From Serinicoccus chungangensis (GTDB lineage Bacteria; Actinomycetota; Actinomycetes; Actinomycetales; Dermatophilaceae): a DNA stretch of 64,000 nt. The position numbers were made by a program, and so were the translations under genes. The notes below the pieces were generated by a model. The model was not told where the DNA came from, made no database searches, and was given only the letters and a program-made list of their open reading frames with translations. Position 1 is the first letter of the stretch. Each line of letters opens with the position of its first letter. The stretch is from assembly GCF_001483745.1 (NCBI RefSeq), contig NZ_LQBL01000008.1, positions 1-64,000 of the forward strand. Reading direction: 5' to 3'. Positions 1-64,000 of the stretch are shown here, one piece after another.

Positions 1-395
1 ACCAGCCCCACAAACCCACCGGCGACCTCCTCCCTCAAGGAACCCATGTCGCGCCGGAGTAGGGCAATCTGTGCGAGACGAAAATCCATACGATCCACTA
101 AAGGCTGCATGGCACTGAGGTTCGTCAGTGATAGCCCAATCTGTCCCAAGCGGACATTGAACATATCCAGCCTGGCGTGCAGGCTTGACAACTGACTAAC
201 GTGCTCAGATTCTTGAGTCCGAAGCAAACCGCAAAGTTCCTCGTAGAGCTCGTGCAGCTGACACACCGCGGCCGCAGTTGAACCGCGGGATGCCTGACCT
301 TGGCGAGCGAGAAGCCACGTAAGCACCGCAACTATCCCCAGTAGCAAGCAGCAAAAAACTGCCAGCAAGACGACAGGCGCCTCCTGCGTGCTCAT
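1..395 (-). CDS. Membrane-anchored coiled-coil protein, 3' end outside window
   Basis: An open frame of at least 131 codons runs off the left edge without a stop. The ATG at 395 is preceded by AAAGGAGG about 7 nt upstream, a strong ribosome binding site. The protein begins MSTQEAPVVLLAVFCC and has one hydrophobic segment (about residues 8-30) followed by a basic stop-transfer. The rest is a heptad-like helical region rich in Leu, Gln, Arg and Glu (about 45-130), so a single-pass protein with a cytoplasmic coiled coil is likely. It lies downstream of polysaccharide glycosyltransferases on the same strand. No family is recognised. Confidence 0.6.
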   Translation of the reverse strand, partial: MSTQEAPVVLLAVFCCLLLGIVAVLTWLLARQGQASRGSTAAAVCQLHELYEELCGLLRTQESEHVSQLSSLHARLDMFNVRLGQIGLSLTNLSAMQPLVDRMDFRLAQIALLRRDMGSLREEVAGGFVGL

Positions 396-486
396 CACGT
401 TGCGCCTCCTTTCCGCGTTCCCCTGCTTGTAGGTCGGCATGAGCGGCCAGGGCAGATCACAACTCGTTCCGAGGTTGGTGACAGCC

Positions 487-2664
487 TCATACCGTGACGT
501 GCTCGGTGGGATCACCAAAAAAGGCAAGCGTCGACTTCTTTGCCAAGAGTTGACTATCCGAGATCGTCCACGTATGACCAGAAGTGACAGCCGATCGTCG
601 AGAAACGAAATTGAAACGATCGCTGGAATATACTCCGCCCCCCCGCGCCGCCACCTTTTCGAGAAACGTCGTGTCCACCCGGCGCGGCAGGTCTTCGAAT
701 TGGATGTCGAGCGCATCTTCTCGGGAGGTCACAATGGTTCCGCCCTGGACCAGTTTGGTGAAACGCTTCTCCGCGTAGGGAAAACGCAGCAGTGTGGTCC
801 CCGACGAGGCAAGGTGAGCGTAGTGAGCCCACTTACCTACGACGGTTGCATCGGTGAAGTGGAAGGCATTGACGAGATCCTCGAGATAGTGCACCCCATA
901 GTAGTTGTCGTCGTCCATCTTCGCGACATACCTGCCCGATGACGCACCCACACCCAAGTTCATGCAAGTCCCAAGCGTCACGTCCCCCTTCGCCCTTACA
1001 AACACAACCTTGTCTAGGCCAGCCTCCCTCATCCGCCCCCGAACGTTGTCTTCGTTAACGTCGAAACCGTGAAGCACGATCACGACCTCCTTATCCTTCA
1101 GGCTTTGAGACGAGGCGAATGAAATGACATTCTCCATCATGTCGGGACGCCGCGTTGGAATAACCATCGAGACCGACCGATCGGGCACCTTTGTTGGGAT
1201 TCCAAGGACGCTCAGTACCCTATTGACTCGCTGACCATAGGTATGCTCACGCATGACACGCCGATGAGCCTTTAGCCCTATCCGAGCACGCAGCTCTTCA
1301 TGCTGCACCAAACTGGCGAGTAACTCATCGGTCTGCCCCTCACTCTCCGACACGAGTACGTCTGCCCCAAAGAATGGAGCGACCGAGGCTGCCGGCCCCG
1401 AAATGACTGGCGTCGCGGCAGCCGACAGCTCGAAGAGCCGTCGCGAACACATGGAAGGGGAATCCGTCACCGTGTTGACGTTGAGGAACACCTTGTACTG
1501 GGTGTAAGCGGCAAGCATTTCTTCGTAGGGCAAGGATCCCACGATGTGTTCACGAAATTTCTCAGGGAAATGATAGCGCTCGTCCTCATTCTGCATGCGC
1601 GAGTAGATTTCGAGCCCGTGCTTGCGGGCTGGTCCTAAAATATATTCCATTTGGCCACGTCGCTCGCTATGTTTCTCATTGAAGTAGCTACCTGCGAAAG
1701 CCACACCGTGCGACCGACCATCCCCCGACTCGACTGGGTTGTGGATACGTGGCTGCGCGGCGAACGGGAGGACCTCGACCCGGTCGTGTCCAAGGTCACG
1801 GCGATAGTCCGGAATTTTTTGGGCATCGACGGTGAAAACAAAGTCCACCAAGCGCGCGGTCTTGATAAATCGGTCGTAGTTCGGAGGGTCTTCCTTGTTC
1901 CACAGTACCGTTGGGATGCCTATAGACTTGGCGAACTCGAGAAGGTCGACGAGTGCCTGACTGACACCCTTCTGTCCCGTCATTGCCAGGCGCCAGGCGC
2001 CCCGATTGCCTTTCCAGGCCGACTCCAAAAAAATTAGGTCTGGCTTTTCATCAACTATTTGCTGTCGCCAGTCGACAGGTGAGAGAAGGACCTGCCTCCA
2101 TTCGTACTGTAGGGCGAGCTCGGAAAACGGGTCTAGAATCACCGCTGCTGTGATGTCTGGACGCGCCACCGGCCCGTCTGGAACGTGCACTCGACCTTGC
2201 ACCTTGACGTGATGTTCAGAAGCGCCCTTCGCGGCTGACGCTGCCTCGCTTTGCTGATCTATCTTCCGCGTCTCGCCAGCACCTGGCTTCCCCCGGAGCA
2301 CGGCTCCCTCGATGGTCTCAGCTACCGCAGCCCGGATATCGTCCAAAGACAGCCCGACTCCACTTGTGGGCTCTACTGGCTGGGTTTGGGCGACGACCCG
2401 GCCCAATCGCCTCTCCAAGCTGCGCAAGCGCCTGACCGCGTCGACCTCATCACGGCGGGACCGGCCCCAGATCCTCTTTGTCTGCAGTGCGCTGGCACTA
2501 AAGGCGGCCACAGAAAGCGAAATTAGGGCCAGAGACAGGGGTGCACTACGAAGACTAGGAAGGCTCACCGCTGCCCCTACGAGCGACAGAGCGCCAATCA
2601 CGACGAGAACGACTCCGGCCGTCAATTTGCCAATCAATCGAGGGTTTCCGGTATAATTTTTCAT
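487..2664 (-). CDS. Two-domain glycosyltransferase: CgeB-like GT-B plus GT2
   Basis: 725 aa. Residues about 12-60 form two hydrophobic segments, then a basic helical stretch. Residues about 172-485 match the CgeB/DUF3880-like GT-B family (motifs FLESAWKGNRGAW, WNKEDPPNYD, SRRLFELSA). Residues about 497-725 are a GT2 (GT-A) domain with the metal/nucleotide-sugar signature DDD at 584-586 in AKMDDDNYYG. The ATG at 2664 follows AAAGGAAG at good spacing. It probably adds sugars to a surface glycan at the inner face of the membrane; donor and acceptor are unknown. It is a paralogue of the protein at 6077-7978, which lacks the membrane segments. The DNA is visibly lower in GC than wecC next to it. 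Confidence 0.85.
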   Translation of the reverse strand: MKNYTGNPRLIGKLTAGVVLVVIGALSLVGAAVSLPSLRSAPLSLALISLSVAAFSASALQTKRIWGRSRRDEVDAVRRLRSLERRLGRVVAQTQPVEPTSGVGLSLDDIRAAVAETIEGAVLRGKPGAGETRKIDQQSEAASAAKGASEHHVKVQGRVHVPDGPVARPDITAAVILDPFSELALQYEWRQVLLSPVDWRQQIVDEKPDLIFLESAWKGNRGAWRLAMTGQKGVSQALVDLLEFAKSIGIPTVLWNKEDPPNYDRFIKTARLVDFVFTVDAQKIPDYRRDLGHDRVEVLPFAAQPRIHNPVESGDGRSHGVAFAGSYFNEKHSERRGQMEYILGPARKHGLEIYSRMQNEDERYHFPEKFREHIVGSLPYEEMLAAYTQYKVFLNVNTVTDSPSMCSRRLFELSAAATPVISGPAASVAPFFGADVLVSESEGQTDELLASLVQHEELRARIGLKAHRRVMREHTYGQRVNRVLSVLGIPTKVPDRSVSMVIPTRRPDMMENVISFASSQSLKDKEVVIVLHGFDVNEDNVRGRMREAGLDKVVFVRAKGDVTLGTCMNLGVGASSGRYVAKMDDDNYYGVHYLEDLVNAFHFTDATVVGKWAHYAHLASSGTTLLRFPYAEKRFTKLVQGGTIVTSREDALDIQFEDLPRRVDTTFLEKVAARGGGVYSSDRFNFVSRRSAVTSGHTWTISDSQLLAKKSTLAFFGDPTEHVTV

Positions 2665-2708
2665 TTACTTCCTTTGATTGTTGTTTAATTCCAATTTCTC
2701 AGCACTAT

Positions 2709-4718
2709 CTATTGCGTGTCGCGGATAGATCTTCTATACACCTCTGCAATCTGGCTGGCCGCAGCCTGCCACGATCTCGTGGTTAAAGGCTCTTTGGGAA
2801 GAGAACGTGGGCCAACCTCCATTCGACCGTCAACAAACTCGCTCATCGCACCGGCGAGTTCTGCCGGTTCTCCCGGCCTGCAGAACCTTACTTGCTTGGT
2901 GAGGCAGCCTATCGTCTCAACTATAGGAGGCAGAGACGTCGTGATCAGGGGAATCCCCATGGCGATAGGTTCCAGCACCTTAAGAGGTGGAACAACGTCG
3001 GTCACCCGGGTCATTCTTCGCGGCATCACGACCGCATCGCACAGCGAGTAGTAGGCAGGAACGTCTTCTATAGGTACTGACCCCACGAACCGGACCCTTT
3101 TCTGCAAGCCAAGACGTCCGGTAAGGCGCCATAGGCGCTCACTAGACTTTCCCTTAGCGCCGATGATGACAGCGGACGCATCCCGGCCTCGCCGGCGGAG
3201 CAGCCCCATGGCCTGAACAAAGTCCTCAAGGCCCTCATATTCGACGATCGAACCGACGTAGCCGAAGATTGGTCCCGCTTCCAGGCCAAGTGACGCCATG
3301 AGGTTATGATCCTTTTCGCGTGACCTGAAGTGACGCGCGTCGACGGCGTTCTTCACCACATCGATCCTCTCGGGGGATACTCCCCTCAGAATGAGCCAGC
3401 GCTTCATTCTTGTGGACAGCACGATGACGCGAGTCGCTCCACCGGCCGCTTGCACCTCCATCTCTTCGCAGAAGTGGTACTCGTCGCTGTACTCCCATTC
3501 AGGGTCGCGGGCTGAACGCGATAGGTGCCACAAACCGCGCATCTCGTACACGCAGGGGAGACCGAGCTGCCGGGCTGCCTGAATACTCGCCAAACCTTCT
3601 GCAAAGTTGGAAGCCGCATGGATGACAGCGGCTCTATTCTCTCGCGCGTGCCGCGCCAGCAACCCCGCGTAAGCTTCCACGTAACGGACGAAACCCCGAT
3701 CCTCGAAAGGCGCAAGACGGTGATACGCGATGGCCTGGTCGCTACTCGGTCCCGAATCGTCATTCGCCCACCCGAATCCAGGTCGTGTCACGGCGGAGAC
3801 ATCCCAACCCGAGGTGCGTAGGGCATTGCGCAGATACTCTGAACGTACGGTGTAGCCGTTCTTCACATGGGGCTGCGATTCGTGAAGGACGTACACGACC
3901 CGGTCCGTCCCCGAGGGCCTAGAGGAATCTCCCCCTCTTAGGGGATAGCCCCCTCTGATTAGCGAAGCCCGTTCTCGCTTCACGTCACGGTCCCGAACCA
4001 TCCTCTGCAGCTCGTCCCGCTTGGTCTGGACCCATTTGTCCTGAGGTCGAGCCGTGAGGTAAGCCTGTGCCAGACTCACCAAGTCTTCAGCGGTCTCGGC
4101 CTCGACCGGTCGCTGCACTTCAGCCCGGATCGAGTCGAGCACCTCGTCCGTCAGCGGTTCTGACGACAATCGGTGAGGAAGCAGATCATACCGCCTGGCC
4201 AGCACTGCAGCCTGCAGCCAGGCCGCCCGTGCATCCGGATCCGTGGACGGCGGAGCGGGCGGGTCGTCGCCCTTGCGAAGAGCAATAACCATCTCCAGTT
4301 GCGCTCGCAGGTGACGGTCAGCGGTATGGGGGACAAGCGATGTCAAGTCTGCGGTTGAGATGAGGCCCCAGACTCTGCGACTTTGGGCTATGCCCAACCG
4401 AGAACCCCTCACCGAACGCAGGAGGGCCGCCGTGCGGCTAGAAAACTCCGCCACGGGAGGGTGGATGGCGTCCTCAATCTTCCCGAGGAGCTGGACAGCC
4501 TCCGCGTTACCCGGATTCAGGTCGAGAGCGTTCTTGACCGCCTCGTAGGCCGCGCGTCCATTATTCTCATTGACGAGTGTGGTGGCGTAGGCCAACCAAA
4601 CCCGATGATTGCTCGCGGCTCCGCTGCGGAGCAGGACGCGCAGTCCGTCCGCGTCCGTAGGCCATTGAGAGGCCTTGATAGACCGTTTTGGACGCAGCCA
4701 ACTATCAGGTGACCTCAC
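2709..4718 (-). CDS. GT4 family glycosyltransferase with N-terminal TPR-like region
   Basis: 669 aa, GTG start. Residues about 30-85 look like a TPR pair (VWLAYATTLVNENNGRAAYE, then a DLNPGNAEA turn). About 270-420 is the GT4 N-terminal fold (VVYVLHESQPHVKNGYTVRS, with the glycine-containing acceptor loop). About 480-650 is the GT1/GT4 C-terminal domain (IFGYVGSIVEYEGLEDFVQA, then PPLKVLEPIAMG, where the donor-binding Glu sits). It is a cytoplasmic, nucleotide-sugar-dependent transferase of a surface polysaccharide pathway. It lies 44 nt downstream of the CgeB/GT2 gene on the minus strand and 47 nt from wecC, consistent with one transcription unit. The start is less certain because no clear ribosome site precedes the GTG. 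Confidence 0.85.
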   Translation of the reverse strand: MRSPDSWLRPKRSIKASQWPTDADGLRVLLRSGAASNHRVWLAYATTLVNENNGRAAYEAVKNALDLNPGNAEAVQLLGKIEDAIHPPVAEFSSRTAALLRSVRGSRLGIAQSRRVWGLISTADLTSLVPHTADRHLRAQLEMVIALRKGDDPPAPPSTDPDARAAWLQAAVLARRYDLLPHRLSSEPLTDEVLDSIRAEVQRPVEAETAEDLVSLAQAYLTARPQDKWVQTKRDELQRMVRDRDVKRERASLIRGGYPLRGGDSSRPSGTDRVVYVLHESQPHVKNGYTVRSEYLRNALRTSGWDVSAVTRPGFGWANDDSGPSSDQAIAYHRLAPFEDRGFVRYVEAYAGLLARHARENRAAVIHAASNFAEGLASIQAARQLGLPCVYEMRGLWHLSRSARDPEWEYSDEYHFCEEMEVQAAGGATRVIVLSTRMKRWLILRGVSPERIDVVKNAVDARHFRSREKDHNLMASLGLEAGPIFGYVGSIVEYEGLEDFVQAMGLLRRRGRDASAVIIGAKGKSSERLWRLTGRLGLQKRVRFVGSVPIEDVPAYYSLCDAVVMPRRMTRVTDVVPPLKVLEPIAMGIPLITTSLPPIVETIGCLTKQVRFCRPGEPAELAGAMSEFVDGRMEVGPRSLPKEPLTTRSWQAAASQIAEVYRRSIRDTQ

Positions 4719-4765
4719 GATGCGACATCTCGCAGGTTCCTAAACAGCCCTAGGTACACGTCCCA

Positions 4766-6004
4766 TCACCGCCAAGCGCCTCGGGTGTCGACGACCGGGA
4801 CCTCGCGTCCGGGCCCGGCTAGCTCCTTGAACTCCTTGTGATCGACGAGGAGCACGATGACGTCGGCGCGCTTGAGAGCGTCGGAAAGCGGGGCGAGCTG
4901 CACATTGGAGAGATCGGCGAGCCGCGCGGGCAGCGCCTCGACGTTTGGTTCCACCGCGAGCACCGTGCCCGTCGGCAGCCGCTCCGCCAGACTGTGCGTA
5001 ATGTCCAGGGCCGGCGACTCCCGCATGTCGTCGATGTCGGGCTTAAAGGCGAGCCCCAACGCCGCGACCGTGGGCGCCTCACGACCCTCGACGTGAGCAG
5101 CCACTTGGTTGATGACGTACTCGGGTTTGCTGTCGTTCACCTCCCGCGCGGTTCGGATCAACCGCGCCTGCTGGGGCACGGAGGACACGATGAACCAGGG
5201 GTCCACGGCAATGCAGTGCCCACCAACGCCTGGACCCGGCTGCAGGATGTTGACGCGAGGGTGCTTGTTGGCCAGCTCGATGAGCTCGAAGACATCAATG
5301 CCGACCTTTTCAGCGATGATCGACAACTCGTTGGCGAAGGCGATGTTGACGTCGCGGAACGAGTTCTCCGTCAGCTTGGCCATCTCTGCGGTGACGGCGT
5401 CGGTGAGGAAGATCTCGCCGTGGCAGAAGCTCGAGTAGAGTTCCTTCGCCCGCTCGGCAGCCTGCTGCGTGAGCCCGCCAACAATCCGGTCGTTCTCCAC
5501 CAGCTCGATCATTACGCGGCCAGGTAGCACCCGTTCGGGGCAGTGCGCAACGTCGACGTTGGACGGGTCACCCTCCGCGTCGGTCGAGAGCTCCGGGCGA
5601 GCCGCAGTGATCCGGTCGGCCACGTGCTGCGTGGCACCGGGTGGCGACGTGGACTCGAGGATGACCAGCTCGCCACCCTTGAGTTGCGGGATTATGCCGT
5701 CGGTAGCGGCATCGATGTAGCTGAGATCCGCGCTGTAGCCCTCAGCGAAGGGCGTGGGCACCGCGATGATGTAGACCTCGGCGGCCGGGGTCTCCTTCTG
5801 CGCCGACAGCGCGCCCCGGCTCACCGCTCCCGCGACGTGGGTGCTGAGGTCAGGCTCGACGAAGGGGATACGTCCGGCGTTCACCGCGTCGACGTGCCTG
5901 TCGCTCACGTCGACACCGAGCACCCGGTATCCGTGACTGGCCAGAATGGCGGCCGTGGGAAGGCCGATGTATCCGAGGCCGATGACGGCAACGCTCTGCG
6001 ACAT
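4766..6004 (-). CDS. wecC: UDP-N-acetyl-D-mannosamine dehydrogenase
   Basis: 412 aa, normal length for the family. It oxidises UDP-ManNAc to UDP-ManNAcA with two NAD+, supplying an acidic sugar for surface polymers. Visible features are the N-terminal Rossmann motif GLGYIGLPTA, the central helical dimer domain with KLTENSFRDVNIAFANE, and the catalytic cysteine (Cys264) in GVGGHCIAVDPW, a context typical of WecC rather than UDP-glucose dehydrogenase. The C-terminal domain carries GLAFKPDIDDMRESP. It is flanked by glycosyltransferases on the same strand. A UDP-GlcNAc 2-epimerase partner is not in the window. Confidence 0.92.
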   Translation of the reverse strand: MSQSVAVIGLGYIGLPTAAILASHGYRVLGVDVSDRHVDAVNAGRIPFVEPDLSTHVAGAVSRGALSAQKETPAAEVYIIAVPTPFAEGYSADLSYIDAATDGIIPQLKGGELVILESTSPPGATQHVADRITAARPELSTDAEGDPSNVDVAHCPERVLPGRVMIELVENDRIVGGLTQQAAERAKELYSSFCHGEIFLTDAVTAEMAKLTENSFRDVNIAFANELSIIAEKVGIDVFELIELANKHPRVNILQPGPGVGGHCIAVDPWFIVSSVPQQARLIRTAREVNDSKPEYVINQVAAHVEGREAPTVAALGLAFKPDIDDMRESPALDITHSLAERLPTGTVLAVEPNVEALPARLADLSNVQLAPLSDALKRADVIVLLVDHKEFKELAGPGREVPVVDTRGAWR

Positions 6005-6076
6005 GAAAGAACGGACCTCTCAGTGGGGATGGGGATCGTTGAACTCTACAGAAACCGAGCACTCCCTCGACCGTCC

Positions 6077-7978
6077 TCAGGTAAAGACATGGTCAATTCC
6101 GGCGCCGTAGGCGACCACCCGGCCGTTGGCCAGCAGCTCGGCATCCGGGGCGTCCCAGGTGTGACCGCGCCCTCGCCGCACCTGGATGAAGTTAAAGCGG
6201 TCCGCGGCGTAGATCGCGCCGCCGCCGGCTAGGACCGTCCGGAGGAAGTGGGTGTCCTCCCCGGTGGTGCGTGCAGCGAAGGGCTCGGCCCGGAGTAACT
6301 CGCGCCTCGTCATGACCGTCGGCCCCATGACGAGGTCGGTGAAGCGGTTCTCGTAGTAGCCGAAGCGCACGATCAACGCGCCCGTGGACTGCAGGAACAT
6401 ATGGTGCGCCCGCTTGCCCACCACGTCGGCGCCGGAGAAGTCGAGCGCCCGGCGCAGGTCGGCGAGGTAGTGCGGCCCGTAGAGGTCGTCGTCGTCGAGC
6501 TTGGCGACCAGGTCGCCGTCGGCGGCCCGCACACCCCGGTTCAGGCACTCGCCGAGCGTCAGGTCGGGGTCGGCGGCCAGGAGGGTCAGGTCCGTGATGC
6601 CGAGGTCCCGCGCTCGCGTGGGCAGGTCCTCCGGTGCCTCGAAGCCGTGGGTGACGAGGACCAGCTGCGGCGTGACCTCCCGCTGGCCGGCGACGGACCC
6701 CAGGACGTGGTCGAGCTGGTGCGGACGGTTAGTCGAACACACGACGCTGACCGAGGGCTCGGTCGAGGTCGCGTCCTGAAGCCCAACCCGTTCTAGCAGC
6801 TCGTCGACCCGGCGTGCATAAGTGTGGTCGGTGAGCACCTTGCGCGCCGCCAGGTGCCCCATACGGTCGCGCCATTCGTCGTTGCCCACCAGCCCGCGCA
6901 GCACCAACTCGGCCTCACGGTTGTCGCGGACCGTGACCATCTCCTCGGGCGCGAAGTAGGCCTCGATCGCCGGCGTGGGCGTCGACACGACCGGCGTGGT
7001 GCAGGCGCTGAGCTCGAAGATGCGTCGGGGGCACATCGTGGCGCTCTCCGGCACCGAGCTGACGTTGAGGAAGACCTTGAAGTCGCGGTACGCCGACAAC
7101 ATCTGCTGATAGCTCAAAGCACCCTTGACTCGATCGCAGACGTCCTCGGGGAACTGGTATCGCTCGTCCCCGCCATGGAAGCGCGAGAAGATCTCCAGGC
7201 CGTGGCTCATCCGGGGTGAGACGCGGCGGGCTGCCCCGAGGAGCAGGTCCATCTGCTCGCGTCGCTCGGGGAAGCGGTGGCGGTAGTACATCCCCGCGAA
7301 GGCGATGTCCCGCGCCGGGAGCCCGCGCGGACGCATCGGGTTGTGGATCCACGATGCAGCGGCGAAGGCCATCGGCGCGACGCGCTCGTGGCCCAGCTCG
7401 GCGACATACCGCGGGACGCTGTCGGCGTCGCTGGTCAGGACCCAGTCGAAGAGGCGGGCCGTGTCGAGGAAGTCCTCCAGGTGGACGGGGTCCTCCTTGT
7501 TCCAGAAGACCGTGGGTATGCCTCGTGCCCGGCAGTGCGCGACCAGCTCGCGCAGCGGCTCGCTCGGCGCCTTCGACCCGGTCAGCTGGTACTGCCACGC
7601 CCCGCCGTTGCCGTTCCAGGCAGACTCCACAAAGAGCAGATCACGCCCCTCCACCTGCTGGCGCCACCGGTCGGGCGTGAGCAGCGTCTGGTCCCACTCC
7701 CATCGCAGGCACAGCTCGGTGAACTCATCGGCGATGACGCCCACCCGCAGCGCCCGACGCGGCGCCCGGTGGGTTGGCAGGTCCCATTCGCGGGGCTGGT
7801 ATGCCTCAGCCACCACGGGGGTCGCAGGAGCCGGGATACGATGTGCGGGCGGGATGTGACGGCGTGCCCGGTGGCGTCGCCACTGCGCGATGCCACCCCG
7901 TCGTAGGTGCCAGAGCTGGGTGCGTAGTGATCGCAGGCTCACGCGCACGACCCCAAGGCCCAGGCCGGGCGCCGGCAT
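6077..7978 (-). CDS. Two-domain glycosyltransferase: CgeB-like GT-B plus GT2 (paralogue)
   Basis: 633 aa from the ATG at 7978. That start is chosen because GAGGG lies 6 nt upstream and the frame further upstream would run into the permease gene that ends at 7987. The CgeB-like half (FVESAWNGNGGAW, WNKEDPVHLEDFL, PRRIFELSA) is followed by a GT2 domain with LDDDDLYGPHYL at about residue 490. It is colinear with the protein at 487-2664 but lacks that protein's two N-terminal membrane segments. The strong similarity of motif order suggests duplication around wecC. It is probably cytoplasmic, acting on a membrane-bound glycan intermediate; substrates are unknown. Confidence 0.87.
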   Translation of the reverse strand: MPAPGLGLGVVRVSLRSLRTQLWHLRRGGIAQWRRHRARRHIPPAHRIPAPATPVVAEAYQPREWDLPTHRAPRRALRVGVIADEFTELCLRWEWDQTLLTPDRWRQQVEGRDLLFVESAWNGNGGAWQYQLTGSKAPSEPLRELVAHCRARGIPTVFWNKEDPVHLEDFLDTARLFDWVLTSDADSVPRYVAELGHERVAPMAFAAASWIHNPMRPRGLPARDIAFAGMYYRHRFPERREQMDLLLGAARRVSPRMSHGLEIFSRFHGGDERYQFPEDVCDRVKGALSYQQMLSAYRDFKVFLNVSSVPESATMCPRRIFELSACTTPVVSTPTPAIEAYFAPEEMVTVRDNREAELVLRGLVGNDEWRDRMGHLAARKVLTDHTYARRVDELLERVGLQDATSTEPSVSVVCSTNRPHQLDHVLGSVAGQREVTPQLVLVTHGFEAPEDLPTRARDLGITDLTLLAADPDLTLGECLNRGVRAADGDLVAKLDDDDLYGPHYLADLRRALDFSGADVVGKRAHHMFLQSTGALIVRFGYYENRFTDLVMGPTVMTRRELLRAEPFAARTTGEDTHFLRTVLAGGGAIYAADRFNFIQVRRGRGHTWDAPDAELLANGRVVAYGAGIDHVFT

Positions 7979-7986
7979 ACCGGCCC

Positions 7987-9462
7987 TCAGGACGGACCCG
8001 ATGGCTGCTGGCCCGCGTGCTCGCCCAGCACGAGGTGACGCATCTCCTCCTCGTCCACCTGCCGGCTGGTCGGCAGACGCACGAGGTAGAACACGACTCC
8101 CAGGACCACCCAGATCCCGAGCGCCACCCACGAGGGCGTGCTCAGCTGCGCCGGCGATCCGGGCAGCAGCAGGAGCCCGAGGAACAGCAGCCCGGTGAGC
8201 ACCCCGAGACCGCTGAGCACCTTGCGGGCGGTGGACCGGGTGTCCGGGTCACCCAGGTCGCTTCCGGACCACTGCCACAGCCGGTATGCCGCCAGGCACG
8301 TGTAGGTGTAGGCGATGGTGACGCCGACGGAGGTCATATCGACCACCCACAGCAGTGCCTCGCGGCCGAAGAGCGGCGCGATGAGGCACAGGCCGGCGGC
8401 GAACCACACGGCATGACTGGGCGCGCCTGCCCCGTTGACCTTCGCGAAGAACGGCGGCAGCACCTTGGCCCGCCCCATGGCGAAGAGCAACCGGCTCGCC
8501 GAGACGTAGAAGCCGTTGAGGCCGGTCGAGACCCCCATCACCACGGCGATCGCGAGGAGGACCAACCCGACGGGACCGAAGAGCGTCTCGAGACCGTCGG
8601 CGGTCCCCCACGCCGGCGCCTCGGCGACCATCTGCGGCCAGGGCTGCGCGACCGCGGTGGCCACCACCATCGCGACGTAGATGCCCGCGGCCGACACGAT
8701 GGCCAGCACGATGAGACCGAAGGCCTTGGTCGGGGAGAAGTCGAACTCCTCAGCCGCCTGCGGGACGTTGTCGAAACCGACGTACGCCCAGGGCGCGATG
8801 GCGACGATCACCAGGACGGCCGCCAGCGGTGACACGCCCTCGGGGAAGCCCGGCTCCAGGTTGGCCAGCGGCGTGTCGGGGTGCAGCCACGTCGCGACGA
8901 GGATGCACGCGACCGCCGCCAGCATGACGAGGCAGAAGGCATACTGCACCCGACCCGACAGCGTGCCACCGCGCGCGTTGAGCAGCGCGAAGAGGACCAG
9001 CGCCGCCGACGCGACGACGACCTCCCCCAGATAGACCTGCCATCCCGCGACCTCCCACAGCGGCACCCACTCCACGACCGGGGGCAACAGCCGGCGGAAG
9101 AGCAGCGCCAGCGCCGAGGCGTTCAACGCGATGATCGAGATGTAGCCCAGCACCAGCGCCCACCCCGCGACGAAGGCGTGGGTACGACCGAAGAAGGTGT
9201 AGGCGTAGGCATACTCGCCTCCGCTCACCGGGAAGTGACGGATGAGCAGCCCGTAGCTGACGGCGATGACGCACATGAGCGCGCCGCCGATGACGAGGCC
9301 CAGGCTGGCGCCCAGGGGTCCTGCCTGCCCCAGAAGGTCTTGTGGCAGCACGAACGCGCCCCACCCGATGGCTGAGCCCAGCGCCACCGCCCAGACCCAC
9401 TGTGGCTTGAGCGTTTTGCTCAGCTCCTGCCGCTGCGCGGGAGACCCCGCCTGCTCCACCAT
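7987..9462 (-). CDS. APC superfamily amino acid permease
   Basis: 491 aa with about 12 hydrophobic segments. The first helix carries SAIGWGAFVLP, matching the unwound GxG substrate-binding helix of APC transporters, and VSGGEYAYAYTFFGRTHAF is typical of TM3. It should import an amino acid or related cationic/neutral substrate with a proton; the substrate cannot be read from sequence. The ATG at 9462 has no Shine-Dalgarno, but a TACACT box ends 6 nt upstream, so a leaderless transcript is likely. The next gene follows after only 8 nt. Confidence 0.88.
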   Translation of the reverse strand: MVEQAGSPAQRQELSKTLKPQWVWAVALGSAIGWGAFVLPQDLLGQAGPLGASLGLVIGGALMCVIAVSYGLLIRHFPVSGGEYAYAYTFFGRTHAFVAGWALVLGYISIIALNASALALLFRRLLPPVVEWVPLWEVAGWQVYLGEVVVASAALVLFALLNARGGTLSGRVQYAFCLVMLAAVACILVATWLHPDTPLANLEPGFPEGVSPLAAVLVIVAIAPWAYVGFDNVPQAAEEFDFSPTKAFGLIVLAIVSAAGIYVAMVVATAVAQPWPQMVAEAPAWGTADGLETLFGPVGLVLLAIAVVMGVSTGLNGFYVSASRLLFAMGRAKVLPPFFAKVNGAGAPSHAVWFAAGLCLIAPLFGREALLWVVDMTSVGVTIAYTYTCLAAYRLWQWSGSDLGDPDTRSTARKVLSGLGVLTGLLFLGLLLLPGSPAQLSTPSWVALGIWVVLGVVFYLVRLPTSRQVDEEEMRHLVLGEHAGQQPSGPS

Positions 9463-9468
9463 GCTGGA

Positions 9469-9474
9469 AGTGTA
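9469..9474 (-). promoter_or_regulatory. -10 box for leaderless permease transcript
   Basis: On the minus strand TACACT sits 6 nt before the ATG at 9462, fitting the TANNNT box of leaderless actinobacterial genes. Confidence 0.5.
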
Positions 9475-9516
9475 AAGGCAAGGAACACAATCCGCGGGGA
9501 CGTCGACAGAATGGCC

Positions 9517-10224
9517 TCACCCGTCCTGGGTCTCCAGCCGGAAGCCCACCCCGCGCACCGCGGTGATCCGCACCGGGGCGTCCGCCCCCTCGAGCTTGCC
9601 CCGCAGGCGACCGACGGTGTTGTCCAAGGTCTTGGTCGACCCGAACCAGTTCTCGTCCCACACCTCGTTGATGAGCGTCTCCCGGCTGACGACGGCTCCG
9701 CGGCGTGCGGCCAGGAGGGCCAGCACGTCGAACTCCTTGGTGGTGGTGGGCACGTCGACCCCGCGCACGAGCACGCGTCGGGCGTCGACGTCGATGTGCA
9801 GACCCCCGTCGGCCGGACGGGGCTCGGCCCGCGGGGGGTCCGGAGCCCGGTTGATGGAGCTGCGCCGCAGCAAGGCCCGGGTGCGTGCCTGCAGCTCGGC
9901 GAGCCCGAACGGCTTGGCGAGGTAGTCGTCGGCCCCCGTGTCCAGCCCGACGACCCGGTCCAGCTCGCCGTCCCTGGCCGTGAGGATGATGATGCCGCCG
10001 AGGTAGCCGGCCTCCCGCACCGCGCGGCAGACGTCGATCCCGTCCATGTCGGGCAGCCCCAGGTCGAGCAGGACCAGGTCGACCTGTGGATCGGCGGCCA
10101 CCACCCGGTCGACGGCCGGTTGCCCCTGGTCGAAGCGGTCGACGGCATGGCCGTCTCGCTCGAGGGTGCGCACCAGCGGGGCGGCGATCTTGTCGTCGTC
10201 CTCAACGACCACGACCGTGGCCAT
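9517..10224 (-). CDS. OmpR/PhoB-family response regulator
   Basis: 235 aa. The receiver domain has acidic residues in VVEDDD, phosphoacceptor Asp54 in LLDLGLPDMDG, and KPF at the conserved lysine. The C-terminal winged helix runs about 130-232 (KEFDVLALLAARRGAVVSRE, then TLDNTVGRLRGKLEG). The ATG at 10224 is preferred because it starts the conserved fold and follows TAGGAT by 7 nt, a leaderless arrangement. An alternative is the GTG at 10335, which has GAGGAGGT upstream and would add 37 poorly conserved residues. It likely pairs with the GAF histidine kinase encoded upstream at 10791-12038. Confidence 0.87.
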   Translation of the reverse strand: MATVVVVEDDDKIAAPLVRTLERDGHAVDRFDQGQPAVDRVVAADPQVDLVLLDLGLPDMDGIDVCRAVREAGYLGGIIILTARDGELDRVVGLDTGADDYLAKPFGLAELQARTRALLRRSSINRAPDPPRAEPRPADGGLHIDVDARRVLVRGVDVPTTTKEFDVLALLAARRGAVVSRETLINEVWDENWFGSTKTLDNTVGRLRGKLEGADAPVRITAVRGVGFRLETQDG

Positions 10225-10231
10225 AGGAGGA

Positions 10232-10237
10232 ATCCTA
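10232..10237 (-). promoter_or_regulatory. -10 box for leaderless response-regulator transcript
   Basis: TAGGAT on the minus strand lies 7 nt before the ATG at 10224, with no Shine-Dalgarno between them. It supports an independent promoter for the regulator. Confidence 0.5.
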
Positions 10238-10445
10238 GGCAGCGCGAGGCTCATGGTGACGGCACCGGGGTATGCCGCGGGTGTCGCGGCCCGGGTGGTG
10301 CGCGGTCCGTCGGACCACGGCGCTCCACGCCTCACGCGCATACCTCCTCGGTCGACCTTCTCCGATCGGGGTCGGTGGCGGCAGTCGATCCCCGCGTCAT
10401 CCGCGGCACACCCTCCTCAGCGCAGGAGGACGGCTCAGCAGCTGG

Positions 10446-10590
10446 GCTGCGGGGTGTCGCCGCCGTCCCTGACGGCGACGCCCCGCAGCAGACAGGGGCT
10501 CTGTCGCCGTCACGGAAGGCGACAAAGGCCCCGGGGCCTGGCCCGGAGGGGGACCGGCCCTGGCCTGACGGCTGTCCCAGTGCCGTCAGG
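10446..10590. other. Cluster of three strong hairpins in a gene-free 0.57 kb stretch
   Basis: The interval 10225-10790 holds no convincing gene. Three inverted repeats lie in it: 10446-10489 (arms beginning GCTGCGGGG and ending CCCCGCAGC, about 19 pairs with a 3-nt bulge and a tight CCT loop), 10502-10524 (TGTCGCC/GGCGACA) and 10564-10590 (CCTGACGGC/GCCGTCAGG, 9 perfect pairs). They sit between the kinase stop and the regulator start, so they could be terminators, a structured 5' leader or a small RNA. Confidence 0.5.
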
Positions 10591-10790
10591 TTGCGGTGGA
10601 GCTCGCGTGAGCGAGCAGTGCCGTGGCGCCGGCGGGGCCCGTCCTACGGACCTGCTGTGACGCCACGTGTCCAGCTGCGTTGCGTGATGTCTCCGACCTT
10701 ACGCAGCGCTTCTCCACGGCTGATCCACGCCAGATCCTCATCTGGTCCACAAGGTCGCCACGGTCGACCTGACTGACTCCGCGGTGACGC

Positions 10791-12038
10791 TCAGGTCGCG
10801 TCGTGGCGGTCCGCGGCGGGCGCGTCCACGGGCAGCTCGAACCACGCGCGGGTGCCGGTCTCGGGCGCCGGCTCGAGGCCGACCCGCCCGCCGTGCGCGG
10901 TGACGACGCGGTGCACCGTGGCCAGCCCGATCCCGTGCCCCGCGGCCCCGGCCACCCCCTCTCCCCGGGCCCGGACGAAGGGGAGGAAGACCTCGTGCTC
11001 GTGGCCGGGGGGGACGCCGGCCCCGTTGTCGGTGACGCAGATGCGCCACCAGCCGGGTCTGGCGACGGCGTGCACCCGCACCTGGGGCGGGACCCCGTGC
11101 CGGGTGAACTTCAGGCTGTTGTCGAGCAGGTTGAGCAGGACGGAGTAGAGCAGGGCGGGGTCGGCTCGCACGACCGGGAGGTCCTCGACCACCACCTGCG
11201 CGTCCGCCTGCCGGACGAGCGGGCTCAGGTCCAGCAGGACCCGGTCGACGACCTCGCGCAGGTCGACGTCCTGCCACGTGGGCCGACCCCCCTCCTGCGC
11301 GACCGAGAGCACGTCGTGGATCATCGCGGCCATGCCCCGCGCCGCGTCGGCGATCCGCTCCACGGCGGCCGCCAGCTCGGGGTCCTCACGGACGGCCGGC
11401 TCGCCCGCGAGCACCTCCGCGTTGGCCCGCACGGCCATGAGCGGGTTGCGCAGGTCGTGGCTCACCTGGGCGGCGAAGTGCGAGAGCGCCACGTTGGACC
11501 TAGCCAGCTCGTCGCGCGTCTGGGTCAGCTCGTCCAGCGACGCGCTCAGCTGCCGGGTGCGCAACCGCAGCTCCAGGATGTCGGTCGCCCTCGCCGCCAG
11601 GAAGCCGAGCGCGTCCCGCTGGGCGTCGGAGGTCCGCCGGGGGCGGTGGTCGAAGACGCACAGCTGGCCGACGAGGACGCCGTCGGGGCTGCGCATGGGG
11701 GCCGTGGCGTAGAACCGGATGCCGGGCCGCGCGACCACCGTGGGGTGGCCCGCCAACCTCGGGTCCCGGCGGGCGTCCGGCACCACGACGGCGTCGTCGA
11801 TCTCCACCTGGGAGCACAGGGACTCACCCAGGGCGCACACCGACGGCTCGGTCCCGGTCGCGGCGATCCGGTGCTCTCTGGTGGCGGTGAAGATCGTCAC
11901 CGCCGCGCCGGGCGCGCCGAAGATACTTGCCGCCAGGTGCGAGAGCGACTGGAGCTCGTCGCTGGACGGGGCGCCGACGAGCCCGTAGCGGTCGGCCTCG
12001 TCCGTCGGCACGCGCCCGTCCGGTTCCGAGGCTGTCAT
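10791..12038 (-). CDS. GAF-domain sensor histidine kinase
   Basis: 415 aa with no membrane segment, so it senses inside the cell. A GAF domain (about 28-150) is followed by a coiled linker. The HisKA box has phospho-accepting His194 in VSHDLRNPLMAV. The HATPase domain has LLNLLDNSLKFT (N box), DNGAGVPPG (G1) and GHGIGLATVHRVV (G2), so it should be an active kinase. Many bacterial kinases of this GAF-HisKA layout pair with OmpR regulators, and the regulator at 9517-10224 is the nearest partner. It starts 13 nt after the cysN stop, suggesting co-transcription with sulfate activation genes. Confidence 0.88.
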   Translation of the reverse strand: MTASEPDGRVPTDEADRYGLVGAPSSDELQSLSHLAASIFGAPGAAVTIFTATREHRIAATGTEPSVCALGESLCSQVEIDDAVVVPDARRDPRLAGHPTVVARPGIRFYATAPMRSPDGVLVGQLCVFDHRPRRTSDAQRDALGFLAARATDILELRLRTRQLSASLDELTQTRDELARSNVALSHFAAQVSHDLRNPLMAVRANAEVLAGEPAVREDPELAAAVERIADAARGMAAMIHDVLSVAQEGGRPTWQDVDLREVVDRVLLDLSPLVRQADAQVVVEDLPVVRADPALLYSVLLNLLDNSLKFTRHGVPPQVRVHAVARPGWWRICVTDNGAGVPPGHEHEVFLPFVRARGEGVAGAAGHGIGLATVHRVVTAHGGRVGLEPAPETGTRAWFELPVDAPAADRHDAT

Positions 12039-12051
12039 GACCGCTCGCGGG

Positions 12052-13320
12052 TCAGTCCCGGATCATCCCCGCGCCGACGGTGACGCCGGAGGCCTGGTCG
12101 ATGAGGATGAACGACCCGGTGATGCGGTTCTGCTCGTAGAGGTCGACCATGAGCGGCTGCTGGACGCGCAGTCGCACCCGCCCCATCTCGTTGAGACCGA
12201 TCTCCTGCGCGTCCTGGTCGCGGTGCAGCGTGTTGACGTCGAGCCGGTAGTCGATCTCCTTGACCAGCGCCTTGACGGTGCGGGTGGTGTGCTTGACCAG
12301 CAGCTTGGCGCGCGGCTTGAGCGCACCCGGCGACATCCAGCAGACCATCGCGTCGAGGTCCTGCGTCTGCTCCGGCTGGTTGTTGACGCGGGCGATCATG
12401 TCGCCGCGGCTCACGTCGACGTCGTCGGCGAGGCGCACGGTCACCGACATCGGGGGATATGCCTCGTCCACCTGGGTGTCGAAGGCGTCGATGGCCTCGA
12501 TGGTGCTCGTCATGCCGCTGGGCAGGACGATGACCTCGTCGCCCGGCTTCATCACGCCCCCGGCGACCTGACCGGCATACCCGCGGTAGTCGTGGAACTC
12601 GTCCGACTTGGGGCGGATGACGTACTGCACCGGGAAGCGGACGTCGCGCATCTCGCGGTCGGAGCCGATGTAGACGTGCTCGAGGTGGTGCAGCAGGCTG
12701 CTGCCGCCGTACCACGGCATCTTCTCGCTGCGGGTCACGACGTTGTCGCCCTGCAGCGCCGAGATCGGGATGACGGTGAGGTCGGGCACGTCGAGCTTGC
12801 GGACGAAGTCGGTGAACTCCGCCTCGATGCGGCGGAAGGTCTCCTCCGAGAAGTCGACCAGGTCCATCTTGTTGACCGCCAGCACGAGGTGCGGGACCCG
12901 CAGCATCGACAGGATGACCGCGTGCCGCCGTGACTGCTCGGTCATGCCCTGGCGGGCGTCCACCAGCACCAGGCCGAGGTCGGCGGTGGAGGCGCCGGTG
13001 ACCATGTTGCGGGTGTACTGCACGTGGCCCGGGGTGTCGGCGATGATGAACTTGCGCCGCGGGGTCGCGAAGTAGCGGTAGGCCACGTCTATGGTGATGC
13101 CCTGCTCGCGCTCGCTGCGCAGACCGTCCGTGAGCAGCGCCAGGTCGGTGTAGTCGAAGCCCTTGTCCTTGGAGGTCCGCTCGACGGACTCCAGCTGGTC
13201 CTCGAAGATCGCCTTGCTGTCCAGCAGCAGGCGCCCGATGAGCGTCGACTTGCCGTCGTCCACGGAGCCCGCGGTCGCGAAGCGCAGCAGGTCCATCCCT
13301 GTCTCGGTGCCGGTACCCAT
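12052..13320 (-). CDS. cysN: Sulfate adenylyltransferase large subunit (GTPase)
   Basis: 422 aa. It couples GTP hydrolysis to adenylylsulfate formation by CysD. The GTPase motifs are all visible: GSVDDGKSTLIGRLL (P-loop), DTPGHVQYTRNMV (switch II) and NKMDLVDF, followed by EF-Tu-like beta-barrel domains. The ATG at 13320 overlaps the cysD stop as TGATG, so translation is coupled. No APS kinase domain is fused at the C-terminus; that activity is encoded separately at 14337. Members of this family work as a CysDN heterodimer in the cytoplasm. Confidence 0.95.
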   Translation of the reverse strand: MGTGTETGMDLLRFATAGSVDDGKSTLIGRLLLDSKAIFEDQLESVERTSKDKGFDYTDLALLTDGLRSEREQGITIDVAYRYFATPRRKFIIADTPGHVQYTRNMVTGASTADLGLVLVDARQGMTEQSRRHAVILSMLRVPHLVLAVNKMDLVDFSEETFRRIEAEFTDFVRKLDVPDLTVIPISALQGDNVVTRSEKMPWYGGSSLLHHLEHVYIGSDREMRDVRFPVQYVIRPKSDEFHDYRGYAGQVAGGVMKPGDEVIVLPSGMTSTIEAIDAFDTQVDEAYPPMSVTVRLADDVDVSRGDMIARVNNQPEQTQDLDAMVCWMSPGALKPRAKLLVKHTTRTVKALVKEIDYRLDVNTLHRDQDAQEIGLNEMGRVRLRVQQPLMVDLYEQNRITGSFILIDQASGVTVGAGMIRD

Positions 13321-14231
13321 CAGAAGTAGCCTTCCTTCTTGCGGTCCTCCATGGCGGCCTCGGAGAACTTGTCGTCGCCGCGGGTCGCGCCGCGCTCGGT
13401 GATCCGGGAGGCGGCCACCTCTTCGATGATCTTGTCCAGGTCGTCGGCGTCCGACTCCAGGCACCCGGTGAGCGTCAGGTCGCCGACGGTGCGGAAGCGG
13501 ACCTGCCGCTCGGTGACGGTCTCCCCGTCGCGCAGCGGGTTGTACTCGCTCTCGGAGAAGAGCATGCCGTTGCGCTCGAAGACGCGCCGCTGGTGGGCGT
13601 AGTAGATCGACGGGATGTCGATGGCCTCGCGCCGGATGTAGTCCCACACGTCGAGCTCGGTCCAGTTCGACAGCGGGAAGACCCGCATGTGCTCGCCCTC
13701 GTGGATGCGGCCGTTGTAGAGGCTCCACAGCTCGGGCCGCTGGTTCTTGGGGTCCCACTGGCCGAACTCGTCGCGGTGGGAGTAGACGCGCTCCTTGGCG
13801 CGGGCCTTCTCCTCGTCGCGGCGGCCGCCCCCGAAGGCGGCGGTGTAGCCCTCCTCCTCGATGGCGTTGAGCAGGGTGCCGATCTGCAGCCGGTTGCGCG
13901 GCGTCTTGCCGTCGTCGACGACGACGCCGTCCTTGATCGCCTGCTCCACCGAGGCGACGTGCAGGCGCAGCCCGAGCCGCTCCACCCAGCGGTCCCGCGT
14001 CGCCAGCACCTCGGGGAAGTCGTAGCCGGTGTCCACCTGCAGCACCGGGAAGGGCACCTTGGCCGGGTAGAACGCCTTCTCCGCCAGCCGCAGCATGACG
14101 ATGGAGTCCTTGCCGCCGGAGAACATCAGCACCGGCTTCTCGAACTCCGCCGCCACCTCACGGAAGATATGGATCGACTCGGCCTCCAGCTCGTCGAGCT
14201 GGGAGAGTCGGTAGTTGCCGTCGACTGTCAC
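13320..14231 (-). CDS. cysD: Sulfate adenylyltransferase small subunit
   Basis: 303 aa, standard length. It makes APS from ATP and sulfate. The PP-loop SGGKDSIVMLRL (about residues 39-50) and the downstream TGYDFPE and GGRRDEEKARAKER segments are characteristic of CysD. The GTG start has AAAGG about 7 nt upstream. It is the first gene of a minus-strand cysD-cysN unit and is divergent from cysC, with 105 nt between them that must hold both promoters. Confidence 0.95.
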   Translation of the reverse strand: MTVDGNYRLSQLDELEAESIHIFREVAAEFEKPVLMFSGGKDSIVMLRLAEKAFYPAKVPFPVLQVDTGYDFPEVLATRDRWVERLGLRLHVASVEQAIKDGVVVDDGKTPRNRLQIGTLLNAIEEEGYTAAFGGGRRDEEKARAKERVYSHRDEFGQWDPKNQRPELWSLYNGRIHEGEHMRVFPLSNWTELDVWDYIRREAIDIPSIYYAHQRRVFERNGMLFSESEYNPLRDGETVTERQVRFRTVGDLTLTGCLESDADDLDKIIEEVAASRITERGATRGDDKFSEAAMEDRKKEGYF

Positions 14232-14324
14232 TCCTGCGCCTTTCCCCTACGGATGCTGCGGGCTGCACGATATCGGACATCGCCGCAGCTTCTGGCATTG
14301 TTACGCCGCCGACCCCACCTGGCC

Positions 14325-14330
14325 TAGGGT
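14325..14330 (+). promoter_or_regulatory. -10 box for leaderless cysC transcript
   Basis: TAGGGT ends 6 nt before the GTG at 14337, matching TANNNT spacing for leaderless genes. It sits in the cysD/cysC divergent region. Confidence 0.45.
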
Positions 14331-14336
14331 TGCGGC

Positions 14337-15434
14337 GTGACCACGACCCTCCCCTCGTCGCCGATCTTCCCGGGTGTCCCCACCCTCGACGACCTGGAGC
14401 TGCTGCGCCATGGCCTGCTCCCCGCCGACCTCGTGGACGTGCCGGCCGGGCCCGTCACCCTGGTCGACGCCGAGGGGGTCCCGGTCGCCGACGTGGACGC
14501 TCAGGGTGGGCTCACGTGGCGCTCGTCCCGCTCCTCCCGACCGTTCGAGACCTGGCACCTGACCGCCGCCGACGTCGACCTCCCGGCCGTGGTGATCGAC
14601 GACCCAGATGCCTTGACCGGGATCCCGGAGGGCACCCGCACGGTCGTCGTGCTCGCCTCGACGGACGGGGACGACAACCAGCGCGACCTCGACCTCGTGC
14701 GCGCCGCCCGGACCCAGTCGCAGGATCAGGGGTATGCCGTGTCCGTCGCCCCGGTGGGCCGCGGCGCTGCGCGGCGCGCCGACAAGGTGTCGCACCTGCA
14801 GCAGGTGCTCGGCGGCCCCGACCAGGTCCGCGACCTGACCTCGCCGGCGAGCGGCACGGCATACCTCGACGGACGTGGTGGGGTCGTCGTCCTCCTGACC
14901 GGGCTGTCCGGCTCCGGCAAGTCGACCCTGGCGCGGGCGCTGCGCGACCGGCTCGTCGAGGACGAGGGGCGCACGGTGTCGCTGCTCGACGGTGACGTCG
15001 TGCGGCGTCACCTGTCCGCCGGGCTGGGCTTCTCCCCCGAGGACCGGGAGACCAACGTGCGCCGGATCGGGTGGGTCGCCGCCGAGATCGCGCGGCACGG
15101 CGGCACCGCGATCGCCAGCCCCATCGCCCCCTTCGACGGGACCCGCCGTGCGGTGCGCGGCATGGTGGAGGGCCGCGGCGGGCGGTTCGTCCTGGTGCAC
15201 GTGGCGACGCCGCTGGAGGAGTGCGAGCGCCGGGACCGCAAGGGGCTGTATGCCCGGGCCCGCGCCGGCGAGATCCCGGACTTCACCGGCATCAGCTCGC
15301 CCTACGAGACACCGACCGACGCGACGCTGACCCTGGACACGACCGACCGCGAAGTGGACGAGCTCGTCGACCAGATCCTGGCGGCGATCGCGCCCGCCGA
15401 CGACCACCCGCTGACCTCCGAGGGGACACCATGA
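14337..15434 (+). CDS. cysC: Adenylylsulfate kinase with N-terminal ATP-sulfurylase-like region
   Basis: 365 aa, roughly twice the length of a minimal APS kinase. The C-terminal half (about 180-360) is the kinase: P-loop GLSGSGKST (189-197), [20 protein letters not shown], and the APS-binding RNVRRIG-like element with FDGTRRAVR. It makes PAPS from APS. Residues 1-170 resemble the PUA-like N-terminal part of ATP sulfurylases ([20 protein letters not shown]), but no catalytic sulfurylase HxxH-type motif is seen. GTG start, apparently leaderless. The stop overlaps cysQ by ATGA. Confidence 0.9.
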
Positions 15435-16201
15435 CGACCGACGACCACCAGCTCGCCCGCGAGCTCGCCGACCTGGCCGGGGAGCGCCTGCTCGCCGTCC
15501 GCGCCGACCTGCACGCCCAGGGGGTGGAGGGTCGCGACCTCAAGGACGCCGGCGACGCCGCCTCCCAGGAGCTGCTCGCGGCCGCGCTGGCCGAGCGGGC
15601 GCCGGGCGACGCCGTGCTGAGCGAGGAGGCCGCCGACGACCACGCCCGGCTCACCGCCGAGCGCGTGTGGATCATCGACCCGCTCGACGGGACGCGCGAG
15701 TTCAGCGAGGTGCCCCGGGACGACTGGGCGGTGCACGTCGCGCTCTGGCAGGCCGGGGAGCTGCTGGCCGGTGCGGTCGCGCTCCCCGCGCGGGGCGTCA
15801 CCTACGGCACCGACCCCTCGTCGCTGCTCGACCTGCCGGCCCGTCCGGCGGGCGACCCGCCGCTGCGGCTGGCCGTGAGCCGCTCCCGTCCCCCGGCCTT
15901 CGCCGAGGAGCTCGGGCGGACGATGGGGGCCACGACGGTCCCGATGGGCTCGGCCGGCGTCAAGGCCATGTCGGTCCTCGACGGGTCGTCAGACGCCTAC
16001 GTGCACGCCGGCGGGCAGTACGAGTGGGACTCCGCCGCGCCGGTGGCGGTCGCCGCGGCGCACGGCCTGCACACGAGCCGCGTCGACGGCAGCGCGCTCG
16101 TCTACAACCGGGAGAACCCGTGGTCCCCCGATCTCGTGGTGTGCCGCCCCGAGGTGGCGGCCGAGCTCATGGCGGCGCTGGCGACGATGGACCTGGGCTG
16201 A
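15431..16201 (+). CDS. cysQ: 3'(2'),5'-bisphosphate nucleotidase
   Basis: 256 aa inositol-monophosphatase-fold enzyme. It shows the metal-binding motifs [16 protein letters not shown] (near residues 83-91) and [14 protein letters not shown]. It hydrolyses PAP, the product left when a sulfotransferase uses PAPS, to AMP. The ATG overlaps the cysC stop by four bases, so both are translated from one message. Pairing with cysC and the nearby sulfotransferases suggests a PAP-clearing role in sulfation. It ends 4 nt from the convergent transporter gene. Confidence 0.92.
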
Positions 16202-16205
16202 GGGG

Positions 16206-17975
16206 TCAGGGCCAGAGCAGCGGCGTGAGCAGCACGGTGGCGATGACGACCATGAGCGTCAGGACCCACCCGAGCCGCGCGTAGTCGGTGAACCGGTAGC
16301 CGCCGGGCCCGTAGACCATCATGTTGGTCTGGTAGCCGATCGGGGACAGGAACGAGGCCGAGGCCGCCACGGCCACGGCGATGGCGGCACCTCGCGGGTC
16401 CAGCCCCACCGACTCCGCCGTGGCCACCGCCACCGGCAGCATGAGCAGGGCCGCGGCGTTGTTGGTCACGAGCTCGGTGAGCACGATGGTCGCCAGGACG
16501 AGCCCGAGCAGCACCCCGAGGGTGCCGAAGCTGCCGAGCGAGGCCACCAGTCCACCCGCCAGCGCCTCGGCCAGGCCGGAGACCTGCATCGCGCTCGCCA
16601 GCCCGAAGGCGGAGGCGATGACGAGGATGACCTCGAGGTCGACCGCGCGCCGGGCCTCCTGGGCGGACAGGACCCCCGTGGCGATGAGCGCCACGGCGCC
16701 GAGCAGCGAGCCCTGCAGGATCGGCATGACCCCGAAGGCCGCCAGCCCGACGACCAGCGCCAGGACGGTGACCGGGATCCACGCCCGTGGCGTCGCGGCC
16801 GGGGGCGAGCCGTCCAGGCCGGCCACGAGCAGGAAGTCGGAGTGGTCGCGCCACCGCTTCCGGAAGTCGGGGTCGGACACCACGATGAGGGTGTCACCGA
16901 GCCGGATCGTCTGGGCGCCGAGCTTGCCGTCGACGAGGTGGCCCGACCGGTGGATCCCGACCACCGCGGCCTGGTAGGTCGACCGGAAGTCCGACTCGCG
17001 CAGGGTGCGGCCCACCAGCGGCGACTGGGAGCCGACGACGACCTCGAAGTACTTCGCGCTCTCGCTCTTGAGGTCGAGGACGTGCTCGAGCTCGGCCGAG
17101 CGCAGTCCCGGCATGAGCTGGGCGTCGACGACCTTGCTGACCGAGCCGACGAAGTGCAGGCGGTTGCCCCCGCGCAGCACGGTGTCGGGGCGCACGGGGG
17201 CGATGACGGTGTCCCCCCGGTCCACCGACACGAGGAACAGGCCGGGCAGGGACCGCAGCTTGGCCTCCTCCACGGTGCGGCCGTCGACCGGTCCACCCGG
17301 CTGGACGATCATCTCGATGGAGAAGCGGCGGCCCTCGCTCTGCAGCTCTTCCCGCGCGGAACGGCGGGCCGGGAGCAACCGCGGCGCGACCGCGACGAGC
17401 ACCAGGAGCCCGAGGATCGCGATGGGCAGACCCAGCCGCCCGATCTCGAAGAAACCGATCGCCTCGAGGCCGAGCTCGGTCATCTGCCCCGACACGACGA
17501 GGTTGGTCGAGGTGCCGATGACGGTGAGCAGTCCGCCGAGCACCGCCGCGAACGAGATCGGCATGAGGAACTTGCTCGCGGACCGCCCCCGCCGCTCGCA
17601 CCAGGCCGTCACCTGCGGGATGAGCATGGCCACGATCGGGGTGTTGTTGAGCAGTGCGGACGCCCCGACGGTCGGGGTCAGCACCCGCAGCAGCGGCAGC
17701 CGGTATGCCCCCCGGTCACCCAGGGTGCGCTGCATCACCGGGGCCAGGGCACCGGTCTTCTCGATGCCGGCGGCCACGACGTAGAGCGCCGCCACGGTGA
17801 TCGGCGCGGGGTTGGAGAAACCGGTGAAGGCCTCGGCCGGGGTGATCACCCCCAGCACGAGGAGGGCGATGACCCCCCCGAGCACCACCACCCAGGGGCT
17901 GGTGCGCTGCCGCACCAAGGCCAAGAGCACCCCGAGAAGGACGACGACGGTGATCCACGCATCGACAGCCATCAC
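16206..17975 (-). CDS. SLC13/DASS-family transporter with RCK_C domains, likely sulfate
   Basis: 589 aa. Two membrane halves (about 1-200 and 390-589) flank a soluble insert (about 205-385) holding two TrkA-C/RCK_C-like domains (for example FLVSVDRGDT, SPLVGRTLRESDFR). The signature SASFLSPIGYQTNMMVYGPG near the C-terminus is the conserved substrate/Na+ loop of this superfamily. Transporters of this architecture often import sulfate, and the convergent cysC-cysQ and nearby cysDN support sulfate here (inference). GTG at 17975 is directly followed by ATG at 17972; either may start. Confidence 0.87.
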   Translation of the reverse strand: MMAVDAWITVVVLLGVLLALVRQRTSPWVVVLGGVIALLVLGVITPAEAFTGFSNPAPITVAALYVVAAGIEKTGALAPVMQRTLGDRGAYRLPLLRVLTPTVGASALLNNTPIVAMLIPQVTAWCERRGRSASKFLMPISFAAVLGGLLTVIGTSTNLVVSGQMTELGLEAIGFFEIGRLGLPIAILGLLVLVAVAPRLLPARRSAREELQSEGRRFSIEMIVQPGGPVDGRTVEEAKLRSLPGLFLVSVDRGDTVIAPVRPDTVLRGGNRLHFVGSVSKVVDAQLMPGLRSAELEHVLDLKSESAKYFEVVVGSQSPLVGRTLRESDFRSTYQAAVVGIHRSGHLVDGKLGAQTIRLGDTLIVVSDPDFRKRWRDHSDFLLVAGLDGSPPAATPRAWIPVTVLALVVGLAAFGVMPILQGSLLGAVALIATGVLSAQEARRAVDLEVILVIASAFGLASAMQVSGLAEALAGGLVASLGSFGTLGVLLGLVLATIVLTELVTNNAAALLMLPVAVATAESVGLDPRGAAIAVAVAASASFLSPIGYQTNMMVYGPGGYRFTDYARLGWVLTLMVVIATVLLTPLLWP

Positions 17976-18129
17976 CGACAGACCCTTTCACGACAACCGC
18001 TCCACCCGCGCGCGGCTTCACGACGTGGCCCGCAGAGCAACCATGAGCATACGTGCCCGTCACTCAACGGGCTGAGTCAGCGTCAGACGGCAGCACCCGT
18101 GAGATAAAGGGGTGGACCTCGACTACATC

Positions 18130-18933
18130 TCAGTTATCGATGTCCAGCATGGGATCGCTGACGACGCCATTGAACTGGTCCGTGCTGCCCTTCACGACCT
18201 GTCCGCTTGCGGTGAGCTTTCCGCCGATCGACAGGGGGGTGGACCGGTTTGACCACGACAGATGGCCGGTCGCACCCCGGCCCGTCGACGTGCCGATTCT
18301 CGTCTTGTCCCCCGCGAGGTGCTCCGTCACCGTCAGAGTCACTGCCGTACCGGATCGCTCGCAGGTCGCGTCGTACCACCTGCCCGGCTGAACGGTGACC
18401 CAGGACCTGACGAAGACGGCTCCCCTGGACCCAGAGACACGACACGTCAGACGATCATCATCGACCTGCAACTTGTATTGGGACTCGCCCCACGTCCCTC
18501 GCTGCATGATGTTGTTGCCGTTGTCGATCTTGGATCCCGTGGACACGCGGTCGAGGTTGAAAGACGCGCCGAAGGCAAAGTCCTTGGTGCCTGGTGCCAG
18601 AGGGTCACCACTCCTCGCCTGGTGCCTCACTCTCACGACGGCCCTCGGCATAGAGCTGCCCTGCTGGAATGCCGGTAGGCGTACTGCGACGTCGCCAGCG
18701 CGGTCTCTATCGACCCGTGCTGTTCCCCCATCGAGCTTGGCGACGTCCACGGTCACGGGTAACGTGCCGATGTTGGACAGTCCGCTCACCGGGCGACCTG
18801 ATTCGGGGGACCCATTCACCTCAACGTGAACGTCACGCACAGGGGGGGTCGCTGCGCTCACTGAGCTAGCAGATGCGCACGTCACTGCGAAGAACAGAGC
18901 AGCCGATACGCGCACGATACGAGAAACCGTCAC
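18130..18933 (-). CDS. Secreted LamG/concanavalin-like beta-sandwich protein
   Basis: 267 aa with GTG start and AAGGAGAAG 8 nt upstream. A Sec signal peptide covers about residues 1-28 (basic start, hydrophobic core, cleavage near SVSAATPP). The mature region has the spacing of a laminin-G/concanavalin lectin fold (GTKDFAFGASFNLD, GRWYDATCERSG, LSWSNRSTPLSIGGKL), as in many secreted actinobacterial sugar-binding domains. No catalytic motif is visible. Its base composition is lower in GC than the genes on each side, resembling the polysaccharide locus further right. Confidence 0.75.
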   Translation of the reverse strand: MTVSRIVRVSAALFFAVTCASASSVSAATPPVRDVHVEVNGSPESGRPVSGLSNIGTLPVTVDVAKLDGGTARVDRDRAGDVAVRLPAFQQGSSMPRAVVRVRHQARSGDPLAPGTKDFAFGASFNLDRVSTGSKIDNGNNIMQRGTWGESQYKLQVDDDRLTCRVSGSRGAVFVRSWVTVQPGRWYDATCERSGTAVTLTVTEHLAGDKTRIGTSTGRGATGHLSWSNRSTPLSIGGKLTASGQVVKGSTDQFNGVVSDPMLDIDN

Positions 18934-19002
18934 GGGGTCTTCTCCTTGATTGAAGTTGCGTCATGCTAGCCGCGAATTGCTGGACCGGCCACCGGGCGCG
19001 GC

Positions 19003-20244
19003 TCACCCCCTCTGGTCAGTCACCCACATGCCGGTCAGGCCCCGGAAGTGCGCGATGAACTTCTCGTGCTCGTGCGCCGGGTAGTGGCCGCGCACGGTGT
19101 CCACCAGGAGGCGGTCGAAGTCCTCGGAGGCCACCCAGTCCATGACCCGCTCGGGTAGGTGCGCCAGGTGCTGCTCGCACCACTCCCAGTAGCGGTCGGT
19201 CTCGAACTCGGCGTCCGCGAGCTCGCGGTAGGCCTGCATCTTCTCGGTGTAGGTGCGGTCCGGGTCGTCCCCGATGGCGAAGTAGTCCCGCGGGTTGCGC
19301 ACGCCGATCGCCGACTTGCGGCCGGTGACGAGGCAGTAGGTCGACCACCGGACCAGGGCCGTGATGGCCCACGGGAAGTAGTAGTGCAGGGAGGTGATCG
19401 CGACGTCCGGGCAGGCGTTCGCGTAGTCGATGGGGTAGACCTCGTCACCGGCGACGAGCATCTCGGCGGAGTTGAACTCCCAGCCGAAGAAGGCGTTGAC
19501 GACCTTGCTCACTGTCTCGGCCTCCCACCCGGCCTGCGGAGAGAGGAAGTCGTGGGTGACGGCATACCTGTTGTGCATCGGCTCGTCGGGCCGGAAGTCC
19601 ATGACCATCGTCTCCGGACCGATCGTCAGGGCCCGGGCGAACTTGTCGTAGTCGACCGTCGCCTGCAGGTGCATGAGCATGTTGCCGGACTCGTCGTAGG
19701 CCTTGTGCAGCCCCTCGACGTCCTTGACCTTGGAGACGCCGCGCCAGCCGCCCCCGTCGAAGGGCTTCATGAACAGCGGGTAGCCGATGTCGGCCGCGAT
19801 GGTCTCCAGGTCGAACGGGTCGTTGTACTTCGCGGCGGTGTAGGCCCACCGGACGTTGTCGATCGGGTTCTTGTAGGGGACCAGCACGGTCTTGGGGATC
19901 TTCATCCCCAGCCGGAGCATGGCGACGTAGGCGCTGTGCTTCTCCATCGACTGGAAGGTGAACGGGCTGTTGAGCAGGTAGGTGTCGTTCATGAGCGACG
20001 CCTTCTTCAGCCACTCGCGGGGGTGGTAGTACCAGTACGCCAGGCGGTCGATGACCAGGCCGTGGCGCACCGGGTCGGTGAGGTCGAAGGGATGGATCCG
20101 CACGCGCTCGCTGCTGATCGAGTGCGTCGCGCCGTCGGCCTGCACCGGGCCCACCAGCGACATGATCGACTCGAAGGCGCGCGGCCAGTCCTCCTCCGCG
20201 CCGAGCAGCAGACCGATCAGGTGGGTGCGCACGTCGTTGGCCAT
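19003..20244 (-). CDS. ATP-grasp family protein
   Basis: 413 aa. The central region has the ATP-grasp nucleotide-binding pattern: PLFMKPFDGGGWRGVSKV (the glycine-rich loop), later VYPIDYANACPDVAI, where acidic metal ligands are expected. Such enzymes join a carboxylate to an amine or other nucleophile with ATP; the substrates here are unknown. The ATG at 20244 is chosen because TAACGT lies 7 nt upstream (leaderless pattern) and the conserved region starts there. The divergent DUF3817 gene begins 81 nt away. Confidence 0.8.
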   Translation of the reverse strand: MANDVRTHLIGLLLGAEEDWPRAFESIMSLVGPVQADGATHSISSERVRIHPFDLTDPVRHGLVIDRLAYWYYHPREWLKKASLMNDTYLLNSPFTFQSMEKHSAYVAMLRLGMKIPKTVLVPYKNPIDNVRWAYTAAKYNDPFDLETIAADIGYPLFMKPFDGGGWRGVSKVKDVEGLHKAYDESGNMLMHLQATVDYDKFARALTIGPETMVMDFRPDEPMHNRYAVTHDFLSPQAGWEAETVSKVVNAFFGWEFNSAEMLVAGDEVYPIDYANACPDVAITSLHYYFPWAITALVRWSTYCLVTGRKSAIGVRNPRDYFAIGDDPDRTYTEKMQAYRELADAEFETDRYWEWCEQHLAHLPERVMDWVASEDFDRLLVDTVRGHYPAHEHEKFIAHFRGLTGMWVTDQRG

Positions 20245-20251
20245 GACCGGA

Positions 20252-20257
20252 ACGTTA
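20252..20257 (-). promoter_or_regulatory. -10 box for leaderless ATP-grasp transcript
   Basis: TAACGT on the minus strand, 7 nt before the ATG at 20244; no Shine-Dalgarno is present. Confidence 0.45.
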
Positions 20258-20325
20258 GCGCCTCCCGCAGGCCCCGTCACGGAGCCCGTGCACAGCGTCC
20301 GCGACAGGTCGGCGACACTGGCACC

Positions 20326-20784
20326 GTGACCCCTCCTGGACCTGGCCGGCTGCTCCGCGTACTCGCCGACGCCGAGGCGGTGACCTGGTCGCTCCTGCTC
20401 ATCGGGATGGCGTTGAAGTACCTCACCCGGACCACCGACCTCGGGGTGAGCATCGCCGGCCCGATCCACGGCTTCGTCTTCCTCGCCTACTGCGTGGTGG
20501 TCGTGGTGGTGGCCGTCGACCAGCGCTGGGGCGCCAGGACGCTCGTCCTGGGGCTCTTCAGCGCGGTGCCGCCCTTCGTCACCATCCCGTTCGAGCAGTC
20601 CGTGCGCCGTCGGGGGCTGGCGCCGGCCGAGTGGCGGCTGCGGGAGGACGGCGTGGCCCGCACGCTCCCCGAACGCGCCCTGCACGGCGTCCTGCGGCGC
20701 CCGCTGGTGTGGGCGGCCGTCGCTCTCGTGGCGGTCACCGTCGTGTTCGTGGTGCTGCTGCGCCTCGGGCCACCGGTCGGCTGA
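20326..20784 (+). CDS. DUF3817 integral membrane protein
   Basis: 152 aa from GTG at 20326. Four hydrophobic segments are visible, and the first region LRVLADAEAVTWSLLLIGMALKY is typical of DUF3817 proteins. This family is widespread in actinobacteria with no established function. No ribosome site precedes the GTG; GACACT ends 6 nt upstream, a weak leaderless-type box. It converges with the esterase gene, and an inverted repeat overlaps its stop codon. Confidence 0.8.
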   Translation: MTPPGPGRLLRVLADAEAVTWSLLLIGMALKYLTRTTDLGVSIAGPIHGFVFLAYCVVVVVVAVDQRWGARTLVLGLFSAVPPFVTIPFEQSVRRRGLAPAEWRLREDGVARTLPERALHGVLRRPLVWAAVALVAVTVVFVVLLRLGPPVG

Positions 20785-20801
20785 CGGGCGCTCCCGACCG
20801 G
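20773..20801. terminator. Bidirectional terminator candidate
   Basis: Perfect 8-bp arms CCGGTCGG and CCGACCGG with a 13-nt loop lie between convergent genes, overlapping the DUF3817 stop codon. Confidence 0.5.
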
Positions 20802-20808
20802 TCCGACC

Positions 20809-21552
20809 TCAGCAGAAGCGGGGCAGGTGGTGGGCCAGCTGCTTGCGCCACCAGGGCCAGTCGTGGGCGCTGTCGTGCCCCCACAGGTCGAGCTCGTGGG
20901 GGATGCCCTTGTCGGCCAAGATGCCCGCCATCCGGTGCGCGCCGGGAAGCGACTGGGTCGGGTGGACCTCGAAGGCTCCCTGCCCGACGACGAGCAGGAT
21001 GTTGGCGTGCTGGCGCACCCACTGCAGGTGCTCGCCCTCCATGCCCGCGACGTAGGCCGTGGGGTTGGAGAAGTAGGTCGCCTCGCCCAGCTCGCCCCAC
21101 CCGTGCCACGAGCTGGGGTCGAAGTTGCCGGACAGGCTGATGCCGACGCCGAAGACGTCGGGCCGCTTGAGCGCGAAGTTGACCGCGTGGAAGCCGCCCA
21201 TGCTCGCCCCGACGGTCACGATGCGGTCGTGCCCCGGTGAGTCCTCGTCGACGAGGGGCACCACCGTGTCCAGGATCCAGCGCTCGTATGCCCCGTGCCG
21301 GCGCGCCCGCTCCTCGGTCGGCAGGCTGTTGTCGCTCCAGGTCAGGTGGTCGAAGGAGTCGACCGCGTAGAGCTTGATCCGTCCGTCGGTCAGCAGCGGG
21401 GCGACGGCGTCGAGCATCCCGTTGTTCTCGAAGTCCCACGCCCGGCCGGCCTCGGAGGGGAAGACCAGCACCGGCCGGCCCCAGTGGCCGTAGCGGATGA
21501 CCGCGCCCCGTCCGACGCCCTCGGTGTCGAGATCGATCTGCTCGCGCTCCAT
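20809..21552 (-). CDS. Esterase family alpha/beta hydrolase
   Basis: 247 aa from ATG 21552, chosen because GAGGAG lies 5 nt upstream. It has the esterase-D/antigen-85-like fold with nucleophile motif VGASMGGFHAV (Ser in GASMGG), and an acid and histidine near the end (LWGHDSAHDWPWWRKQ). No signal peptide is present, so it is cytoplasmic. Substrate unknown. Together with the nearby ATP-grasp gene it may act in a small-molecule or peptide conjugation step, but this rests only on proximity. Confidence 0.85.
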   Translation of the reverse strand: MEREQIDLDTEGVGRGAVIRYGHWGRPVLVFPSEAGRAWDFENNGMLDAVAPLLTDGRIKLYAVDSFDHLTWSDNSLPTEERARRHGAYERWILDTVVPLVDEDSPGHDRIVTVGASMGGFHAVNFALKRPDVFGVGISLSGNFDPSSWHGWGELGEATYFSNPTAYVAGMEGEHLQWVRQHANILLVVGQGAFEVHPTQSLPGAHRMAGILADKGIPHELDLWGHDSAHDWPWWRKQLAHHLPRFC

Positions 21553-21705
21553 GGCTCTCCTCACCCGGCTCGACCGCCGGCCGACCCGACGTGGGGGCAA
21601 GCCTGCCACACCTCATACATCTCGCACCGGCGGTTCACAGCAGGCACATAGCCCCGGGCGGCGGAATGGACTCACACCACCGCACACCGCCCCCGAGGAG
21701 CACCC

Positions 21706-22323
21706 ATGAACGCCCTGATCCTGCCCGCCGTCGACCTGCTCGCGATCGTCCTGCTGACCTTCGCGATCTACCTTCCCCGGCACCGACGCACCGAGCTGGT
21801 CCCGGCCTTCCTCGGGGTCAACGTGGGGGTGCTGGCCGTCAGCATGGCGCTCACCTCCTCAGCCGCGACGGTCGGTCTCGGCCTCGGGCTCTTCGGCGTC
21901 CTGTCGATCATCCGGCTGCGCTCCAGCGAGCTCAGCCAGCGCGAGATCGCCTACTACTTCGCCGCGCTCACCCTGGGTCTGCTCGGTGGCGTCGGGGTGA
22001 CCAGCCTCGTGGTCGGCATCGGCCTCATGGCGCTCGTCGTGCTCGCCCTCGCGGTCGGCGACCACCCGCGGGTCGCCGGGCCGCAGGAGGAGCTGCAGCA
22101 GCAGCTGGTCGTGCTCGACCGGGCGGTCACCGACCCCGACGAGCTGCACGACCGGCTGGGGGCGCTGCTCGGCGGCGAGGTCGTCACCGCCCGCACGGTG
22201 CGCCTGGACCTGGTCAACGACAGCACGCAGGTCGAGGTCGGCTGGCGGGCGTCCGGCGGGACCTCGTCGACGGTGCAGGCCCCGGCCGGCGCCTCCGTGA
22301 CCCGCGAGGCGGTCGCCCGATGA
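21706..22323 (+). CDS. DUF4956 membrane protein
   Basis: 205 aa. Three to four hydrophobic segments in the first half, including the conserved stretch GLGLFGVLSIIRLRSSEL typical of DUF4956, then a soluble C-terminal domain. The ATG follows GAGGAGC at good spacing. It overlaps the VTC gene by ATGA. DUF4956 proteins are repeatedly found beside VTC and CotH/DUF4353-type proteins; their function is not established. Confidence 0.87.
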   Translation: MNALILPAVDLLAIVLLTFAIYLPRHRRTELVPAFLGVNVGVLAVSMALTSSAATVGLGLGLFGVLSIIRLRSSELSQREIAYYFAALTLGLLGGVGVTSLVVGIGLMALVVLALAVGDHPRVAGPQEELQQQLVVLDRAVTDPDELHDRLGALLGGEVVTARTVRLDLVNDSTQVEVGWRASGGTSSTVQAPAGASVTREAVAR

Positions 22324-23078
22324 GCCCGCTCGCCAGCCTCTCCCCCATCTCGCTGACGGACCTGGTCGCCGAGTCGGCCCTGCTCACCCGGGTGGACCGC
22401 AAGTACCTCCTCACCACCGCCCAGGTCGACGCCGCCCTCACGGACCTGCCCGCCGGGACCCGCGTCCTGGAGATCGAGGGCCTGCGCCGGTTCGACTACG
22501 CCTCGACCTACTTCGACACGACCGACCGCGCCAGCTACCGCTCGACGGCGACCGCGCGCCGCCGCCGCTGGAAGGTGCGCACCCGTTCCTACCTCGACAC
22601 CGGCACCTGCTGGCTCGAGGTCAAGACCCGCGGCCCGCGCGGCACCACGGTCAAGACGCGCCAGCCGCACCCCGTGGGTATGCCGTCCGCCCTCACCGCG
22701 GACGCGGCCGGCTTCGTGGCGCGCACACTGCGCGACCAGGGGGTGCCGCTGCCCGGGGACGGCTGGGACGCGGCGCCCGCGCTCGACACGGCATACCGCA
22801 GGACGACGCTCGCCCTCGCCGACGGCGCCCGAGCCACGATCGACACGGCGCTGCGCTGGACCTCGCCGGACGGCACCGAGCTGGCGCCCGAGGGCGTCGC
22901 CATCGTCGAGACCAAGGGCGGGTCCACCCCGACCTCGTTGGACCGCGCGCTCTGGGCCGCCGGCCACCGGCCGGTGCGGATCAGCAAGTTCGCCAACGGC
23001 CTGGCTCTGCTCGACCCGACCCTGCCCGCGCACCGCTGGCACCGCCTGCTCTCGACCACCGGCCCGCTGGCCGCCTGA
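22320..23078 (+). CDS. VTC domain protein (polyphosphate polymerase-like)
   Basis: 252 aa in the CYTH/TTM-tunnel superfamily. The N-terminal RVDRKYLL is the hallmark basic motif that binds triphosphate. Further basic and acidic tunnel residues are in STYFDTTD, RRRRWKVRTR and LEVKTRG, and IVETKGG closes the barrel. Eukaryotic VTC4 makes polyphosphate from ATP, but bacterial members are mostly uncharacterised. It starts inside the DUF4956 stop and is followed 27 nt later by the DUF4353 lipoprotein. Confidence 0.87.
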   Translation: MSPLASLSPISLTDLVAESALLTRVDRKYLLTTAQVDAALTDLPAGTRVLEIEGLRRFDYASTYFDTTDRASYRSTATARRRRWKVRTRSYLDTGTCWLEVKTRGPRGTTVKTRQPHPVGMPSALTADAAGFVARTLRDQGVPLPGDGWDAAPALDTAYRRTTLALADGARATIDTALRWTSPDGTELAPEGVAIVETKGGSTPTSLDRALWAAGHRPVRISKFANGLALLDPTLPAHRWHRLLSTTGPLAA

Positions 23079-23105
23079 CCCACCACCCACCGAAGGAGAA
23101 CCACC

Positions 23106-24701
23106 ATGAGCACCACCCGCACCCGCCTGCGCACCACCGCCGCCAGCCTCGCCGTCGCCGCCCTGATCGCCGGCTGCGGCGTCCAGGGGACCACCGGCAC
23201 CACCGCCGCCGGCAGCACCGTCAGCACGAGCACCTCCGACAGCGAGGGCTCGACCGAGGAGACGAGTGGCACGGCCGAGGAGAGCGCCGCGGCGCCCGAG
23301 GACGACGAGGCCGCCGGCGAGGACACCGAGGAGGCGATCGGCACCGTCGGCCTCACCACTCACGCCGACGGCGACGAGGCCGACTACGACGCGGCGAGCG
23401 CGGTGTCGGTGGAGCTGGCCGACGACGGCGGCAGCAGCAGCGCCGGGAGCGGCGTCGAGGTGAGCAGCACCGAAGAGGGGACCGACCTGGTGACGATCGC
23501 CGAGGCCGGCACCTACGTCCTCTCCGGGACCCTGACCGACGGCCAGGTCGTCGTCGACGTGCCAGAGGAGGACGACGTCACCGTCGTGCTCGACGGGGTC
23601 GAGATCACCAGCTCGCTCGGGTCGGCGCTGCAGATCAGCTCCGCCGAGGACGCCACGGTCGTGCTCGCGGACGGCTCGGACAACGCCCTGACCGACCCCG
23701 AGACGTATGCCCAGACCGAGGCAAGCGTCGATGAGGAGACCGGCGAGGAGGTGGACGCGCCCAACGCGGCGCTCTACTCCACCGCCGACCTCACCATCGC
23801 CGGCACCGGGGCGCTGACCGTCGAGAGCTACGGCGCCGACGGCATCACGAGCAAGGACGGCTTGGTGATCCTCTCCGGTGAGATCACCGTCAACGCCGTC
23901 GACGACGGGATCCGCGGCAAGGACTTCCTGTCGATCCAGGGCGGCACCCTCACCGTCACCGCCAACGGCGACGCGTTGAAGTCGGACAACACCGAGGACG
24001 GCACCGGCATCATCGCCGTCTCGGGTGACTCGACCGAGATCACCGTCGCGGCCGGTGACGACGCCGTGAAGGCCGAGAACGTCATCGACCTGGTCGACGG
24101 CACCCTGACCGTCACCCAGTCGCTCGAAGGACTCGAGTCGGCCCGGATCGTCGTGGAGGGCGGCACCACCGAGGTCACCGCGAGCGACGACGCGCTCAAC
24201 GCCGCCTCCGACACGGTCACGCCGAGCGTGGAGATCAGTGGCGGCGAGCTCACCCTCACCTCGGACGGTGACGGCCTCGACTCCAACGGCACGGTCACGA
24301 TGACCGGCGGCACGGTCGTGGTCAACGGACCCACGATGGACGGCAACGGCGCCGTGGACGTCGACGGTGACTTCCTCCTCTCCGGCGGCACCCTCACCGC
24401 GGTGGGCAGCGCCGGGATGATGATGGCACCTTCCACCGACAGCGAGCAGGCCTCGATCGCCACCGCCCTGTCCGGCTCGGTTGCGGCCGGCGAGACGCTC
24501 ACCGTGACGGACGCCGACGGCGCCGTCGTCGCCGAGGTCGCGGTGACCAAGGACACCGCCTCGCTCGTGCTGTCCACCGCCGACCTGGTGGCCGGAGAGA
24601 CGTATACCGTCACCGCCGGCGGCACGGAAGTCGCCACGGCGACGGCGGGTGAGTATGCGCAGATGGGCATGGGCGGAATGGGCGGCGGCTCCCGGCCCTG
24701 A
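23106..24701 (+). CDS. DUF4353 carbohydrate-binding-domain lipoprotein
   Basis: 531 aa with GAAGGAG upstream of the ATG. A lipoprotein signal ends in ALIAGC (Cys24), followed by a long Ser/Thr/Glu-rich linker (about 25-100). The rest is a right-handed-helix-like repeat region with recurring D-G-I/V and SGGELTLTS units, typical of DUF4353. It ends in a Met-Gly-rich tail (MGMGGMGGGSRP) as many relatives do. It should be anchored outside the membrane; carbohydrate binding is a family annotation, not shown here. Third gene of the DUF4956-VTC cassette. Confidence 0.85.
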   Translation: MSTTRTRLRTTAASLAVAALIAGCGVQGTTGTTAAGSTVSTSTSDSEGSTEETSGTAEESAAAPEDDEAAGEDTEEAIGTVGLTTHADGDEADYDAASAVSVELADDGGSSSAGSGVEVSSTEEGTDLVTIAEAGTYVLSGTLTDGQVVVDVPEEDDVTVVLDGVEITSSLGSALQISSAEDATVVLADGSDNALTDPETYAQTEASVDEETGEEVDAPNAALYSTADLTIAGTGALTVESYGADGITSKDGLVILSGEITVNAVDDGIRGKDFLSIQGGTLTVTANGDALKSDNTEDGTGIIAVSGDSTEITVAAGDDAVKAENVIDLVDGTLTVTQSLEGLESARIVVEGGTTEVTASDDALNAASDTVTPSVEISGGELTLTSDGDGLDSNGTVTMTGGTVVVNGPTMDGNGAVDVDGDFLLSGGTLTAVGSAGMMMAPSTDSEQASIATALSGSVAAGETLTVTDADGAVVAEVAVTKDTASLVLSTADLVAGETYTVTAGGTEVATATAGEYAQMGMGGMGGGSRP

Positions 24702-24796
24702 GTCCCCCGCAGGACCGACGGTCTCCGCCATTGACCTCACGGAAATCCGTCTGCAGGATGACGCCCCGGCCTGGTGACCACACCAGACTGGGGCGC

Positions 24797-25159
24797 GTGC
24801 AGTCACAGGATCACGTGCGTGTCGTCGAGGGAGATGCAGAGGGACACTCTGGCCGGACCCTAGGTCAGGCCGAGCTGGTCACCTCGGACCTCGCCGTGAT
24901 GCGGGTGGGTAACAGGGAGCCCGCCCCGACCCTTCCGCTGCATGTCGTGCCCGCCCCTGTCGCGGCAGGGGGCGACAGGGACGGGCACGACCGCATCGAC
25001 GTCGTCGAGGTGCTCTCCGCCGAAAACGGCGAGAGTATGGTGGCGCTCCGCCTCGCTCACGCCGTCCCCGGCTGGACCGAGCCGGAGCCGACGGCGGCCG
25101 GTCTGGCCACGCTCACCTCGAAGCCGTGGTGGTGCAAGCTCTTCCCCTCGATGTGCTAG
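24797..25159 (+). CDS. Hypothetical protein
   Basis: 120 aa from GTG 24797. Codon use (GC-rich third positions) is consistent with real coding, and the reading frame ends shortly before the kinase gene. No membrane segment, signal or known motif. The C-terminus is unusual, with two tryptophans and two cysteines in WWCKLFPSMC. The start is uncertain because there is no ribosome site, but CAGACT lies 7 nt upstream, a relaxed leaderless box. Function unknown. Confidence 0.5.
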   Translation: MQSQDHVRVVEGDAEGHSGRTLGQAELVTSDLAVMRVGNREPAPTLPLHVVPAPVAAGGDRDGHDRIDVVEVLSAENGESMVALRLAHAVPGWTEPEPTAAGLATLTSKPWWCKLFPSMC

Positions 25160-25162
25160 ACC

Positions 25163-25182
25163 CGTCATCTGCGTTGATGACG
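25163..25182. promoter_or_regulatory. Inverted repeat upstream of two-component genes
   Basis: Perfect 7-bp arms CGTCATC and GATGACG around a 6-nt spacer end 19 nt before the kinase start. Possible operator for the cognate LuxR-type regulator, or a short terminator for the preceding gene. Confidence 0.35.
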
Positions 25183-25201
25183 AACCACGGAAGGAGTGGT
25201 C

Positions 25202-26509
25202 GTGACCGGCACTGCTCCTGAGGTACGACGGACCCCGGCGCAGCAGCACTGGCGACGAGCAGGTCAGGCGGCGAACGTGCTGGCCGTGCTGACGGCCGGG
25301 CTGCTCGACCTCGGGACCGCCGGAGTGCTGTCCGGTCCGCTGCGCACCTTCGGCGGCATGGAGATCTCGGGTCTGGCCATGGCGCCACCCGTGCTCGTCA
25401 TGGTCGCTCTCCTCTTCGTCAGGAGGCGCTATCCGCTACCGGTCCTGCTGGCGACCACCGGCATCTCGATCGCCGCCATGCTGGTCTTCACCACGGCGCA
25501 ACCGCTCTTCTGCGTCCTGGTCGCCCTGCACGCAGCATCGCGACGGGGCAGCCTGCGCCGTTCGCTGCTCGCCCTCGGGATCGCCCTGACCACGGTTCCC
25601 ATGGTGGTGCTCGCGGTGCACAGGTCCTACGACGACCCCACGCCGCTCGACTGGATCTTCCCCGGCGTGTTCTTCATCGTCGTCGTGATGACCGCTTGGG
25701 GGGTCGCGACCCGCGACCGACTCTCGCACGAGCGCAACCGGGACCTGCACGGTGAGATCGACGTCCGCGCCGAGGAGGCCGCGCACGCCGAGCGGCAACG
25801 CATCGCCCGCGAGCTGCACGACATCGTCGCCCACTCGGTCAGCGCCATGATGATGCAGGCCGCCGGCGCCCGCGCCATGAGCCAGTCCGTCGCGAAGGAC
25901 GCACCGGACGACGCACGGCTCGACACGGTCCAGCGCGCCCTGGGCACGATCGAGTCGACCGGGGCGCAGAGCATGCGCGAGCTGCACCGGCTCCTCGGCG
26001 CGCTGCGCGAGGACCAGATCCACGACCACCTGCCCAGCAGCCTCGACCTCGACCACGCCCCCAGCGCCCAGCCCGGGCTGGACGACATCGACGCCCTGGT
26101 GGAGGTGCCGCGCAGCAGCGGTCTCATCGTCGAGGTCCACCGCTCGGGACACGCGCGGACGGTCGACCCGTCGGTGGGCGCGGCGGCATACCGGGTGGTG
26201 CAGGAGTCGCTCACCAACGCGCTCAAGCACGCCGGGCGCGGTGCGCTCGTGGACGTCTACCTCGCGTGGCAGGACACCGAGCTGCAGGTGCAGGTCCGCT
26301 CCCGCGCCAGCCACGGGATGCGTCCGGCGACGCCCAACGGCGGCACCGGGCTCCGCGGGCTGCGCGAGCGGGTGGGGCTCGTCGGCGGGAGTTTTGAGGC
26401 CGGGTGGTCCGGTGAGGAGTTCATCAACACCGCCGTCCTGCCGGTGCGGCCGCCCACGAGCGGCGGCCCGGCCGAGCGGCCGGCACCCGGCACGGCGGGG
26501 CGGGAGTGA
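25202..26509 (+). CDS. NarL-type membrane sensor histidine kinase
   Basis: 435 aa from GTG 25202, with AAGGAG 5 nt upstream. Five or so hydrophobic segments (about 25-170) form the membrane sensor. HisKA_3 follows, with phospho-His206 in ERQRIARELHDIVAHSVS, then an ATPase domain with RVVQESLTNALKHAG (N box) and GGTGLRGLRERV (G2). The usual G1 DxGxG is not obvious (VQVRSRASHG instead), so ATP binding may be weak. The stop overlaps the regulator start as GTGA. Confidence 0.87.
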   Translation: MTGTAPEVRRTPAQQHWRRAGQAANVLAVLTAGLLDLGTAGVLSGPLRTFGGMEISGLAMAPPVLVMVALLFVRRRYPLPVLLATTGISIAAMLVFTTAQPLFCVLVALHAASRRGSLRRSLLALGIALTTVPMVVLAVHRSYDDPTPLDWIFPGVFFIVVVMTAWGVATRDRLSHERNRDLHGEIDVRAEEAAHAERQRIARELHDIVAHSVSAMMMQAAGARAMSQSVAKDAPDDARLDTVQRALGTIESTGAQSMRELHRLLGALREDQIHDHLPSSLDLDHAPSAQPGLDDIDALVEVPRSSGLIVEVHRSGHARTVDPSVGAAAYRVVQESLTNALKHAGRGALVDVYLAWQDTELQVQVRSRASHGMRPATPNGGTGLRGLRERVGLVGGSFEAGWSGEEFINTAVLPVRPPTSGGPAERPAPGTAGRE

Positions 26510-27171
26510 GCATCACGGTCGTGATCGCCGACGACCAGCAGGAGGTCCGCGAGGGCCTGGAGATGCTGCTCGGCGTGCACGGCGACATCGAGGTGGTCGG
26601 CCTCGCCGCGGACGGCGACGAGGCGGTTGCGCTGACCGAGCAGACCTCGCCCGACGTCGTCGTCATGGACATCCGGATGCCGGGGACGGACGGCATCGAG
26701 GCGACCCGCCGGATCGTGCAGGAGTGTCCGGAGAAGGGGGCCGTGACGACCGTCCTCATGCTCACGACCTTCGACCACGACGACGCGCTCTACGGCGCGC
26801 TGCGGGCCGGAGCGTCGGGCTACATGCTCAAGGACGCCGCCCCCAGCCGGCTCCCCGACGCGATCCGGCAGGTCGCCGCGGGTGAGTCCTGGATCGACCC
26901 GAGCGTGGCCGGCAAGGTCATCGAGACCCTGCGCGACACGGCACCGCGGGACGCCCGGGGGCTGCCGGACCTCGACCTGCTCTCCCCGCGCGAGCTCGAG
27001 GTGCTGAAGCTCATGGGTGACGCGCCCTCCAACACCGACCTCGCCCGCCAGCTCTACGTCTCCGAGGCGACGATCAAGACGCACATCTCCCGGCTGCTCA
27101 TGAAGACCGGCAGCTCCGAGCGCGCCCAGCTCGTGGCCCTGGCCTACAAGACCGGCCTCGTGCAGCCCTGA
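26506..27171 (+). CDS. NarL/FixJ-family response regulator
   Basis: 221 aa. Receiver domain with DD near residues 9-10, phosphoacceptor Asp55 in VVMDIRMPG and the conserved Lys in MLKDAAP. The C-terminal LuxR helix-turn-helix (about 155-215) reads LSPRELEVLKLMGDAPSN then ATIKTHISRLLMK. The GTG is translationally coupled to the kinase. The target is unknown; the dap operon starts 178 nt downstream on the same strand and is a candidate (inference). Confidence 0.9.
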   Translation: MSITVVIADDQQEVREGLEMLLGVHGDIEVVGLAADGDEAVALTEQTSPDVVVMDIRMPGTDGIEATRRIVQECPEKGAVTTVLMLTTFDHDDALYGALRAGASGYMLKDAAPSRLPDAIRQVAAGESWIDPSVAGKVIETLRDTAPRDARGLPDLDLLSPRELEVLKLMGDAPSNTDLARQLYVSEATIKTHISRLLMKTGSSERAQLVALAYKTGLVQP

Positions 27172-27348
27172 CCCTTCTCTGAGAGCCGCGCGGCGTACCA
27201 AGTTCGTCGCCTCGTGCGGGAGGACGGGGAGCCCTGACCGCCGCCCCGCAGGAGATCGTCCGGCCTGCGCGCTGATCCGCAGGAAATACGCCCTGACCTG
27301 CGAAAACGCCGTTTGCGAGGCTTCCGTGAGCGCCGACATACTCGTCCG

Positions 27349-28050
27349 GTGCCCACCCGCATCGGACTCTTCGGCACCGGACGCCTCGGCTCGGCGATCC
27401 GGCGGCTCGCCGACTCCCGGGACGACGTCGACGTCGTCTGGGCGGTGCGGAGCAGCGACCCCGAGGCACGGGAGGCGGTGGACGTCGCGATCGACGTCAG
27501 CACCGGCACGGCCGTCGCCGCGCACCTCGCGTGGGCGCAGCGCAGCGGCACCGATCTCGTGGTCGGCGCGACCGGCTTCGACCCCGCGCTGCTCGACACC
27601 GAGCTGGGCGTGCGGGTGCTCGTCGCACCGAACTTCTCCCTCGGGGTCGCCCTCGCCCGCCGCGTGAGCAGGCTGCTCGGGGGGTATGCCGCCGCGCACC
27701 GCGCCGCGGGCATACCGGTCGACCTCGCGGTCACCGAGACCCATCACCGCCACAAGGTCGACGCACCCAGCGGCACCGCGCTCTCCCTGCGCGACGCGCT
27801 GGCCGACGCTGCCGGTGCCGGCGCAGCGGACGTCCAGACCACCAGCCTGCGACTCGGGGAGGTCGTGGGCGAGCACGAGGTCACCCTCGCCTCCCCCACC
27901 GAGACGATCACCCTCCGGCACACCGCGCACGACCGCGACCTCTTCGCCACCGGGGCCCTGACGGCCGCACTCTGGCTCACCGACCGGCCCGGACCGGGCC
28001 TGTTCACCCTCGACGACCTCGCCGAGGACCACCTGAAGGAGACAGCATGA
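27349..28050 (+). CDS. dapB: 4-hydroxy-tetrahydrodipicolinate reductase
   Basis: 233 aa, slightly short for the family. NAD(P)-binding GLFGTGRLGSAI at the N-terminus and the substrate motif ETHHRHKVDAPSGTALSL. The HRHKVDAPSGTAL form resembles proteobacterial DapB, whereas typical actinobacterial enzymes have HPHKADAPSGTA (from general knowledge of the family). GTG start with CATACT 6 nt upstream and no ribosome site, suggesting a leaderless promoter for the operon. It overlaps dapA by ATGA. Confidence 0.88.
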   Translation: MPTRIGLFGTGRLGSAIRRLADSRDDVDVVWAVRSSDPEAREAVDVAIDVSTGTAVAAHLAWAQRSGTDLVVGATGFDPALLDTELGVRVLVAPNFSLGVALARRVSRLLGGYAAAHRAAGIPVDLAVTETHHRHKVDAPSGTALSLRDALADAAGAGAADVQTTSLRLGEVVGEHEVTLASPTETITLRHTAHDRDLFATGALTAALWLTDRPGPGLFTLDDLAEDHLKETA

Positions 28051-29069
28051 GCACCAGCCTCACCGCAGCACCGTTCACCGGTCTCGGCGTCGCCCTGGCG
28101 ACGCCGTTCACGACCGGGACCGACGCCGTGGGCGGCTCGCGAAAGCCCGCTGTCGACCACGACGCCTTCGGCCGGCTCGTCGAGCACGTGATCGCCGACG
28201 GGCGGGGGATCGACTGGCTGGTCGTCCTCGGCTCCACCGGCGAGGCCGCCACGGTCACCGACGTCGAGCGGCACGCGCTGGTGCGCCAGGCCGTCGAGCT
28301 GGCCCGCCGCGACGACCGCCGCATCCCGGTCGTCGTAGGGGTCGGGCACAACGACACCGAACGCACCTGCGAGCTCGCCGGGCAGGCTGCGGCCGCCGGT
28401 GCCGACGCCCTGCTCGTCGTCACGCCGTTCTACAACAAGCCCCAGGTCAGTGGCCTGGTGGCGCACTACCGCGCCGTCGCCGACGCGGCGCCTGGGCTGC
28501 CGATCATCGCCTACAACGTGCCCGGCCGCACCGGCTGCAACATCACTCCCGAGGCGCTGCGGGCGATCTGGGAGATCGACCAGGTCGTCGCGATCAAGGA
28601 GAGCTCGGGCGACCTGCGCCAGATCGCCCGGATGTGCCAGGAGGCGCCGCAGGGCCGTGCGGTGCTCGCCGGGGACGACGACCTCGCGCTGGCCGGCATC
28701 GCCGTCGGCGCGCAGGGGCTGGTCTCGGTGTGTGCCAACGTGGTGCCGACCGAGACCCGGCGCCTCGTGCACGCCGCGATGGCCGGTGATCTGCCCCTCG
28801 CTCGCGAGAGCGCTGCGCTGCTGGCACCGACGATGGCGGCGATGTTCGCCGAGACCAACCCGGTGCCGGTCAAGGCCGCGCTGGCGTGCCTCGGCCTGGC
28901 CACCGCACAGGTACGGCTGCCGCTCTCCCCCGCCGAGCCGGACACCTGGTCGCAGGTCCAGACCGCGCTCGCCGACCTGCAGACCTCCCGCCGCAGCGAC
29001 TCGGCGTCGATCGGACGGCTGCCGGAGCGGGTCGCCGTCCCGCACGACACCTCGGCGCTGGCGTCGTGA
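28047..29069 (+). CDS. dapA: 4-hydroxy-tetrahydrodipicolinate synthase
   Basis: 340 aa, longer than the usual 290-300 because of about 40 extra C-terminal residues (after ADLQTSRRSD). The TIM-barrel aldolase motifs are complete: GSTGEAATV, the catalytic Tyr156 in AYNVPGRTG, and Schiff-base Lys184 in VAIKESSG. It condenses pyruvate and aspartate semialdehyde. It is coupled to dapB and dapD by four-base overlaps, so all five genes of the operon are likely made together. Confidence 0.9.
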   Translation: MSTSLTAAPFTGLGVALATPFTTGTDAVGGSRKPAVDHDAFGRLVEHVIADGRGIDWLVVLGSTGEAATVTDVERHALVRQAVELARRDDRRIPVVVGVGHNDTERTCELAGQAAAAGADALLVVTPFYNKPQVSGLVAHYRAVADAAPGLPIIAYNVPGRTGCNITPEALRAIWEIDQVVAIKESSGDLRQIARMCQEAPQGRAVLAGDDDLALAGIAVGAQGLVSVCANVVPTETRRLVHAAMAGDLPLARESAALLAPTMAAMFAETNPVPVKAALACLGLATAQVRLPLSPAEPDTWSQVQTALADLQTSRRSDSASIGRLPERVAVPHDTSALAS

Positions 29070-29911
29070 GCACCGTCGGCACCATGGAGTCCATGACTCA
29101 GCAGGACACGACCGACGGCACCTCGCTGCGCCAGGTCTTCGCCGAGGGCAGCGGCATCGACCCGACGGTGGAGCATGTGGAGCAGCTGCTCGCCGGGCTG
29201 GAGGACGGCTCGATCCGGGCCGCCAGCCGGTCCGCGGACGGCGACTGGACGGCGCACGGCTGGGTCAAGCGCGGCATCCTCGCCGCCTTCCGGCTCAGCG
29301 AGACCGTCGAGCTCGACTGGCCGGGCGGCAGCGTCGACAAGTCGCTCGTGCCGGCGCGCCGGATCACGGCGGGCGACGGCATACGCCTCGTGCCCGGCGG
29401 GACCTCGGTCCGCCGCGGTGCCCACCTCGCCCCGGGCGTGGTGGTCATGCCGCCGAGCTACGTCAACGCCGGGGCGCACGTCGGTGCAGGCTCGATGGTC
29501 GACAGCCACGTCCTCGTCGGCTCGTGCGCGCAGGTGGGTGCAGGGGTGCACCTGTCCACCGCCGTGCAGCTCGGCGGGGTGCTCGAGCCGGTCGGTGCCC
29601 GCCCGGTCGTCGTCGAGGACGACGTCTTCGTCGGGGCGCAGTGCGGGCTCTACGAGGGCGTGGTCGTGCGTCGCGGTGCCGTGCTGGCACCGGGCGTCAC
29701 GCTGACCTCGGGGACGACGATCTACGACCTGGTCGAGCAGCGCGAGCTGCGCGGCGAGGTGCCCGAGCGCGCCGTCGTCGTGCCCGGCTCCCGCCCGGCG
29801 CGCGGCGACTACGCCGACGTCCTCGGGCTCTCGCTCTACGCCCCCGTGATCGTGAAGTACCGCGACGCCGCGACCGACGCCGCCACGGCGCTCGAGGAGT
29901 CGCTGCGGTGA
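29066..29911 (+). CDS. dapD: Tetrahydrodipicolinate N-succinyltransferase, E. coli type
   Basis: 281 aa from GTG 29066 (GTGA overlap with dapA); ATG 29084 or 29093 are alternatives. The left-handed beta-helix hexapeptide repeats are clear (MPPSYVNAGAHVGAGSMVDS, GSCAQVGAGVHLS, LGGVLEP). An N-terminal helical domain reads LLAGLEDGSIRAA then HGWVKRGILAAFR. These match the roughly 275-residue E. coli-type DapD rather than the roughly 315-residue enzyme usual in actinobacteria, which is odd here. It transfers succinyl from succinyl-CoA to tetrahydrodipicolinate. Confidence 0.88.
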   Translation: MSTVGTMESMTQQDTTDGTSLRQVFAEGSGIDPTVEHVEQLLAGLEDGSIRAASRSADGDWTAHGWVKRGILAAFRLSETVELDWPGGSVDKSLVPARRITAGDGIRLVPGGTSVRRGAHLAPGVVVMPPSYVNAGAHVGAGSMVDSHVLVGSCAQVGAGVHLSTAVQLGGVLEPVGARPVVVEDDVFVGAQCGLYEGVVVRRGAVLAPGVTLTSGTTIYDLVEQRELRGEVPERAVVVPGSRPARGDYADVLGLSLYAPVIVKYRDAATDAATALEESLR

Positions 29912-31098
29912 GGACGGCCTCGCGGGTGGCGGGCCAGGGCCTGTCACCCATCCGACGCATGGCGCTCGGAGCCCCGCCGGACGCGATCAACCTCGGGCTC
30001 GGCGAGCCCGGGTGGCCGCTGCCGACCGGACAGGCCGTGCGTCCGGACGAGGGTCCGGCCGACCTGTCCTACGGGCCCAACACCTCCGACCCGGCTCTGG
30101 TGGCGGCGATCGCCGGCTACGCCCAGGCCCGCGGTTCGGACACGGTCGGTCCGGACGGGGTCATGGTCACCGCCGGCAGCCAGGCGGCGCTCTTCGCGCT
30201 CTTCCAGGCGTATGCCGAGCCCGGATCGGCCGTGCTCGTGCCCGACCCCGGCTTCGTCGCCTACCCCACCCTCGCCCGGCTGTGCGGCGCGACGCCCGTC
30301 GGCTACCCGCTCCGCCCGGACGGCGACCTCGACGCCGAGGCGCTGCTCGCGGTGCTGGGCGAGCACGGGCATACCTCCCTGGTCGTGCTCAACCACCCCG
30401 CCAATCCGACCGGCGGGTTGGCCTCTGCCGACGCGCTCCAGCGGGTCGCCGAGGCGTGCGCGGAGCGCGACGTGCTGCTCGTGAGCGACGAGGTGTATGC
30501 CGAGCTCTGGGTCGACGAGCCGCCCGCCTCGCTGCGTGATGTCACGGACACGGGCGTGGTGCTGGGGTCGATGAGCAAGGCCTTCGGCGCGCCCGGACTG
30601 CGGATCGGCTGGGCGACCGGCGAGCCCGAGGTGCTCGCGCCCGCCCGGCTGGTGCACAACGCGATGACCACGGCCCCGTCGCGGCTCTCCCAGCGCGCGG
30701 CGCTCGCGCTGCTCGGGGCCGCGGGCGAGGTGCTGCCCGCGGCGCGCGAGCAGCTCCGCCTGCGCTGGGACGCGGTCGAGCGACTGGCCCCCGGGGGAAA
30801 TGGACATAGCTTTCTGGGCGACGGGCACCACATTCCTATGTCCAGAACGGCGACGAGGGCCGGGTTCTACCTCTGGCTCGCCCTGCCCCACGACCTCGAC
30901 GACGACTCCACCTCGCGCGACGACCCTGCTGTCACCGAGGCGTTCGCCCTGCGCCTGCGCGACGAGGCCGGGGTGACGACGATCCCCGGGACCGCCTTCG
31001 GACCGCGAGGAGCGGGTTTCCTCCGCGTGAGCCTGGGTGGTCCGGTGGACGCGCTCGAGGAAGGACTCCGGCGCCTGGCGCCCTGGTGGAAGGCATGA
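29908..31098 (+). CDS. dapC: Succinyl-diaminopimelate aminotransferase (DapC type)
   Basis: 396 aa PLP-dependent class I/II aminotransferase. Motifs: NHPANPTGG, VSDEVYAEL, PLP Lys224 in GSMSKAFGAPGLRIGW, and the C-terminal Arg in FLRVSLGG. In this operon it should aminate N-succinyl-2-amino-6-oxopimelate to N-succinyl-LL-DAP. Residues about 297-315, just before RAGFYLWL, are an insertion relative to the family. They are encoded by a palindrome of lower GC (see repeat at 30801-30844) that keeps the frame. It is coupled to neighbours by GTGA and ATGA overlaps. Confidence 0.87.
   Translation: MRTASRVAGQGLSPIRRMALGAPPDAINLGLGEPGWPLPTGQAVRPDEGPADLSYGPNTSDPALVAAIAGYAQARGSDTVGPDGVMVTAGSQAALFALFQAYAEPGSAVLVPDPGFVAYPTLARLCGATPVGYPLRPDGDLDAEALLAVLGEHGHTSLVVLNHPANPTGGLASADALQRVAEACAERDVLLVSDEVYAELWVDEPPASLRDVTDTGVVLGSMSKAFGAPGLRIGWATGEPEVLAPARLVHNAMTTAPSRLSQRAALALLGAAGEVLPAAREQLRLRWDAVERLAPGGNGHSFLGDGHHIPMSRTATRAGFYLWLALPHDLDDDSTSRDDPAVTEAFALRLRDEAGVTTIPGTAFGPRGAGFLRVSLGGPVDALEEGLRRLAPWWKA
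30801..30844. repeat. Palindromic low-GC insertion inside dapC
   Basis: Arms TGGACATAG and CTATGTCCA (9 bp, perfect) enclose 26 nt. The surrounding gene is much richer in GC. The element reads through in frame. No second copy was found in this window. Confidence 0.6.
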
Positions 31099-32291
31099 TC
31101 TTGACCGCTGCGACGACTGACCTCTTCGCCTTCGACGAGGCGAGGCTCGACGAGCTGGCCACCTCGCACCCTGGCCCGTTCTTCGCCTACGACCTGGCGG
31201 CGGCACGCGAGCGCTTCGACCGGCTCCGCGCCGCCCTTCCCGCGCGGGTCCGCCTGGCGTATGCCGTGAAGTCCAACCCCGGGTTGCCCCTGCTCGAGGC
31301 CTTCGCCGGCCGGGGCGCGTGGTTCGACTGCGCGAGCGCCGGTGAGGTGTCGGCCGCGCTGGCCGCCGGCGGCACCGGCGCCGGAATGGTCTTCGCCGGC
31401 CCCGCCAAGACCGAGCGCGACCTGCAGGCCGCCCTCTTCGCCGGGGCCCGCGTCCAGGTCGACGGCATCGAGGACATCGCGCGGCTGCACGCCCTGCACA
31501 CCGGCGAGACCCCGCTGGCGGTCAACGTCCGGGTCAACCCTGCCGGGGGTGTGTCCGAGGTGGCGAGCATCATCGGTGGTGTCGGGCCGAGCGCGTTCGG
31601 GGTGGACGAGGAGGTGCTGGAGGCCTTCGTGACCGAGGCCGCGCGCTTCGAGCGGGTCGAGATCCGCGGGCTCCAGGTCTTCTCGGCCAGCAACGAGCTG
31701 GACGCCGGGCGGCTGCTGGCCAACCACCGGACGGCGCTGCGCATCGGGCGACGGCTGCAGGAGCTGCTGGGCCGCGAGCTCGACCTCGTCGACCTCGGCG
31801 GCGGTCTCGGGATCCGGTATGCCCTGACCGAGCCCAACCTCGACGTCCGGGCGGTCGGTGCGGGCCTCGGGCGCATCCTCGGCGAGAACGACTGGTTCAC
31901 CGGCGAGCTGTTGCTCGAGCCCGGCCGCTGGCTCTCCGGACCCACCGGCGTCTATGCCGCTCGGGTCGTGCGCACCAAGGTCTCCCGCGGCGAGCGCTTC
32001 GTCATGCTCGAGGGCGGCATCAACCACCTGCTCCGGCCGCTGCTGACCGGGCAGTCGTTCCCCACCCTGGCCGTGCGCCCCGGCGAAGGCGTCGTCGACG
32101 GCGAGCGGGCGACGACGACGCTGGCCGGGCCGCTGTGCACCTCGCTGGACCGGGTGGGCACGGGTGACCTCCCGGTGGACCTGCGCCCGGGAGACGTGGT
32201 GATGTTCGGGCAGACCGGCGCCTACGCCTACACCCAGGCCATGAGCCACTTCCTGTCGCACGCCCTCCCGGAGCAGCACTGGGTGTGCTGA
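31095..32291 (+). CDS. PLP-dependent decarboxylase, PvsE/BtrK-like (fold type III)
   Basis: 398 aa from ATG 31095 (GGAAGG upstream, ATGA overlap with dapC). Alanine-racemase-fold barrel with PLP Lys59 in AYAVKSNPG, and the glycine loop DLGGGLGI. Instead of the HxGS and CESGD motifs of true diaminopimelate decarboxylase it has FSASNELDA, EPGRWLSGPTGVY, LEGGINH and GPLCTSLDRVG. That pattern fits the PvsE/SbnH/BtrK group, which decarboxylates modified amino acids in siderophore and antibiotic pathways. The true substrate is unknown; annotating it as lysA would be misleading. Confidence 0.8.
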   Translation: MILTAATTDLFAFDEARLDELATSHPGPFFAYDLAAARERFDRLRAALPARVRLAYAVKSNPGLPLLEAFAGRGAWFDCASAGEVSAALAAGGTGAGMVFAGPAKTERDLQAALFAGARVQVDGIEDIARLHALHTGETPLAVNVRVNPAGGVSEVASIIGGVGPSAFGVDEEVLEAFVTEAARFERVEIRGLQVFSASNELDAGRLLANHRTALRIGRRLQELLGRELDLVDLGGGLGIRYALTEPNLDVRAVGAGLGRILGENDWFTGELLLEPGRWLSGPTGVYAARVVRTKVSRGERFVMLEGGINHLLRPLLTGQSFPTLAVRPGEGVVDGERATTTLAGPLCTSLDRVGTGDLPVDLRPGDVVMFGQTGAYAYTQAMSHFLSHALPEQHWVC

Positions 32292-32366
32292 ATGGACGGG
32301 CGGTGGCCCCGACCCCGCTCTGATTGACCGCCGGCCCCATTCGATCTAGCCACAGATCGCAAGTGC

Positions 32367-32400
32367 GGGTAGCCTATCGCTTGAATTACTAGGGCTACCC
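32367..32400. promoter_or_regulatory. Inverted repeat before orphan regulator
   Basis: Perfect arms GGGTAGCC and GGCTACCC with an 18-nt AT-rich spacer lie 31 nt before the GTG at 32432. It could be an autoregulatory operator or a terminator for the dap operon. GC content drops from here onward. Confidence 0.4.
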
Positions 32401-32431
32401 GGGCAACGCTCGGCTAGTTCAGAGGAGAGTC

Positions 32432-33100
32432 GTGACCCCTCACATGTGGCTGGTTCCCGTGCAATCTGATCCGGGCACTCTGCGCCTGACCTCTGAGGTG
32501 CTGCGTCATCAAGGGTCGGAGGTAGATTTGCTGTCCCCTGATCGGCTTCGCCTGCAACTCGAGCAAGGCCTACGGCAAGCCACAGTGATCCACGGGGGGC
32601 CCGTCACGACACCACTGCTCGATGTACAGCGATGGTTGCAAGAGTTCGACGTGCCAACGACCGTCTTGGTGGAGTCCATCTCTGACCGACATAGGTCCAC
32701 TCTTCGCAGGCGTGGAGTCTGCGATGTCCTGAGCCTCCCCGCGTCTCGAGAAGATCTTGAGACCATGGCTGAGCGGCTGGCACGCATGGCCCCTTCGGCG
32801 AAAAGTCCACGCTCTCTTCACGTTGGGGACCTTGAAATCTCGCCTGATCGTCACATCGCCACCGTTGCGCATATCCCTCTTCATCTGACCAAGTCGGAAT
32901 TTGCGATCCTCCAGACACTCGCGCTCCAAGCGGGTCGGGCTGTGGCAAGGTCCGACATCAAGCGCGCGCTCGGCGAAGACTATTCCGCACGGGCCCTTGA
33001 GTCACACATCAGCCGGCTCAGACTGAAACTGCGCAACGCAGGGACTGCTAACGTCATCACTCCGGTCAGACACAGGGGCTATCGACTGGAAGCGCGGTAG
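32432..33100 (+). CDS. Winged-helix regulator with receiver-like N-terminus lacking the phospho-Asp
   Basis: 222 aa, GTG start with AGAGGAGAG upstream. Residues about 125-220 form an OmpR/PhoB-type winged helix (LTKSEFAILQTLALQAGRAV, then ALESHISRLRLKLR and RHRGYRLE). Residues 1-115 follow the alternating pattern of a receiver domain. However, the third strand reads ATVIHGGPV with no phosphorylatable Asp, and the usual KP is LP (LSLPAS), so activation by phosphorylation is unlikely. It sits at the edge of the polysaccharide locus, which it may control. No kinase is adjacent. Confidence 0.8.
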   Translation: MTPHMWLVPVQSDPGTLRLTSEVLRHQGSEVDLLSPDRLRLQLEQGLRQATVIHGGPVTTPLLDVQRWLQEFDVPTTVLVESISDRHRSTLRRRGVCDVLSLPASREDLETMAERLARMAPSAKSPRSLHVGDLEISPDRHIATVAHIPLHLTKSEFAILQTLALQAGRAVARSDIKRALGEDYSARALESHISRLRLKLRNAGTANVITPVRHRGYRLEAR

Positions 33101-33107
33101 CGGCGAC

Positions 33108-34010
33108 CTAGCCTACGGGGAGGCGGGCAGCCTCCAGAGCGGCTGTCGTCGTACCCGTGAGGGACTCGATGCGCCGCCGTTCACTGTCCGTGACTTTGTG
33201 GTGCCATTCTCGCGCGACGAGTTCAGGGGACCGATGAAAATTGTGGAGCGAAGAAGCCGCCGTCGATGCGCCCCCCTTTGCATTCAGATCGGCTTCTACG
33301 CCCGCACCCAAGGCCAAGCCAACCCGATCGAACAGTGTGCGAACACCCGGCATCCCGGCGCCAGCCAACTCTTCGTGAGAGACCACGACGGTGCTGGGCT
33401 CGCGGCGCAGATCTGCCAGAGCTACGCCGTATAGTGCATTGTAGAACCACGCCATTGCCGCAACCGTGTCGTCGTTCGACGGCGGAGGGCCGAGGGCCTC
33501 CGACAATCGGTTGCCTTGGGCGAATGAGGACAGTGCCAGGGCCAACTCATCCAGGTCTGGTGACCATCCCATTCGCCTATAACTCGCCAATGCGGCACCT
33601 GGGTGACGATAGACGAGAATAGCCTGCGCGCCGGTGACCCGCCTTATGGTAGGAATGGACAACATGGCGAATGGGTCCTTCACGACAACCCGGAAGGCAG
33701 GCAGGGGAGCCAACCACTGGCTCCGCCCGTAGCGACTATAGACGGCCAGGTTTAGTCCTGCGTACGACGATCTCAGGGCAACCCGTTGCCGAAGACTGGG
33801 CTCCTCTAAGCGTGTCCATCGGGAAAGAGTTCCCGCGAGGCCGTACTGCCGCCCTCTGGGGTTCATTGGCTCACGCCCGGTCAAGGCTGCCTCGGGGGAC
33901 GCCGCCAGCAGACGGGCCAGCCAAGTTGTCCCAGACCGTGGCATGCCGGTCACCAATAGGGCGGTTCTGCCAGATCTTCGACGAAGCGAAGCGGGCCGCT
34001 GACCGCGCAT
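33108..34010 (-). CDS. Sulfotransferase family protein
   Basis: 300 aa. The N-terminal GMPRSGTTWLARLLAASPEA is the 5'-phosphosulfate-binding loop of PAPS-dependent sulfotransferases, and YRHPGAALASYRR matches the 3'-phosphate-binding RxP...S element. It should transfer sulfate from PAPS to a sugar or other acceptor. It lies downstream of the WecB-type glycosyltransferase on the minus strand and converges with the regulator gene with 7 nt between them. Acceptor unknown; a glycan is likely from context. Confidence 0.85.
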   Translation of the reverse strand: MRGQRPASLRRRSGRTALLVTGMPRSGTTWLARLLAASPEAALTGREPMNPRGRQYGLAGTLSRWTRLEEPSLRQRVALRSSYAGLNLAVYSRYGRSQWLAPLPAFRVVVKDPFAMLSIPTIRRVTGAQAILVYRHPGAALASYRRMGWSPDLDELALALSSFAQGNRLSEALGPPPSNDDTVAAMAWFYNALYGVALADLRREPSTVVVSHEELAGAGMPGVRTLFDRVGLALGAGVEADLNAKGGASTAASSLHNFHRSPELVAREWHHKVTDSERRRIESLTGTTTAALEAARLPVG

Positions 34011-34108
34011 GACTACCGCCTACTTCCTGGAACTGGAGGATGACATGCTACCTGAGAGTCGTGCCATTGCAACGCGAACGGCTCAATCGCTAATGGGAAT
34101 CAGCGATT

Positions 34109-34954
34109 TCAACCCCGCAACGTCGCATTCCTTCTTGTCGTGAGCGATGAAAAGAGACTGCGACCACGTGTGTATCGGCGGACTCTCAACTGCGAGGGTA
34201 TGAGCGAAATCGACATCAGTAGCCCCCTACTGTACCTGCCCGCGAGACGAGGAAAATCTTGTTTCAGGCGGTAAACCCACTCCAGCCCAAGGCGCTGCAA
34301 AACCAGTGGGGCCCGTCGTTCTTCACCTGCCAAGAAGCCGAACCAGCCACCGCATGTCACAACGATGGAGGGCGGAAGTTCCGATCGGTTCTGAACGCTC
34401 CACACGGCCTCGAGCGGCATCCCCAGACCTAGAAAGATAACGTCGGGCCTCGCCTCGCGCAACGAGTCCAGCATTTCGAGGTCGTCAGAGAAGTATCCAT
34501 GGGAAGTAAAAACGGTGTGCGCTGGCGACTTTTCTTGCAGGACTGACGCTGCAGAATCAGCGAGACCCGGGGGCCCTCCTATCAATGCTACGCGAACAGG
34601 GCGCTCTAACGTCTTCGCCATTTCGCGGAGAATAGATATCCCGATGTCTGTTGTGGGCGCCCGTTCGATGACTCTAGCTCCGCCAATGCGAGCCAACAGT
34701 ACGATCGCAATTCCGTCAGCGTAGACAAGCGAGGCCGCGTCCATGGCTTCACGAAAATGCGGATTGGACAGCTCCAACAGTCCACCGACATGGAACGCGA
34801 AGGCAAGTGAGGCCGGCCTTCTTGGCGACTGAACGATCTCCCGCACGACGTCCGCCGCGCGAAGGTCTGCCACACGCACCCCACCTACGCGTACCGAAGG
34901 CAGGGGCCCGCTTCGCCGCGAACTGAGAGACCTCGACTCTGATTGCCTTCGCAC
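34109..34954 (-). CDS. WecB/TagA/CpsF family glycosyltransferase (GT26)
   Basis: 281 aa. Characteristic GT26 motifs: AFHVGGLLELSNPHFREAM, YADGIAIVLLAR (catalytic Asp in the ADG motif), LIGGPPGLADSA, DVIFLGLGMPLEA and ERRAPLVLQRLGLEWVYRL. Members transfer ManNAc or ManNAcA onto a lipid-linked GlcNAc, so its substrate may be the product of WecC encoded at 4766-6004. GTG start, apparently leaderless (TAGCAT 6 nt upstream). It belongs to the surface polysaccharide locus. Confidence 0.9.
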   Translation of the reverse strand: MRRQSESRSLSSRRSGPLPSVRVGGVRVADLRAADVVREIVQSPRRPASLAFAFHVGGLLELSNPHFREAMDAASLVYADGIAIVLLARIGGARVIERAPTTDIGISILREMAKTLERPVRVALIGGPPGLADSAASVLQEKSPAHTVFTSHGYFSDDLEMLDSLREARPDVIFLGLGMPLEAVWSVQNRSELPPSIVVTCGGWFGFLAGEERRAPLVLQRLGLEWVYRLKQDFPRLAGRYSRGLLMSISLIPSQLRVRRYTRGRSLFSSLTTRRNATLRG

Positions 34955-34960
34955 GCACCC

Positions 34961-34966
34961 ATGCTA
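34961..34966 (-). promoter_or_regulatory. -10 box for leaderless GT26 gene
   Basis: TAGCAT on the minus strand ends 6 nt before the GTG at 34954. Confidence 0.45.
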
Positions 34967-35001
34967 GCGGGACTGCTGCACGATCAGGTGACAGTGGTTA
35001 G

Positions 35002-35096
35002 TCACGCAACCTGATCGGCTGGTGTGGTCATGATGGTCTCGTACTCGATGGGGGTCAACCGGCCGAGAGCGGCTTGGCGTCGGCGGCGGTGGTAGG
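35002..35096 (-). pseudogene. IS3-family transposase, C-terminal fragment
   Basis: The minus strand encodes YHRRRRQAALGRLTPIEYE and a stop at 35002, the conserved C-terminus of IS3-family OrfB. The frame is cut at 35096 by the IS21 element. The codons continue on the far side at 37624, and joining the two pieces across a single GTAGG restores an uninterrupted frame. Confidence 0.85.
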
Positions 35097-35161
35097 TGTC
35101 AACGGCCAGTTGGAAGTCCCCGGTTTTGGCCAGGTGGAAGTCCCCACCCTCTGCGGGTTGA

Positions 35162-35941
35162 TCAGGGGGTGGGCAGCTCACCTCCTCGGCGTTGACGTGC
35201 TTGGCGCATGCGGTAGGACTGGCCGTTGGTGAGCACGGTGGTGGCGTGGTGCAGGAGGCGGTCGAGCATGGACACGGCGGTGGTGTGCTCGGGCAGGAAC
35301 CGTCCCCAGTCCTCGAAGGAGTGGTGGGAGGCGATGCCGAGGGATCGGCGTTCGTAGGCGGCGGCGACGAACCGGAACAGCAGCTGGGCGCCGGTGTCGT
35401 CCAGGGGTGCGAAGCCGATCTCGTCGACGAGGACGACGTCGTTGCGCAGCAGGGTCTCGATGGTCTTGCCGACGGTGTTGTCGGCCAGGCCGCGGTAGAG
35501 CGTCTCGACCAGGTCGGCCGCGGTCAGGTACCGCACCCGGTGGCCGGCGAGGACGGCGGCGTGACCCAGGGCGATGAGGGTGTGCGACTTTCCTGTGTCG
35601 GCGGGCCCGATGAGCGCGACGTTCTCCCTGGCCCGGACCCACTCCAGGGACGTCAGGTACGCCCAGGTCGGGGCCGGGATCGAGGAGGCGGCCAGGTCGA
35701 AGTCCTCGATCGTCTTGAGCACCGGGAACGCCGCGGCCTTGAGGCGTGCTCGCTCGTTGGAGGCGTCCCGGGCGGCGATCTCGGCCTCGACCAGTGCCCG
35801 TAGCACTTCCTCGGGCGACCACCGTTGGGTCTTGGCCGTGACGAGCAGCTCGGGGGCGAGCTGTCGCATCGCGGCCAGCTTGAGCCGGCGCAGCCCCGCG
35901 GTCAGGTCCGCATCCAGCACCGGCACGGTCGAGGCGCTCAC
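35162..35941 (-). CDS. istB: IS21 helper ATPase
   Basis: 259 aa from GTG 35941, overlapping the istA stop as GTGA, the coupling usual for IS21. AAA+ features: Walker A GPADTGKSH (about 112-120), Walker B VLVDEIGFAPLD, sensor-like IASHHSFEDWG, and the C-terminal RLLHHATTVLTNGQSYR typical of IstB. It assists IstA in target selection and strand transfer. No frameshift or stop is seen. Confidence 0.93.
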   Translation of the reverse strand: MSASTVPVLDADLTAGLRRLKLAAMRQLAPELLVTAKTQRWSPEEVLRALVEAEIAARDASNERARLKAAAFPVLKTIEDFDLAASSIPAPTWAYLTSLEWVRARENVALIGPADTGKSHTLIALGHAAVLAGHRVRYLTAADLVETLYRGLADNTVGKTIETLLRNDVVLVDEIGFAPLDDTGAQLLFRFVAAAYERRSLGIASHHSFEDWGRFLPEHTTAVSMLDRLLHHATTVLTNGQSYRMRQARQRRGGELPTP

Positions 35942-37461
35942 GAGGACACCGCCTTCGGTGCCGGGGCGTACTCGGCCAGCGACCGTCCCGCAGTCGTGGG
36001 CAGGTCGAGGACGAGAGCGTCCCCGGCCGGGCGCGGGGTCGGGAGCCCGGTGCCGGCGGCCAGGATCGAGCGGACGTCGGCCGCTTTCCACCGCCCGAAC
36101 GCGGTCGCTCGCTCGAGCGCGGCGACCATCGTGGCCTGCCCGTGGGCGGCGGTCAGGGTGTTGAGCTCGGCCAGCTCGGGACCCAGGCGGGTGTGCCCGG
36201 CCCCGGCGGCACCGGCGATGAACGCCTGCGCGGCCGGGCCGAGCGCGCAGAACTCTTTCTCCGCCGCGGACCGCGGGCGGATCGCCCGCACCGGTGCCGC
36301 GGGGCGGGCACCGCCGTAGTGCTCGTCCAGGACCGAGGCCTCACCGGGCGCCACGAGGGGGTGCTCGGCGTGCACCTGCCCGGTGCCGGGGTCCAGGACG
36401 AGCACCCGGGTGCCATCGACGAGCACGCCGACCTGGGTGCCGATCAGCGCGGTCGGAACCGAGTACCGGGCCGAGCCGAGGCGGATCGTGGACAGCTTGT
36501 CGACCTTGCGGGTGACCGGCGCCGGCCCGATGACCGGGCGCAGCGAGGGCAGCTCGGTGAGCAGGTCGACCTCGGTGGCCAACCGGTCGGATGGGACCGC
36601 GCAGGTCTCGGAATGGACCGCGGCGTTGACCTCCTGGCACCATGCCGCTGCCCGCTCGTTCGCGGCACCGAGGTCGGCCAGGACCCGCGCGGCGCCGGCG
36701 GCCAGGCCACCGGCGCCGGCGTGCTCGAGCAGCAGCGGCAGGGCCAGGTCGTCCTTGCCGTACCGGACCAGGTTCTCCACGATGCCCTTGGACTCCGGGT
36801 CGGCCGCCTCGCAGAAGTCGGGCCGGAACCGGTAGTGCGTGGCGAAGCGGACGTACTCAGCCGTGGGGACGACCCGGTTGGCGACCACGCCACCCTTCAG
36901 GCAGCCCATCCGGTCGGCGAGCACCACTCTTGGTGTGCCGCCGAGGACCTCGAAGCACTCGGCCAGCATGGCCATCGTCGTGGCCGCCTTCTCGTCGGCG
37001 GCGAGGCGGACGAACCGGAACCGCGACCAGGCCAGCACCGCGGCGAAGACGTGCACGCCGGCGATCACGCCCCAGTCGATGACCAGGTGCTCACCCGGGG
37101 ACCACGACGCCGGCCGGTGCCGGCGTCCGTGCTCGCTGCGGTACCGCGTCTTCTCCTGGGCGACGAGGCGGCGGAAGTTGCGCGCCGAGCCCGTGAACCC
37201 CGCCGCGCGGGCCGTGGGCAGCAGCCGCTTGGCACTGATCCGGCCCCGGGTGTCTTTCACGTCCCCGGCCACGAGCGCGCGCACGGCCTCGTAGTTCGCC
37301 GGCCGCGGCGCCCTGACCGGGCGGCCCTGACCGGCGGTGTGACGTTCCACGACCCGCTTGACGGTCTTGTGCGTGGTGCCGCAGATGTCGGCGGCCCCGC
37401 GGTAGGTGCCCACCTTCTGGTAGGCGGTGATGATGTCCAACTCTTCCCTCATGTTCTTCAA
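35938..37461 (-). CDS. istA: IS21 transposase
   Basis: 507 aa. N-terminal helix-turn-helix (GTYRGAADICGTTHKTVKRV), then a DDE integrase core with Asp in LVIDWGV, Asp in VLADRMG and Glu in DPESKGIVENLV, and a C-terminal beta-barrel. Likely TTG start at 37461 with GGGAG 5 nt before it; ATG 37452 is in frame. Catalytic residues are intact. Confidence 0.93.
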   Translation of the reverse strand: MKNMREELDIITAYQKVGTYRGAADICGTTHKTVKRVVERHTAGQGRPVRAPRPANYEAVRALVAGDVKDTRGRISAKRLLPTARAAGFTGSARNFRRLVAQEKTRYRSEHGRRHRPASWSPGEHLVIDWGVIAGVHVFAAVLAWSRFRFVRLAADEKAATTMAMLAECFEVLGGTPRVVLADRMGCLKGGVVANRVVPTAEYVRFATHYRFRPDFCEAADPESKGIVENLVRYGKDDLALPLLLEHAGAGGLAAGAARVLADLGAANERAAAWCQEVNAAVHSETCAVPSDRLATEVDLLTELPSLRPVIGPAPVTRKVDKLSTIRLGSARYSVPTALIGTQVGVLVDGTRVLVLDPGTGQVHAEHPLVAPGEASVLDEHYGGARPAAPVRAIRPRSAAEKEFCALGPAAQAFIAGAAGAGHTRLGPELAELNTLTAAHGQATMVAALERATAFGRWKAADVRSILAAGTGLPTPRPAGDALVLDLPTTAGRSLAEYAPAPKAVSS

Positions 37462-37623
37462 TGGAGCTCCCTGGGCGGTGCGGTGACTGGCTTGACACCG
37501 CCACCGTTCACCGTCCAGGGGCTCAGCTCATGGACGACACGAGCAGAGGGTGGGGACTTTTACTTGGCCACCAGCGGGGACCTCCCGTGGCCACCAGTGG
37601 GGACTTTGCCACGGCCATGGACA

Positions 37624-37684
37624 GTAGGTCCGCTCGATCCAGGTCACGATCGCGATCCGCAGGTCGTGGCGAGTGGCCCAATGG
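37624..37684 (-). pseudogene. IS3-family transposase, internal fragment
   Basis: The minus strand reads RHDLRIAIVTWIERTY in frame with the fragment at 35002-35096. Its upstream part is missing: the ISL3 left end at 37685 replaces it. Hence most of the IS3 element, including its catalytic core, has been lost. Confidence 0.8.
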
Positions 37685-39168
37685 GGCTCTTCGTCTTTGA
37701 GGGTGGGGTGAAGGGGGCGCGCCGACGCGCTGGGTGTAGGGGGTGATGGGGGTCGAGGTCCCCGATGATCAGAGGACTTCTACCTCTCCTGATCTCCAAG
37801 GACCTCGACGTGAATCACCCTACGTCGTCCTGCCCTGCCCTGGGCGCCGGCGGCGCGTACTGCGACACCTGCGACCTCCTCCTGGGACTTGAGGAACTGC
37901 ACGTGACCGCGGTCGAGCGCGGCGAGCAGCTGCTGACCGTGACCGTCGAGTCAGCACCGGCACCAGCGGGGTGCCCGACCTGCGGGACGGTGGCCGAGGC
38001 GCACAGCCGCCGGGTGGTTCGGCTGGTCGACGCGCCCTGCTTCGACACCCCGGTCGTGCTGCTGTGGCGCAAGCGTCGCTACCGGTGCCGGGAGGACGGC
38101 TGCCCGGTGCGGACGTTCACCGAGCAGGAACCGGGCCTGGCCCGACCACGGGGGCTGCTGACGACACGCGCCGCGCGGTGGGCGATCGGCCAGATCCGCT
38201 CCGAGCACGCCTCGGTGCAGGGCGTGGCCCGCCAGCTCGGGGTGCGGTGGCGCACCGTGTGGTCGGCGATCAAGCCGATCCTGACCGCCGCGGCCGACGA
38301 CGAATCCCGCTTCGGCGGGGTGGTCACCCTCGGGGTCGATGAGCACGTGTGGCACCACGTGTCCACCAAGGCGCCCGAGGACGGCGGGCGTGGTCCGAAG
38401 GAGTTGACCGGGATGGTCGACCTCACCGTCGATGAGAACGGGCAGGTCAGTGCACGTCTGCTCGATCTGGTCCAGGGCCGAACCCGGGCTGCGTACGCCG
38501 ACTGGCTGGCGGCTCGCGGCGAGGGCTTCACCGCCGGCGTGGACGTCGCGACCCTGGACCCGTTCCAGGGGTACAGGGCCGCGATCGATGAGGAGCTGGC
38601 CGACGCGACCGCGGTCCTGGACGCCTTCCACGTCGTCGCTCTGGGCACGAAGTGCGTGGACGAGGTGAGGCGGCGGGTGCAGCAGGCGACCACCGGTCAC
38701 CGCGGCCGCAAGGGCGACCCGCTGTACGGGATCCAGACGATCCTGCGCGCCGGGGCCGAGAACCTGACCGACAAGCAGCGGGGCCGGATCGAGCGGGCGT
38801 TCGCCGCCCGCGCCGAGCACGAGGTGGTCGACCTGGCCTGGCAGTGCGCCCAGCAGCTGCGCGCCGCGTACAAGCAGGCCGACAAGGCAGAGGGGCGCAA
38901 GATCGCCGAGCGGATCGTCGCGACCTTCCCCTCCTGCCCGATCCCCGAGATCGCCCGCCTGGGCCGGACCCTGCGCAAGTGGAAAGAAGCGTTCCTGGCC
39001 TACTTCGACACCGGCGCCACGAACGGCGGCACCGAGGCGATCAACGGTCTCATCGAGCTCCACCGGCGCATCGCCCGAGGCCTCACCAACTTCGAGAACT
39101 ACCGCCTGCGCATGCTCCTCATCGGCGGAGGACTGAACCTATGACCCCACCCTCAAAGACGAAGAGCC
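37685..39168 (+). mobile_element. Complete ISL3-family insertion sequence
   Basis: 1484 bp bounded by 25-bp perfect inverted repeats starting GGCTCTTCGTCTTTG at 37685-37709 and its complement at 39144-39168; the latter includes the last base of the transposase stop. The 8-bp flanks differ (CCCAATGG on the left, TGATAAAT on the right), so the expected 8-bp duplication is absent. The left junction is in an IS3 remnant and the right junction in an IS30 remnant. Confidence 0.9.
37810..39144 (+). CDS. ISL3-family transposase
   Basis: 444 aa from GTG 37810, preceded by AAGGA. Zinc-ribbon-like cysteines at the N-terminus (CPTCG, YRCREDGC), an HTH region (VQGVARQLGVRWRTVWS), and the DDE domain with LGVDEHVWHH, DPFQGYRAAI with VLDAFHVV, and a C-terminal Glu in GGTEAINGLI followed by RRIARGLTNFENYRLR, a strong ISL3 signature. 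No disruption is seen. Confidence 0.93.
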   Translation: MNHPTSSCPALGAGGAYCDTCDLLLGLEELHVTAVERGEQLLTVTVESAPAPAGCPTCGTVAEAHSRRVVRLVDAPCFDTPVVLLWRKRRYRCREDGCPVRTFTEQEPGLARPRGLLTTRAARWAIGQIRSEHASVQGVARQLGVRWRTVWSAIKPILTAAADDESRFGGVVTLGVDEHVWHHVSTKAPEDGGRGPKELTGMVDLTVDENGQVSARLLDLVQGRTRAAYADWLAARGEGFTAGVDVATLDPFQGYRAAIDEELADATAVLDAFHVVALGTKCVDEVRRRVQQATTGHRGRKGDPLYGIQTILRAGAENLTDKQRGRIERAFAARAEHEVVDLAWQCAQQLRAAYKQADKAEGRKIAERIVATFPSCPIPEIARLGRTLRKWKEAFLAYFDTGATNGGTEAINGLIELHRRIARGLTNFENYRLRMLLIGGGLNL

Positions 39169-39463
39169 TGATAAATGCTCTCGTGGCATAGCTGCATCCC
39201 AGGGTCGTCGGGGAACCGGGCCCGCAGGTGTCGGCTGATCTGCTGCGGGCTCCACCGCTGGGCCAGCAGCTTCCCGACCACTCGTCGCAGCTCGGCGTTG
39301 CTCTCCACGCGCCGTCGATGGTGACGACCGCATCGGCCGGTGGCGGTCCGGAAGGCCTCGAAGGGTCGGTACCCCTGCTTGCCGGCGTTGCGACGCAGCT
39401 CTCGAGAGATCGTCGACTTGTCCCGCCCGACTTGCGCCGCGATCGCGGTGACGGTCGGCAGCC
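39169..39463 (-). pseudogene. IS30-family transposase fragment
   Basis: The minus strand encodes about 97 residues of an IS30 transposase N-terminal half: VGRDKSTISRELRRNAG (HTH), then RWSPQQISRHLRARFP and CHESIYQ, where ISL3 interrupts at 39168. The start side is also missing: the frame meets a TAA two codons before LPTVTAIA. The catalytic DDE part is gone. Confidence 0.82.
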
Positions 39464-39575
39464 ATTAGACTGTACTTAGCAGCGCTCGCCGTGAGAGTTG
39501 GCTCGTCTCGGCGTCTGCAAGCGAAAGGCGTGTGCTGGGTTTACTTCAACGATCTCGGACCAACCTCCGTGCGGC

Positions 39576-41189
39576 TCAGGGGTTGCGTCCAACGCGACGC
39601 TCTGGGGGCACACCCGTTTGCTGCAGCAACTCCGGAGCTGGCAGCTCAACGACGGGCGGAGGCGGCGGAGACGACGGGTCGACCATATGCGGGCTACCGC
39701 GAAGCACCGCCCCGAACGCATCTTGCCTCTCTACGTGTCGCAGGTGCCACGTTCCAATCTCGTTGTTTAACCATGTGTTGAAGTAGGAAAATGCAATCCC
39801 ATCGTTGAGTACCATAGACTTATAGGTCTCACGCATCCAATTAGGACGATAAGAGTGGGCCATCTCAGTGTAGCCAGTTTCGGCCAAGGCCCAATCTGTA
39901 CCGTGTTTACGCGCAAAAGCTGAGACATGCTGAAAGTAGTGACTGCCCATGTCCACCCAGTCTAGGTTTCGTTGCCCATTCTTGACTGTTCCGTAATGCT
40001 GATAGATGTCAACTCCCAAGACGTCTACCATCTCGTCGCCGGGCCAGATGCTGTCGAATGAGTACTGTTTTTCCCCATACAGCTGGTGCCACCCTGTGAC
40101 AATGATGGTGAACCCGACGTTGTCCGCACCGTCGCGCACCATCGGTGATAGGCGCTGCTGCATCGCGACCCATTCCCGAATCGGACCGTCACCTTCGGGC
40201 TCGTGATGGAAAGCCAGCCAGACTGGACCATCCAGTTCATCGAGCTGAGAGACTAGTTCCCTAACCCAGGCATCTCCCTTCCCGTTGGACATGTCCTCCC
40301 ACGAATGTGGCAGTTTGAAGCTGATCCATGGAAGACGCCCGGCCGCCAAGTCGCTCTTGGCCACACGGACAGCACTAGACACCTGGCCAGGTCCGAAGAA
40401 CGTTCGACGTATTCCGAGATGCTGTCCCTGCTCGCGCTCAAACTCTGACGGGTCAGTGTTCGCGCCATAGGTTGCGCCAAAATAGGCACCACAGTTGGGG
40501 ATACCCCGCGTCGAGTAGGCGCAGCCGTTACTAAGGACGCCGCCTGGGGTGCGCGATCGAGGAGCAGTCACCGGTATCTCCCGAAGGCTCACGTCGTCAA
40601 CGACAAGCGCCTGCCCTGGCGCCAGTTCCCATGCCATCACGTTCAAGTCGAAAGAACTACCGGCGAGACCGCTCTGTAGATCCATCGTTACGTGTGTCCA
40701 ATCTTTGGATGTCAGCGCGAATGCTTGGCGATGCTGGCTGACCGATGATGGCCCCACCTCGCGCACCCGAATCTGCCCGCTCACCTCCCCCCCACCTTGC
40801 AAGCGCACCCAAGCAGAAGCGCGGTACGTGACCAGTGGTGACGATTTTACGACCGTCGCTTCGAGGTCGTTGAGGACAACATTCTCGGTGGTGGGAGCGG
40901 ACAGCATGGCGCCGCGCGTGTCGCCCCTGCCACCATCAGTAGACTCTAGGACCGTCGACGAAAGATTAGTCTTCCAACCTCGGACGTCAGCGTCGAAGCT
41001 CCCATTAACAACCAGCTCGGGGCCCACCACCTGCAGGCCATCGTCGGATGCGATCGAAACATTCTCAGCCACGCCAACAGACGCGCCGATAGCCACTCCC
41101 GGTACGCAGAGTGCTAAGAGGGCGACAAGAGCCACAGCCCTACTTTGCCGCACGGAAGCGATGAGGGTGTGCAGAGATATGCCAGTCAA
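39576..41189 (-). CDS. Secreted GH26-like glycosidase with N-terminal beta-sandwich
   Basis: 537 aa. TTG start at 41189 with TGGAGG 6 nt before it. Signal peptide about 1-36 (hydrophobic core ending in GVAIGAS). Residues about 55-205 look like a CBM4/9-type sandwich (ELVVNGSFDADVRGWKT, WELAPGQALVVDDVSL). Residues about 225-500 resemble GH26: HHEPEGDG with probable acid Glu330, and probable nucleophile Glu437 in LAETGYTEM. A Pro-rich tail follows. It may trim or degrade the polysaccharide made by this locus; the specificity is unknown. It borders the insertion-sequence cluster. Confidence 0.78.
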   Translation of the reverse strand: MTGISLHTLIASVRQSRAVALVALLALCVPGVAIGASVGVAENVSIASDDGLQVVGPELVVNGSFDADVRGWKTNLSSTVLESTDGGRGDTRGAMLSAPTTENVVLNDLEATVVKSSPLVTYRASAWVRLQGGGEVSGQIRVREVGPSSVSQHRQAFALTSKDWTHVTMDLQSGLAGSSFDLNVMAWELAPGQALVVDDVSLREIPVTAPRSRTPGGVLSNGCAYSTRGIPNCGAYFGATYGANTDPSEFEREQGQHLGIRRTFFGPGQVSSAVRVAKSDLAAGRLPWISFKLPHSWEDMSNGKGDAWVRELVSQLDELDGPVWLAFHHEPEGDGPIREWVAMQQRLSPMVRDGADNVGFTIIVTGWHQLYGEKQYSFDSIWPGDEMVDVLGVDIYQHYGTVKNGQRNLDWVDMGSHYFQHVSAFARKHGTDWALAETGYTEMAHSYRPNWMRETYKSMVLNDGIAFSYFNTWLNNEIGTWHLRHVERQDAFGAVLRGSPHMVDPSSPPPPPVVELPAPELLQQTGVPPERRVGRNP

Positions 41190-41757
41190 CGGAGCCTCCA
41201 GGATCGACTACGCGCTCCGCCAGGCTGTGGGCCAGGCTCGCGACCCAGTGAGACACGGCAGGCCACCGGGTGGGTTCACCGCACGCTAGCAGTCTGCGGC
41301 AGCCCTTCCGGGAATCTTTGCCAAACGCGAACGGTATTGCGAGAAGTACCGCTCTCCTGGTGCCGTCCGGCGGCCAAGTCCGTCTGCCCGTGCTGACTTG
41401 GGGCGCCCCGAGAGCGGGTGACCTGCGCACCAGACCCAGGCAGCCCTCACGCGGGCCAGCCTCGGCCTAGGGCCGGGCGCCACTCGAAGATCTATGATCG
41501 GTCCAAGACCTCCATGCGCAGGAGCGCCATACTCGCCGCGGTCGACCGCTCTGTACCCGCCCAAGATCGGGGCTTTGCGCTGAGTCACCAGCCTCGGCGC
41601 CTTCGCTGGTCATTCAGTAGCGGACATGGCCCCCATCGGTGCCGACATCGATAGGTGTCATCGTCACCTTAGGACCGATCCGGCCTCGCCCTGCAGCACG
41701 AACCGGGGCACCGATGAGGTCTGGTCCCATCCTGACGCGCGCGGTGTCAGCCAAAGA
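41190..41757. other. Gene-free interval
   Basis: About 570 bp upstream of the minus-strand GH26-like gene and downstream of the minus-strand lipoprotein. Short open frames exist on both strands, but none has a ribosome site, a recognisable motif or the local codon bias. It presumably contains the promoter of the gene at 39576-41189; no clear box was identified. Confidence 0.4.
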
Positions 41758-42414
41758 TCAGGAAGGGCAATCGACGGTTAGGGCAGCGTCTAGATGGGTG
41801 AGCGCCTCCGCCGCGTGCTCGTCAGCCAAGGACTCATCACCCGAACTGAGGGCAGCTAGCGCCGTCGACCACTCCCGTCTAGCGATGGTCAGCTGCTCGA
41901 TAATCTGGTCACCCCAGTCGTGCTGTTCTGCCGCCGAGTAGACCTCCAACTCGAAATCTTCGACTGCGGGCAGTAACTGCATGACTGCTGGGACCTCATT
42001 TTCTACAGCCGCGGCACGGTACACCTCGATCCTGTCATGAATCTTTGCGCAGACCTGGGCCTCGTCATCTCCCGGTATTACCCCCGAGGGGAGGGTCAGC
42101 TCAGGCACATCTGGCAGCACCACTTCGGGTCTCTGCCCGCCATCAGTCGTGTCGGTTGTGGCTACTGCCACACCGGTTGACTCCGAATGACCGCCGCCCC
42201 CTGGCTCAGGGGAAGTACCCAGATCATCTGTCGGACCCAGGCTCTCTGCTGCCCCCAGCGAGTCCTCACCTGCCACATCGGGAGCCTCGTTTGATTCTCC
42301 GACTCGAGATTCAATCGACGCCGTCGCGGACCCCGAAGACCCGACATCCGCGCCAGTGCAGCCAGTCACCCCAAAGGAAAGACCCGTCGCCAATGCGAGA
42401 CCGAGGCAGCGCAT
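41758..42414 (-). CDS. Putative lipoprotein
   Basis: 218 aa from ATG 42414, with GAGGTGGG upstream. A lipoprotein signal ends with SFGVTGC (Cys19). A long low-complexity region rich in Ser, Glu, Gly and Asp (about 20-100) follows. The C-terminal part (about 105-218) is helical and begins QVCAKIHDRIEVYRAAA, ending with a second cysteine (TVDCPS). It starts 13 nt after the stop of the PKD-domain protein, so the two are probably co-transcribed. No family recognised. Confidence 0.7.
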   Translation of the reverse strand: MRCLGLALATGLSFGVTGCTGADVGSSGSATASIESRVGESNEAPDVAGEDSLGAAESLGPTDDLGTSPEPGGGGHSESTGVAVATTDTTDGGQRPEVVLPDVPELTLPSGVIPGDDEAQVCAKIHDRIEVYRAAAVENEVPAVMQLLPAVEDFELEVYSAAEQHDWGDQIIEQLTIARREWSTALAALSSGDESLADEHAAEALTHLDAALTVDCPS

Positions 42415-42427
42415 TGAGGGGCCCACC

Positions 42428-45400
42428 TCAGAGCCCACTCTGAACAGGTGGGATCACGATGGACCACAAGATGCCGCGACGGTCAGCCGACTCCGTTTCC
42501 GCGGTCAAACCACCCGCTGGTCCTACGCCCAAGGGCCCCGAGTCCGCGATCGCCTGAAGGATGTGCCCCGACCCGTCACCCACGCTCAGATCGCGCAACG
42601 TCGCTGGGGAGGAGATCTCCCAGGTGGTGTTCACGCTCGACTTGTTGCCCCACACGCTCACAACCGTGGAACCAGGCACAGTCACATCGACGACCGGTGT
42701 AGTTCGCTGCGTCCCTGACTCGGTGTCAAAGGCCTGAACCACCTCGCCCACGCCGGCCGCGTCGGCGTAAGCCACCAACTGCAGAGACGTCTTGGTGTAT
42801 GCCGACAACGCGACACTCACCTCGGAACCGGCATCGTTCTCCCCTGCGGTCCGGACCCATGCCGCCGTCATGGCCGACGCCGTCGGGTCGCTCTCCTGCT
42901 TCAGCAGCGTCCACCCTTCCGGTCCGGTCAACGACCTCGAGTCAGAATTCAGCGTCGCCACGAGAACCATCGTGTCACCGGCCTCCACCGAGCCCGGGAC
43001 AGTCACCTGAGCATTACGAGTGTTCCCGTTCGAACTTGTCACATCCCGGAACGACACCACCGCCGTCTGTTCGGGATCGACCACGCGCACGTCCTCGGTG
43101 ACCGTGCTCTCCCCCCCACGGTCATCGACGACGGTCAACGCAACCGTGTACTGACCCGGTTCGGCATACGTATGACTCGTCGAGACACCCGCGCTTCCCT
43201 CGCTCTCATCGCCGAAGTCCCAAAGATAGTCGACAATCTGACCGTCCGAATCGACAGAACCCGACCCATCAAAATCGCAGTCCAACCCTGAACACCCGAC
43301 CGTCAGCTCAGCAGTCGGTTCCACATTAGGAACATCCACACTCACCTGCTGGCTGACCGTAGCACTCTCACCTCGATCATCAGTCACCACCAAGGTCACC
43401 TCGTAGCTGCCACCCACGGCATACGTGTGAGACACCACCTCACCAGCACCAGCCGACGTCCCGTCCCCGAAGTCCCAGGCATAACGCGCGATCTCACCGT
43501 CCGAATCGCTCGACGCCCCAGCATCGAAATCACAGACAGCACCCTCACACGCCACATCAAACGACGCCACCGGCACCTCATTAGGGGGCTCGGCTCCGGC
43601 ATAGACAAAGGTGTCCCGACCCGCCCACATCTCACCGTCAACTCCAGGCCCACTGACTTGAGTTCCAGTGCCTACAACAGGTGTCCCTGAGTAGGCAGCG
43701 GGAGAGAGGTTGCGGTTGTCTGCGGGTCCACCGTCCACGCTCCAGTCCCAACGGAAGAGTCGACCTTCCGCGTCCGATGTGTAAAGGTGATCATCGACCA
43801 GAAAAGCTCCGCGAACCTGGGACCAGTTAAGCCCTGGAATAGCACCTGGCCCAATCTGGCGCTCCGCGCCCACCACCTCTCCGTACCGCGAGAAGAAGCG
43901 GTAGTACAACTGATTCTGCCCGGCCTTCGTGAAGTAGATTCTTCCCGTCACATCATCGTAAAACATGGCCGTGACCTGCTGTGAACCCTGCAGATCCTGA
44001 GTACTAAATCTGTTCAACGAGGCGGTCTGCGCATCCGGGACCCAGGCGAGAGGAACATTCTCCAATTCGCCGTAGGTCGATCCATCGTAAGTCTGCTTAC
44101 GGAACGTTCCATCCGACCTACCCGTGTACAGATAGCCGTTGAGCATGAAGGCACCGCGCACTCCAGCCCAATCTGGAGTGGCCACGACCGACGACCCCGT
44201 CACTGACGAGCCGGTGAAATTCCGCTTTGTGAGCCCCGAGTCCGTCACGGTGACGGTCTGGGTCGGGAGGTGTCCCGTGTAGTCAGCAGACACGGGCTGG
44301 CCACCTGCGAGCGGCATCAAGGCTAGGCGTGCCCGGTAGTGCCAGTTGCCGATTCGGTCGGTGTCGCTACCCACCCAGATCCCATCCGGTGTGACAAGGA
44401 ACCCGTAGACTCCGTACCCACGCGTGCGCTTCGCATCCCAGGGAAGGACCGCCCCACTGCGTGGATCGTGAGCGCTCAGGCCCTCGCGGGTGATCGCCCC
44501 CGGCCCCACGCGGTCGGCAGCAAAAGGGTTGTTCATCCGACGCTGGTGCCCACCCGTGTAAACGGCCGTCTCTGTGACCGCCAGAGCTGTCAAGGTATCT
44601 CCACCGGTGTAGTTCGTCCAGGCGGGGTTGAGCGAGGTACCCCGGTCAGCGGTGTCCCAACGTGCCACCGTGTCGCACTGGTATGTGCTGCTGTAGGCAC
44701 CGGTGGTGGCAACAGCGAAGTAAGACCCGTCTGGCGAGAATTCAACAGCCCGCATGTAGCTCAGGAACGAGCTGGAGCACCCGTCTCCGTACCGATTGGT
44801 CTGCCAGTCGCTGACAGCCACCCCACCGCTGCTGAGGTCAAGCATGGCGATTTGTGTCCTCGGGAGGCCTCCTACGCGCTGGAAGTTTCCGATGACCACC
44901 ATGGTGGAACCGTCTGGAGTGATGTCGCTGCCGCTGATGGCCAGGTGACCATCGCGGCGGGGCTCCGCGAACTCGATAGTGACACCTGGATCGACCGCAC
45001 CGGTCTGTGGGTCTAGAGCCGCCAAAAGGGTTTGCGTCCGATCCCCGACGTGCAGGAAGCGCCCGGTTACGTACAGGAGACCGTTTCGTAGCGCGATGGT
45101 GTGGATACGACCGTCAAAGGCTGGCGGATCGAAGGAGGACACGACCTCGCCTGTGTGCACGTTCATCTTCACGATACTGCGCTCGGTCTGCCCGTTGACA
45201 GAAGAGAACCCACCGACCACCCAGACGTTCTGACCATCCCCAGAGCTAAGGACCTGGAAGACTTCGCCGTTGAACGTAGGTGCGAAGCTCTTGATTTGAC
45301 CACTGCTGCGATCGAAAGCGAACAGGAACGAACGTTCGACCTCAGTGGTCGAGTCGTACTCTCTGACCCGGCTGAAGTTTCCTCCGGCCACCATCACGTC

Positions 45401-45643
45401 CCCAACCTGGGCAAAGGACCTGACGTAGCCATCCAGTACGTGAGGCGTGCCGGCGACCGGGGTGGTGGATACGAGTTGTCCCACCTGCGGTGCCGAGGAG
45501 ACCGCTCGAGCGGGCGCCAGTCCAACGGCTCCTGAGCCAGCCAACGCAGTCGCCAGCAGCATGGCTGCTACTACGACTCGTGCCAGCACACCGCGGGGCC
45601 AGATGGCTCCCGCCTCCCCACCTGCAACTTTACCAATCGTCAC
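42428..45643 (-). CDS. Secreted beta-propeller protein with two PKD domains
   Basis: 1071 aa, GTG start. Signal peptide about 1-48 (cleavage near ARAVSS). Residues about 50-440 contain repeated blade-like units (VGDVMVAGGNFSRV, VWVVGGFSSVNGQ, LLYVTGRFLHVGD) of a beta-propeller. Two PKD domains at about 689-770 and 773-853 each carry WDFGD and a SHTYA.PG/GGSY element. The last 200 residues (VSFRDVTSSNGN onward) form a further beta-rich domain. It is probably a surface or matrix protein that binds glycan. No enzymatic motif seen. Divergent from the Wzy-Wzz gene across 287 bp. Confidence 0.85.
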   Translation of the reverse strand: MTIGKVAGGEAGAIWPRGVLARVVVAAMLLATALAGSGAVGLAPARAVSSAPQVGQLVSTTPVAGTPHVLDGYVRSFAQVGDVMVAGGNFSRVREYDSTTEVERSFLFAFDRSSGQIKSFAPTFNGEVFQVLSSGDGQNVWVVGGFSSVNGQTERSIVKMNVHTGEVVSSFDPPAFDGRIHTIALRNGLLYVTGRFLHVGDRTQTLLAALDPQTGAVDPGVTIEFAEPRRDGHLAISGSDITPDGSTMVVIGNFQRVGGLPRTQIAMLDLSSGGVAVSDWQTNRYGDGCSSSFLSYMRAVEFSPDGSYFAVATTGAYSSTYQCDTVARWDTADRGTSLNPAWTNYTGGDTLTALAVTETAVYTGGHQRRMNNPFAADRVGPGAITREGLSAHDPRSGAVLPWDAKRTRGYGVYGFLVTPDGIWVGSDTDRIGNWHYRARLALMPLAGGQPVSADYTGHLPTQTVTVTDSGLTKRNFTGSSVTGSSVVATPDWAGVRGAFMLNGYLYTGRSDGTFRKQTYDGSTYGELENVPLAWVPDAQTASLNRFSTQDLQGSQQVTAMFYDDVTGRIYFTKAGQNQLYYRFFSRYGEVVGAERQIGPGAIPGLNWSQVRGAFLVDDHLYTSDAEGRLFRWDWSVDGGPADNRNLSPAAYSGTPVVGTGTQVSGPGVDGEMWAGRDTFVYAGAEPPNEVPVASFDVACEGAVCDFDAGASSDSDGEIARYAWDFGDGTSAGAGEVVSHTYAVGGSYEVTLVVTDDRGESATVSQQVSVDVPNVEPTAELTVGCSGLDCDFDGSGSVDSDGQIVDYLWDFGDESEGSAGVSTSHTYAEPGQYTVALTVVDDRGGESTVTEDVRVVDPEQTAVVSFRDVTSSNGNTRNAQVTVPGSVEAGDTMVLVATLNSDSRSLTGPEGWTLLKQESDPTASAMTAAWVRTAGENDAGSEVSVALSAYTKTSLQLVAYADAAGVGEVVQAFDTESGTQRTTPVVDVTVPGSTVVSVWGNKSSVNTTWEISSPATLRDLSVGDGSGHILQAIADSGPLGVGPAGGLTAETESADRRGILWSIVIPPVQSGL

Positions 45644-45797
45644 TGTGCCTCTACCCTCTGCTCAGATCCGCAAGATCACGGCGCGCTCGGTCACGGAAGA
45701 GAGGCGCATACTCACGGCAACAGCAGAAGTTTGGCAGAGGACAGCCCTGCACCGCAATGGCTTGCTTGATCCAGCTTCGCGTCGCCACCAGAGGAGC

Positions 45798-45840
45798 GAC
45801 GTGCACCACCACCGGCGTAGATCAGACGTGGTGGCACGTC
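45798..45840. promoter_or_regulatory. Imperfect inverted repeat in divergent intergenic region
   Basis: GACGTGCACCACCAC and GTGGTGGCACGTC face each other 15 nt apart, between the PKD-protein and Wzy-Wzz start sites. Possible operator controlling both directions. Confidence 0.3.
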
Positions 45841-45930
45841 CGGCGCGAGCGGCTGGTCTACCATCGAGGACGCGACGGGCGGACGCTCCGCTATCGACGC
45901 AGATCGGCGCGTGAGTTGCGAGGAAGGGTC

Positions 45931-48150
45931 GTGCATACGTCAACCGCGGTGAAGCAGGCCCCAACTAAACGACACCCTTTACAGGACGAGGCGAGCGGCC
46001 ACGCCCCCCAGCTCAGCTCACGCTTCCTGAGGTTGGGCGACAACTGGCCACTTTATGCCATTGTCGCCGGCTTTCCCGTGTGGTGGCTCTTTGGTCTTGC
46101 CTCTACCATCCCCATCCTTCTCGCCGTCCCAATGGCGTGGCAATTGAGGCGTATACCCAACCTCAAGGTTCCGCCCGGATTCGGCCTATGGTTGATCTTT
46201 CTGGTTTTCGTGTTGGCCAGCGGACTCATGCTCGGCGTCGACGCGCCAGGGGCCGTGCCCGGAGGCAGCCCGTCGCGCTTGCTTGTCTTCGCTTTCCGGA
46301 CTTCGTGGTACTTGGCGGCTACCGTGGTCATGCTCTGGGTGATTAACCGCCCCCAGACTGAGTTACCCACCGGATCAATCAGTCGGCTGCTAGGGTGGAT
46401 GTTCGTCATCGTCTGGGCTGGCGGCATGCTGGGCGTGCTGGCCCCCAACCTGGAAATCCGCTCTGCGCTAGAACTCGCTCTTCCCCGAGGCGTCAGCTCC
46501 AATGGATTCGTCAACACTCTGATCCACCCCAGCGTCGCAAGCATTCAGGACTTCCTAGGATACCCACAACCACGACCCGTCGCACCATTTCCATATGCGA
46601 ATACCTGGGGGGCCATGTTTGCTCTATGCCTCCCCTTCTTCGTGGTGTCTTGGCTCGGGAGAAACGCGGGCTGGCGTCGGCCCGCTGCACTGATCATCCT
46701 GGCCCTATCCACAATCCCGGTGGTCAGTTCTCTGAACCGCGGCCTTTGGATGTGCCTCATCGTCGGCGCAATCTACGCAGCTGTTCAGCTGGCCCGCCGC
46801 GGGCAACTCATCCCTCTCGTCGCGTTCGTCGTTTTAGCGGCTATCGGGTCACTCGTCTTCCTGGCTAGTCCACTGAACGATCTACTGATCGACCGTCTTG
46901 ACAACCAGCACAGTAACGATCGACGGTCCACACTTCTCATGCAAACGGTGCGGAGCACCGTTGAGGGATCCCCGGTGGTCGGATTCGGCAACACGCGCGA
47001 CGTGCAGGGCAGTTTCGCCTCGATAGCTGGGGGTGCGACACCCGAGTGCCCAGCCTGCAGAGTCCCGCCGCTCGGCACTCAAGGCCACCTCTGGATGGTC
47101 ATCTTCACCCAAGGGCTTCTCGGAGCGTTCTTCTTCCTCGCCTTCTTCCTCCAGGTTGCGATACGGCACATACGTTCTCGAAACACTGCCGAAGTGCTGG
47201 GCATATGTCTTCTTGGCTTTTTTGCACTCCAGATGCTCATCTATGACACCCTCGGTTTCCCTTTGTATGTTCTCATGTTGAGCATCGGGCTTATGGTGAG
47301 AGATCAAGGAACGGCATTTAACGTCACGGATGACTTCTCGGAAAGCAGGGACAATCTCGCTCCCAACACAACTGTGCATTCCCTTGCGTCAGCGATTGTG
47401 CCGCTTCGAAAACACTACCCTCTGATACTCTTGCTTGCCACCGTGGGTGGGGGTATCGGCGTCATACTGGGATTGCAACACCCACCGCAGTACGCCTCGA
47501 CCGTCCGCATCCTTCTTTACCCACCTGCCACCTCCTTGCTTCCAGAGTCCGAGTTGCAGGTACCCGAAAGATCCACCATCGATACTGAGGCAGCGATCGT
47601 CGTCTCCACTCGGACCCTCAACGCCGTCCTGCAGGATTTTCCCGAGGTGTCGGAGGACGATCTCCGCGCGAATATCAAGGTCACGGCGGCTACAAGCACC
47701 GATATTCTCAGCGTTACAGTCCTCGACGTCCTCCCACACCGATCAGAGTTGCTCGCCGCCTCTTTGGCTGACGCCTACCTGAACACCCGGGCGGAGACAC
47801 TCACCCAGCGTCGTGACCAATATGAGCAGTCTCTGCGCGAGCAGCTCGTGCAGGCACAACAACCGACCCCCGCCCGCGACCGCAGGGGTGAACTGGCAGA
47901 GACCATCAGGGACCTACAGCAAAGCATCGACGCGGTCGCTCTCGAATCGACCGAAGCTGGAGAAGTCGTCCTCGGTGGCCGTGCCCAAGTGGTGCGCCGC
48001 CAAGTAGAGGTGCCTACCGTCTCGGTAGCCATGCTGGGAATGCTGTCCGCCGTCCTATTGGCCCGCATCGGCCGTGACCCGCTCGCCCGGGGGTACCGGT
48101 GGCCGGGTAGGCGGAGCGGACGGGGAAACCTGACCGACCCCTCACGTTAG
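45931..48150 (+). CDS. O-antigen polymerase (Wzy-like) fused to Wzz-type domain
   Basis: 739 aa from GTG 45931, with GAGGAAGG just upstream. Residues about 45-455 are a polytopic membrane domain of the O-antigen ligase/Wzy type, with a large extracytoplasmic loop (GFVNTLIHPSVASIQDF ... YANTWGAMFA) and SSLNRGLWMCL. Residues about 485-739 form a complete polysaccharide co-polymerase: TM near 491-512 (LRKHYPLILLLATVGGGIG), an extracytoplasmic domain with a coiled coil (QRRDQYEQSLREQLVQAQQ), and a second TM near 693-712. Polymerisation and chain-length control are thus on one chain. No kinase domain follows. Confidence 0.82.
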   Translation: MHTSTAVKQAPTKRHPLQDEASGHAPQLSSRFLRLGDNWPLYAIVAGFPVWWLFGLASTIPILLAVPMAWQLRRIPNLKVPPGFGLWLIFLVFVLASGLMLGVDAPGAVPGGSPSRLLVFAFRTSWYLAATVVMLWVINRPQTELPTGSISRLLGWMFVIVWAGGMLGVLAPNLEIRSALELALPRGVSSNGFVNTLIHPSVASIQDFLGYPQPRPVAPFPYANTWGAMFALCLPFFVVSWLGRNAGWRRPAALIILALSTIPVVSSLNRGLWMCLIVGAIYAAVQLARRGQLIPLVAFVVLAAIGSLVFLASPLNDLLIDRLDNQHSNDRRSTLLMQTVRSTVEGSPVVGFGNTRDVQGSFASIAGGATPECPACRVPPLGTQGHLWMVIFTQGLLGAFFFLAFFLQVAIRHIRSRNTAEVLGICLLGFFALQMLIYDTLGFPLYVLMLSIGLMVRDQGTAFNVTDDFSESRDNLAPNTTVHSLASAIVPLRKHYPLILLLATVGGGIGVILGLQHPPQYASTVRILLYPPATSLLPESELQVPERSTIDTEAAIVVSTRTLNAVLQDFPEVSEDDLRANIKVTAATSTDILSVTVLDVLPHRSELLAASLADAYLNTRAETLTQRRDQYEQSLREQLVQAQQPTPARDRRGELAETIRDLQQSIDAVALESTEAGEVVLGGRAQVVRRQVEVPTVSVAMLGMLSAVLLARIGRDPLARGYRWPGRRSGRGNLTDPSR

Positions 48151-48260
48151 CCGTCCTGCTAGCATTAGCCGACCCACGTCAAGGAGAGACGCCCAGGACC
48201 CCTCGCACCGTCACTCAACCTGAGATTTGACCAATAACCCACTCCATAGGAGACGACGCC

Positions 48261-49163
48261 ATGGTCTTCCCTCCAGTTTCTGCTGTCATCGCGACGCGAA
48301 ACAGGCCGGAGATGCTTAAGAACGCTCTGCAAGCAGTTTGTCAGCAGACGTATCAGGGGAGCATCGAATGCATCGTCGTGTTCGATCGGACTGACATCGA
48401 CGACTCCATTGTAAGTGAGAACCCCCAGCGCGCAGTGCGGGCTGTTACGAACACACGATCCCCTGGGCTTGCTGGTGCCCGCAACTCGGGCATTATCGCT
48501 TCTAACGGCGAATTTGTCGCCTTCTGCGACGATGACGACATATGGCACCCCACGAAGATCGAAAAGCAGATCGAGCAAATGGGCTCAGCAATTGCATCTG
48601 CGACTGGGGTTGTCATCGACTATGCCGGAAAGCAGTCCGTCCGAATTCCAAGCCGCGACACCATCACGCTGCAGCAGGTGGTCAGGCATCGTCGGATGGA
48701 AGCCCACCCATCATCAGTTCTGGTGCGACGGGCAGCCCTGACTGGAGAGTTGGGCATGATCGATGAGGCCTTGCCCGGCAGCTTTGCGGAGGACTATGAC
48801 TTTATGATCCGCCTCCTGCAGGCGGGTCATGTGTCTATCGTGGAAGAGGCTTTGGTGACGATCCGATGGGGCCAGTCTCTTTTCGCCAAGGATTGGGCCA
48901 CCATTGTACGTGCCATCGACTACCTCATCGCCAAACACGAGATCTTCAGCAAGGACCGACGTGCTTTGGCCCGCCTCTATGGCCAACGCGGATTTGCTGA
49001 GGCGGCGATGGGGAATCGGTCTAGAGCACTTCGAGATGTCTGGCGAACCGTCCGTCTCTACCCTTTGGAGAAGCGGACATCGGTTACGTTGCCTGTCGTC
49101 CTCGGTCTGATCAGCCCGGAAAGAGTCATGCACTGGGCCAATGAACGTGGCCGCGGAATCTAG
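48261..49163 (+). CDS. GT2 family glycosyltransferase
   Basis: 300 aa. GT-A fold: SAVIATRNRPEMLKNAL at the N-terminus, then the nucleotide-sugar site GLAGARNSGI and FCDDDDIWHP (DxD), and FAEDYDFMIRLL around the probable catalytic ED. GGAGACG precedes the ATG. It lies between the Wzy-Wzz gene and a CDP-glycerol-transferase-like gene on the same strand. It adds a sugar to the polymer repeat unit; donor unknown. Confidence 0.88.
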   Translation: MVFPPVSAVIATRNRPEMLKNALQAVCQQTYQGSIECIVVFDRTDIDDSIVSENPQRAVRAVTNTRSPGLAGARNSGIIASNGEFVAFCDDDDIWHPTKIEKQIEQMGSAIASATGVVIDYAGKQSVRIPSRDTITLQQVVRHRRMEAHPSSVLVRRAALTGELGMIDEALPGSFAEDYDFMIRLLQAGHVSIVEEALVTIRWGQSLFAKDWATIVRAIDYLIAKHEIFSKDRRALARLYGQRGFAEAAMGNRSRALRDVWRTVRLYPLEKRTSVTLPVVLGLISPERVMHWANERGRGI

Positions 49164-49219
49164 ACAGGCAGTGTGTCGATATCTCGCAGGACTGCTAGCA
49201 GGTCCATCAAGAAACGGGA

Positions 49220-50323
49220 ATGGGTGGCTTACTGATGTCGCGTCCGACTGCCCTCTTCGAGTCCTGGCGCGGACGGTACAGCGATAGTCCCCGCGCAATC
49301 TCCGAGGCACTGGGCCATCGAGCACCGGAACTTCAGCGGACGTGGGTGTCATCGCCGGGAGTGACGTTCCCCGCGGACGTAAAGCTGGTACCGCGTCATA
49401 GCGCACGTTACTTCTCTGATCTAGCCACCTGTGACGTCCTGGTCACCAATGACCTCGTCACCCGCCACTACGTCAAGGGTCCCCGGGTCGCGTACCTGCA
49501 AACGTGGCACGGGAGCCCCCTCAAGGTGATTGGCTTGGACGAATCCAGACCGAAGTACCGTCGAGCGAAGGCGCATCTGAGACGAATGCGAAGGGATGTG
49601 GCAAAGTGGGACTATTTGCTGTCACCAAGCAAGGCCGTCTCCGACATATTTCGCGGCGCTTTCGCATTCGACGGCGAGATCCTAGAGTTCGGCTACCCTC
49701 GTAACGACGTTCTCGCCCGCCCCGATGAGCACGTTAGGCAACTGGCACGCGACCGGATGGGCTTGACAGATGATCAACTTGTCGTGCTCTATGCGCCTAC
49801 GTGGCGCGATGACGCGCATCTAGAGGGTGGCGGCTTCTATCATCCCAGCCTAATCGATTGGGACACGCTGCTTTCGCAGCTTCCCGAGAAGACCGTGATA
49901 TTGAGCCGAATGCATCAACATGTAACCACCCCCGTCACGCCAAGGTCACGAGGCGACGTGCGTGATGTCAGCCGCGTCGACGACCTGTCTGCTCTGATGC
50001 TCGCCTCGGACGTCCTTGTGTCGGACTATTCTTCTATCATCTTTGATTACGCCGTTTCCGGTCGCCCAATAGTGCTCCATGCTCCCGACTTGGTGCACTA
50101 TCGTGATGTCGTCCGGGGCCTGTATTTCGACTTCGAATCATGGGCACCAGGCCCGGTCACGACGAACACTGGTGAATTGGCCGATGTGTTGAGCAGCGTC
50201 CCGAGCGCGGCAAAAGACCACTCAGAACGGTACCGCGATTTTGTGGCCACTTACTGCACCTTCGAAGACGGCCAGGCATCACGGCGGGTCGTCGATCTTT
50301 TGGTTGACCGGCATCTGACCTGA
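49220..50323 (+). CDS. CDP-glycerol glycerophosphotransferase family protein (TagB/TagF-like)
   Basis: 367 aa. C-terminal GT-B-like fold of the teichoic acid polymerase family: QTWHGSPLKVIG (catalytic His region), FGYPRNDVL, LYAPTWRDD, RMHQHV and VSDYSSIIFDYAVSGRP with the conserved SDYSS. Enzymes of this family move glycerol-phosphate or ribitol-phosphate from the CDP donor to a lipid-linked acceptor, so phosphate-containing polyol groups may be in this polymer. Start at ATG 49220 or ATG 49235. The end overlaps the convergent sulfotransferase gene by 45 nt. Confidence 0.87.
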   Translation: MGGLLMSRPTALFESWRGRYSDSPRAISEALGHRAPELQRTWVSSPGVTFPADVKLVPRHSARYFSDLATCDVLVTNDLVTRHYVKGPRVAYLQTWHGSPLKVIGLDESRPKYRRAKAHLRRMRRDVAKWDYLLSPSKAVSDIFRGAFAFDGEILEFGYPRNDVLARPDEHVRQLARDRMGLTDDQLVVLYAPTWRDDAHLEGGGFYHPSLIDWDTLLSQLPEKTVILSRMHQHVTTPVTPRSRGDVRDVSRVDDLSALMLASDVLVSDYSSIIFDYAVSGRPIVLHAPDLVHYRDVVRGLYFDFESWAPGPVTTNTGELADVLSSVPSAAKDHSERYRDFVATYCTFEDGQASRRVVDLLVDRHLT

Positions 50324-51205
50324 TCGCCAACTCACAGTGCGACCAAGGATGTGCTCCAAGCGTACATCGTGGGGCTCGAAATGAACCTCCAGCCGACGAC
50401 GCAAATCTTGCCGGAGTGGAGCCCGAGGAGCCGCGTTCCAGGCATCAGCTTTCACCTGGGCAGGCTCGTCGAGACCTAGCCAGCGGCAGAGCTGCGAGAA
50501 TTCGGCGGCTGGATTGTCGAAGAACGCATCGGCATCGATCACATATACATTCTCTCTCCCACAAGAGTCGATCAACCTGGCGACTTGTTGCGCGTATTCT
50601 CCTCGGCCGACATATGCATGGTGCTGATGCGCGAAACTCACGTAGTATGGATCATCTTTGATGCGCTCGACTTCGCCGGCAAGACGGGTGGTCTCCAGAC
50701 TCACGGCCGTCTCGAAATCTTCCGCCTCGAAGCCGCGACGCTGCTCGTGGCGGTGGGCAGAGTGCGCCCGGTCGACCGGGTTGCGCAGCATCATCACGAC
50801 CTTGACGCCCGGAAGGTCATCTGCGATGCGCTCGTGCGCTAGGGGATGGAACATGTAGTAACCGCTACTCTCGAAAGTCACCACTCTTTTGGTCCCACGC
50901 ATCAAGGCAGCGAGGGGCCGTATTGGGAAGTGGCTGATGTACCAGGACCAGGGCCGAGAGTAGTTAAGATCAAAATACCCGATGCCCTTGTCGAGAGTTG
51001 GCCGGACGACTTGCGGATGCGTCTCCAGCAACCGGAAGAGGCTGGTCGTGCCGGATCTCTGTGCCCCCACAACGAGAAAACTTGGCTTCATTCGCCAACG
51101 CACCGTTGCGACGCCCCAGAGAAGCGCGACGCGCCGGAGCATTCTCGAGAAAGATGAAGGCAACCTCATGCGCGCCATTCGAGCAACTCGACGTAGAGGT
51201 CGCAC
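50279..51205 (-). CDS. Sulfotransferase domain protein (heparan-type)
   Basis: 308 aa. The phosphosulfate loop SFLVVGAQRSGTTSLFRLL and the 3'-phosphate-binding MLRNPVDRAHSAHRHE are intact. The rest (RLLETHPQV, ESSGYYM, LGLDEPAQV) resembles glycan N- and O-sulfotransferases of the NDST/HS3ST type. It uses PAPS, whose synthesis genes lie at 12052-15434. The basic N-terminus (about 1-38) has no convincing membrane segment. It converges with the CDP-glycerol-transferase-like gene. Confidence 0.88.
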   Translation of the reverse strand: MRPLRRVARMARMRLPSSFSRMLRRVALLWGVATVRWRMKPSFLVVGAQRSGTTSLFRLLETHPQVVRPTLDKGIGYFDLNYSRPWSWYISHFPIRPLAALMRGTKRVVTFESSGYYMFHPLAHERIADDLPGVKVVMMLRNPVDRAHSAHRHEQRRGFEAEDFETAVSLETTRLAGEVERIKDDPYYVSFAHQHHAYVGRGEYAQQVARLIDSCGRENVYVIDADAFFDNPAAEFSQLCRWLGLDEPAQVKADAWNAAPRAPLRQDLRRRLEVHFEPHDVRLEHILGRTVSWRSGQMPVNQKIDDPP

Positions 51206-51286
51206 TGCCCTGCACCTCCGCTGGTCTCTAAGTGCCGCCCACTGGTGATCCGTCGCTGGCCTGAGCCTACAGCCTCGACGCGGTAC

Positions 51287-52498
51287 TCACCCAAGGCCAG
51301 CGGCGGCCTGCGGCATGTCCAGCCACCGCTGCAATGCTCCCAGCATCAGCTCGGCCCGCGGCGCGATCAACTCCCCACGCAGGCCCGTTGATCGCTCGAG
51401 GTAGCGCAGCGAGATGGCCGCCAGATATGCTGTGACCAGCGCATCAACGTCAGTTCCATCATTCACGAAAGAACGCCGCGCGAGGTCGATGCCGGCGAGC
51501 ACGACGTCAAAGGTGGGCGTTCTGCCTCTGGAGACGGTACTCACGGCGTAGTGGACGGCGTCGAGTCCGACTAGCCCGTCCACATCGAATCGCTCGAAAT
51601 CCCATAATGCCAGCCGATCCCCGTTCCACGACATATTCCACGGAGTCCAGTCGCCGTGCCAACCTCCGGTTTCCACGACAACATCACCCACGCAGTGTTC
51701 AACTGCTGCCACCGCACTAGAGAAGTGCGGACCCAACGGGGTGCCTGCCAGTCGAGATGCGCCACTACGGACAGATGCCCAAAAGGGGGAGGCCTGAAGA
51801 GTGGTTGGCCCATTGCCAAAAGCCTTTGAGAACTGCTGCATGTGGCCCTGTGGCGGCTGGCCGTCCCTCTTCCGCGGCACACCAGGCTTCGTGCGCAGGG
51901 CCGTCATCGACAACACGGTTAGCCCCTCCCACGATGCCATGTCCAGCAGTTGCGGGGTGATGATGCACGCCGGTACTCGACCTTCCAGATGGTCGAAACT
52001 TCTCGCCTCTTGAGTCACGTCGTGACGAGATCCCTCGTCCACGCCCACCTTGGCAAATCCCAAGAGTGCCCCGTCTTGCCCGAAAACCCCGAGCACGGGC
52101 TTCCGGTTGGTCCGGGGGGTGCCGACCCCGATCGAGATCGCGACCTGACGGCCGTAGACACCCGCCAAGTGGTCGAGTATCGACTCCCGCCCCGAGTCCG
52201 TCACCTCTACCGAATGCGGGAGGAAGCGACCAGCACCCAACGTCAACCCCACTCCAGCTCCCCACCGCAACAACGCCTCCCGCTTCTCAACTGCGGCACT
52301 GAATCGGCGTACCGCTTGGGCGGTTGCTCGTCGTGGTCGCGAAGGCAACAGGAGGCGGGGTGATGCCGCATCAGGAAGAAAGGTCCAGGTCATCGCCGAT
52401 GCAGTGGTGTGCGACCCTACATCGACGGAACATCCTGGAAACAGCGTTTCTAGGGTTTCGACTAACGCGGCGGCGCCCTCTGAGTGCTGCGTCGTCAC
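51287..52498 (-). CDS. APH/choline-kinase-fold phosphotransferase-like protein
   Basis: 403 aa. The C-terminal half has the kinase catalytic signature of the aminoglycoside/choline kinase family: GGWHGDWTPWNM (HGDxxxxN) followed by LALWDFERF (metal-binding DFE). The N-terminal half is less conserved (LLLPSRPRRAT, VGVGTPRTNRKPVLGVF). GTG 52498 is the first possible start in frame, because a TGA lies three codons upstream; the ribosome site is weak. Its place between sulfotransferase and wzz genes suggests phosphorylation of a sugar or lipid-linked intermediate rather than drug resistance (inference). Confidence 0.7.
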   Translation of the reverse strand: MTTQHSEGAAALVETLETLFPGCSVDVGSHTTASAMTWTFLPDAASPRLLLPSRPRRATAQAVRRFSAAVEKREALLRWGAGVGLTLGAGRFLPHSVEVTDSGRESILDHLAGVYGRQVAISIGVGTPRTNRKPVLGVFGQDGALLGFAKVGVDEGSRHDVTQEARSFDHLEGRVPACIITPQLLDMASWEGLTVLSMTALRTKPGVPRKRDGQPPQGHMQQFSKAFGNGPTTLQASPFWASVRSGASRLAGTPLGPHFSSAVAAVEHCVGDVVVETGGWHGDWTPWNMSWNGDRLALWDFERFDVDGLVGLDAVHYAVSTVSRGRTPTFDVVLAGIDLARRSFVNDGTDVDALVTAYLAAISLRYLERSTGLRGELIAPRAELMLGALQRWLDMPQAAAGLG

Positions 52499-52760
52499 CG
52501 CGAGTCACCACCAGCGTGGGCATGGGAGCGTTTGGTGGCCGCATGCAGTTCCTGAGAAGACCGCCCGGAGTCCACATGGTTGGCTGTGATGCGACCGCTC
52601 ATGCGACGATCCTACAGGCCGGCAACGTGCCCGCCGGCCGTCTGCCGTGCTCGCGCCTAGGGCGAGGCCTTGGTGTCCGCTCCGCGTGGTCGGGTAGGTA
52701 GTGTTCCGACCGGAAGAGACACGTGCACCTCAGTAGGGGCCAGGATGAACGAAGCGGGTA

Positions 52761-54338
52761 ATGGCTGGAAGCCGATCTAGGGCACCGAAGGTGTCGACAC
52801 TCGAGGTCGCGGTCAAGCGGCATGTCATCGCAATTGTCGTCTGCGGGCTACTCGGAGGCGCCATCGGATGGCTAGCCGGGGTGAGCCGCAGCCATGACAA
52901 GGTTGCGAGCATGTCAATTCTGATCAACCCGCTGGAGGGCAACGCGTTCTCCCCACTTGGTAGGGGGGATGAGTTGATCAACATGCGCACAGAAGCAGAG
53001 TTGGTGCGCTCGATGGCCGTGGCTGAGATAGCGAATGACAGTCTCACAAATACATTGGAGCCAGAAGAAGTTTTCGAAGGGTTGTCAGTTAGCACTCCCG
53101 AGAACACGCAACTCCTTGACCTTGAATACGTCAGCGACTCCGAGGAAGAGGCCGTTGAGCGGGTCTCAGTAATCGGGCAAGCCTTTCTTGAGTACCGGAG
53201 GGTCCGCGCGCAGTCGCAAGCGGACGCCCAGACGTCCTCCGTGAAACAACAGATCGAACAAAGACTTGAAGAGAGGGAAGAAGCCAGTGTCGAGCTCCGC
53301 GACCTAGAACCTGGGTCTGTCGACGCTGGCTCCTTGTCTGACCAAGTTGCCTCACTGACAGCGCAGATCGACCTCCTGCGTGCTCGATTGATCGATTTGG
53401 AGACGGTCCCCCAGGATCCAGGCGAGGTAGTGACCCCTGCCACCGCTGATGCGCCACCGCCTATCCCGATCGCGGTGCTGTTCGGTCTCATCGGCTTGAC
53501 TGGCGCTACTGTCACGGCGCTGGGTCTCGCGCTGCTCTCTGTCAGAGCAGCCGGCAGAATTCATCAACCGGACGACCTCGGACCGATCGGCATTCAACTC
53601 CTTGGAGAGATTGAGGCCGAGAATCGGGTCACAGACTACGCCTCACTCGCCGCTTACAAACCTAGCGAGAGCGCTCGTCGGCTTCGAAACCGTCTGCTGA
53701 GCATGACCGATAGCAGGTCCTTCTCTTTGCTCCTCAGTTCTCCCACCGGCGAATCTTGTGAAGACAACACGGCACTGGCGCTGGCCCAGGCCTTCGCGGC
53801 GGCCGAAATACCAACCGTCTTGATAGACGTCACGTCTGCCTTACCTTCGGACCCTGATGCTCAAGGCGCTACCGTCGAGGGTATTTCCGACATCTTGGAC
53901 GGTGCCATGAGCCGCGACGCTCTGTCCACCTTCGCGACGCGCCACTTACAAGTCATCGGAGCGGGGAACGAGGGCCCGGGTAGCCAAGATTCCTACCTGG
54001 CTCCGGCAATGGTGGAACTTCTTCGCCAATACAGAGCAGATGGCAAAGTTGTGATCTTCCGGTCCTTTGAGGTGCACGATGTCAGCACTGTGGGCCTGGC
54101 CAGCCTCGTCGACTATTTCGTGCTACAGATCCATGAGGGAATCACAACCCGTCGTACTGTGACCTCATGCGTCGCTGAGTGTCAGACGTTTCCGAGCCGT
54201 TTTCTCGGCGTGGTCTACATCCACGGGGAAAGCCTCGACCAGCAGTCTCGCCCGCCAATCAAACCGCGGCACCTCAGGAGGAAGCCGGGCGAGCCCCCGC
54301 TTGCAGGTCCAACGGACTCCGACGCATCGTTGCGATGA
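52761..54338 (+). CDS. Wzz-like co-polymerase with degenerate BY-kinase domain
   Basis: 525 aa. TM1 about 19-41 (HVIAIVVCGLLGGAIGWLAG), an extracytoplasmic coiled coil, and TM2 about 233-260. A cytoplasmic domain about 290-490 is laid out like a bacterial tyrosine kinase. The Walker A position reads SPTGESCEDNTALALA instead of the PGEGKST form, the Walker A' loop reads VLIDVTSALPS, and the C-terminal tail lacks a tyrosine cluster. It therefore probably regulates rather than phosphorylates. It is coupled to the flippase gene by ATGA. Confidence 0.83.
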   Translation: MAGSRSRAPKVSTLEVAVKRHVIAIVVCGLLGGAIGWLAGVSRSHDKVASMSILINPLEGNAFSPLGRGDELINMRTEAELVRSMAVAEIANDSLTNTLEPEEVFEGLSVSTPENTQLLDLEYVSDSEEEAVERVSVIGQAFLEYRRVRAQSQADAQTSSVKQQIEQRLEEREEASVELRDLEPGSVDAGSLSDQVASLTAQIDLLRARLIDLETVPQDPGEVVTPATADAPPPIPIAVLFGLIGLTGATVTALGLALLSVRAAGRIHQPDDLGPIGIQLLGEIEAENRVTDYASLAAYKPSESARRLRNRLLSMTDSRSFSLLLSSPTGESCEDNTALALAQAFAAAEIPTVLIDVTSALPSDPDAQGATVEGISDILDGAMSRDALSTFATRHLQVIGAGNEGPGSQDSYLAPAMVELLRQYRADGKVVIFRSFEVHDVSTVGLASLVDYFVLQIHEGITTRRTVTSCVAECQTFPSRFLGVVYIHGESLDQQSRPPIKPRHLRRKPGEPPLAGPTDSDASLR

Positions 54339-55852
54339 CACCGTCGACGCAAGCTCATCTTGAGCGAGTGGCCCGGGGTGGGTCAGTCAACCTGGCAGGC
54401 GCCGCCGTGGCCGCCGGCAGCCAGTTTGTCCTCGTCCTCATATTGACAAATTTCTTCGACGCCGAACTCGCCGGAGTTGTCTTCGCCGCAACCTCGCTGA
54501 TTCTGATCCTGGCCGGACTTGCGGCCTTGGGGACAGACACCGGGCTCGCGCGCTTCCTCCTGAGGTTCGAGGAACTCGGGCGGCATGGGGATGTGCGCAC
54601 GGCTGTCTGGGTGGCTGGTCTACCCGTGTTGGGCATCAGCGTCACGCTCGCCGCCGCCCTCTTCTTCGGCGCAGAAGCTCTCGCTCTGGCGATGGGTCTC
54701 GAGCGTGCAGAAAGTGCCCAGGCGTTGCGATTTCTAGCCTTGGTGCTCCCGGCCATTGCGCTAAATGACTTTGGGCTGGCTGGCACCCGTGCGCTAGGAA
54801 CGATGCGGACCACTGTCCTTGTCGACAAGTTCATGCGAACCTTGATGCAGCCCCTCCTGATCTTGGGGGTAGCTGCCATCAGCGGAGGACTTCTCCTCGT
54901 GGTTTCTGCCTGGGCCATCCCTTATGCCGCATCCTCCTTGACCGCGCTGTTCCTGTTGCGCAGGATGCTGCACCGCAGGGGGGCATTGCGTATGCACCTC
55001 GACCGGATGCCGCCTCGGGCGGTCTGGCGGGAGTTCTGGGCTTTTACCTGGCTGCGTGGTGTCGCACGGTTCTTGCAAATCGTCTTGCAGCGGGCCGACA
55101 TCGTCATCATAGGCGCTTTGCTGGGGCCGATGGAGGCGGCACTCTACACGGCGGCGACGCGCTTCGTTGTCCTCGGCCAATTTGTAGTCCAGGCCATCCA
55201 GAATGTCCTGCTTCCGCAGTTCAGCAAACTACTAGCCCGCCGAGAGAATGCAGTCGTCCAGAACCTGCTGCACATTGCTACCGCCTGGAGCAGCACTCTT
55301 GCATTACCCATATACGCGATAGCGGCCCTATCGGCTCCTCTTTATCTTGGACTCTTCGGCTCTTCTTACGCGAAGAGCGGTGGGGCCGAGGCGGTCGTCG
55401 TCATCATGTCCATCGCCATGGCAGTCTCGGTCATCGCCGGGCCCCTTGACACGCTCCTCATCATGTCCGGCCACAGTGGTGCCAGCCTGGCGAATATTTG
55501 CGTGGCGCTGGCCGTCGACCTCACCCTGTGTCTGTTCCTCATTCCTCAGATCGGTGTAGCGGGCGCCGCCATTGCCTGGGCGGCGGCAATAGTTAGCAAG
55601 AACCTATTGGCATACCTGCAGGTCCAGCGATGGCTCGGGATGACGCCGCAAAGTCTGGCAGGGGTGTTCGTAGTAGGAAGTGCGTTGATTGCCTTTGCAC
55701 TTCCCCTCGGAATCATAAGAGCGTTCGATGTGCTGAGCTGGTCGAGCCTCGCGGCGGCAGTCGCAGGCGGCTCTACGGTCTACCTGTTGGCTCTCTTCTT
55801 GCTTCGTCAGCGCCTCCAGTTGGCCGCCCTGAAGGCGGTTGTGCGGCGCTGA
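54335..55852 (+). CDS. Oligosaccharide flippase (Wzx-like, MOP superfamily)
   Basis: 505 aa with about 14 hydrophobic segments. The start region ERVARGGSVNLAGAAVAAGSQ and the middle FLQIVLQRADIVIIGALLGP with AALYTAATRFVVLGQFVVQA are typical of polysaccharide flippases. It moves lipid-linked repeat units across the membrane for polymerisation by the Wzy-Wzz protein at 45931. The ATG overlaps the upstream wzz-like stop. Last gene of the locus; the next gene converges. Confidence 0.88.
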   Translation: MTPSTQAHLERVARGGSVNLAGAAVAAGSQFVLVLILTNFFDAELAGVVFAATSLILILAGLAALGTDTGLARFLLRFEELGRHGDVRTAVWVAGLPVLGISVTLAAALFFGAEALALAMGLERAESAQALRFLALVLPAIALNDFGLAGTRALGTMRTTVLVDKFMRTLMQPLLILGVAAISGGLLLVVSAWAIPYAASSLTALFLLRRMLHRRGALRMHLDRMPPRAVWREFWAFTWLRGVARFLQIVLQRADIVIIGALLGPMEAALYTAATRFVVLGQFVVQAIQNVLLPQFSKLLARRENAVVQNLLHIATAWSSTLALPIYAIAALSAPLYLGLFGSSYAKSGGAEAVVVIMSIAMAVSVIAGPLDTLLIMSGHSGASLANICVALAVDLTLCLFLIPQIGVAGAAIAWAAAIVSKNLLAYLQVQRWLGMTPQSLAGVFVVGSALIAFALPLGIIRAFDVLSWSSLAAAVAGGSTVYLLALFLLRQRLQLAALKAVVRR

Positions 55853-55894
55853 GCGCATCGTAGAGTCTGGCCGCATAGCCGGGGTCTCGACTCC

Positions 55895-56836
55895 TCAGCG
55901 AACATTTATCCGCACGGCGATCTTGCCGCCCGGGCTGCCCTCCTGGGAGAGACGGTGCGCGTCGGCGATCTGGTCGAGGTCGAAGGTGGCGGCCACGGTG
56001 ACCCGCAGCTCGCCGCGGTCCACGAGCTCGGCGAGCGCGTCGAGGTGCGCGCGCTCAGGACGGACGAAGACGTAGCGCCCGCCGATCTGGCCCATCTGCT
56101 CGGCATCGATGACCGAGGCGACCCGGGCGGTGTCCTTGACCTGCGCCGAGATGTCCGCCATCGCGTCGCCGCCGACGAGGTCGAGGACTGCGTCCACAGG
56201 TCCGCCGACGGTGCCGAGCTGCTCGCCGACCGGCCCGGCTCCGTGGTCGAGGACGTGGGTCGCGCCGAGCTCGCCTACGAGGTCGTGGTTGGCTGGCGAG
56301 GCGGTGCCGATGACCTCGGCGCCCAGGGAGCGGGCGATCTGGACGGCGAACTGGCCGACACCGCCGGACGCCGCGTGCACGAGCACGCGGTCCCCCTCGC
56401 CGACGGCCAGGGCCTCGGTCAGCGCCTGGTATGCCGTGAGCCCGGCGAGCGGCACCGAGGCCGCCTCCTCGAAGCTCAGTCCGGCGGGCTTGAGCGACAC
56501 GGTCCGCTCAGGGGCGGGCACCAGCTCCGCGGCCGTCCCGGCGTGGACGTCGTCGCGACGGACGTAGCCCCATACCTCGTCCCCGACCTGCAGCCCGGTG
56601 CGCACGGCCGGCCCCACGGCCTCGACGACGCCGGCGACGTCCCAGCCCGGGACGATCGGCAGGTGGTGGGGGAAGGCGCCCTGCAGGTAGCCCTCCCGGA
56701 CCTTCCAGTCGACGGGGTTGACGCTGGTCGCCTTCGCCCGCACCAGCACGGTGTCGGGGCCGACCGGCGGGTCGGGCAGCTCACCGACGGTGAGGACCTC
56801 GGGGCCGCCGTAGGTGTCGTAGCTGGCTGCGCGCAT
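55895..56836 (-). CDS. NADP-dependent quinone oxidoreductase (zinc-independent MDR)
   Basis: 313 aa. ATG 56836 chosen over 56842 because AGGAGGAG then sits 6 nt upstream. The medium-chain reductase fold is clear: SVNPVDWKVREGYL, PGWDVAGVVEAVG, EEAASVPLAGLTAYQAL, and the nucleotide-binding VHAASGGVGQFAVQIARSLGA. No structural zinc cysteines. It reduces quinones or enones using NADPH; the physiological substrate is unknown. It marks the return to very high GC after the polysaccharide locus. Confidence 0.9.
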   Translation of the reverse strand: MRAASYDTYGGPEVLTVGELPDPPVGPDTVLVRAKATSVNPVDWKVREGYLQGAFPHHLPIVPGWDVAGVVEAVGPAVRTGLQVGDEVWGYVRRDDVHAGTAAELVPAPERTVSLKPAGLSFEEAASVPLAGLTAYQALTEALAVGEGDRVLVHAASGGVGQFAVQIARSLGAEVIGTASPANHDLVGELGATHVLDHGAGPVGEQLGTVGGPVDAVLDLVGGDAMADISAQVKDTARVASVIDAEQMGQIGGRYVFVRPERAHLDALAELVDRGELRVTVAATFDLDQIADAHRLSQEGSPGGKIAVRINVR

Positions 56837-56989
56837 GACCATCTCCTCCTGGGATCGGGACGCCCGGACCGGGCTCGGGGAGGTCAACACCACAGCCTGC
56901 TCGCTATTCCGGCGAGAAGCGTCCGGGGCCGGACAGGACCGACGGCGCAGGCCGGAGGTCCGGGACTTTCCGCAGGGGCCACCCGGCCC

Positions 56990-56995
56990 TACCCT
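56990..56995 (+). promoter_or_regulatory. -10 box for leaderless LysE-family gene
   Basis: TACCCT ends 6 nt before the GTG at 57002; no Shine-Dalgarno is present. Confidence 0.5.
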
Positions 56996-57001
56996 GGTCC
57001 T

Positions 57002-57652
57002 GTGCTCCTGGGGATCCCTGACTACGGGACGTTCTTCGTCGCCGCGCTGCTCATCGTCCTGCTGCCCGGACCGAACTCCATGTTCGTGCTCTCCGAGGCG
57101 GCCCGCAACGGGGTCCGCCGCGGCTGGGCGGCCGCCCTGGGCGTCTTCGTCGGCGACGCGGTGCTCATGGGCCTCACCTTCCTCGGCGCCGCCTCGCTGC
57201 TGCGCGGCAACCCGGTCGTCTTCAGCGTGGTCAAGTACCTCGGCGCCGCCTACCTCGCCTGGATCGGGCTGCGCCTCGTGCGCGCCGGGCTCGCCGCGCT
57301 GCGCCGCCCCGGCCGGGCCGAGGCCGAGCCGGCGCCCGTGCCCACGCGCCCCGGCGGCTCCTTCACCACCGCGCTCGTGCTCAGCCTGCTCAACCCCAAG
57401 GCGATCCTCTTCTTCGTGGCCTTCTTCGTGCAGTTCCTCCGCCCGGACTCCGCCCGGCCGCTGGCCGACTTCCTCGTCCTGGCGACCACGATGCAGGTGC
57501 TGAGCATGCTCTACCTCGGGGCACTCATCGTCGCCGGCACCGCCCTGGCCCGCGGCTTCCGGCAGCACCGACGCACCGCCGGCGGGCTCACCGGCGCCGT
57601 GGGGGCGGTCTTCGTCGGCTTCGGCGTCAAGCTCGCCGCCACCTCGCTCTGA
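57002..57652 (+). CDS. LysE family amino acid exporter
   Basis: 216 aa, GTG start, apparently leaderless. Six hydrophobic segments. The signature LLPGPNSMFVLSEAARNGVRRGW near the N-terminus and SLLNPKAILFFVAFFVQF in the middle are diagnostic of LysE/RhtB/LeuE exporters. The close match of this layout to LeuE suggests export of leucine or related neutral amino acids (inference). An Lrp regulator is encoded nearby at 58944-59438. Confidence 0.88.
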   Translation: MLLGIPDYGTFFVAALLIVLLPGPNSMFVLSEAARNGVRRGWAAALGVFVGDAVLMGLTFLGAASLLRGNPVVFSVVKYLGAAYLAWIGLRLVRAGLAALRRPGRAEAEPAPVPTRPGGSFTTALVLSLLNPKAILFFVAFFVQFLRPDSARPLADFLVLATTMQVLSMLYLGALIVAGTALARGFRQHRRTAGGLTGAVGAVFVGFGVKLAATSL

Positions 57653-57676
57653 GGCCGCCGGCCGGGCCCCGAGGGC

Positions 57677-58939
57677 TCACCCGTGCCGGTGCGCGCGCGG
57701 CAGCCGCAGCGGCAGGTGGCTGGTATGCCGGTGCTCGGGGCGCTCCTTCGACGCCCGGTCGACGCTCGCGCCGTAGCGCCGGCTGGCCCAGGCCGCGCTG
57801 AGGCCGTGCAGGTAGACGCTGAGCAGGATGGTCCAGCCGGCGACGACGAAGATCTCCTCCCCCATGGCCAGCCCCGCGGTCGTGACGACGAGGACGGCGT
57901 AGACGATCGAGGCCAGGCCGCGCGGACCCGCCCACCCGACGTAGAGCACCGTCGCGGCGCTCACCCCGCTGCCGAGCAGGGCGAGCGCCGTGGCCAGCAT
58001 CCGCACGACGAGCAGGCTCGCCAGGGCGTAGACGACGTAGCGCCACTCCAGGTCGGCGAGGATGTCCCCGACGATCGCCACCCCGAAGAGCAGGAAGGTC
58101 AGCAGGGCCAGCAGCTGGCCCTCGGACCGGGCGAAGGTCGTCGTGTGCTCGAGCACCGGCCGGGCCGTCGCCCCGACGACGGCCCCGGCGACGAAGGCGG
58201 CCACGAAGCCGTTGCCGCCGAGCACCTCCGCCGCGGAGTAGGCGACCCCGGCCACGGCGACCACCCCGAGGCGCAGCGACGCCGCGGTGGTCCACGAGCG
58301 GTCGTGCGCCCAGCGGAGCAGCCGGCCTCCGAGCCACCCGCTCAGCCCGCCGACGAGGAAGCCCAGACCGACGATCTGGGCGAGGAGCACGGCGTAGTCG
58401 CCGGACGAACCGGTCCGGCCCAGCGCCACGTCGATGAGGATGACGACGAAGGGCACGGCCAGCCCGTCGTTGAGCCCGCTCTCCACGTTGAGGGTCTGCC
58501 GGATGCGGCTCGGCACCGAGGGGCTCTCGACGAAGGACTGGCCGAGGGCCGCGTCGGTCGGGGCCAGGGTGGCGGCCAGGACCGCCAGGGCCACCAGCGG
58601 CAGACCCGGCAGCAGGAGCCACCCGGCGCCGGTCCCGATGAGCACCGCGGCCGGCAACCCGACCAGGAGCAGCCGCAGGGCCATGCTGTGCTCGCGGACC
58701 ACCGTGCGCAGGTCCAGCCGGGAGGCGTCGGTGAAGAGGACCACGACGAGGGTCGCCTCGGCGAGGACGCTGACCAGCTCGTCCTGGGGGTCGAGGCGCA
58801 CGACGTCCAGCAGCGCGGGACCGAGCAGGATCCCCGCGGTCGTGAAGATCATCGGCATGGTGACTGGGGTGCCGCCGAGCCGCCCGGCCAGCACGCTGAA
58901 GGCCAGCACAGCCAGGGCCACCACGAGGATGTCGGTCAT
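57677..58939 (-). CDS. Cation/proton antiporter (CPA1 type)
   Basis: 420 aa, about 12 membrane segments. The motif LAATLAPTDAALGQSFVES and ESGLNDGLAVPFVVILIDVAL contain the conserved Asp residues of Na+/H+ exchangers. There is no long C-terminal cytoplasmic domain. ATG 58939 starts 4 nt after the Lrp gene stop, so the two genes are probably translated together. It should exchange Na+ or K+ for protons across the membrane. Confidence 0.88.
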   Translation of the reverse strand: MTDILVVALAVLAFSVLAGRLGGTPVTMPMIFTTAGILLGPALLDVVRLDPQDELVSVLAEATLVVVLFTDASRLDLRTVVREHSMALRLLLVGLPAAVLIGTGAGWLLLPGLPLVALAVLAATLAPTDAALGQSFVESPSVPSRIRQTLNVESGLNDGLAVPFVVILIDVALGRTGSSGDYAVLLAQIVGLGFLVGGLSGWLGGRLLRWAHDRSWTTAASLRLGVVAVAGVAYSAAEVLGGNGFVAAFVAGAVVGATARPVLEHTTTFARSEGQLLALLTFLLFGVAIVGDILADLEWRYVVYALASLLVVRMLATALALLGSGVSAATVLYVGWAGPRGLASIVYAVLVVTTAGLAMGEEIFVVAGWTILLSVYLHGLSAAWASRRYGASVDRASKERPEHRHTSHLPLRLPRAHRHG

Positions 58940-58943
58940 CCGC

Positions 58944-59438
58944 TCAGCGCTCCCACTCGTCGAAGACCAGCCAGGTGCGGGTGGCGCGGACCCCCGGGAC
59001 ACCCTGGATCCGGCCCAGGACGACGTCGCGCAGCTCGTGGTTGTCGCGCGCCCGCACCTCCACGAGCATGTCGAACTCCGCACCCACCAGCGCCACCTTC
59101 TCGACCCCGGGCAGCGTCTCGAGCGCGTCCAGGACCTCGCGCCACGCCCCCTGCTCGATGGAGACCGACACGTAGGCCGCGGTCGCCAGGCCGAGCTTGT
59201 CCGCGTCGACGCGGGCGGCATACCCCGTGATCACCTGCTCGCGGTGCAACCGCTCGAGCCGGGAGTATGCCGTCGCCCGGCTGATGTGCACGCGTTCGGC
59301 GAGCGCACGGACCGACAGCCGGCCGTCGCGGCGCAGCTCGGCGACGATGGCGTGGTCGGTCTCGTCCAGGGCCGCGGCAACCTGTCCGGTCCCCCTCCGG
59401 AGGACCGGACCGTCACCGGACGTACGGTCCTCTGCCAT
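58944..59438 (-). CDS. Lrp/AsnC family transcriptional regulator
   Basis: 164 aa. The N-terminal helix-turn-helix (LDETDHAIVAELRRDGRLS, then RVHISRATAYSRLERL) is followed by the RAM ligand-binding domain (AYVSVSIEQGAWREVLDAL, GEFDMLVEVRARD-like). It is divergent from the 2-oxoacid dehydrogenase operon, an arrangement seen with BkdR-type regulators of branched-chain amino acid catabolism. A 10-bp palindrome in the shared upstream region is a candidate site. Confidence 0.9.
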   Translation of the reverse strand: MAEDRTSGDGPVLRRGTGQVAAALDETDHAIVAELRRDGRLSVRALAERVHISRATAYSRLERLHREQVITGYAARVDADKLGLATAAYVSVSIEQGAWREVLDALETLPGVEKVALVGAEFDMLVEVRARDNHELRDVVLGRIQGVPGVRATRTWLVFDEWER

Positions 59439-59513
59439 GCGCCCATCCTGCCACTCGTCCAGGATTCTCGCCTGATGTCGTCACAGTGTGCGCCGACGCG
59501 GGACGATGACCCC

Positions 59514-59523
59514 TAGACGTCTA
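59514..59523. promoter_or_regulatory. Palindrome in Lrp/dehydrogenase divergent region
   Basis: TAGACGTCTA is a perfect 10-bp palindrome, 22 nt before the E1alpha start and 75 nt from the lrp start. Candidate Lrp operator. Confidence 0.35.
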
Positions 59524-59545
59524 CGTGAGGACCGAGGACTCGACG

Positions 59546-60673
59546 ATGAGTGACATCACCGAACTGCTCCCCTGCCCCACCCCGGTGCAGCTGCTCGCCG
59601 CCGACGGCAGCGCCGTCGACCCGGGCGAGCAGGCGCGGGCCCGCGGCTACGCCATGCCGGCACCCGAGGACCTGCTCGCCGTCTGGCGCGCCATGGTCGT
59701 CGGCCGCCGCTTCGACGCCCAGGCGACCGCGCTGACCAAGCAGGGCCGCCTGGCGGTCTACCCCAGCTCGCGTGGGCAGGACGCCTGCCAGGTCGCGCCG
59801 GTCCTGGCGCTGGCCCAGCAGGACTGGCTCTTCCCGACCTACCGCGACTCGATGGCGCTGGTGACCCACGGCATCGACCCGGTCGAGGTGCTCACCCTGC
59901 TGCGCGGGGACTGGCACTGCGGCTACGACCCACGGGCCACCCGCACCGCCCCCCAGTGCACGCCGCTGGCCACCCAGGCGGTGCACGCCGCCGGTGCGGC
60001 CCACGGGCTGACCCGGCGCGGCACCGACGGCATCGCGCTGTGCCTCATCGGGGACGGCGCGACCAGCGAGGGGGACTTCCACGAGGGCCTCAACTTCGCC
60101 GCGGTCTTCGGGGCCCCGGCGGTCTTCCTCGTCCAGAACAACAAGTACGCCATCTCCGTGCCGCTCGCCAAGCAGACCAAGGCCCCGGCCCTGGCCTACA
60201 AGGGCGTCGGCTACGGCGTGCGCAGCGAGCAGGTCGACGGCAACGACCCCGCGGCGGTGCTGGCGGTCATGCGGGAGGCCTACGCGCACGCCCGGTCCGG
60301 GCACGGCCCGGTGCTGGTCGAGGCGCACACCTACCGCATGGAGGCGCACACCAACGCCGACGACGCCACCCGCTACCGCACCGCCGACGAGGTCGACGGG
60401 TGGACCGGGCAGGACCCGATCGTCCGGCTCCAGGCATACCTGGTCGAGCAGGGGCACCTCGACGACGCGCGCATCCAGGAGGTCCGCGACGAGGCCGACG
60501 CCCTGGCCGCCGACCTGCGCACCCGGATGAACGCCGAACCGACGGTCGAGCCGCTCGAGCTCTTCGACCACGTCTACGACCGGCCGACGCCGCAGCTGCT
60601 CGAGCAGCGCGAGATGGTCCGCAGCGAGCTGGACAGCCACGTCACCCAGCAGGAGATGGAGAGCGCGCGATGA
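59546..60673 (+). CDS. bkdA: 2-oxoacid dehydrogenase E1 component, alpha subunit
   Basis: 375 aa from ATG 59546, with GAGGA upstream; GTG 59525 in frame is an alternative. The thiamine diphosphate-binding motif begins GDGATSEGDFHEGLNFAAVF and ends in VQNNKYAIS. YPSSRGQDACQVA and PTYRDSMALVTHG are typical of branched-chain rather than pyruvate E1alpha, and the divergent Lrp regulator agrees; a pyruvate complex cannot be excluded. First gene of a coupled E1alpha-E1beta-E2 operon. Confidence 0.9.
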   Translation: MSDITELLPCPTPVQLLAADGSAVDPGEQARARGYAMPAPEDLLAVWRAMVVGRRFDAQATALTKQGRLAVYPSSRGQDACQVAPVLALAQQDWLFPTYRDSMALVTHGIDPVEVLTLLRGDWHCGYDPRATRTAPQCTPLATQAVHAAGAAHGLTRRGTDGIALCLIGDGATSEGDFHEGLNFAAVFGAPAVFLVQNNKYAISVPLAKQTKAPALAYKGVGYGVRSEQVDGNDPAAVLAVMREAYAHARSGHGPVLVEAHTYRMEAHTNADDATRYRTADEVDGWTGQDPIVRLQAYLVEQGHLDDARIQEVRDEADALAADLRTRMNAEPTVEPLELFDHVYDRPTPQLLEQREMVRSELDSHVTQQEMESAR

Positions 60674-61695
60674 GCCCGACCACCTACGCCAAGGCCCTCA
60701 ACACGGCCCTGCGCGACGCGCTCACCGAGGACCCGGACGTGCTCGTGCTCGGTGAGGACGTCGGTGCGCTCGGCGGCGTCTTCCGCATCACCGACGGCCT
60801 GACGAGGGACTTCGGCGAGGACCGCTGCGTCGACACGCCCCTGGCCGAGGCGGGGATCGCCGGTTTCGCGGTCGGCCTGGCCATGCAGGGCTTCCGCCCG
60901 GTCGTCGAGATGCAGTTCGACGCCTTCGGCTACCCGGCCTTCGAGCAGGTGGTGTCGCACATCGCCAAGATGCGCAACCGCACCCGCGGCGCGCTGCCGA
61001 TGCCGATCACCATCCGGATCCCGTACGCCGGGGGGATCGGTGGCGTCGAGCACCACTGCGACTCCTCCGAGGGCTACTACGTGCACACCCCCGGTCTGCA
61101 CGTCGTCACCCCGGCGACGCCGGCCGACGCCTACTCGTTGCTGCGCGAGGCGATCGCCTCCGACGACCCGGTGGTCTTCATGGAGCCCAAGAGCCAGTAC
61201 TACGCGAAGGCCGACCTCGAGCTGCCCACCCGTACCGAGCCCATCGGGCAGGCCGTCGTGCGTCGCGAGGGCGCCGACGTCACGCTGCTCACCTACGGCC
61301 CGCAGGTCGCGGCCGCGCTCAAGGCCGCCGAGGTCGCGGCCGCGGAGGAGGACTGGGACGTCGAGGTCGTGGACCTGCGCTCGCTCGTGCCCTTCGACGA
61401 CGCGACGGTCGAGGCGTCGGTGCGCCGGACCGGCCGGGCCGTCGTCCTCGCCGAGGCGCAGGGCTTCGCCGGCATGGGTGCCGAGATCGCCGCGCGGGTG
61501 CAGGAGCGCTGCTTCCACAGCCTGGCCGCGCCCGTCCTGCGGGTCACGGGGCTCGACATCCCCTACCCGCCCCCCAAGCTCGAGCACACCCACCTGCCCG
61601 GGATCGACCGGATCCTCGACACCATCGCCCGGCTGCAGTGGGACGACGAGCCCGACCTCACCCACGCCCCCGACGAGCACGAGGTGTCGGCATGA
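60670..61695 (+). CDS. bkdB: 2-oxoacid dehydrogenase E1 component, beta subunit
   Basis: 341 aa, normal length. LGEDVGALGGVFRITDGL and DTPLAEAGIAGFAVGLAMQG carry the beta-subunit residues that complete the thiamine site, and GGVEHHCDSSEGYYVHTPG follows. C-terminal transketolase domain with VVDLRSLVPFDDATV. ATGA overlaps join it to the genes on both sides. It forms an alpha2beta2 E1 with the preceding product. Confidence 0.93.
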   Translation: MSPTTYAKALNTALRDALTEDPDVLVLGEDVGALGGVFRITDGLTRDFGEDRCVDTPLAEAGIAGFAVGLAMQGFRPVVEMQFDAFGYPAFEQVVSHIAKMRNRTRGALPMPITIRIPYAGGIGGVEHHCDSSEGYYVHTPGLHVVTPATPADAYSLLREAIASDDPVVFMEPKSQYYAKADLELPTRTEPIGQAVVRREGADVTLLTYGPQVAAALKAAEVAAAEEDWDVEVVDLRSLVPFDDATVEASVRRTGRAVVLAEAQGFAGMGAEIAARVQERCFHSLAAPVLRVTGLDIPYPPPKLEHTHLPGIDRILDTIARLQWDDEPDLTHAPDEHEVSA

Positions 61696-63230
61696 CGCAG
61701 GTCTTCCGCTTGCCCGACCTCGGCGAGGGCCTGACCGAGGCGGAGATCGTCGAGTGGCACGTCGCCGCCGGTGACGAGGTCGGCGTCGACCAGGAGGTCG
61801 TCACCGTCGAGACCGCCAAGGCCGCCGTGTCGGTGCCCTGCCCGTATGCCGGCACCGTCGCCCGGGTGCACGCCGAGGCCGGCCAGGTGCTGCCCGTCGG
61901 CGAGCCGCTCATCACCATCGGCGAGCCGGACGGGTCGGAGGGCGCCCCGTCGGGCGCGACCGGCGGCGCCGGGGCCACGGGCGGGGCCGGGGCCACGGGC
62001 GGGGCCGGAGGCGGGGCCGGGGCCGGGGGCGAGCAGTACCGCGAGGAGGAGCAGGCCGGTGCCCGCCCCTCCGGCGGCCCGGCCCCGGGCGGCCAGGGCG
62101 AGGACCAGCCGGAGCGACCGCTCATCGGCTACGGCGCCGGCGAGGGCCCCGCCCGCCGCACCGGCGGCCGCCGCCGCCGAGGCCGCACCACCACGCCCCC
62201 GACCGCCCCCACCACCCCACCGAGCGCCGCCAATGGTTCCCCCACCACCCCACCGAGCGCCGCGAATGGTTCCCCCAGCACCCCACCGAGCGCCGCCAAT
62301 GGTTCCCCCACCACCCCACCGAGCGCCGCGAATGGTGGTCGCGCCGTGCGCGTCATCTCTCCCCTCGTCCGCCGGCTGGCGCACGAGCACGGTGTCGACC
62401 TGACGACGGTGACGCCCGGCCCGACCGGGGTCGTCCGCCGGGCGGACCTGGAGGCATACCTCGCCACCCGGGACGCCGGTGACCAGCAGCGCAACGCGCC
62501 GGCCGCCGACCCGGTGCCGCCGGCCGGCCGGGACGGGAGCGACACGCGGATCCCCATCCAGGGCGTGCAGCGGCTCATGGTCGAGCGGCTGTCCACCTCG
62601 CGGCGCGAGATCCCCGACGCCACCACCTGGGTCGACGTCGACGCCACCCGGCTGATGAAGGCCAAGGACGCCCTCAAGGCCGCGCGGCCCGACGCCGGGA
62701 TCGGCGTGCTGCCGCTCCTGGCCCGCATCGCCGTGGCGGGCCTGCAGGCCTACCCGGCGCTCAACTCCTCGGTGGACACCGAGGCCGGCGAGATCGTCCA
62801 CCACGGCGCGGTCAACCTCGGCTTCGCCGCGCAGAGCCCCCGTGGTCTCGTCGTGCCGGTCGTGCACGACGCGGACGCGATGACGACGAGCGAGCTGGCC
62901 GCCGCGCTGCGCGAGCTCACCGTCAAGGCCCGCGACGGCAAGGTGTCGCCCGCCGAGCTGACCGGCGGCACGTTCACCCTCAACAACTACGGCGTCTTCG
63001 GCGTGGACGGCTCGACACCGATCATCAACCACCCCGAGGCCGCGATGCTGGGCGTGGGGCGCATCGTCGACAAGCCGTGGGTGCACCGGGGCAAGGTCAG
63101 AGTCCGCAAGGTCACCCAGCTGTCGTTCTCCTTCGACCACCGGGTGTGCGACGGCGGGACGGCGGGTGGCTTCCTGCGGTTCGTCGCCGACTGCGTCGAG
63201 CAGCCGGCCGCCCTGCTCGCCGACCTCTGA
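61692..63230 (+). CDS. bkdC: 2-oxoacid dehydrogenase E2 (dihydrolipoyl acyltransferase)
   Basis: 512 aa. Lipoyl domain 1-80 with the lipoylated Lys43 in VETAKAAVSV. Then a Gly-Ala-Thr collagen-like stretch (about 90-112), an Arg-rich patch, and four 11-residue repeats (174-217). A peripheral-subunit-binding domain covers about 220-258 (ISPLVRRLAHEHGVDL). The catalytic domain ends with FSFDHRVCDGGTAGGF, the HxxxDG active site. One lipoyl domain only. E3 is not in the window. The repetitive linker is unusual for the family. Confidence 0.92.
   Translation: MTQVFRLPDLGEGLTEAEIVEWHVAAGDEVGVDQEVVTVETAKAAVSVPCPYAGTVARVHAEAGQVLPVGEPLITIGEPDGSEGAPSGATGGAGATGGAGATGGAGGGAGAGGEQYREEEQAGARPSGGPAPGGQGEDQPERPLIGYGAGEGPARRTGGRRRRGRTTTPPTAPTTPPSAANGSPTTPPSAANGSPSTPPSAANGSPTTPPSAANGGRAVRVISPLVRRLAHEHGVDLTTVTPGPTGVVRRADLEAYLATRDAGDQQRNAPAADPVPPAGRDGSDTRIPIQGVQRLMVERLSTSRREIPDATTWVDVDATRLMKAKDALKAARPDAGIGVLPLLARIAVAGLQAYPALNSSVDTEAGEIVHHGAVNLGFAAQSPRGLVVPVVHDADAMTTSELAAALRELTVKARDGKVSPAELTGGTFTLNNYGVFGVDGSTPIINHPEAAMLGVGRIVDKPWVHRGKVRVRKVTQLSFSFDHRVCDGGTAGGFLRFVADCVEQPAALLADL
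62211..62342 (+). repeat. Four tandem 33-bp repeats in E2 linker
   Basis: Four in-frame copies (62211, 62244, 62277, 62310) encode TTPPSAANGSP with single changes; the copies alternate GCC and GCG before the Asn codon, which suggests duplication of a 66-bp pair. Confidence 0.85.
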
Positions 63231-63245
63231 GGGGGCGGCGCCCCC
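63231..63245. terminator. Bidirectional terminator
   Basis: GGGGGC and GCCCCC with a GGC loop start right after the E2 stop codon and lie 2 nt from the stop of the convergent CWB2 gene. Confidence 0.6.
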
Positions 63246-63247
63246 GT

Positions 63248-64000
63248 TCAGGAGGTGAGCCGGAGCAGGGCTCGCCGCACGTCCTCGCCGACCGCGCCGG
63301 AGCCACCGGTGAGCACGACCCGCTCGGGCCGGATCCGCTCCAGCGCCTCGCGGGTCGCGGTGGGGACCCGGTCGGGCGCCGTCAGCAGGACCGAGCCGCC
63401 CTGGGCGGCGGCGACCGGCCCGGCGGCGAGCGCGTCGGCGAAGGACACCCCGGACCCGACGTGCAGCACCTCGGCGCCCTGCCCGGCGAGCAGCGCCGCC
63501 GTGGCGTAGCGGTCGCTGCCCCCGATCCGCTCGACGCTGCTGCCCAGGGACTCCAGGTCCTCCGCGACCGCGCTCGACACGGCCCCCTCACCGCCGACGA
63601 CGACGATCCGCGCCGGGTCGAGGTCCCGCAGGGCCGCCGCGGTGGCCTCCGGGACCTCCGTCTCGCGCACCAGCAGGATCGGGGCGCCCTGCTGCCCGGC
63701 CCGGCCCGCCGCGGCGAGCGCGTCCGGGAAGTCCGCGCCGGTCGCGACGACGACGATGCCCCGCTCCTGCACCGGCTCGACGAGGGCGAGCGCCGCCGCG
63801 GTCTCGTGCCGGTCACGGCCCGACACCCGGTCCACCGGGGCCAGCTCGGCGACCTGCTCCGCGACCGTCTCGGGGACGGCGTCCTCACCACCGACCACGA
63901 CGACCTCGCTCGGGGCCAGCCGCAGCAGCGCCTCGCGGGTCGCGGACGGCAGCGCCGGGCCGCCGGTGAGCAGCACCGCCTCGCCGCCGGCGCCGGCCTT
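63248..64000 (-). CDS. Cell wall-binding repeat 2 (CWB2) protein, 5' end outside window
   Basis: At least 250 codons, open at the right edge. Three or so repeats of the CWB2 type are visible, each with VVVVGGEDAVPE/IVVVGGEGAVSS-like strands followed by DR..ATAALLA and ADALAA segments (for example DRVSGRDRHETAAALA and ERIGGSDRYATAALLA). CWB2 domains anchor exported proteins to the envelope by binding anionic polymers in Firmicutes; their ligand in actinobacteria is less clear. The N-terminal part, including any signal peptide and catalytic domain, is missing. Confidence 0.85.
   Translation of the reverse strand, partial: KAGAGGEAVLLTGGPALPSATREALLRLAPSEVVVVGGEDAVPETVAEQVAELAPVDRVSGRDRHETAAALALVEPVQERGIVVVATGADFPDALAAAGRAGQQGAPILLVRETEVPEATAAALRDLDPARIVVVGGEGAVSSAVAEDLESLGSSVERIGGSDRYATAALLAGQGAEVLHVGSGVSFADALAAGPVAAAQGGSVLLTAPDRVPTATREALERIRPERVVLTGGSGAVGEDVRRALLRLTS

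What the first reader, a model, noticed from the sequence alone, without database searches (positions are those of the whole stretch)
27349..32291. Dedicated DAP-branch operon ending in a PvsE/BtrK-like decarboxylase
dapB-dapA-dapD-dapC and a fold-III PLP decarboxylase are joined by four-base overlaps. Three points suggest this is not the housekeeping lysine pathway. DapD is the E. coli-type short enzyme and DapB has the proteobacterial HRHKVDAPSGTAL motif. dapE and dapF are absent. The last enzyme has GPLCTSLDRVG and FSASNELDA in place of LysA motifs, resembling siderophore and antibiotic decarboxylases (PvsE, SbnH, BtrK). A product such as a decarboxylated N-succinyl-DAP derivative would be new; this is inference.
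Basis: partly seen in the sequence, partly recalled or inferred. Interest (0 to 1): 0.75.

Follow-up and report, generated by a model that had tools for sequence, protein, structure and literature searches.

The report
Lysine operon bypassing meso-diaminopimelate
These five joined genes look like a bacterium's only way of making the amino acid lysine, and they seem to skip meso-diaminopimelate, a compound that the textbook bacterial routes share, by way of an unusual last enzyme whose activity has not been tested.

Summary
In detail: dapB-dapA-dapD-aminotransferase-decarboxylase are joined by four 4-bp overlaps at 27349-32291, and the decarboxylase lies outside LysA, near BtrK/PEP1-type enzymes.

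The reading "not the housekeeping pathway" does not hold. The genome (rated 100% complete) has one DapB, no other LysA-fold decarboxylase and no DapF. In the genus (Ornithinimicrobium/Serinicoccus; ornithine cell wall) the decarboxylase is in 30 of 31 genomes and DapF in 0 of 31; DapF is in 134 of 140 other family genomes. In two members the old dapC and actinobacterial dapD are missing from their ancestral locus.

Best explanation: lysine made without meso-DAP. The decarboxylase acts on the free L-centre of N-succinyl-LL-DAP, giving N-succinyl-lysine; a hydrolase frees lysine. The active site fits: both arginines that hold DAP's distal carboxylate are kept, while the glutamate that holds its distal free amine is threonine (35 of 36 loci; one not covered). 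Nothing was assayed or modelled.

Against: four genus members also keep a LysA, two of nine keep DapE, one Serinicoccus species is reported with DL-A2pm, and the desuccinylase is unassigned.

The parts
27349..28050 (+). dapB, 4-hydroxy-tetrahydrodipicolinate reductase; the only DapB_C match in the genome
   Evidence: TIGR00036 128.1 bits, cut-off 122; one PF05173 match in the own genome
28047..29069 (+). dapA, 4-hydroxy-tetrahydrodipicolinate synthase
   Evidence: TIGR00674 258.6 bits, cut-off 206.15
29066..29911 (+). dapD, tetrahydrodipicolinate N-succinyltransferase of the E. coli type (start codon uncertain)
   Evidence: NF008808 282.6 bits, cut-off 204; nearest solved chains are DapD enzymes
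29908..31098 (+). PLP aminotransferase class I/II, presumed N-succinyl-LL-DAP aminotransferase (DapC role by position)
   Evidence: PF00155 176.8 bits; no DapC model over its cut-off
31095..32291 (+). fold III PLP decarboxylase, proposed N-succinyl-LL-DAP decarboxylase
   Evidence: PF02784 and PF00278; under the lysA and PEP1 cut-offs; R278, R314, T349 in 35 of 36 genus loci; tree

Best explanation
The operon is the cell's housekeeping lysine pathway in a form that never makes meso-diaminopimelate. DapA and DapB make tetrahydrodipicolinate, DapD succinylates it and the aminotransferase gives N-succinyl-LL-DAP. The last enzyme decarboxylates the free-amine L-centre of N-succinyl-LL-DAP, giving N-alpha-succinyl-L-lysine, and a hydrolase coded elsewhere (M20-type is the guess) removes the succinate. 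Because the bond is broken at an L-centre, no epimerase (DapF) is needed; the genus could lose DapF because its cell wall uses ornithine. Shown by sequence: gene content, conservation, absence of DapF and the changed active-site residues. Inferred: every reaction, its substrate and stereochemistry, and the final hydrolase.
For: Own genome: one DapB, one PF02784 decarboxylase (the operon's), no DapF (the DapF search rings in 9 of 14 control genomes). Genus: decarboxylase in 30 of 31, DapF in 0 of 31; DapF in 134 of 140 other genomes of the family draw. Old dapC and DapD_actino are missing from their ancestral locus in G139 and G133, while fdxA, citrate synthase and dapE stay. Purifying selection, strongest on the decarboxylase. 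Residues: Thermotoga LysA R249 and R285 hold the distal carboxylate, E315 the distal amine, and E315T lost most DAP activity (PMC8277567 passages); the genus enzyme keeps both Arg and has Thr for the Glu in 35 of 36 loci. LysA enzymes act on a D-centre, whereas the BtrK/SbnH relatives decarboxylate acylated L-amino acids (PMC7857480 passages). Ornithine is the diagnostic wall diamino acid (PMC9973731 passages).
Against: G151, G153, G163 and G165 also hold a LysA, of no clear use without DapF. Canonical DapE is kept in 2 of 9 genus genomes, and there free LL-DAP could be made. Serinicoccus chungangensis is reported with DL-A2pm (PMC6113628 passage). No desuccinylase assigned: the most DapE-like M20, P0006, has clear orthologs in only 18 of 31 genomes. 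The aminotransferase passes no DapC model. In three genomes (G154, G157, G166) the decarboxylase match is split between frames. Extra family decarboxylases with CES but no second Arg (L038, L040, L046) show that the motif is not a perfect guide.
Confidence: 0.5

Rival explanations
1. Same meso-DAP-free lysine pathway, but the succinyl group comes off first and the decarboxylase acts on free LL-DAP at either of its two equivalent L-centres, giving L-lysine directly.
For: G133 and G139 keep canonical DapE. In G057, a DapF-less genome of the same family, the operon is dapB-dapA-(LL-DAP aminotransferase)-(LysA-like decarboxylase) without dapD, which would give LL-DAP.
Against: In the genus the Glu that holds a free distal amine is Thr in 35 of 36 loci, also in G133 and G139 (L025, L023), while the G057 enzyme keeps Glu. 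DapE is not over its cut-off in 7 of 9 genus genomes.
Confidence: 0.2
2. Ordinary lysine pathway: an unrecognised racemase makes meso-DAP, and the decarboxylase is only a divergent LysA acting at the D-centre.
For: The enzyme shares the fold and both Arg with LysA; LysA is kept in four genus genomes; one Serinicoccus species is reported with DL-A2pm.
Against: No DapF in 31 of 31 genomes; the CES motif that holds the distal amine is lost; the enzyme is outside LysA (100/98 split). PLP-type racemases were not searched for.
Confidence: 0.14
3. The operon makes a specialised product (siderophore, antibiotic or polysaccharide part) from N-succinyl-DAP, and lysine is taken up from outside.
For: Relatives of the enzyme serve siderophores and antibiotics (PMC7857480 passages); tabtoxin biosynthesis uses LysA-like TabA and DapD-like TabB, and TabA did not complement an E. 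coli lysA mutant (PMC3927611 passages). An amino acid permease gene lies at 7987-9462.
Against: Genus-wide and constrained; holds the only DapB of this genome; goes with deletion of housekeeping dapC and dapD in two members; no further gene is joined to it by overlap in the window.
Confidence: 0.14

Closest known systems
Succinylase branch of the DAP/lysine pathway (DapA-B-D-C-E-F-LysA)
   Same: DapA, DapB and DapD pass their models; an aminotransferase and a fold III decarboxylase follow
   Different: No DapF in the genus (0 of 31), no DapE over cut-off in this genome, a non-LysA decarboxylase
Meso-DAP decarboxylase LysA
   Same: Fold, PLP lysine, ExGR and the RPxL arginine
   Different: Thr for the distal-amine Glu, score under the lysA cut-off, outside LysA in the trees
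BtrK, SbnH, FigC and PEP1 decarboxylases
   Same: Nearest solved sequences are BtrK (154 bits) and 6knh (122 bits; the paper names its companion entry 6knk SbnH); shared CT motif
   Different: PEP1 rows and BtrK lack the second Arg; PEP1 neighbours are EPS-type, AMP-ligase-like and carrier-like genes read by eye, not dap genes
dapB-dapA-dapL-decarboxylase operon of G057
   Same: DapF-less genome of the same family, same gene order apart from dapD
   Different: No dapD; LL-DAP aminotransferase; its decarboxylase keeps Arg, Arg and Glu, pairs with E. coli LysA, and one clade with the genus enzyme is rejected (AU p 0.0068)
Tabtoxin genes tabA/tabB (named only)
   Same: LysA-like and DapD-like enzymes in one pathway that leaves the lysine route after tetrahydrodipicolinate (PMC3927611 passages)
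   Different: A phytotoxin cluster with many further genes and no dapA/dapB of its own; sequences not compared here

Membership tests
LysA, meso-DAP decarboxylase (TIGR01048) | Score over the curated cut-off (297.9) | tested here: not met
   200.0 bits
LysA, meso-DAP decarboxylase (TIGR01048) | CES motif with Glu for the distal amine | tested here: not met
   CTS in 35 of 36 genus loci, one not covered
LysA, meso-DAP decarboxylase (TIGR01048) | Two Arg for the distal carboxylate | tested here: met
   R278 and R314 in 35 of 36 loci; equivalence by motif alignment
LysA, meso-DAP decarboxylase (TIGR01048) | Groups with LysA in a tree | tested here: not met
   LysA rows on one side of a 100/98 branch, the genus enzyme with PEP1/BtrK on the other; unrooted
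LysA, meso-DAP decarboxylase (TIGR01048) | Decarboxylates meso-DAP at the D-centre | not testable with these tools
   needs an assay
PEP1 exosortase-associated decarboxylase (TIGR03099) | Score over the curated cut-off (478.45) | tested here: not met
   249.8 bits; relative L026 scores 581.7
SbnH/FigC/BtrK-type decarboxylases of acylated L-amino acids | Sequence kinship | tested here: inconclusive
   BtrK is the best solved match and is on the same side as the genus enzyme, but the joins among PEP1, BtrK and the genus clade are weak or long
SbnH/FigC/BtrK-type decarboxylases of acylated L-amino acids | Acts on an acylated amino acid at an L-centre | not testable with these tools
   needs an assay
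E. coli-type DapD | NF008808 over its cut-off (204) | tested here: met
   282.6 bits
DapC succinyl-DAP aminotransferase | A DapC model over its cut-off | tested here: not met
   TIGR03537 114.1 of 453.6; TIGR03539 not among the 25 of 75 rows shown
Succinylase DAP pathway | DapF epimerase | tested here: not met
   0 of 31 genus genomes, none in the own genome
Succinylase DAP pathway | DapE desuccinylase | tested here: not met
   Own genome: best TIGR01900 score 112 of 304.2 among the 8 of 10 M20 matches scanned; over cut-off in 2 of 9 genus genomes, not in the own

The most novel reading that the evidence does not exclude
A further bacterial lysine route in which no free diaminopimelate is ever made: aspartate to tetrahydrodipicolinate to N-succinyl-LL-DAP to N-succinyl-L-lysine to lysine, with a new enzyme activity, N-succinyl-LL-diaminopimelate decarboxylase, that took hold once the cell wall no longer used DAP. 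A related lineage (G057) may have reached a DapF-free route of its own with LL-DAP and a different decarboxylase.
Probability: 0.48. Interest if true: 0.85.

Novelty: new variant of a known kind. Interest (0 to 1): 0.72.

Why it matters
A paper read in passages says that four lysine routes from aspartate are known and that decarboxylation of DAP at its D-centre is their common last step (PMC8277567). A lysine pathway that skips meso-DAP would break that rule, add a new enzyme activity, explain how ornithine-walled actinobacteria could lose DapF, and mean that a pathway check which demands DapF and LysA would wrongly call such organisms lysine auxotrophs. One purified enzyme would settle it.

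Tried and rejected
Second housekeeping dap set: looked for as DapB, DapF and PF02784 in the own genome and not found. Old DapC, DapD_actino and further DapA copies were not searched for there; loss of dapC and dapD_actino is seen only at the ancestral locus of two relatives, and that locus was not found in the window's own genome.

E. coli-type DapD as a sign of foreign origin: weakened, since 76 of 394 actinomycete genomes have one.

P0006 as the missing desuccinylase: clear orthologs (52-100% identity) in 18 of 31 genus genomes, weak matches only in 5, none at E<=1e-20 in 8, so not adopted. Of the ten M20 matches eight were scanned, and only P0006 was traced across the genus.

Rfam element at 26400-32500: none at E<=1.

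G057's decarboxylase as sister of the genus enzyme: rejected (AU p 0.0068), so the shared stretch SNELD is convergence, chance or old retention. 6knh (SbnH-type) reads SNNLD there, BtrK and PEP1 rows do not. A second AU run was badly framed (the rows named were just the complement of PEP1/BtrK) and nothing is drawn from it.

Close relatives on plasmids: 169 records match, all under 60% identity, at most 36% in the 25 rows listed.

Papers: ten searches listed no report of an LL-DAP or succinyl-DAP decarboxylase or of lysine made without meso-DAP; long lists were capped (for example 25 of 108), and subscription papers and preprints are not covered. Five papers were seen in passages only.
Full report
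What is there. Five genes on the + strand run from 27349 to 32291 with four ATGA/GTGA overlaps: dapB, dapA, dapD, a PLP aminotransferase and a fold III PLP decarboxylase. DapA, DapB and DapD pass their NCBIfam cut-offs; the aminotransferase (25 of 75 rows shown) and the decarboxylase pass none. The aminotransferase is called dapC only by position. Upstream lies a two-component pair (25196-27171), downstream a gene with a Trans_reg_C DNA-binding domain (32432-33100), a sulfotransferase and a WecG/TagA glycosyltransferase. No Rfam element was found around the operon.

Whose genome. The nearest named records are Serinicoccus and Ornithinimicrobium (6 loci, 71-92% identity in the decarboxylase). 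The window's genome is rated 100% complete.

The only set, as far as tested. The genome has one DapB_C match, one PF02784 decarboxylase match, the operon's own, and no DAP epimerase (the same search rings in 9 of 14 control genomes). There are ten M20 matches; of the eight scanned none reaches a DapE equivalog cut-off, the nearest (L004, P0006) passing only the broad DapE-ArgE subfamily model, 238.1 of 217.6. Other DapA, DapC and DapD_actino copies were not searched for in this genome.

The genus. Of 31 genomes 30 hold the decarboxylase (65-100% identity; the miss, G159, is 75% complete) and none holds DapF. In the family draw of 149 genomes DapF is missing from all 9 genus members and from 6 of the 140 others: G008 and G057 (one genus, both 99% complete), G029 (58%), G034 (95%), G095 (82%) and G118 (83%). 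Canonical DapE is over its cut-off in 138 of 149: within the genus in G133 and G139 but not in the other 7 of 9; outside it is missing in G008, G057, G085 (68% complete) and G091 (75%). All five operon genes stand in the same order at 14 of 15 loci opened. pN/pS is below 1 for every gene and lowest for the decarboxylase.

Traces of replacement. In outgroup G010 the order is fdxA, dapC (TIGR03539 557.6 of 355.65 bits), citrate synthase, an unnamed gene, dapD (TIGR03535 501.6 of 441.5) and dapE (TIGR01900 512.5 of 304.2) (fdxA read by eye). In genus members G139 and G133 fdxA, citrate synthase, the unnamed gene and dapE follow each other, but dapC and the actinobacterial dapD are missing: in G139 only 96 and 29 bases lie between the neighbours, and tblastn finds nothing of either protein there (the one partial dapC hit is the fdxA part of that open frame). 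So the operon appears to have taken over from a dismantled housekeeping set.

Why the missing epimerase matters. LysA enzymes break the bond at the D-centre of meso-DAP (PMC8277567 passages) and so need DapF. DapD and DapC give N-succinyl-LL-DAP (established pathway knowledge, recalled), whose only free amine is on an L-centre. PLP chemistry at that amine gives N-alpha-succinyl-L-lysine. This is inference from pathway logic.

The decarboxylase. In the 30-row tree the LysA rows (with the G057 enzyme) are split from the genus enzyme plus PEP1 and BtrK at 100/98, and the genus clade has 100/100; in the 57-row tree the genus enzyme, PEP1, BtrK and g15 rows form one group at 99/96. The trees are unrooted and have long branches. 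Best solved matches: BtrK 154 bits, 6knh 122 (SbnH, as its companion 6knk is named in the paper), 2qgh 111 (a DAP decarboxylase). Characterised relatives decarboxylate N-citryl or O-citryl amino acids or a glutamyl-carrier (PMC7857480, abstract and passages). Outside the genus the best relatives are 39% identical in the family draw (G040; L026 from it passes the PEP1 model) and 36% among the class-draw loci opened (9 of the 70 further genomes). Of 15 such loci opened, 14 hold no operon-type dap gene by tblastn and one, L160, does; for the rest, AMP-ligase-like, carrier-like and EPS-type neighbours were read by eye from ORF starts in the five listed.

Active site. In Thermotoga LysA R249 and R285 bind the distal carboxylate and E315 the distal amine; the E315T mutant lost most of its activity on DAP and mainly took 2-aminopimelate, which has no distal amine (PMC8277567 passages). 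I match these by motif (ExGR, RPxL, CES), not by superposition. The genus enzyme has R278, R314 and T349 in 35 of 36 loci, the 36th (L064) not being covered there. LysA of three family genomes with a single match (L037, L039, L044), E. coli LysA and three LysA rows from within the genus have Arg, Arg and Glu. Three further CES rows from genomes with two or three matches (L038, L040, L046) lack the second Arg. Six of the seven rows labelled PEP and BtrK have Thr with Ala or Pro in place of the second Arg, the seventh (L033) Thr with Thr. A distal carboxylate without a free distal amine is what N-succinyl-LL-DAP offers; this is the main argument for decarboxylation before desuccinylation.

A related case. 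G057 has no DapF and no DapE over cut-off, and holds dapB-dapA-(LL-DAP aminotransferase, TIGR03542 517.9 of 364.7)-(LysA-like decarboxylase, 271.0 of 297.9). Its decarboxylase keeps both Arg and the Glu, and shares SNELD with the genus enzyme, though the two are not one clade. Kytococcus has lysine in its wall and appears as sister of Serinicoccus and Ornithinimicrobium in one tree of PMC6113628, without strong support in another (passages). LL-DAP as direct substrate would make it a second DapF-free route. G008 of the same genus shows no decarboxylase match.

Results against. LysA survives in G151, G153, G163 and G165 (28-31% to the query; about 23-32 kb from the operon in three, on another contig in G163) although these genomes have no DapF; its use there is unexplained. 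DapE survives in two members. Serinicoccus chungangensis is reported with DL-A2pm. In three genomes (G154, G157, G166) the decarboxylase match is split between frames, and in L015 dapB and dapD are; assembly error or decay was not told apart. The desuccinylase is not identified. No enzyme was modelled or assayed.

Verdict. The operon and the odd decarboxylase are real. It is very likely the housekeeping lysine pathway (my estimate about 0.85), likely free of meso-DAP (about 0.7), and N-succinyl-LL-DAP decarboxylation is the best single mechanism (about 0.5). Ten library searches listed nothing of this kind.

Noticed in passing
L160 (G057), about 8136-12602, - strand: dapB-dapA-LL-DAP aminotransferase-LysA-like decarboxylase operon in a genome of the same family without DapF: a possible second epimerase-free lysine route.
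   Followed up: partly
L069 10487-11851, L071 9027-10373, L073 12029-13393 (all - strand); L074: LysA genes kept beside the new operon in four genus genomes that have no DapF; use unknown.
   Followed up: partly
L111 (G186), about 8600-17850, - strand: dapC-like, dapD-like and LysA-like genes next to an asparagine-synthase-like ORF (read by eye): perhaps a specialised-metabolite cluster that uses the lysine branch.
   Followed up: no
window 40001-56000: G+C falls to 0.59-0.63 against about 0.73 in the flanks; holds glycosyltransferase, CDP-glycerol glycerophosphotransferase, Polysacc_synt and PKD-domain genes, with transposase genes (rve/Mu type and ISL3) at 35938-39144: a likely acquired wall-polymer island.
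   Followed up: partly
window 21591-24701 +: A VTC-domain protein followed by a Cthe_2159-type carbohydrate-binding protein and a two-component pair, directly upstream of the operon.
   Followed up: no
window 32432-33100 +: A protein with only a Trans_reg_C DNA-binding domain and no receiver match, 140 bases after the operon.
   Followed up: no
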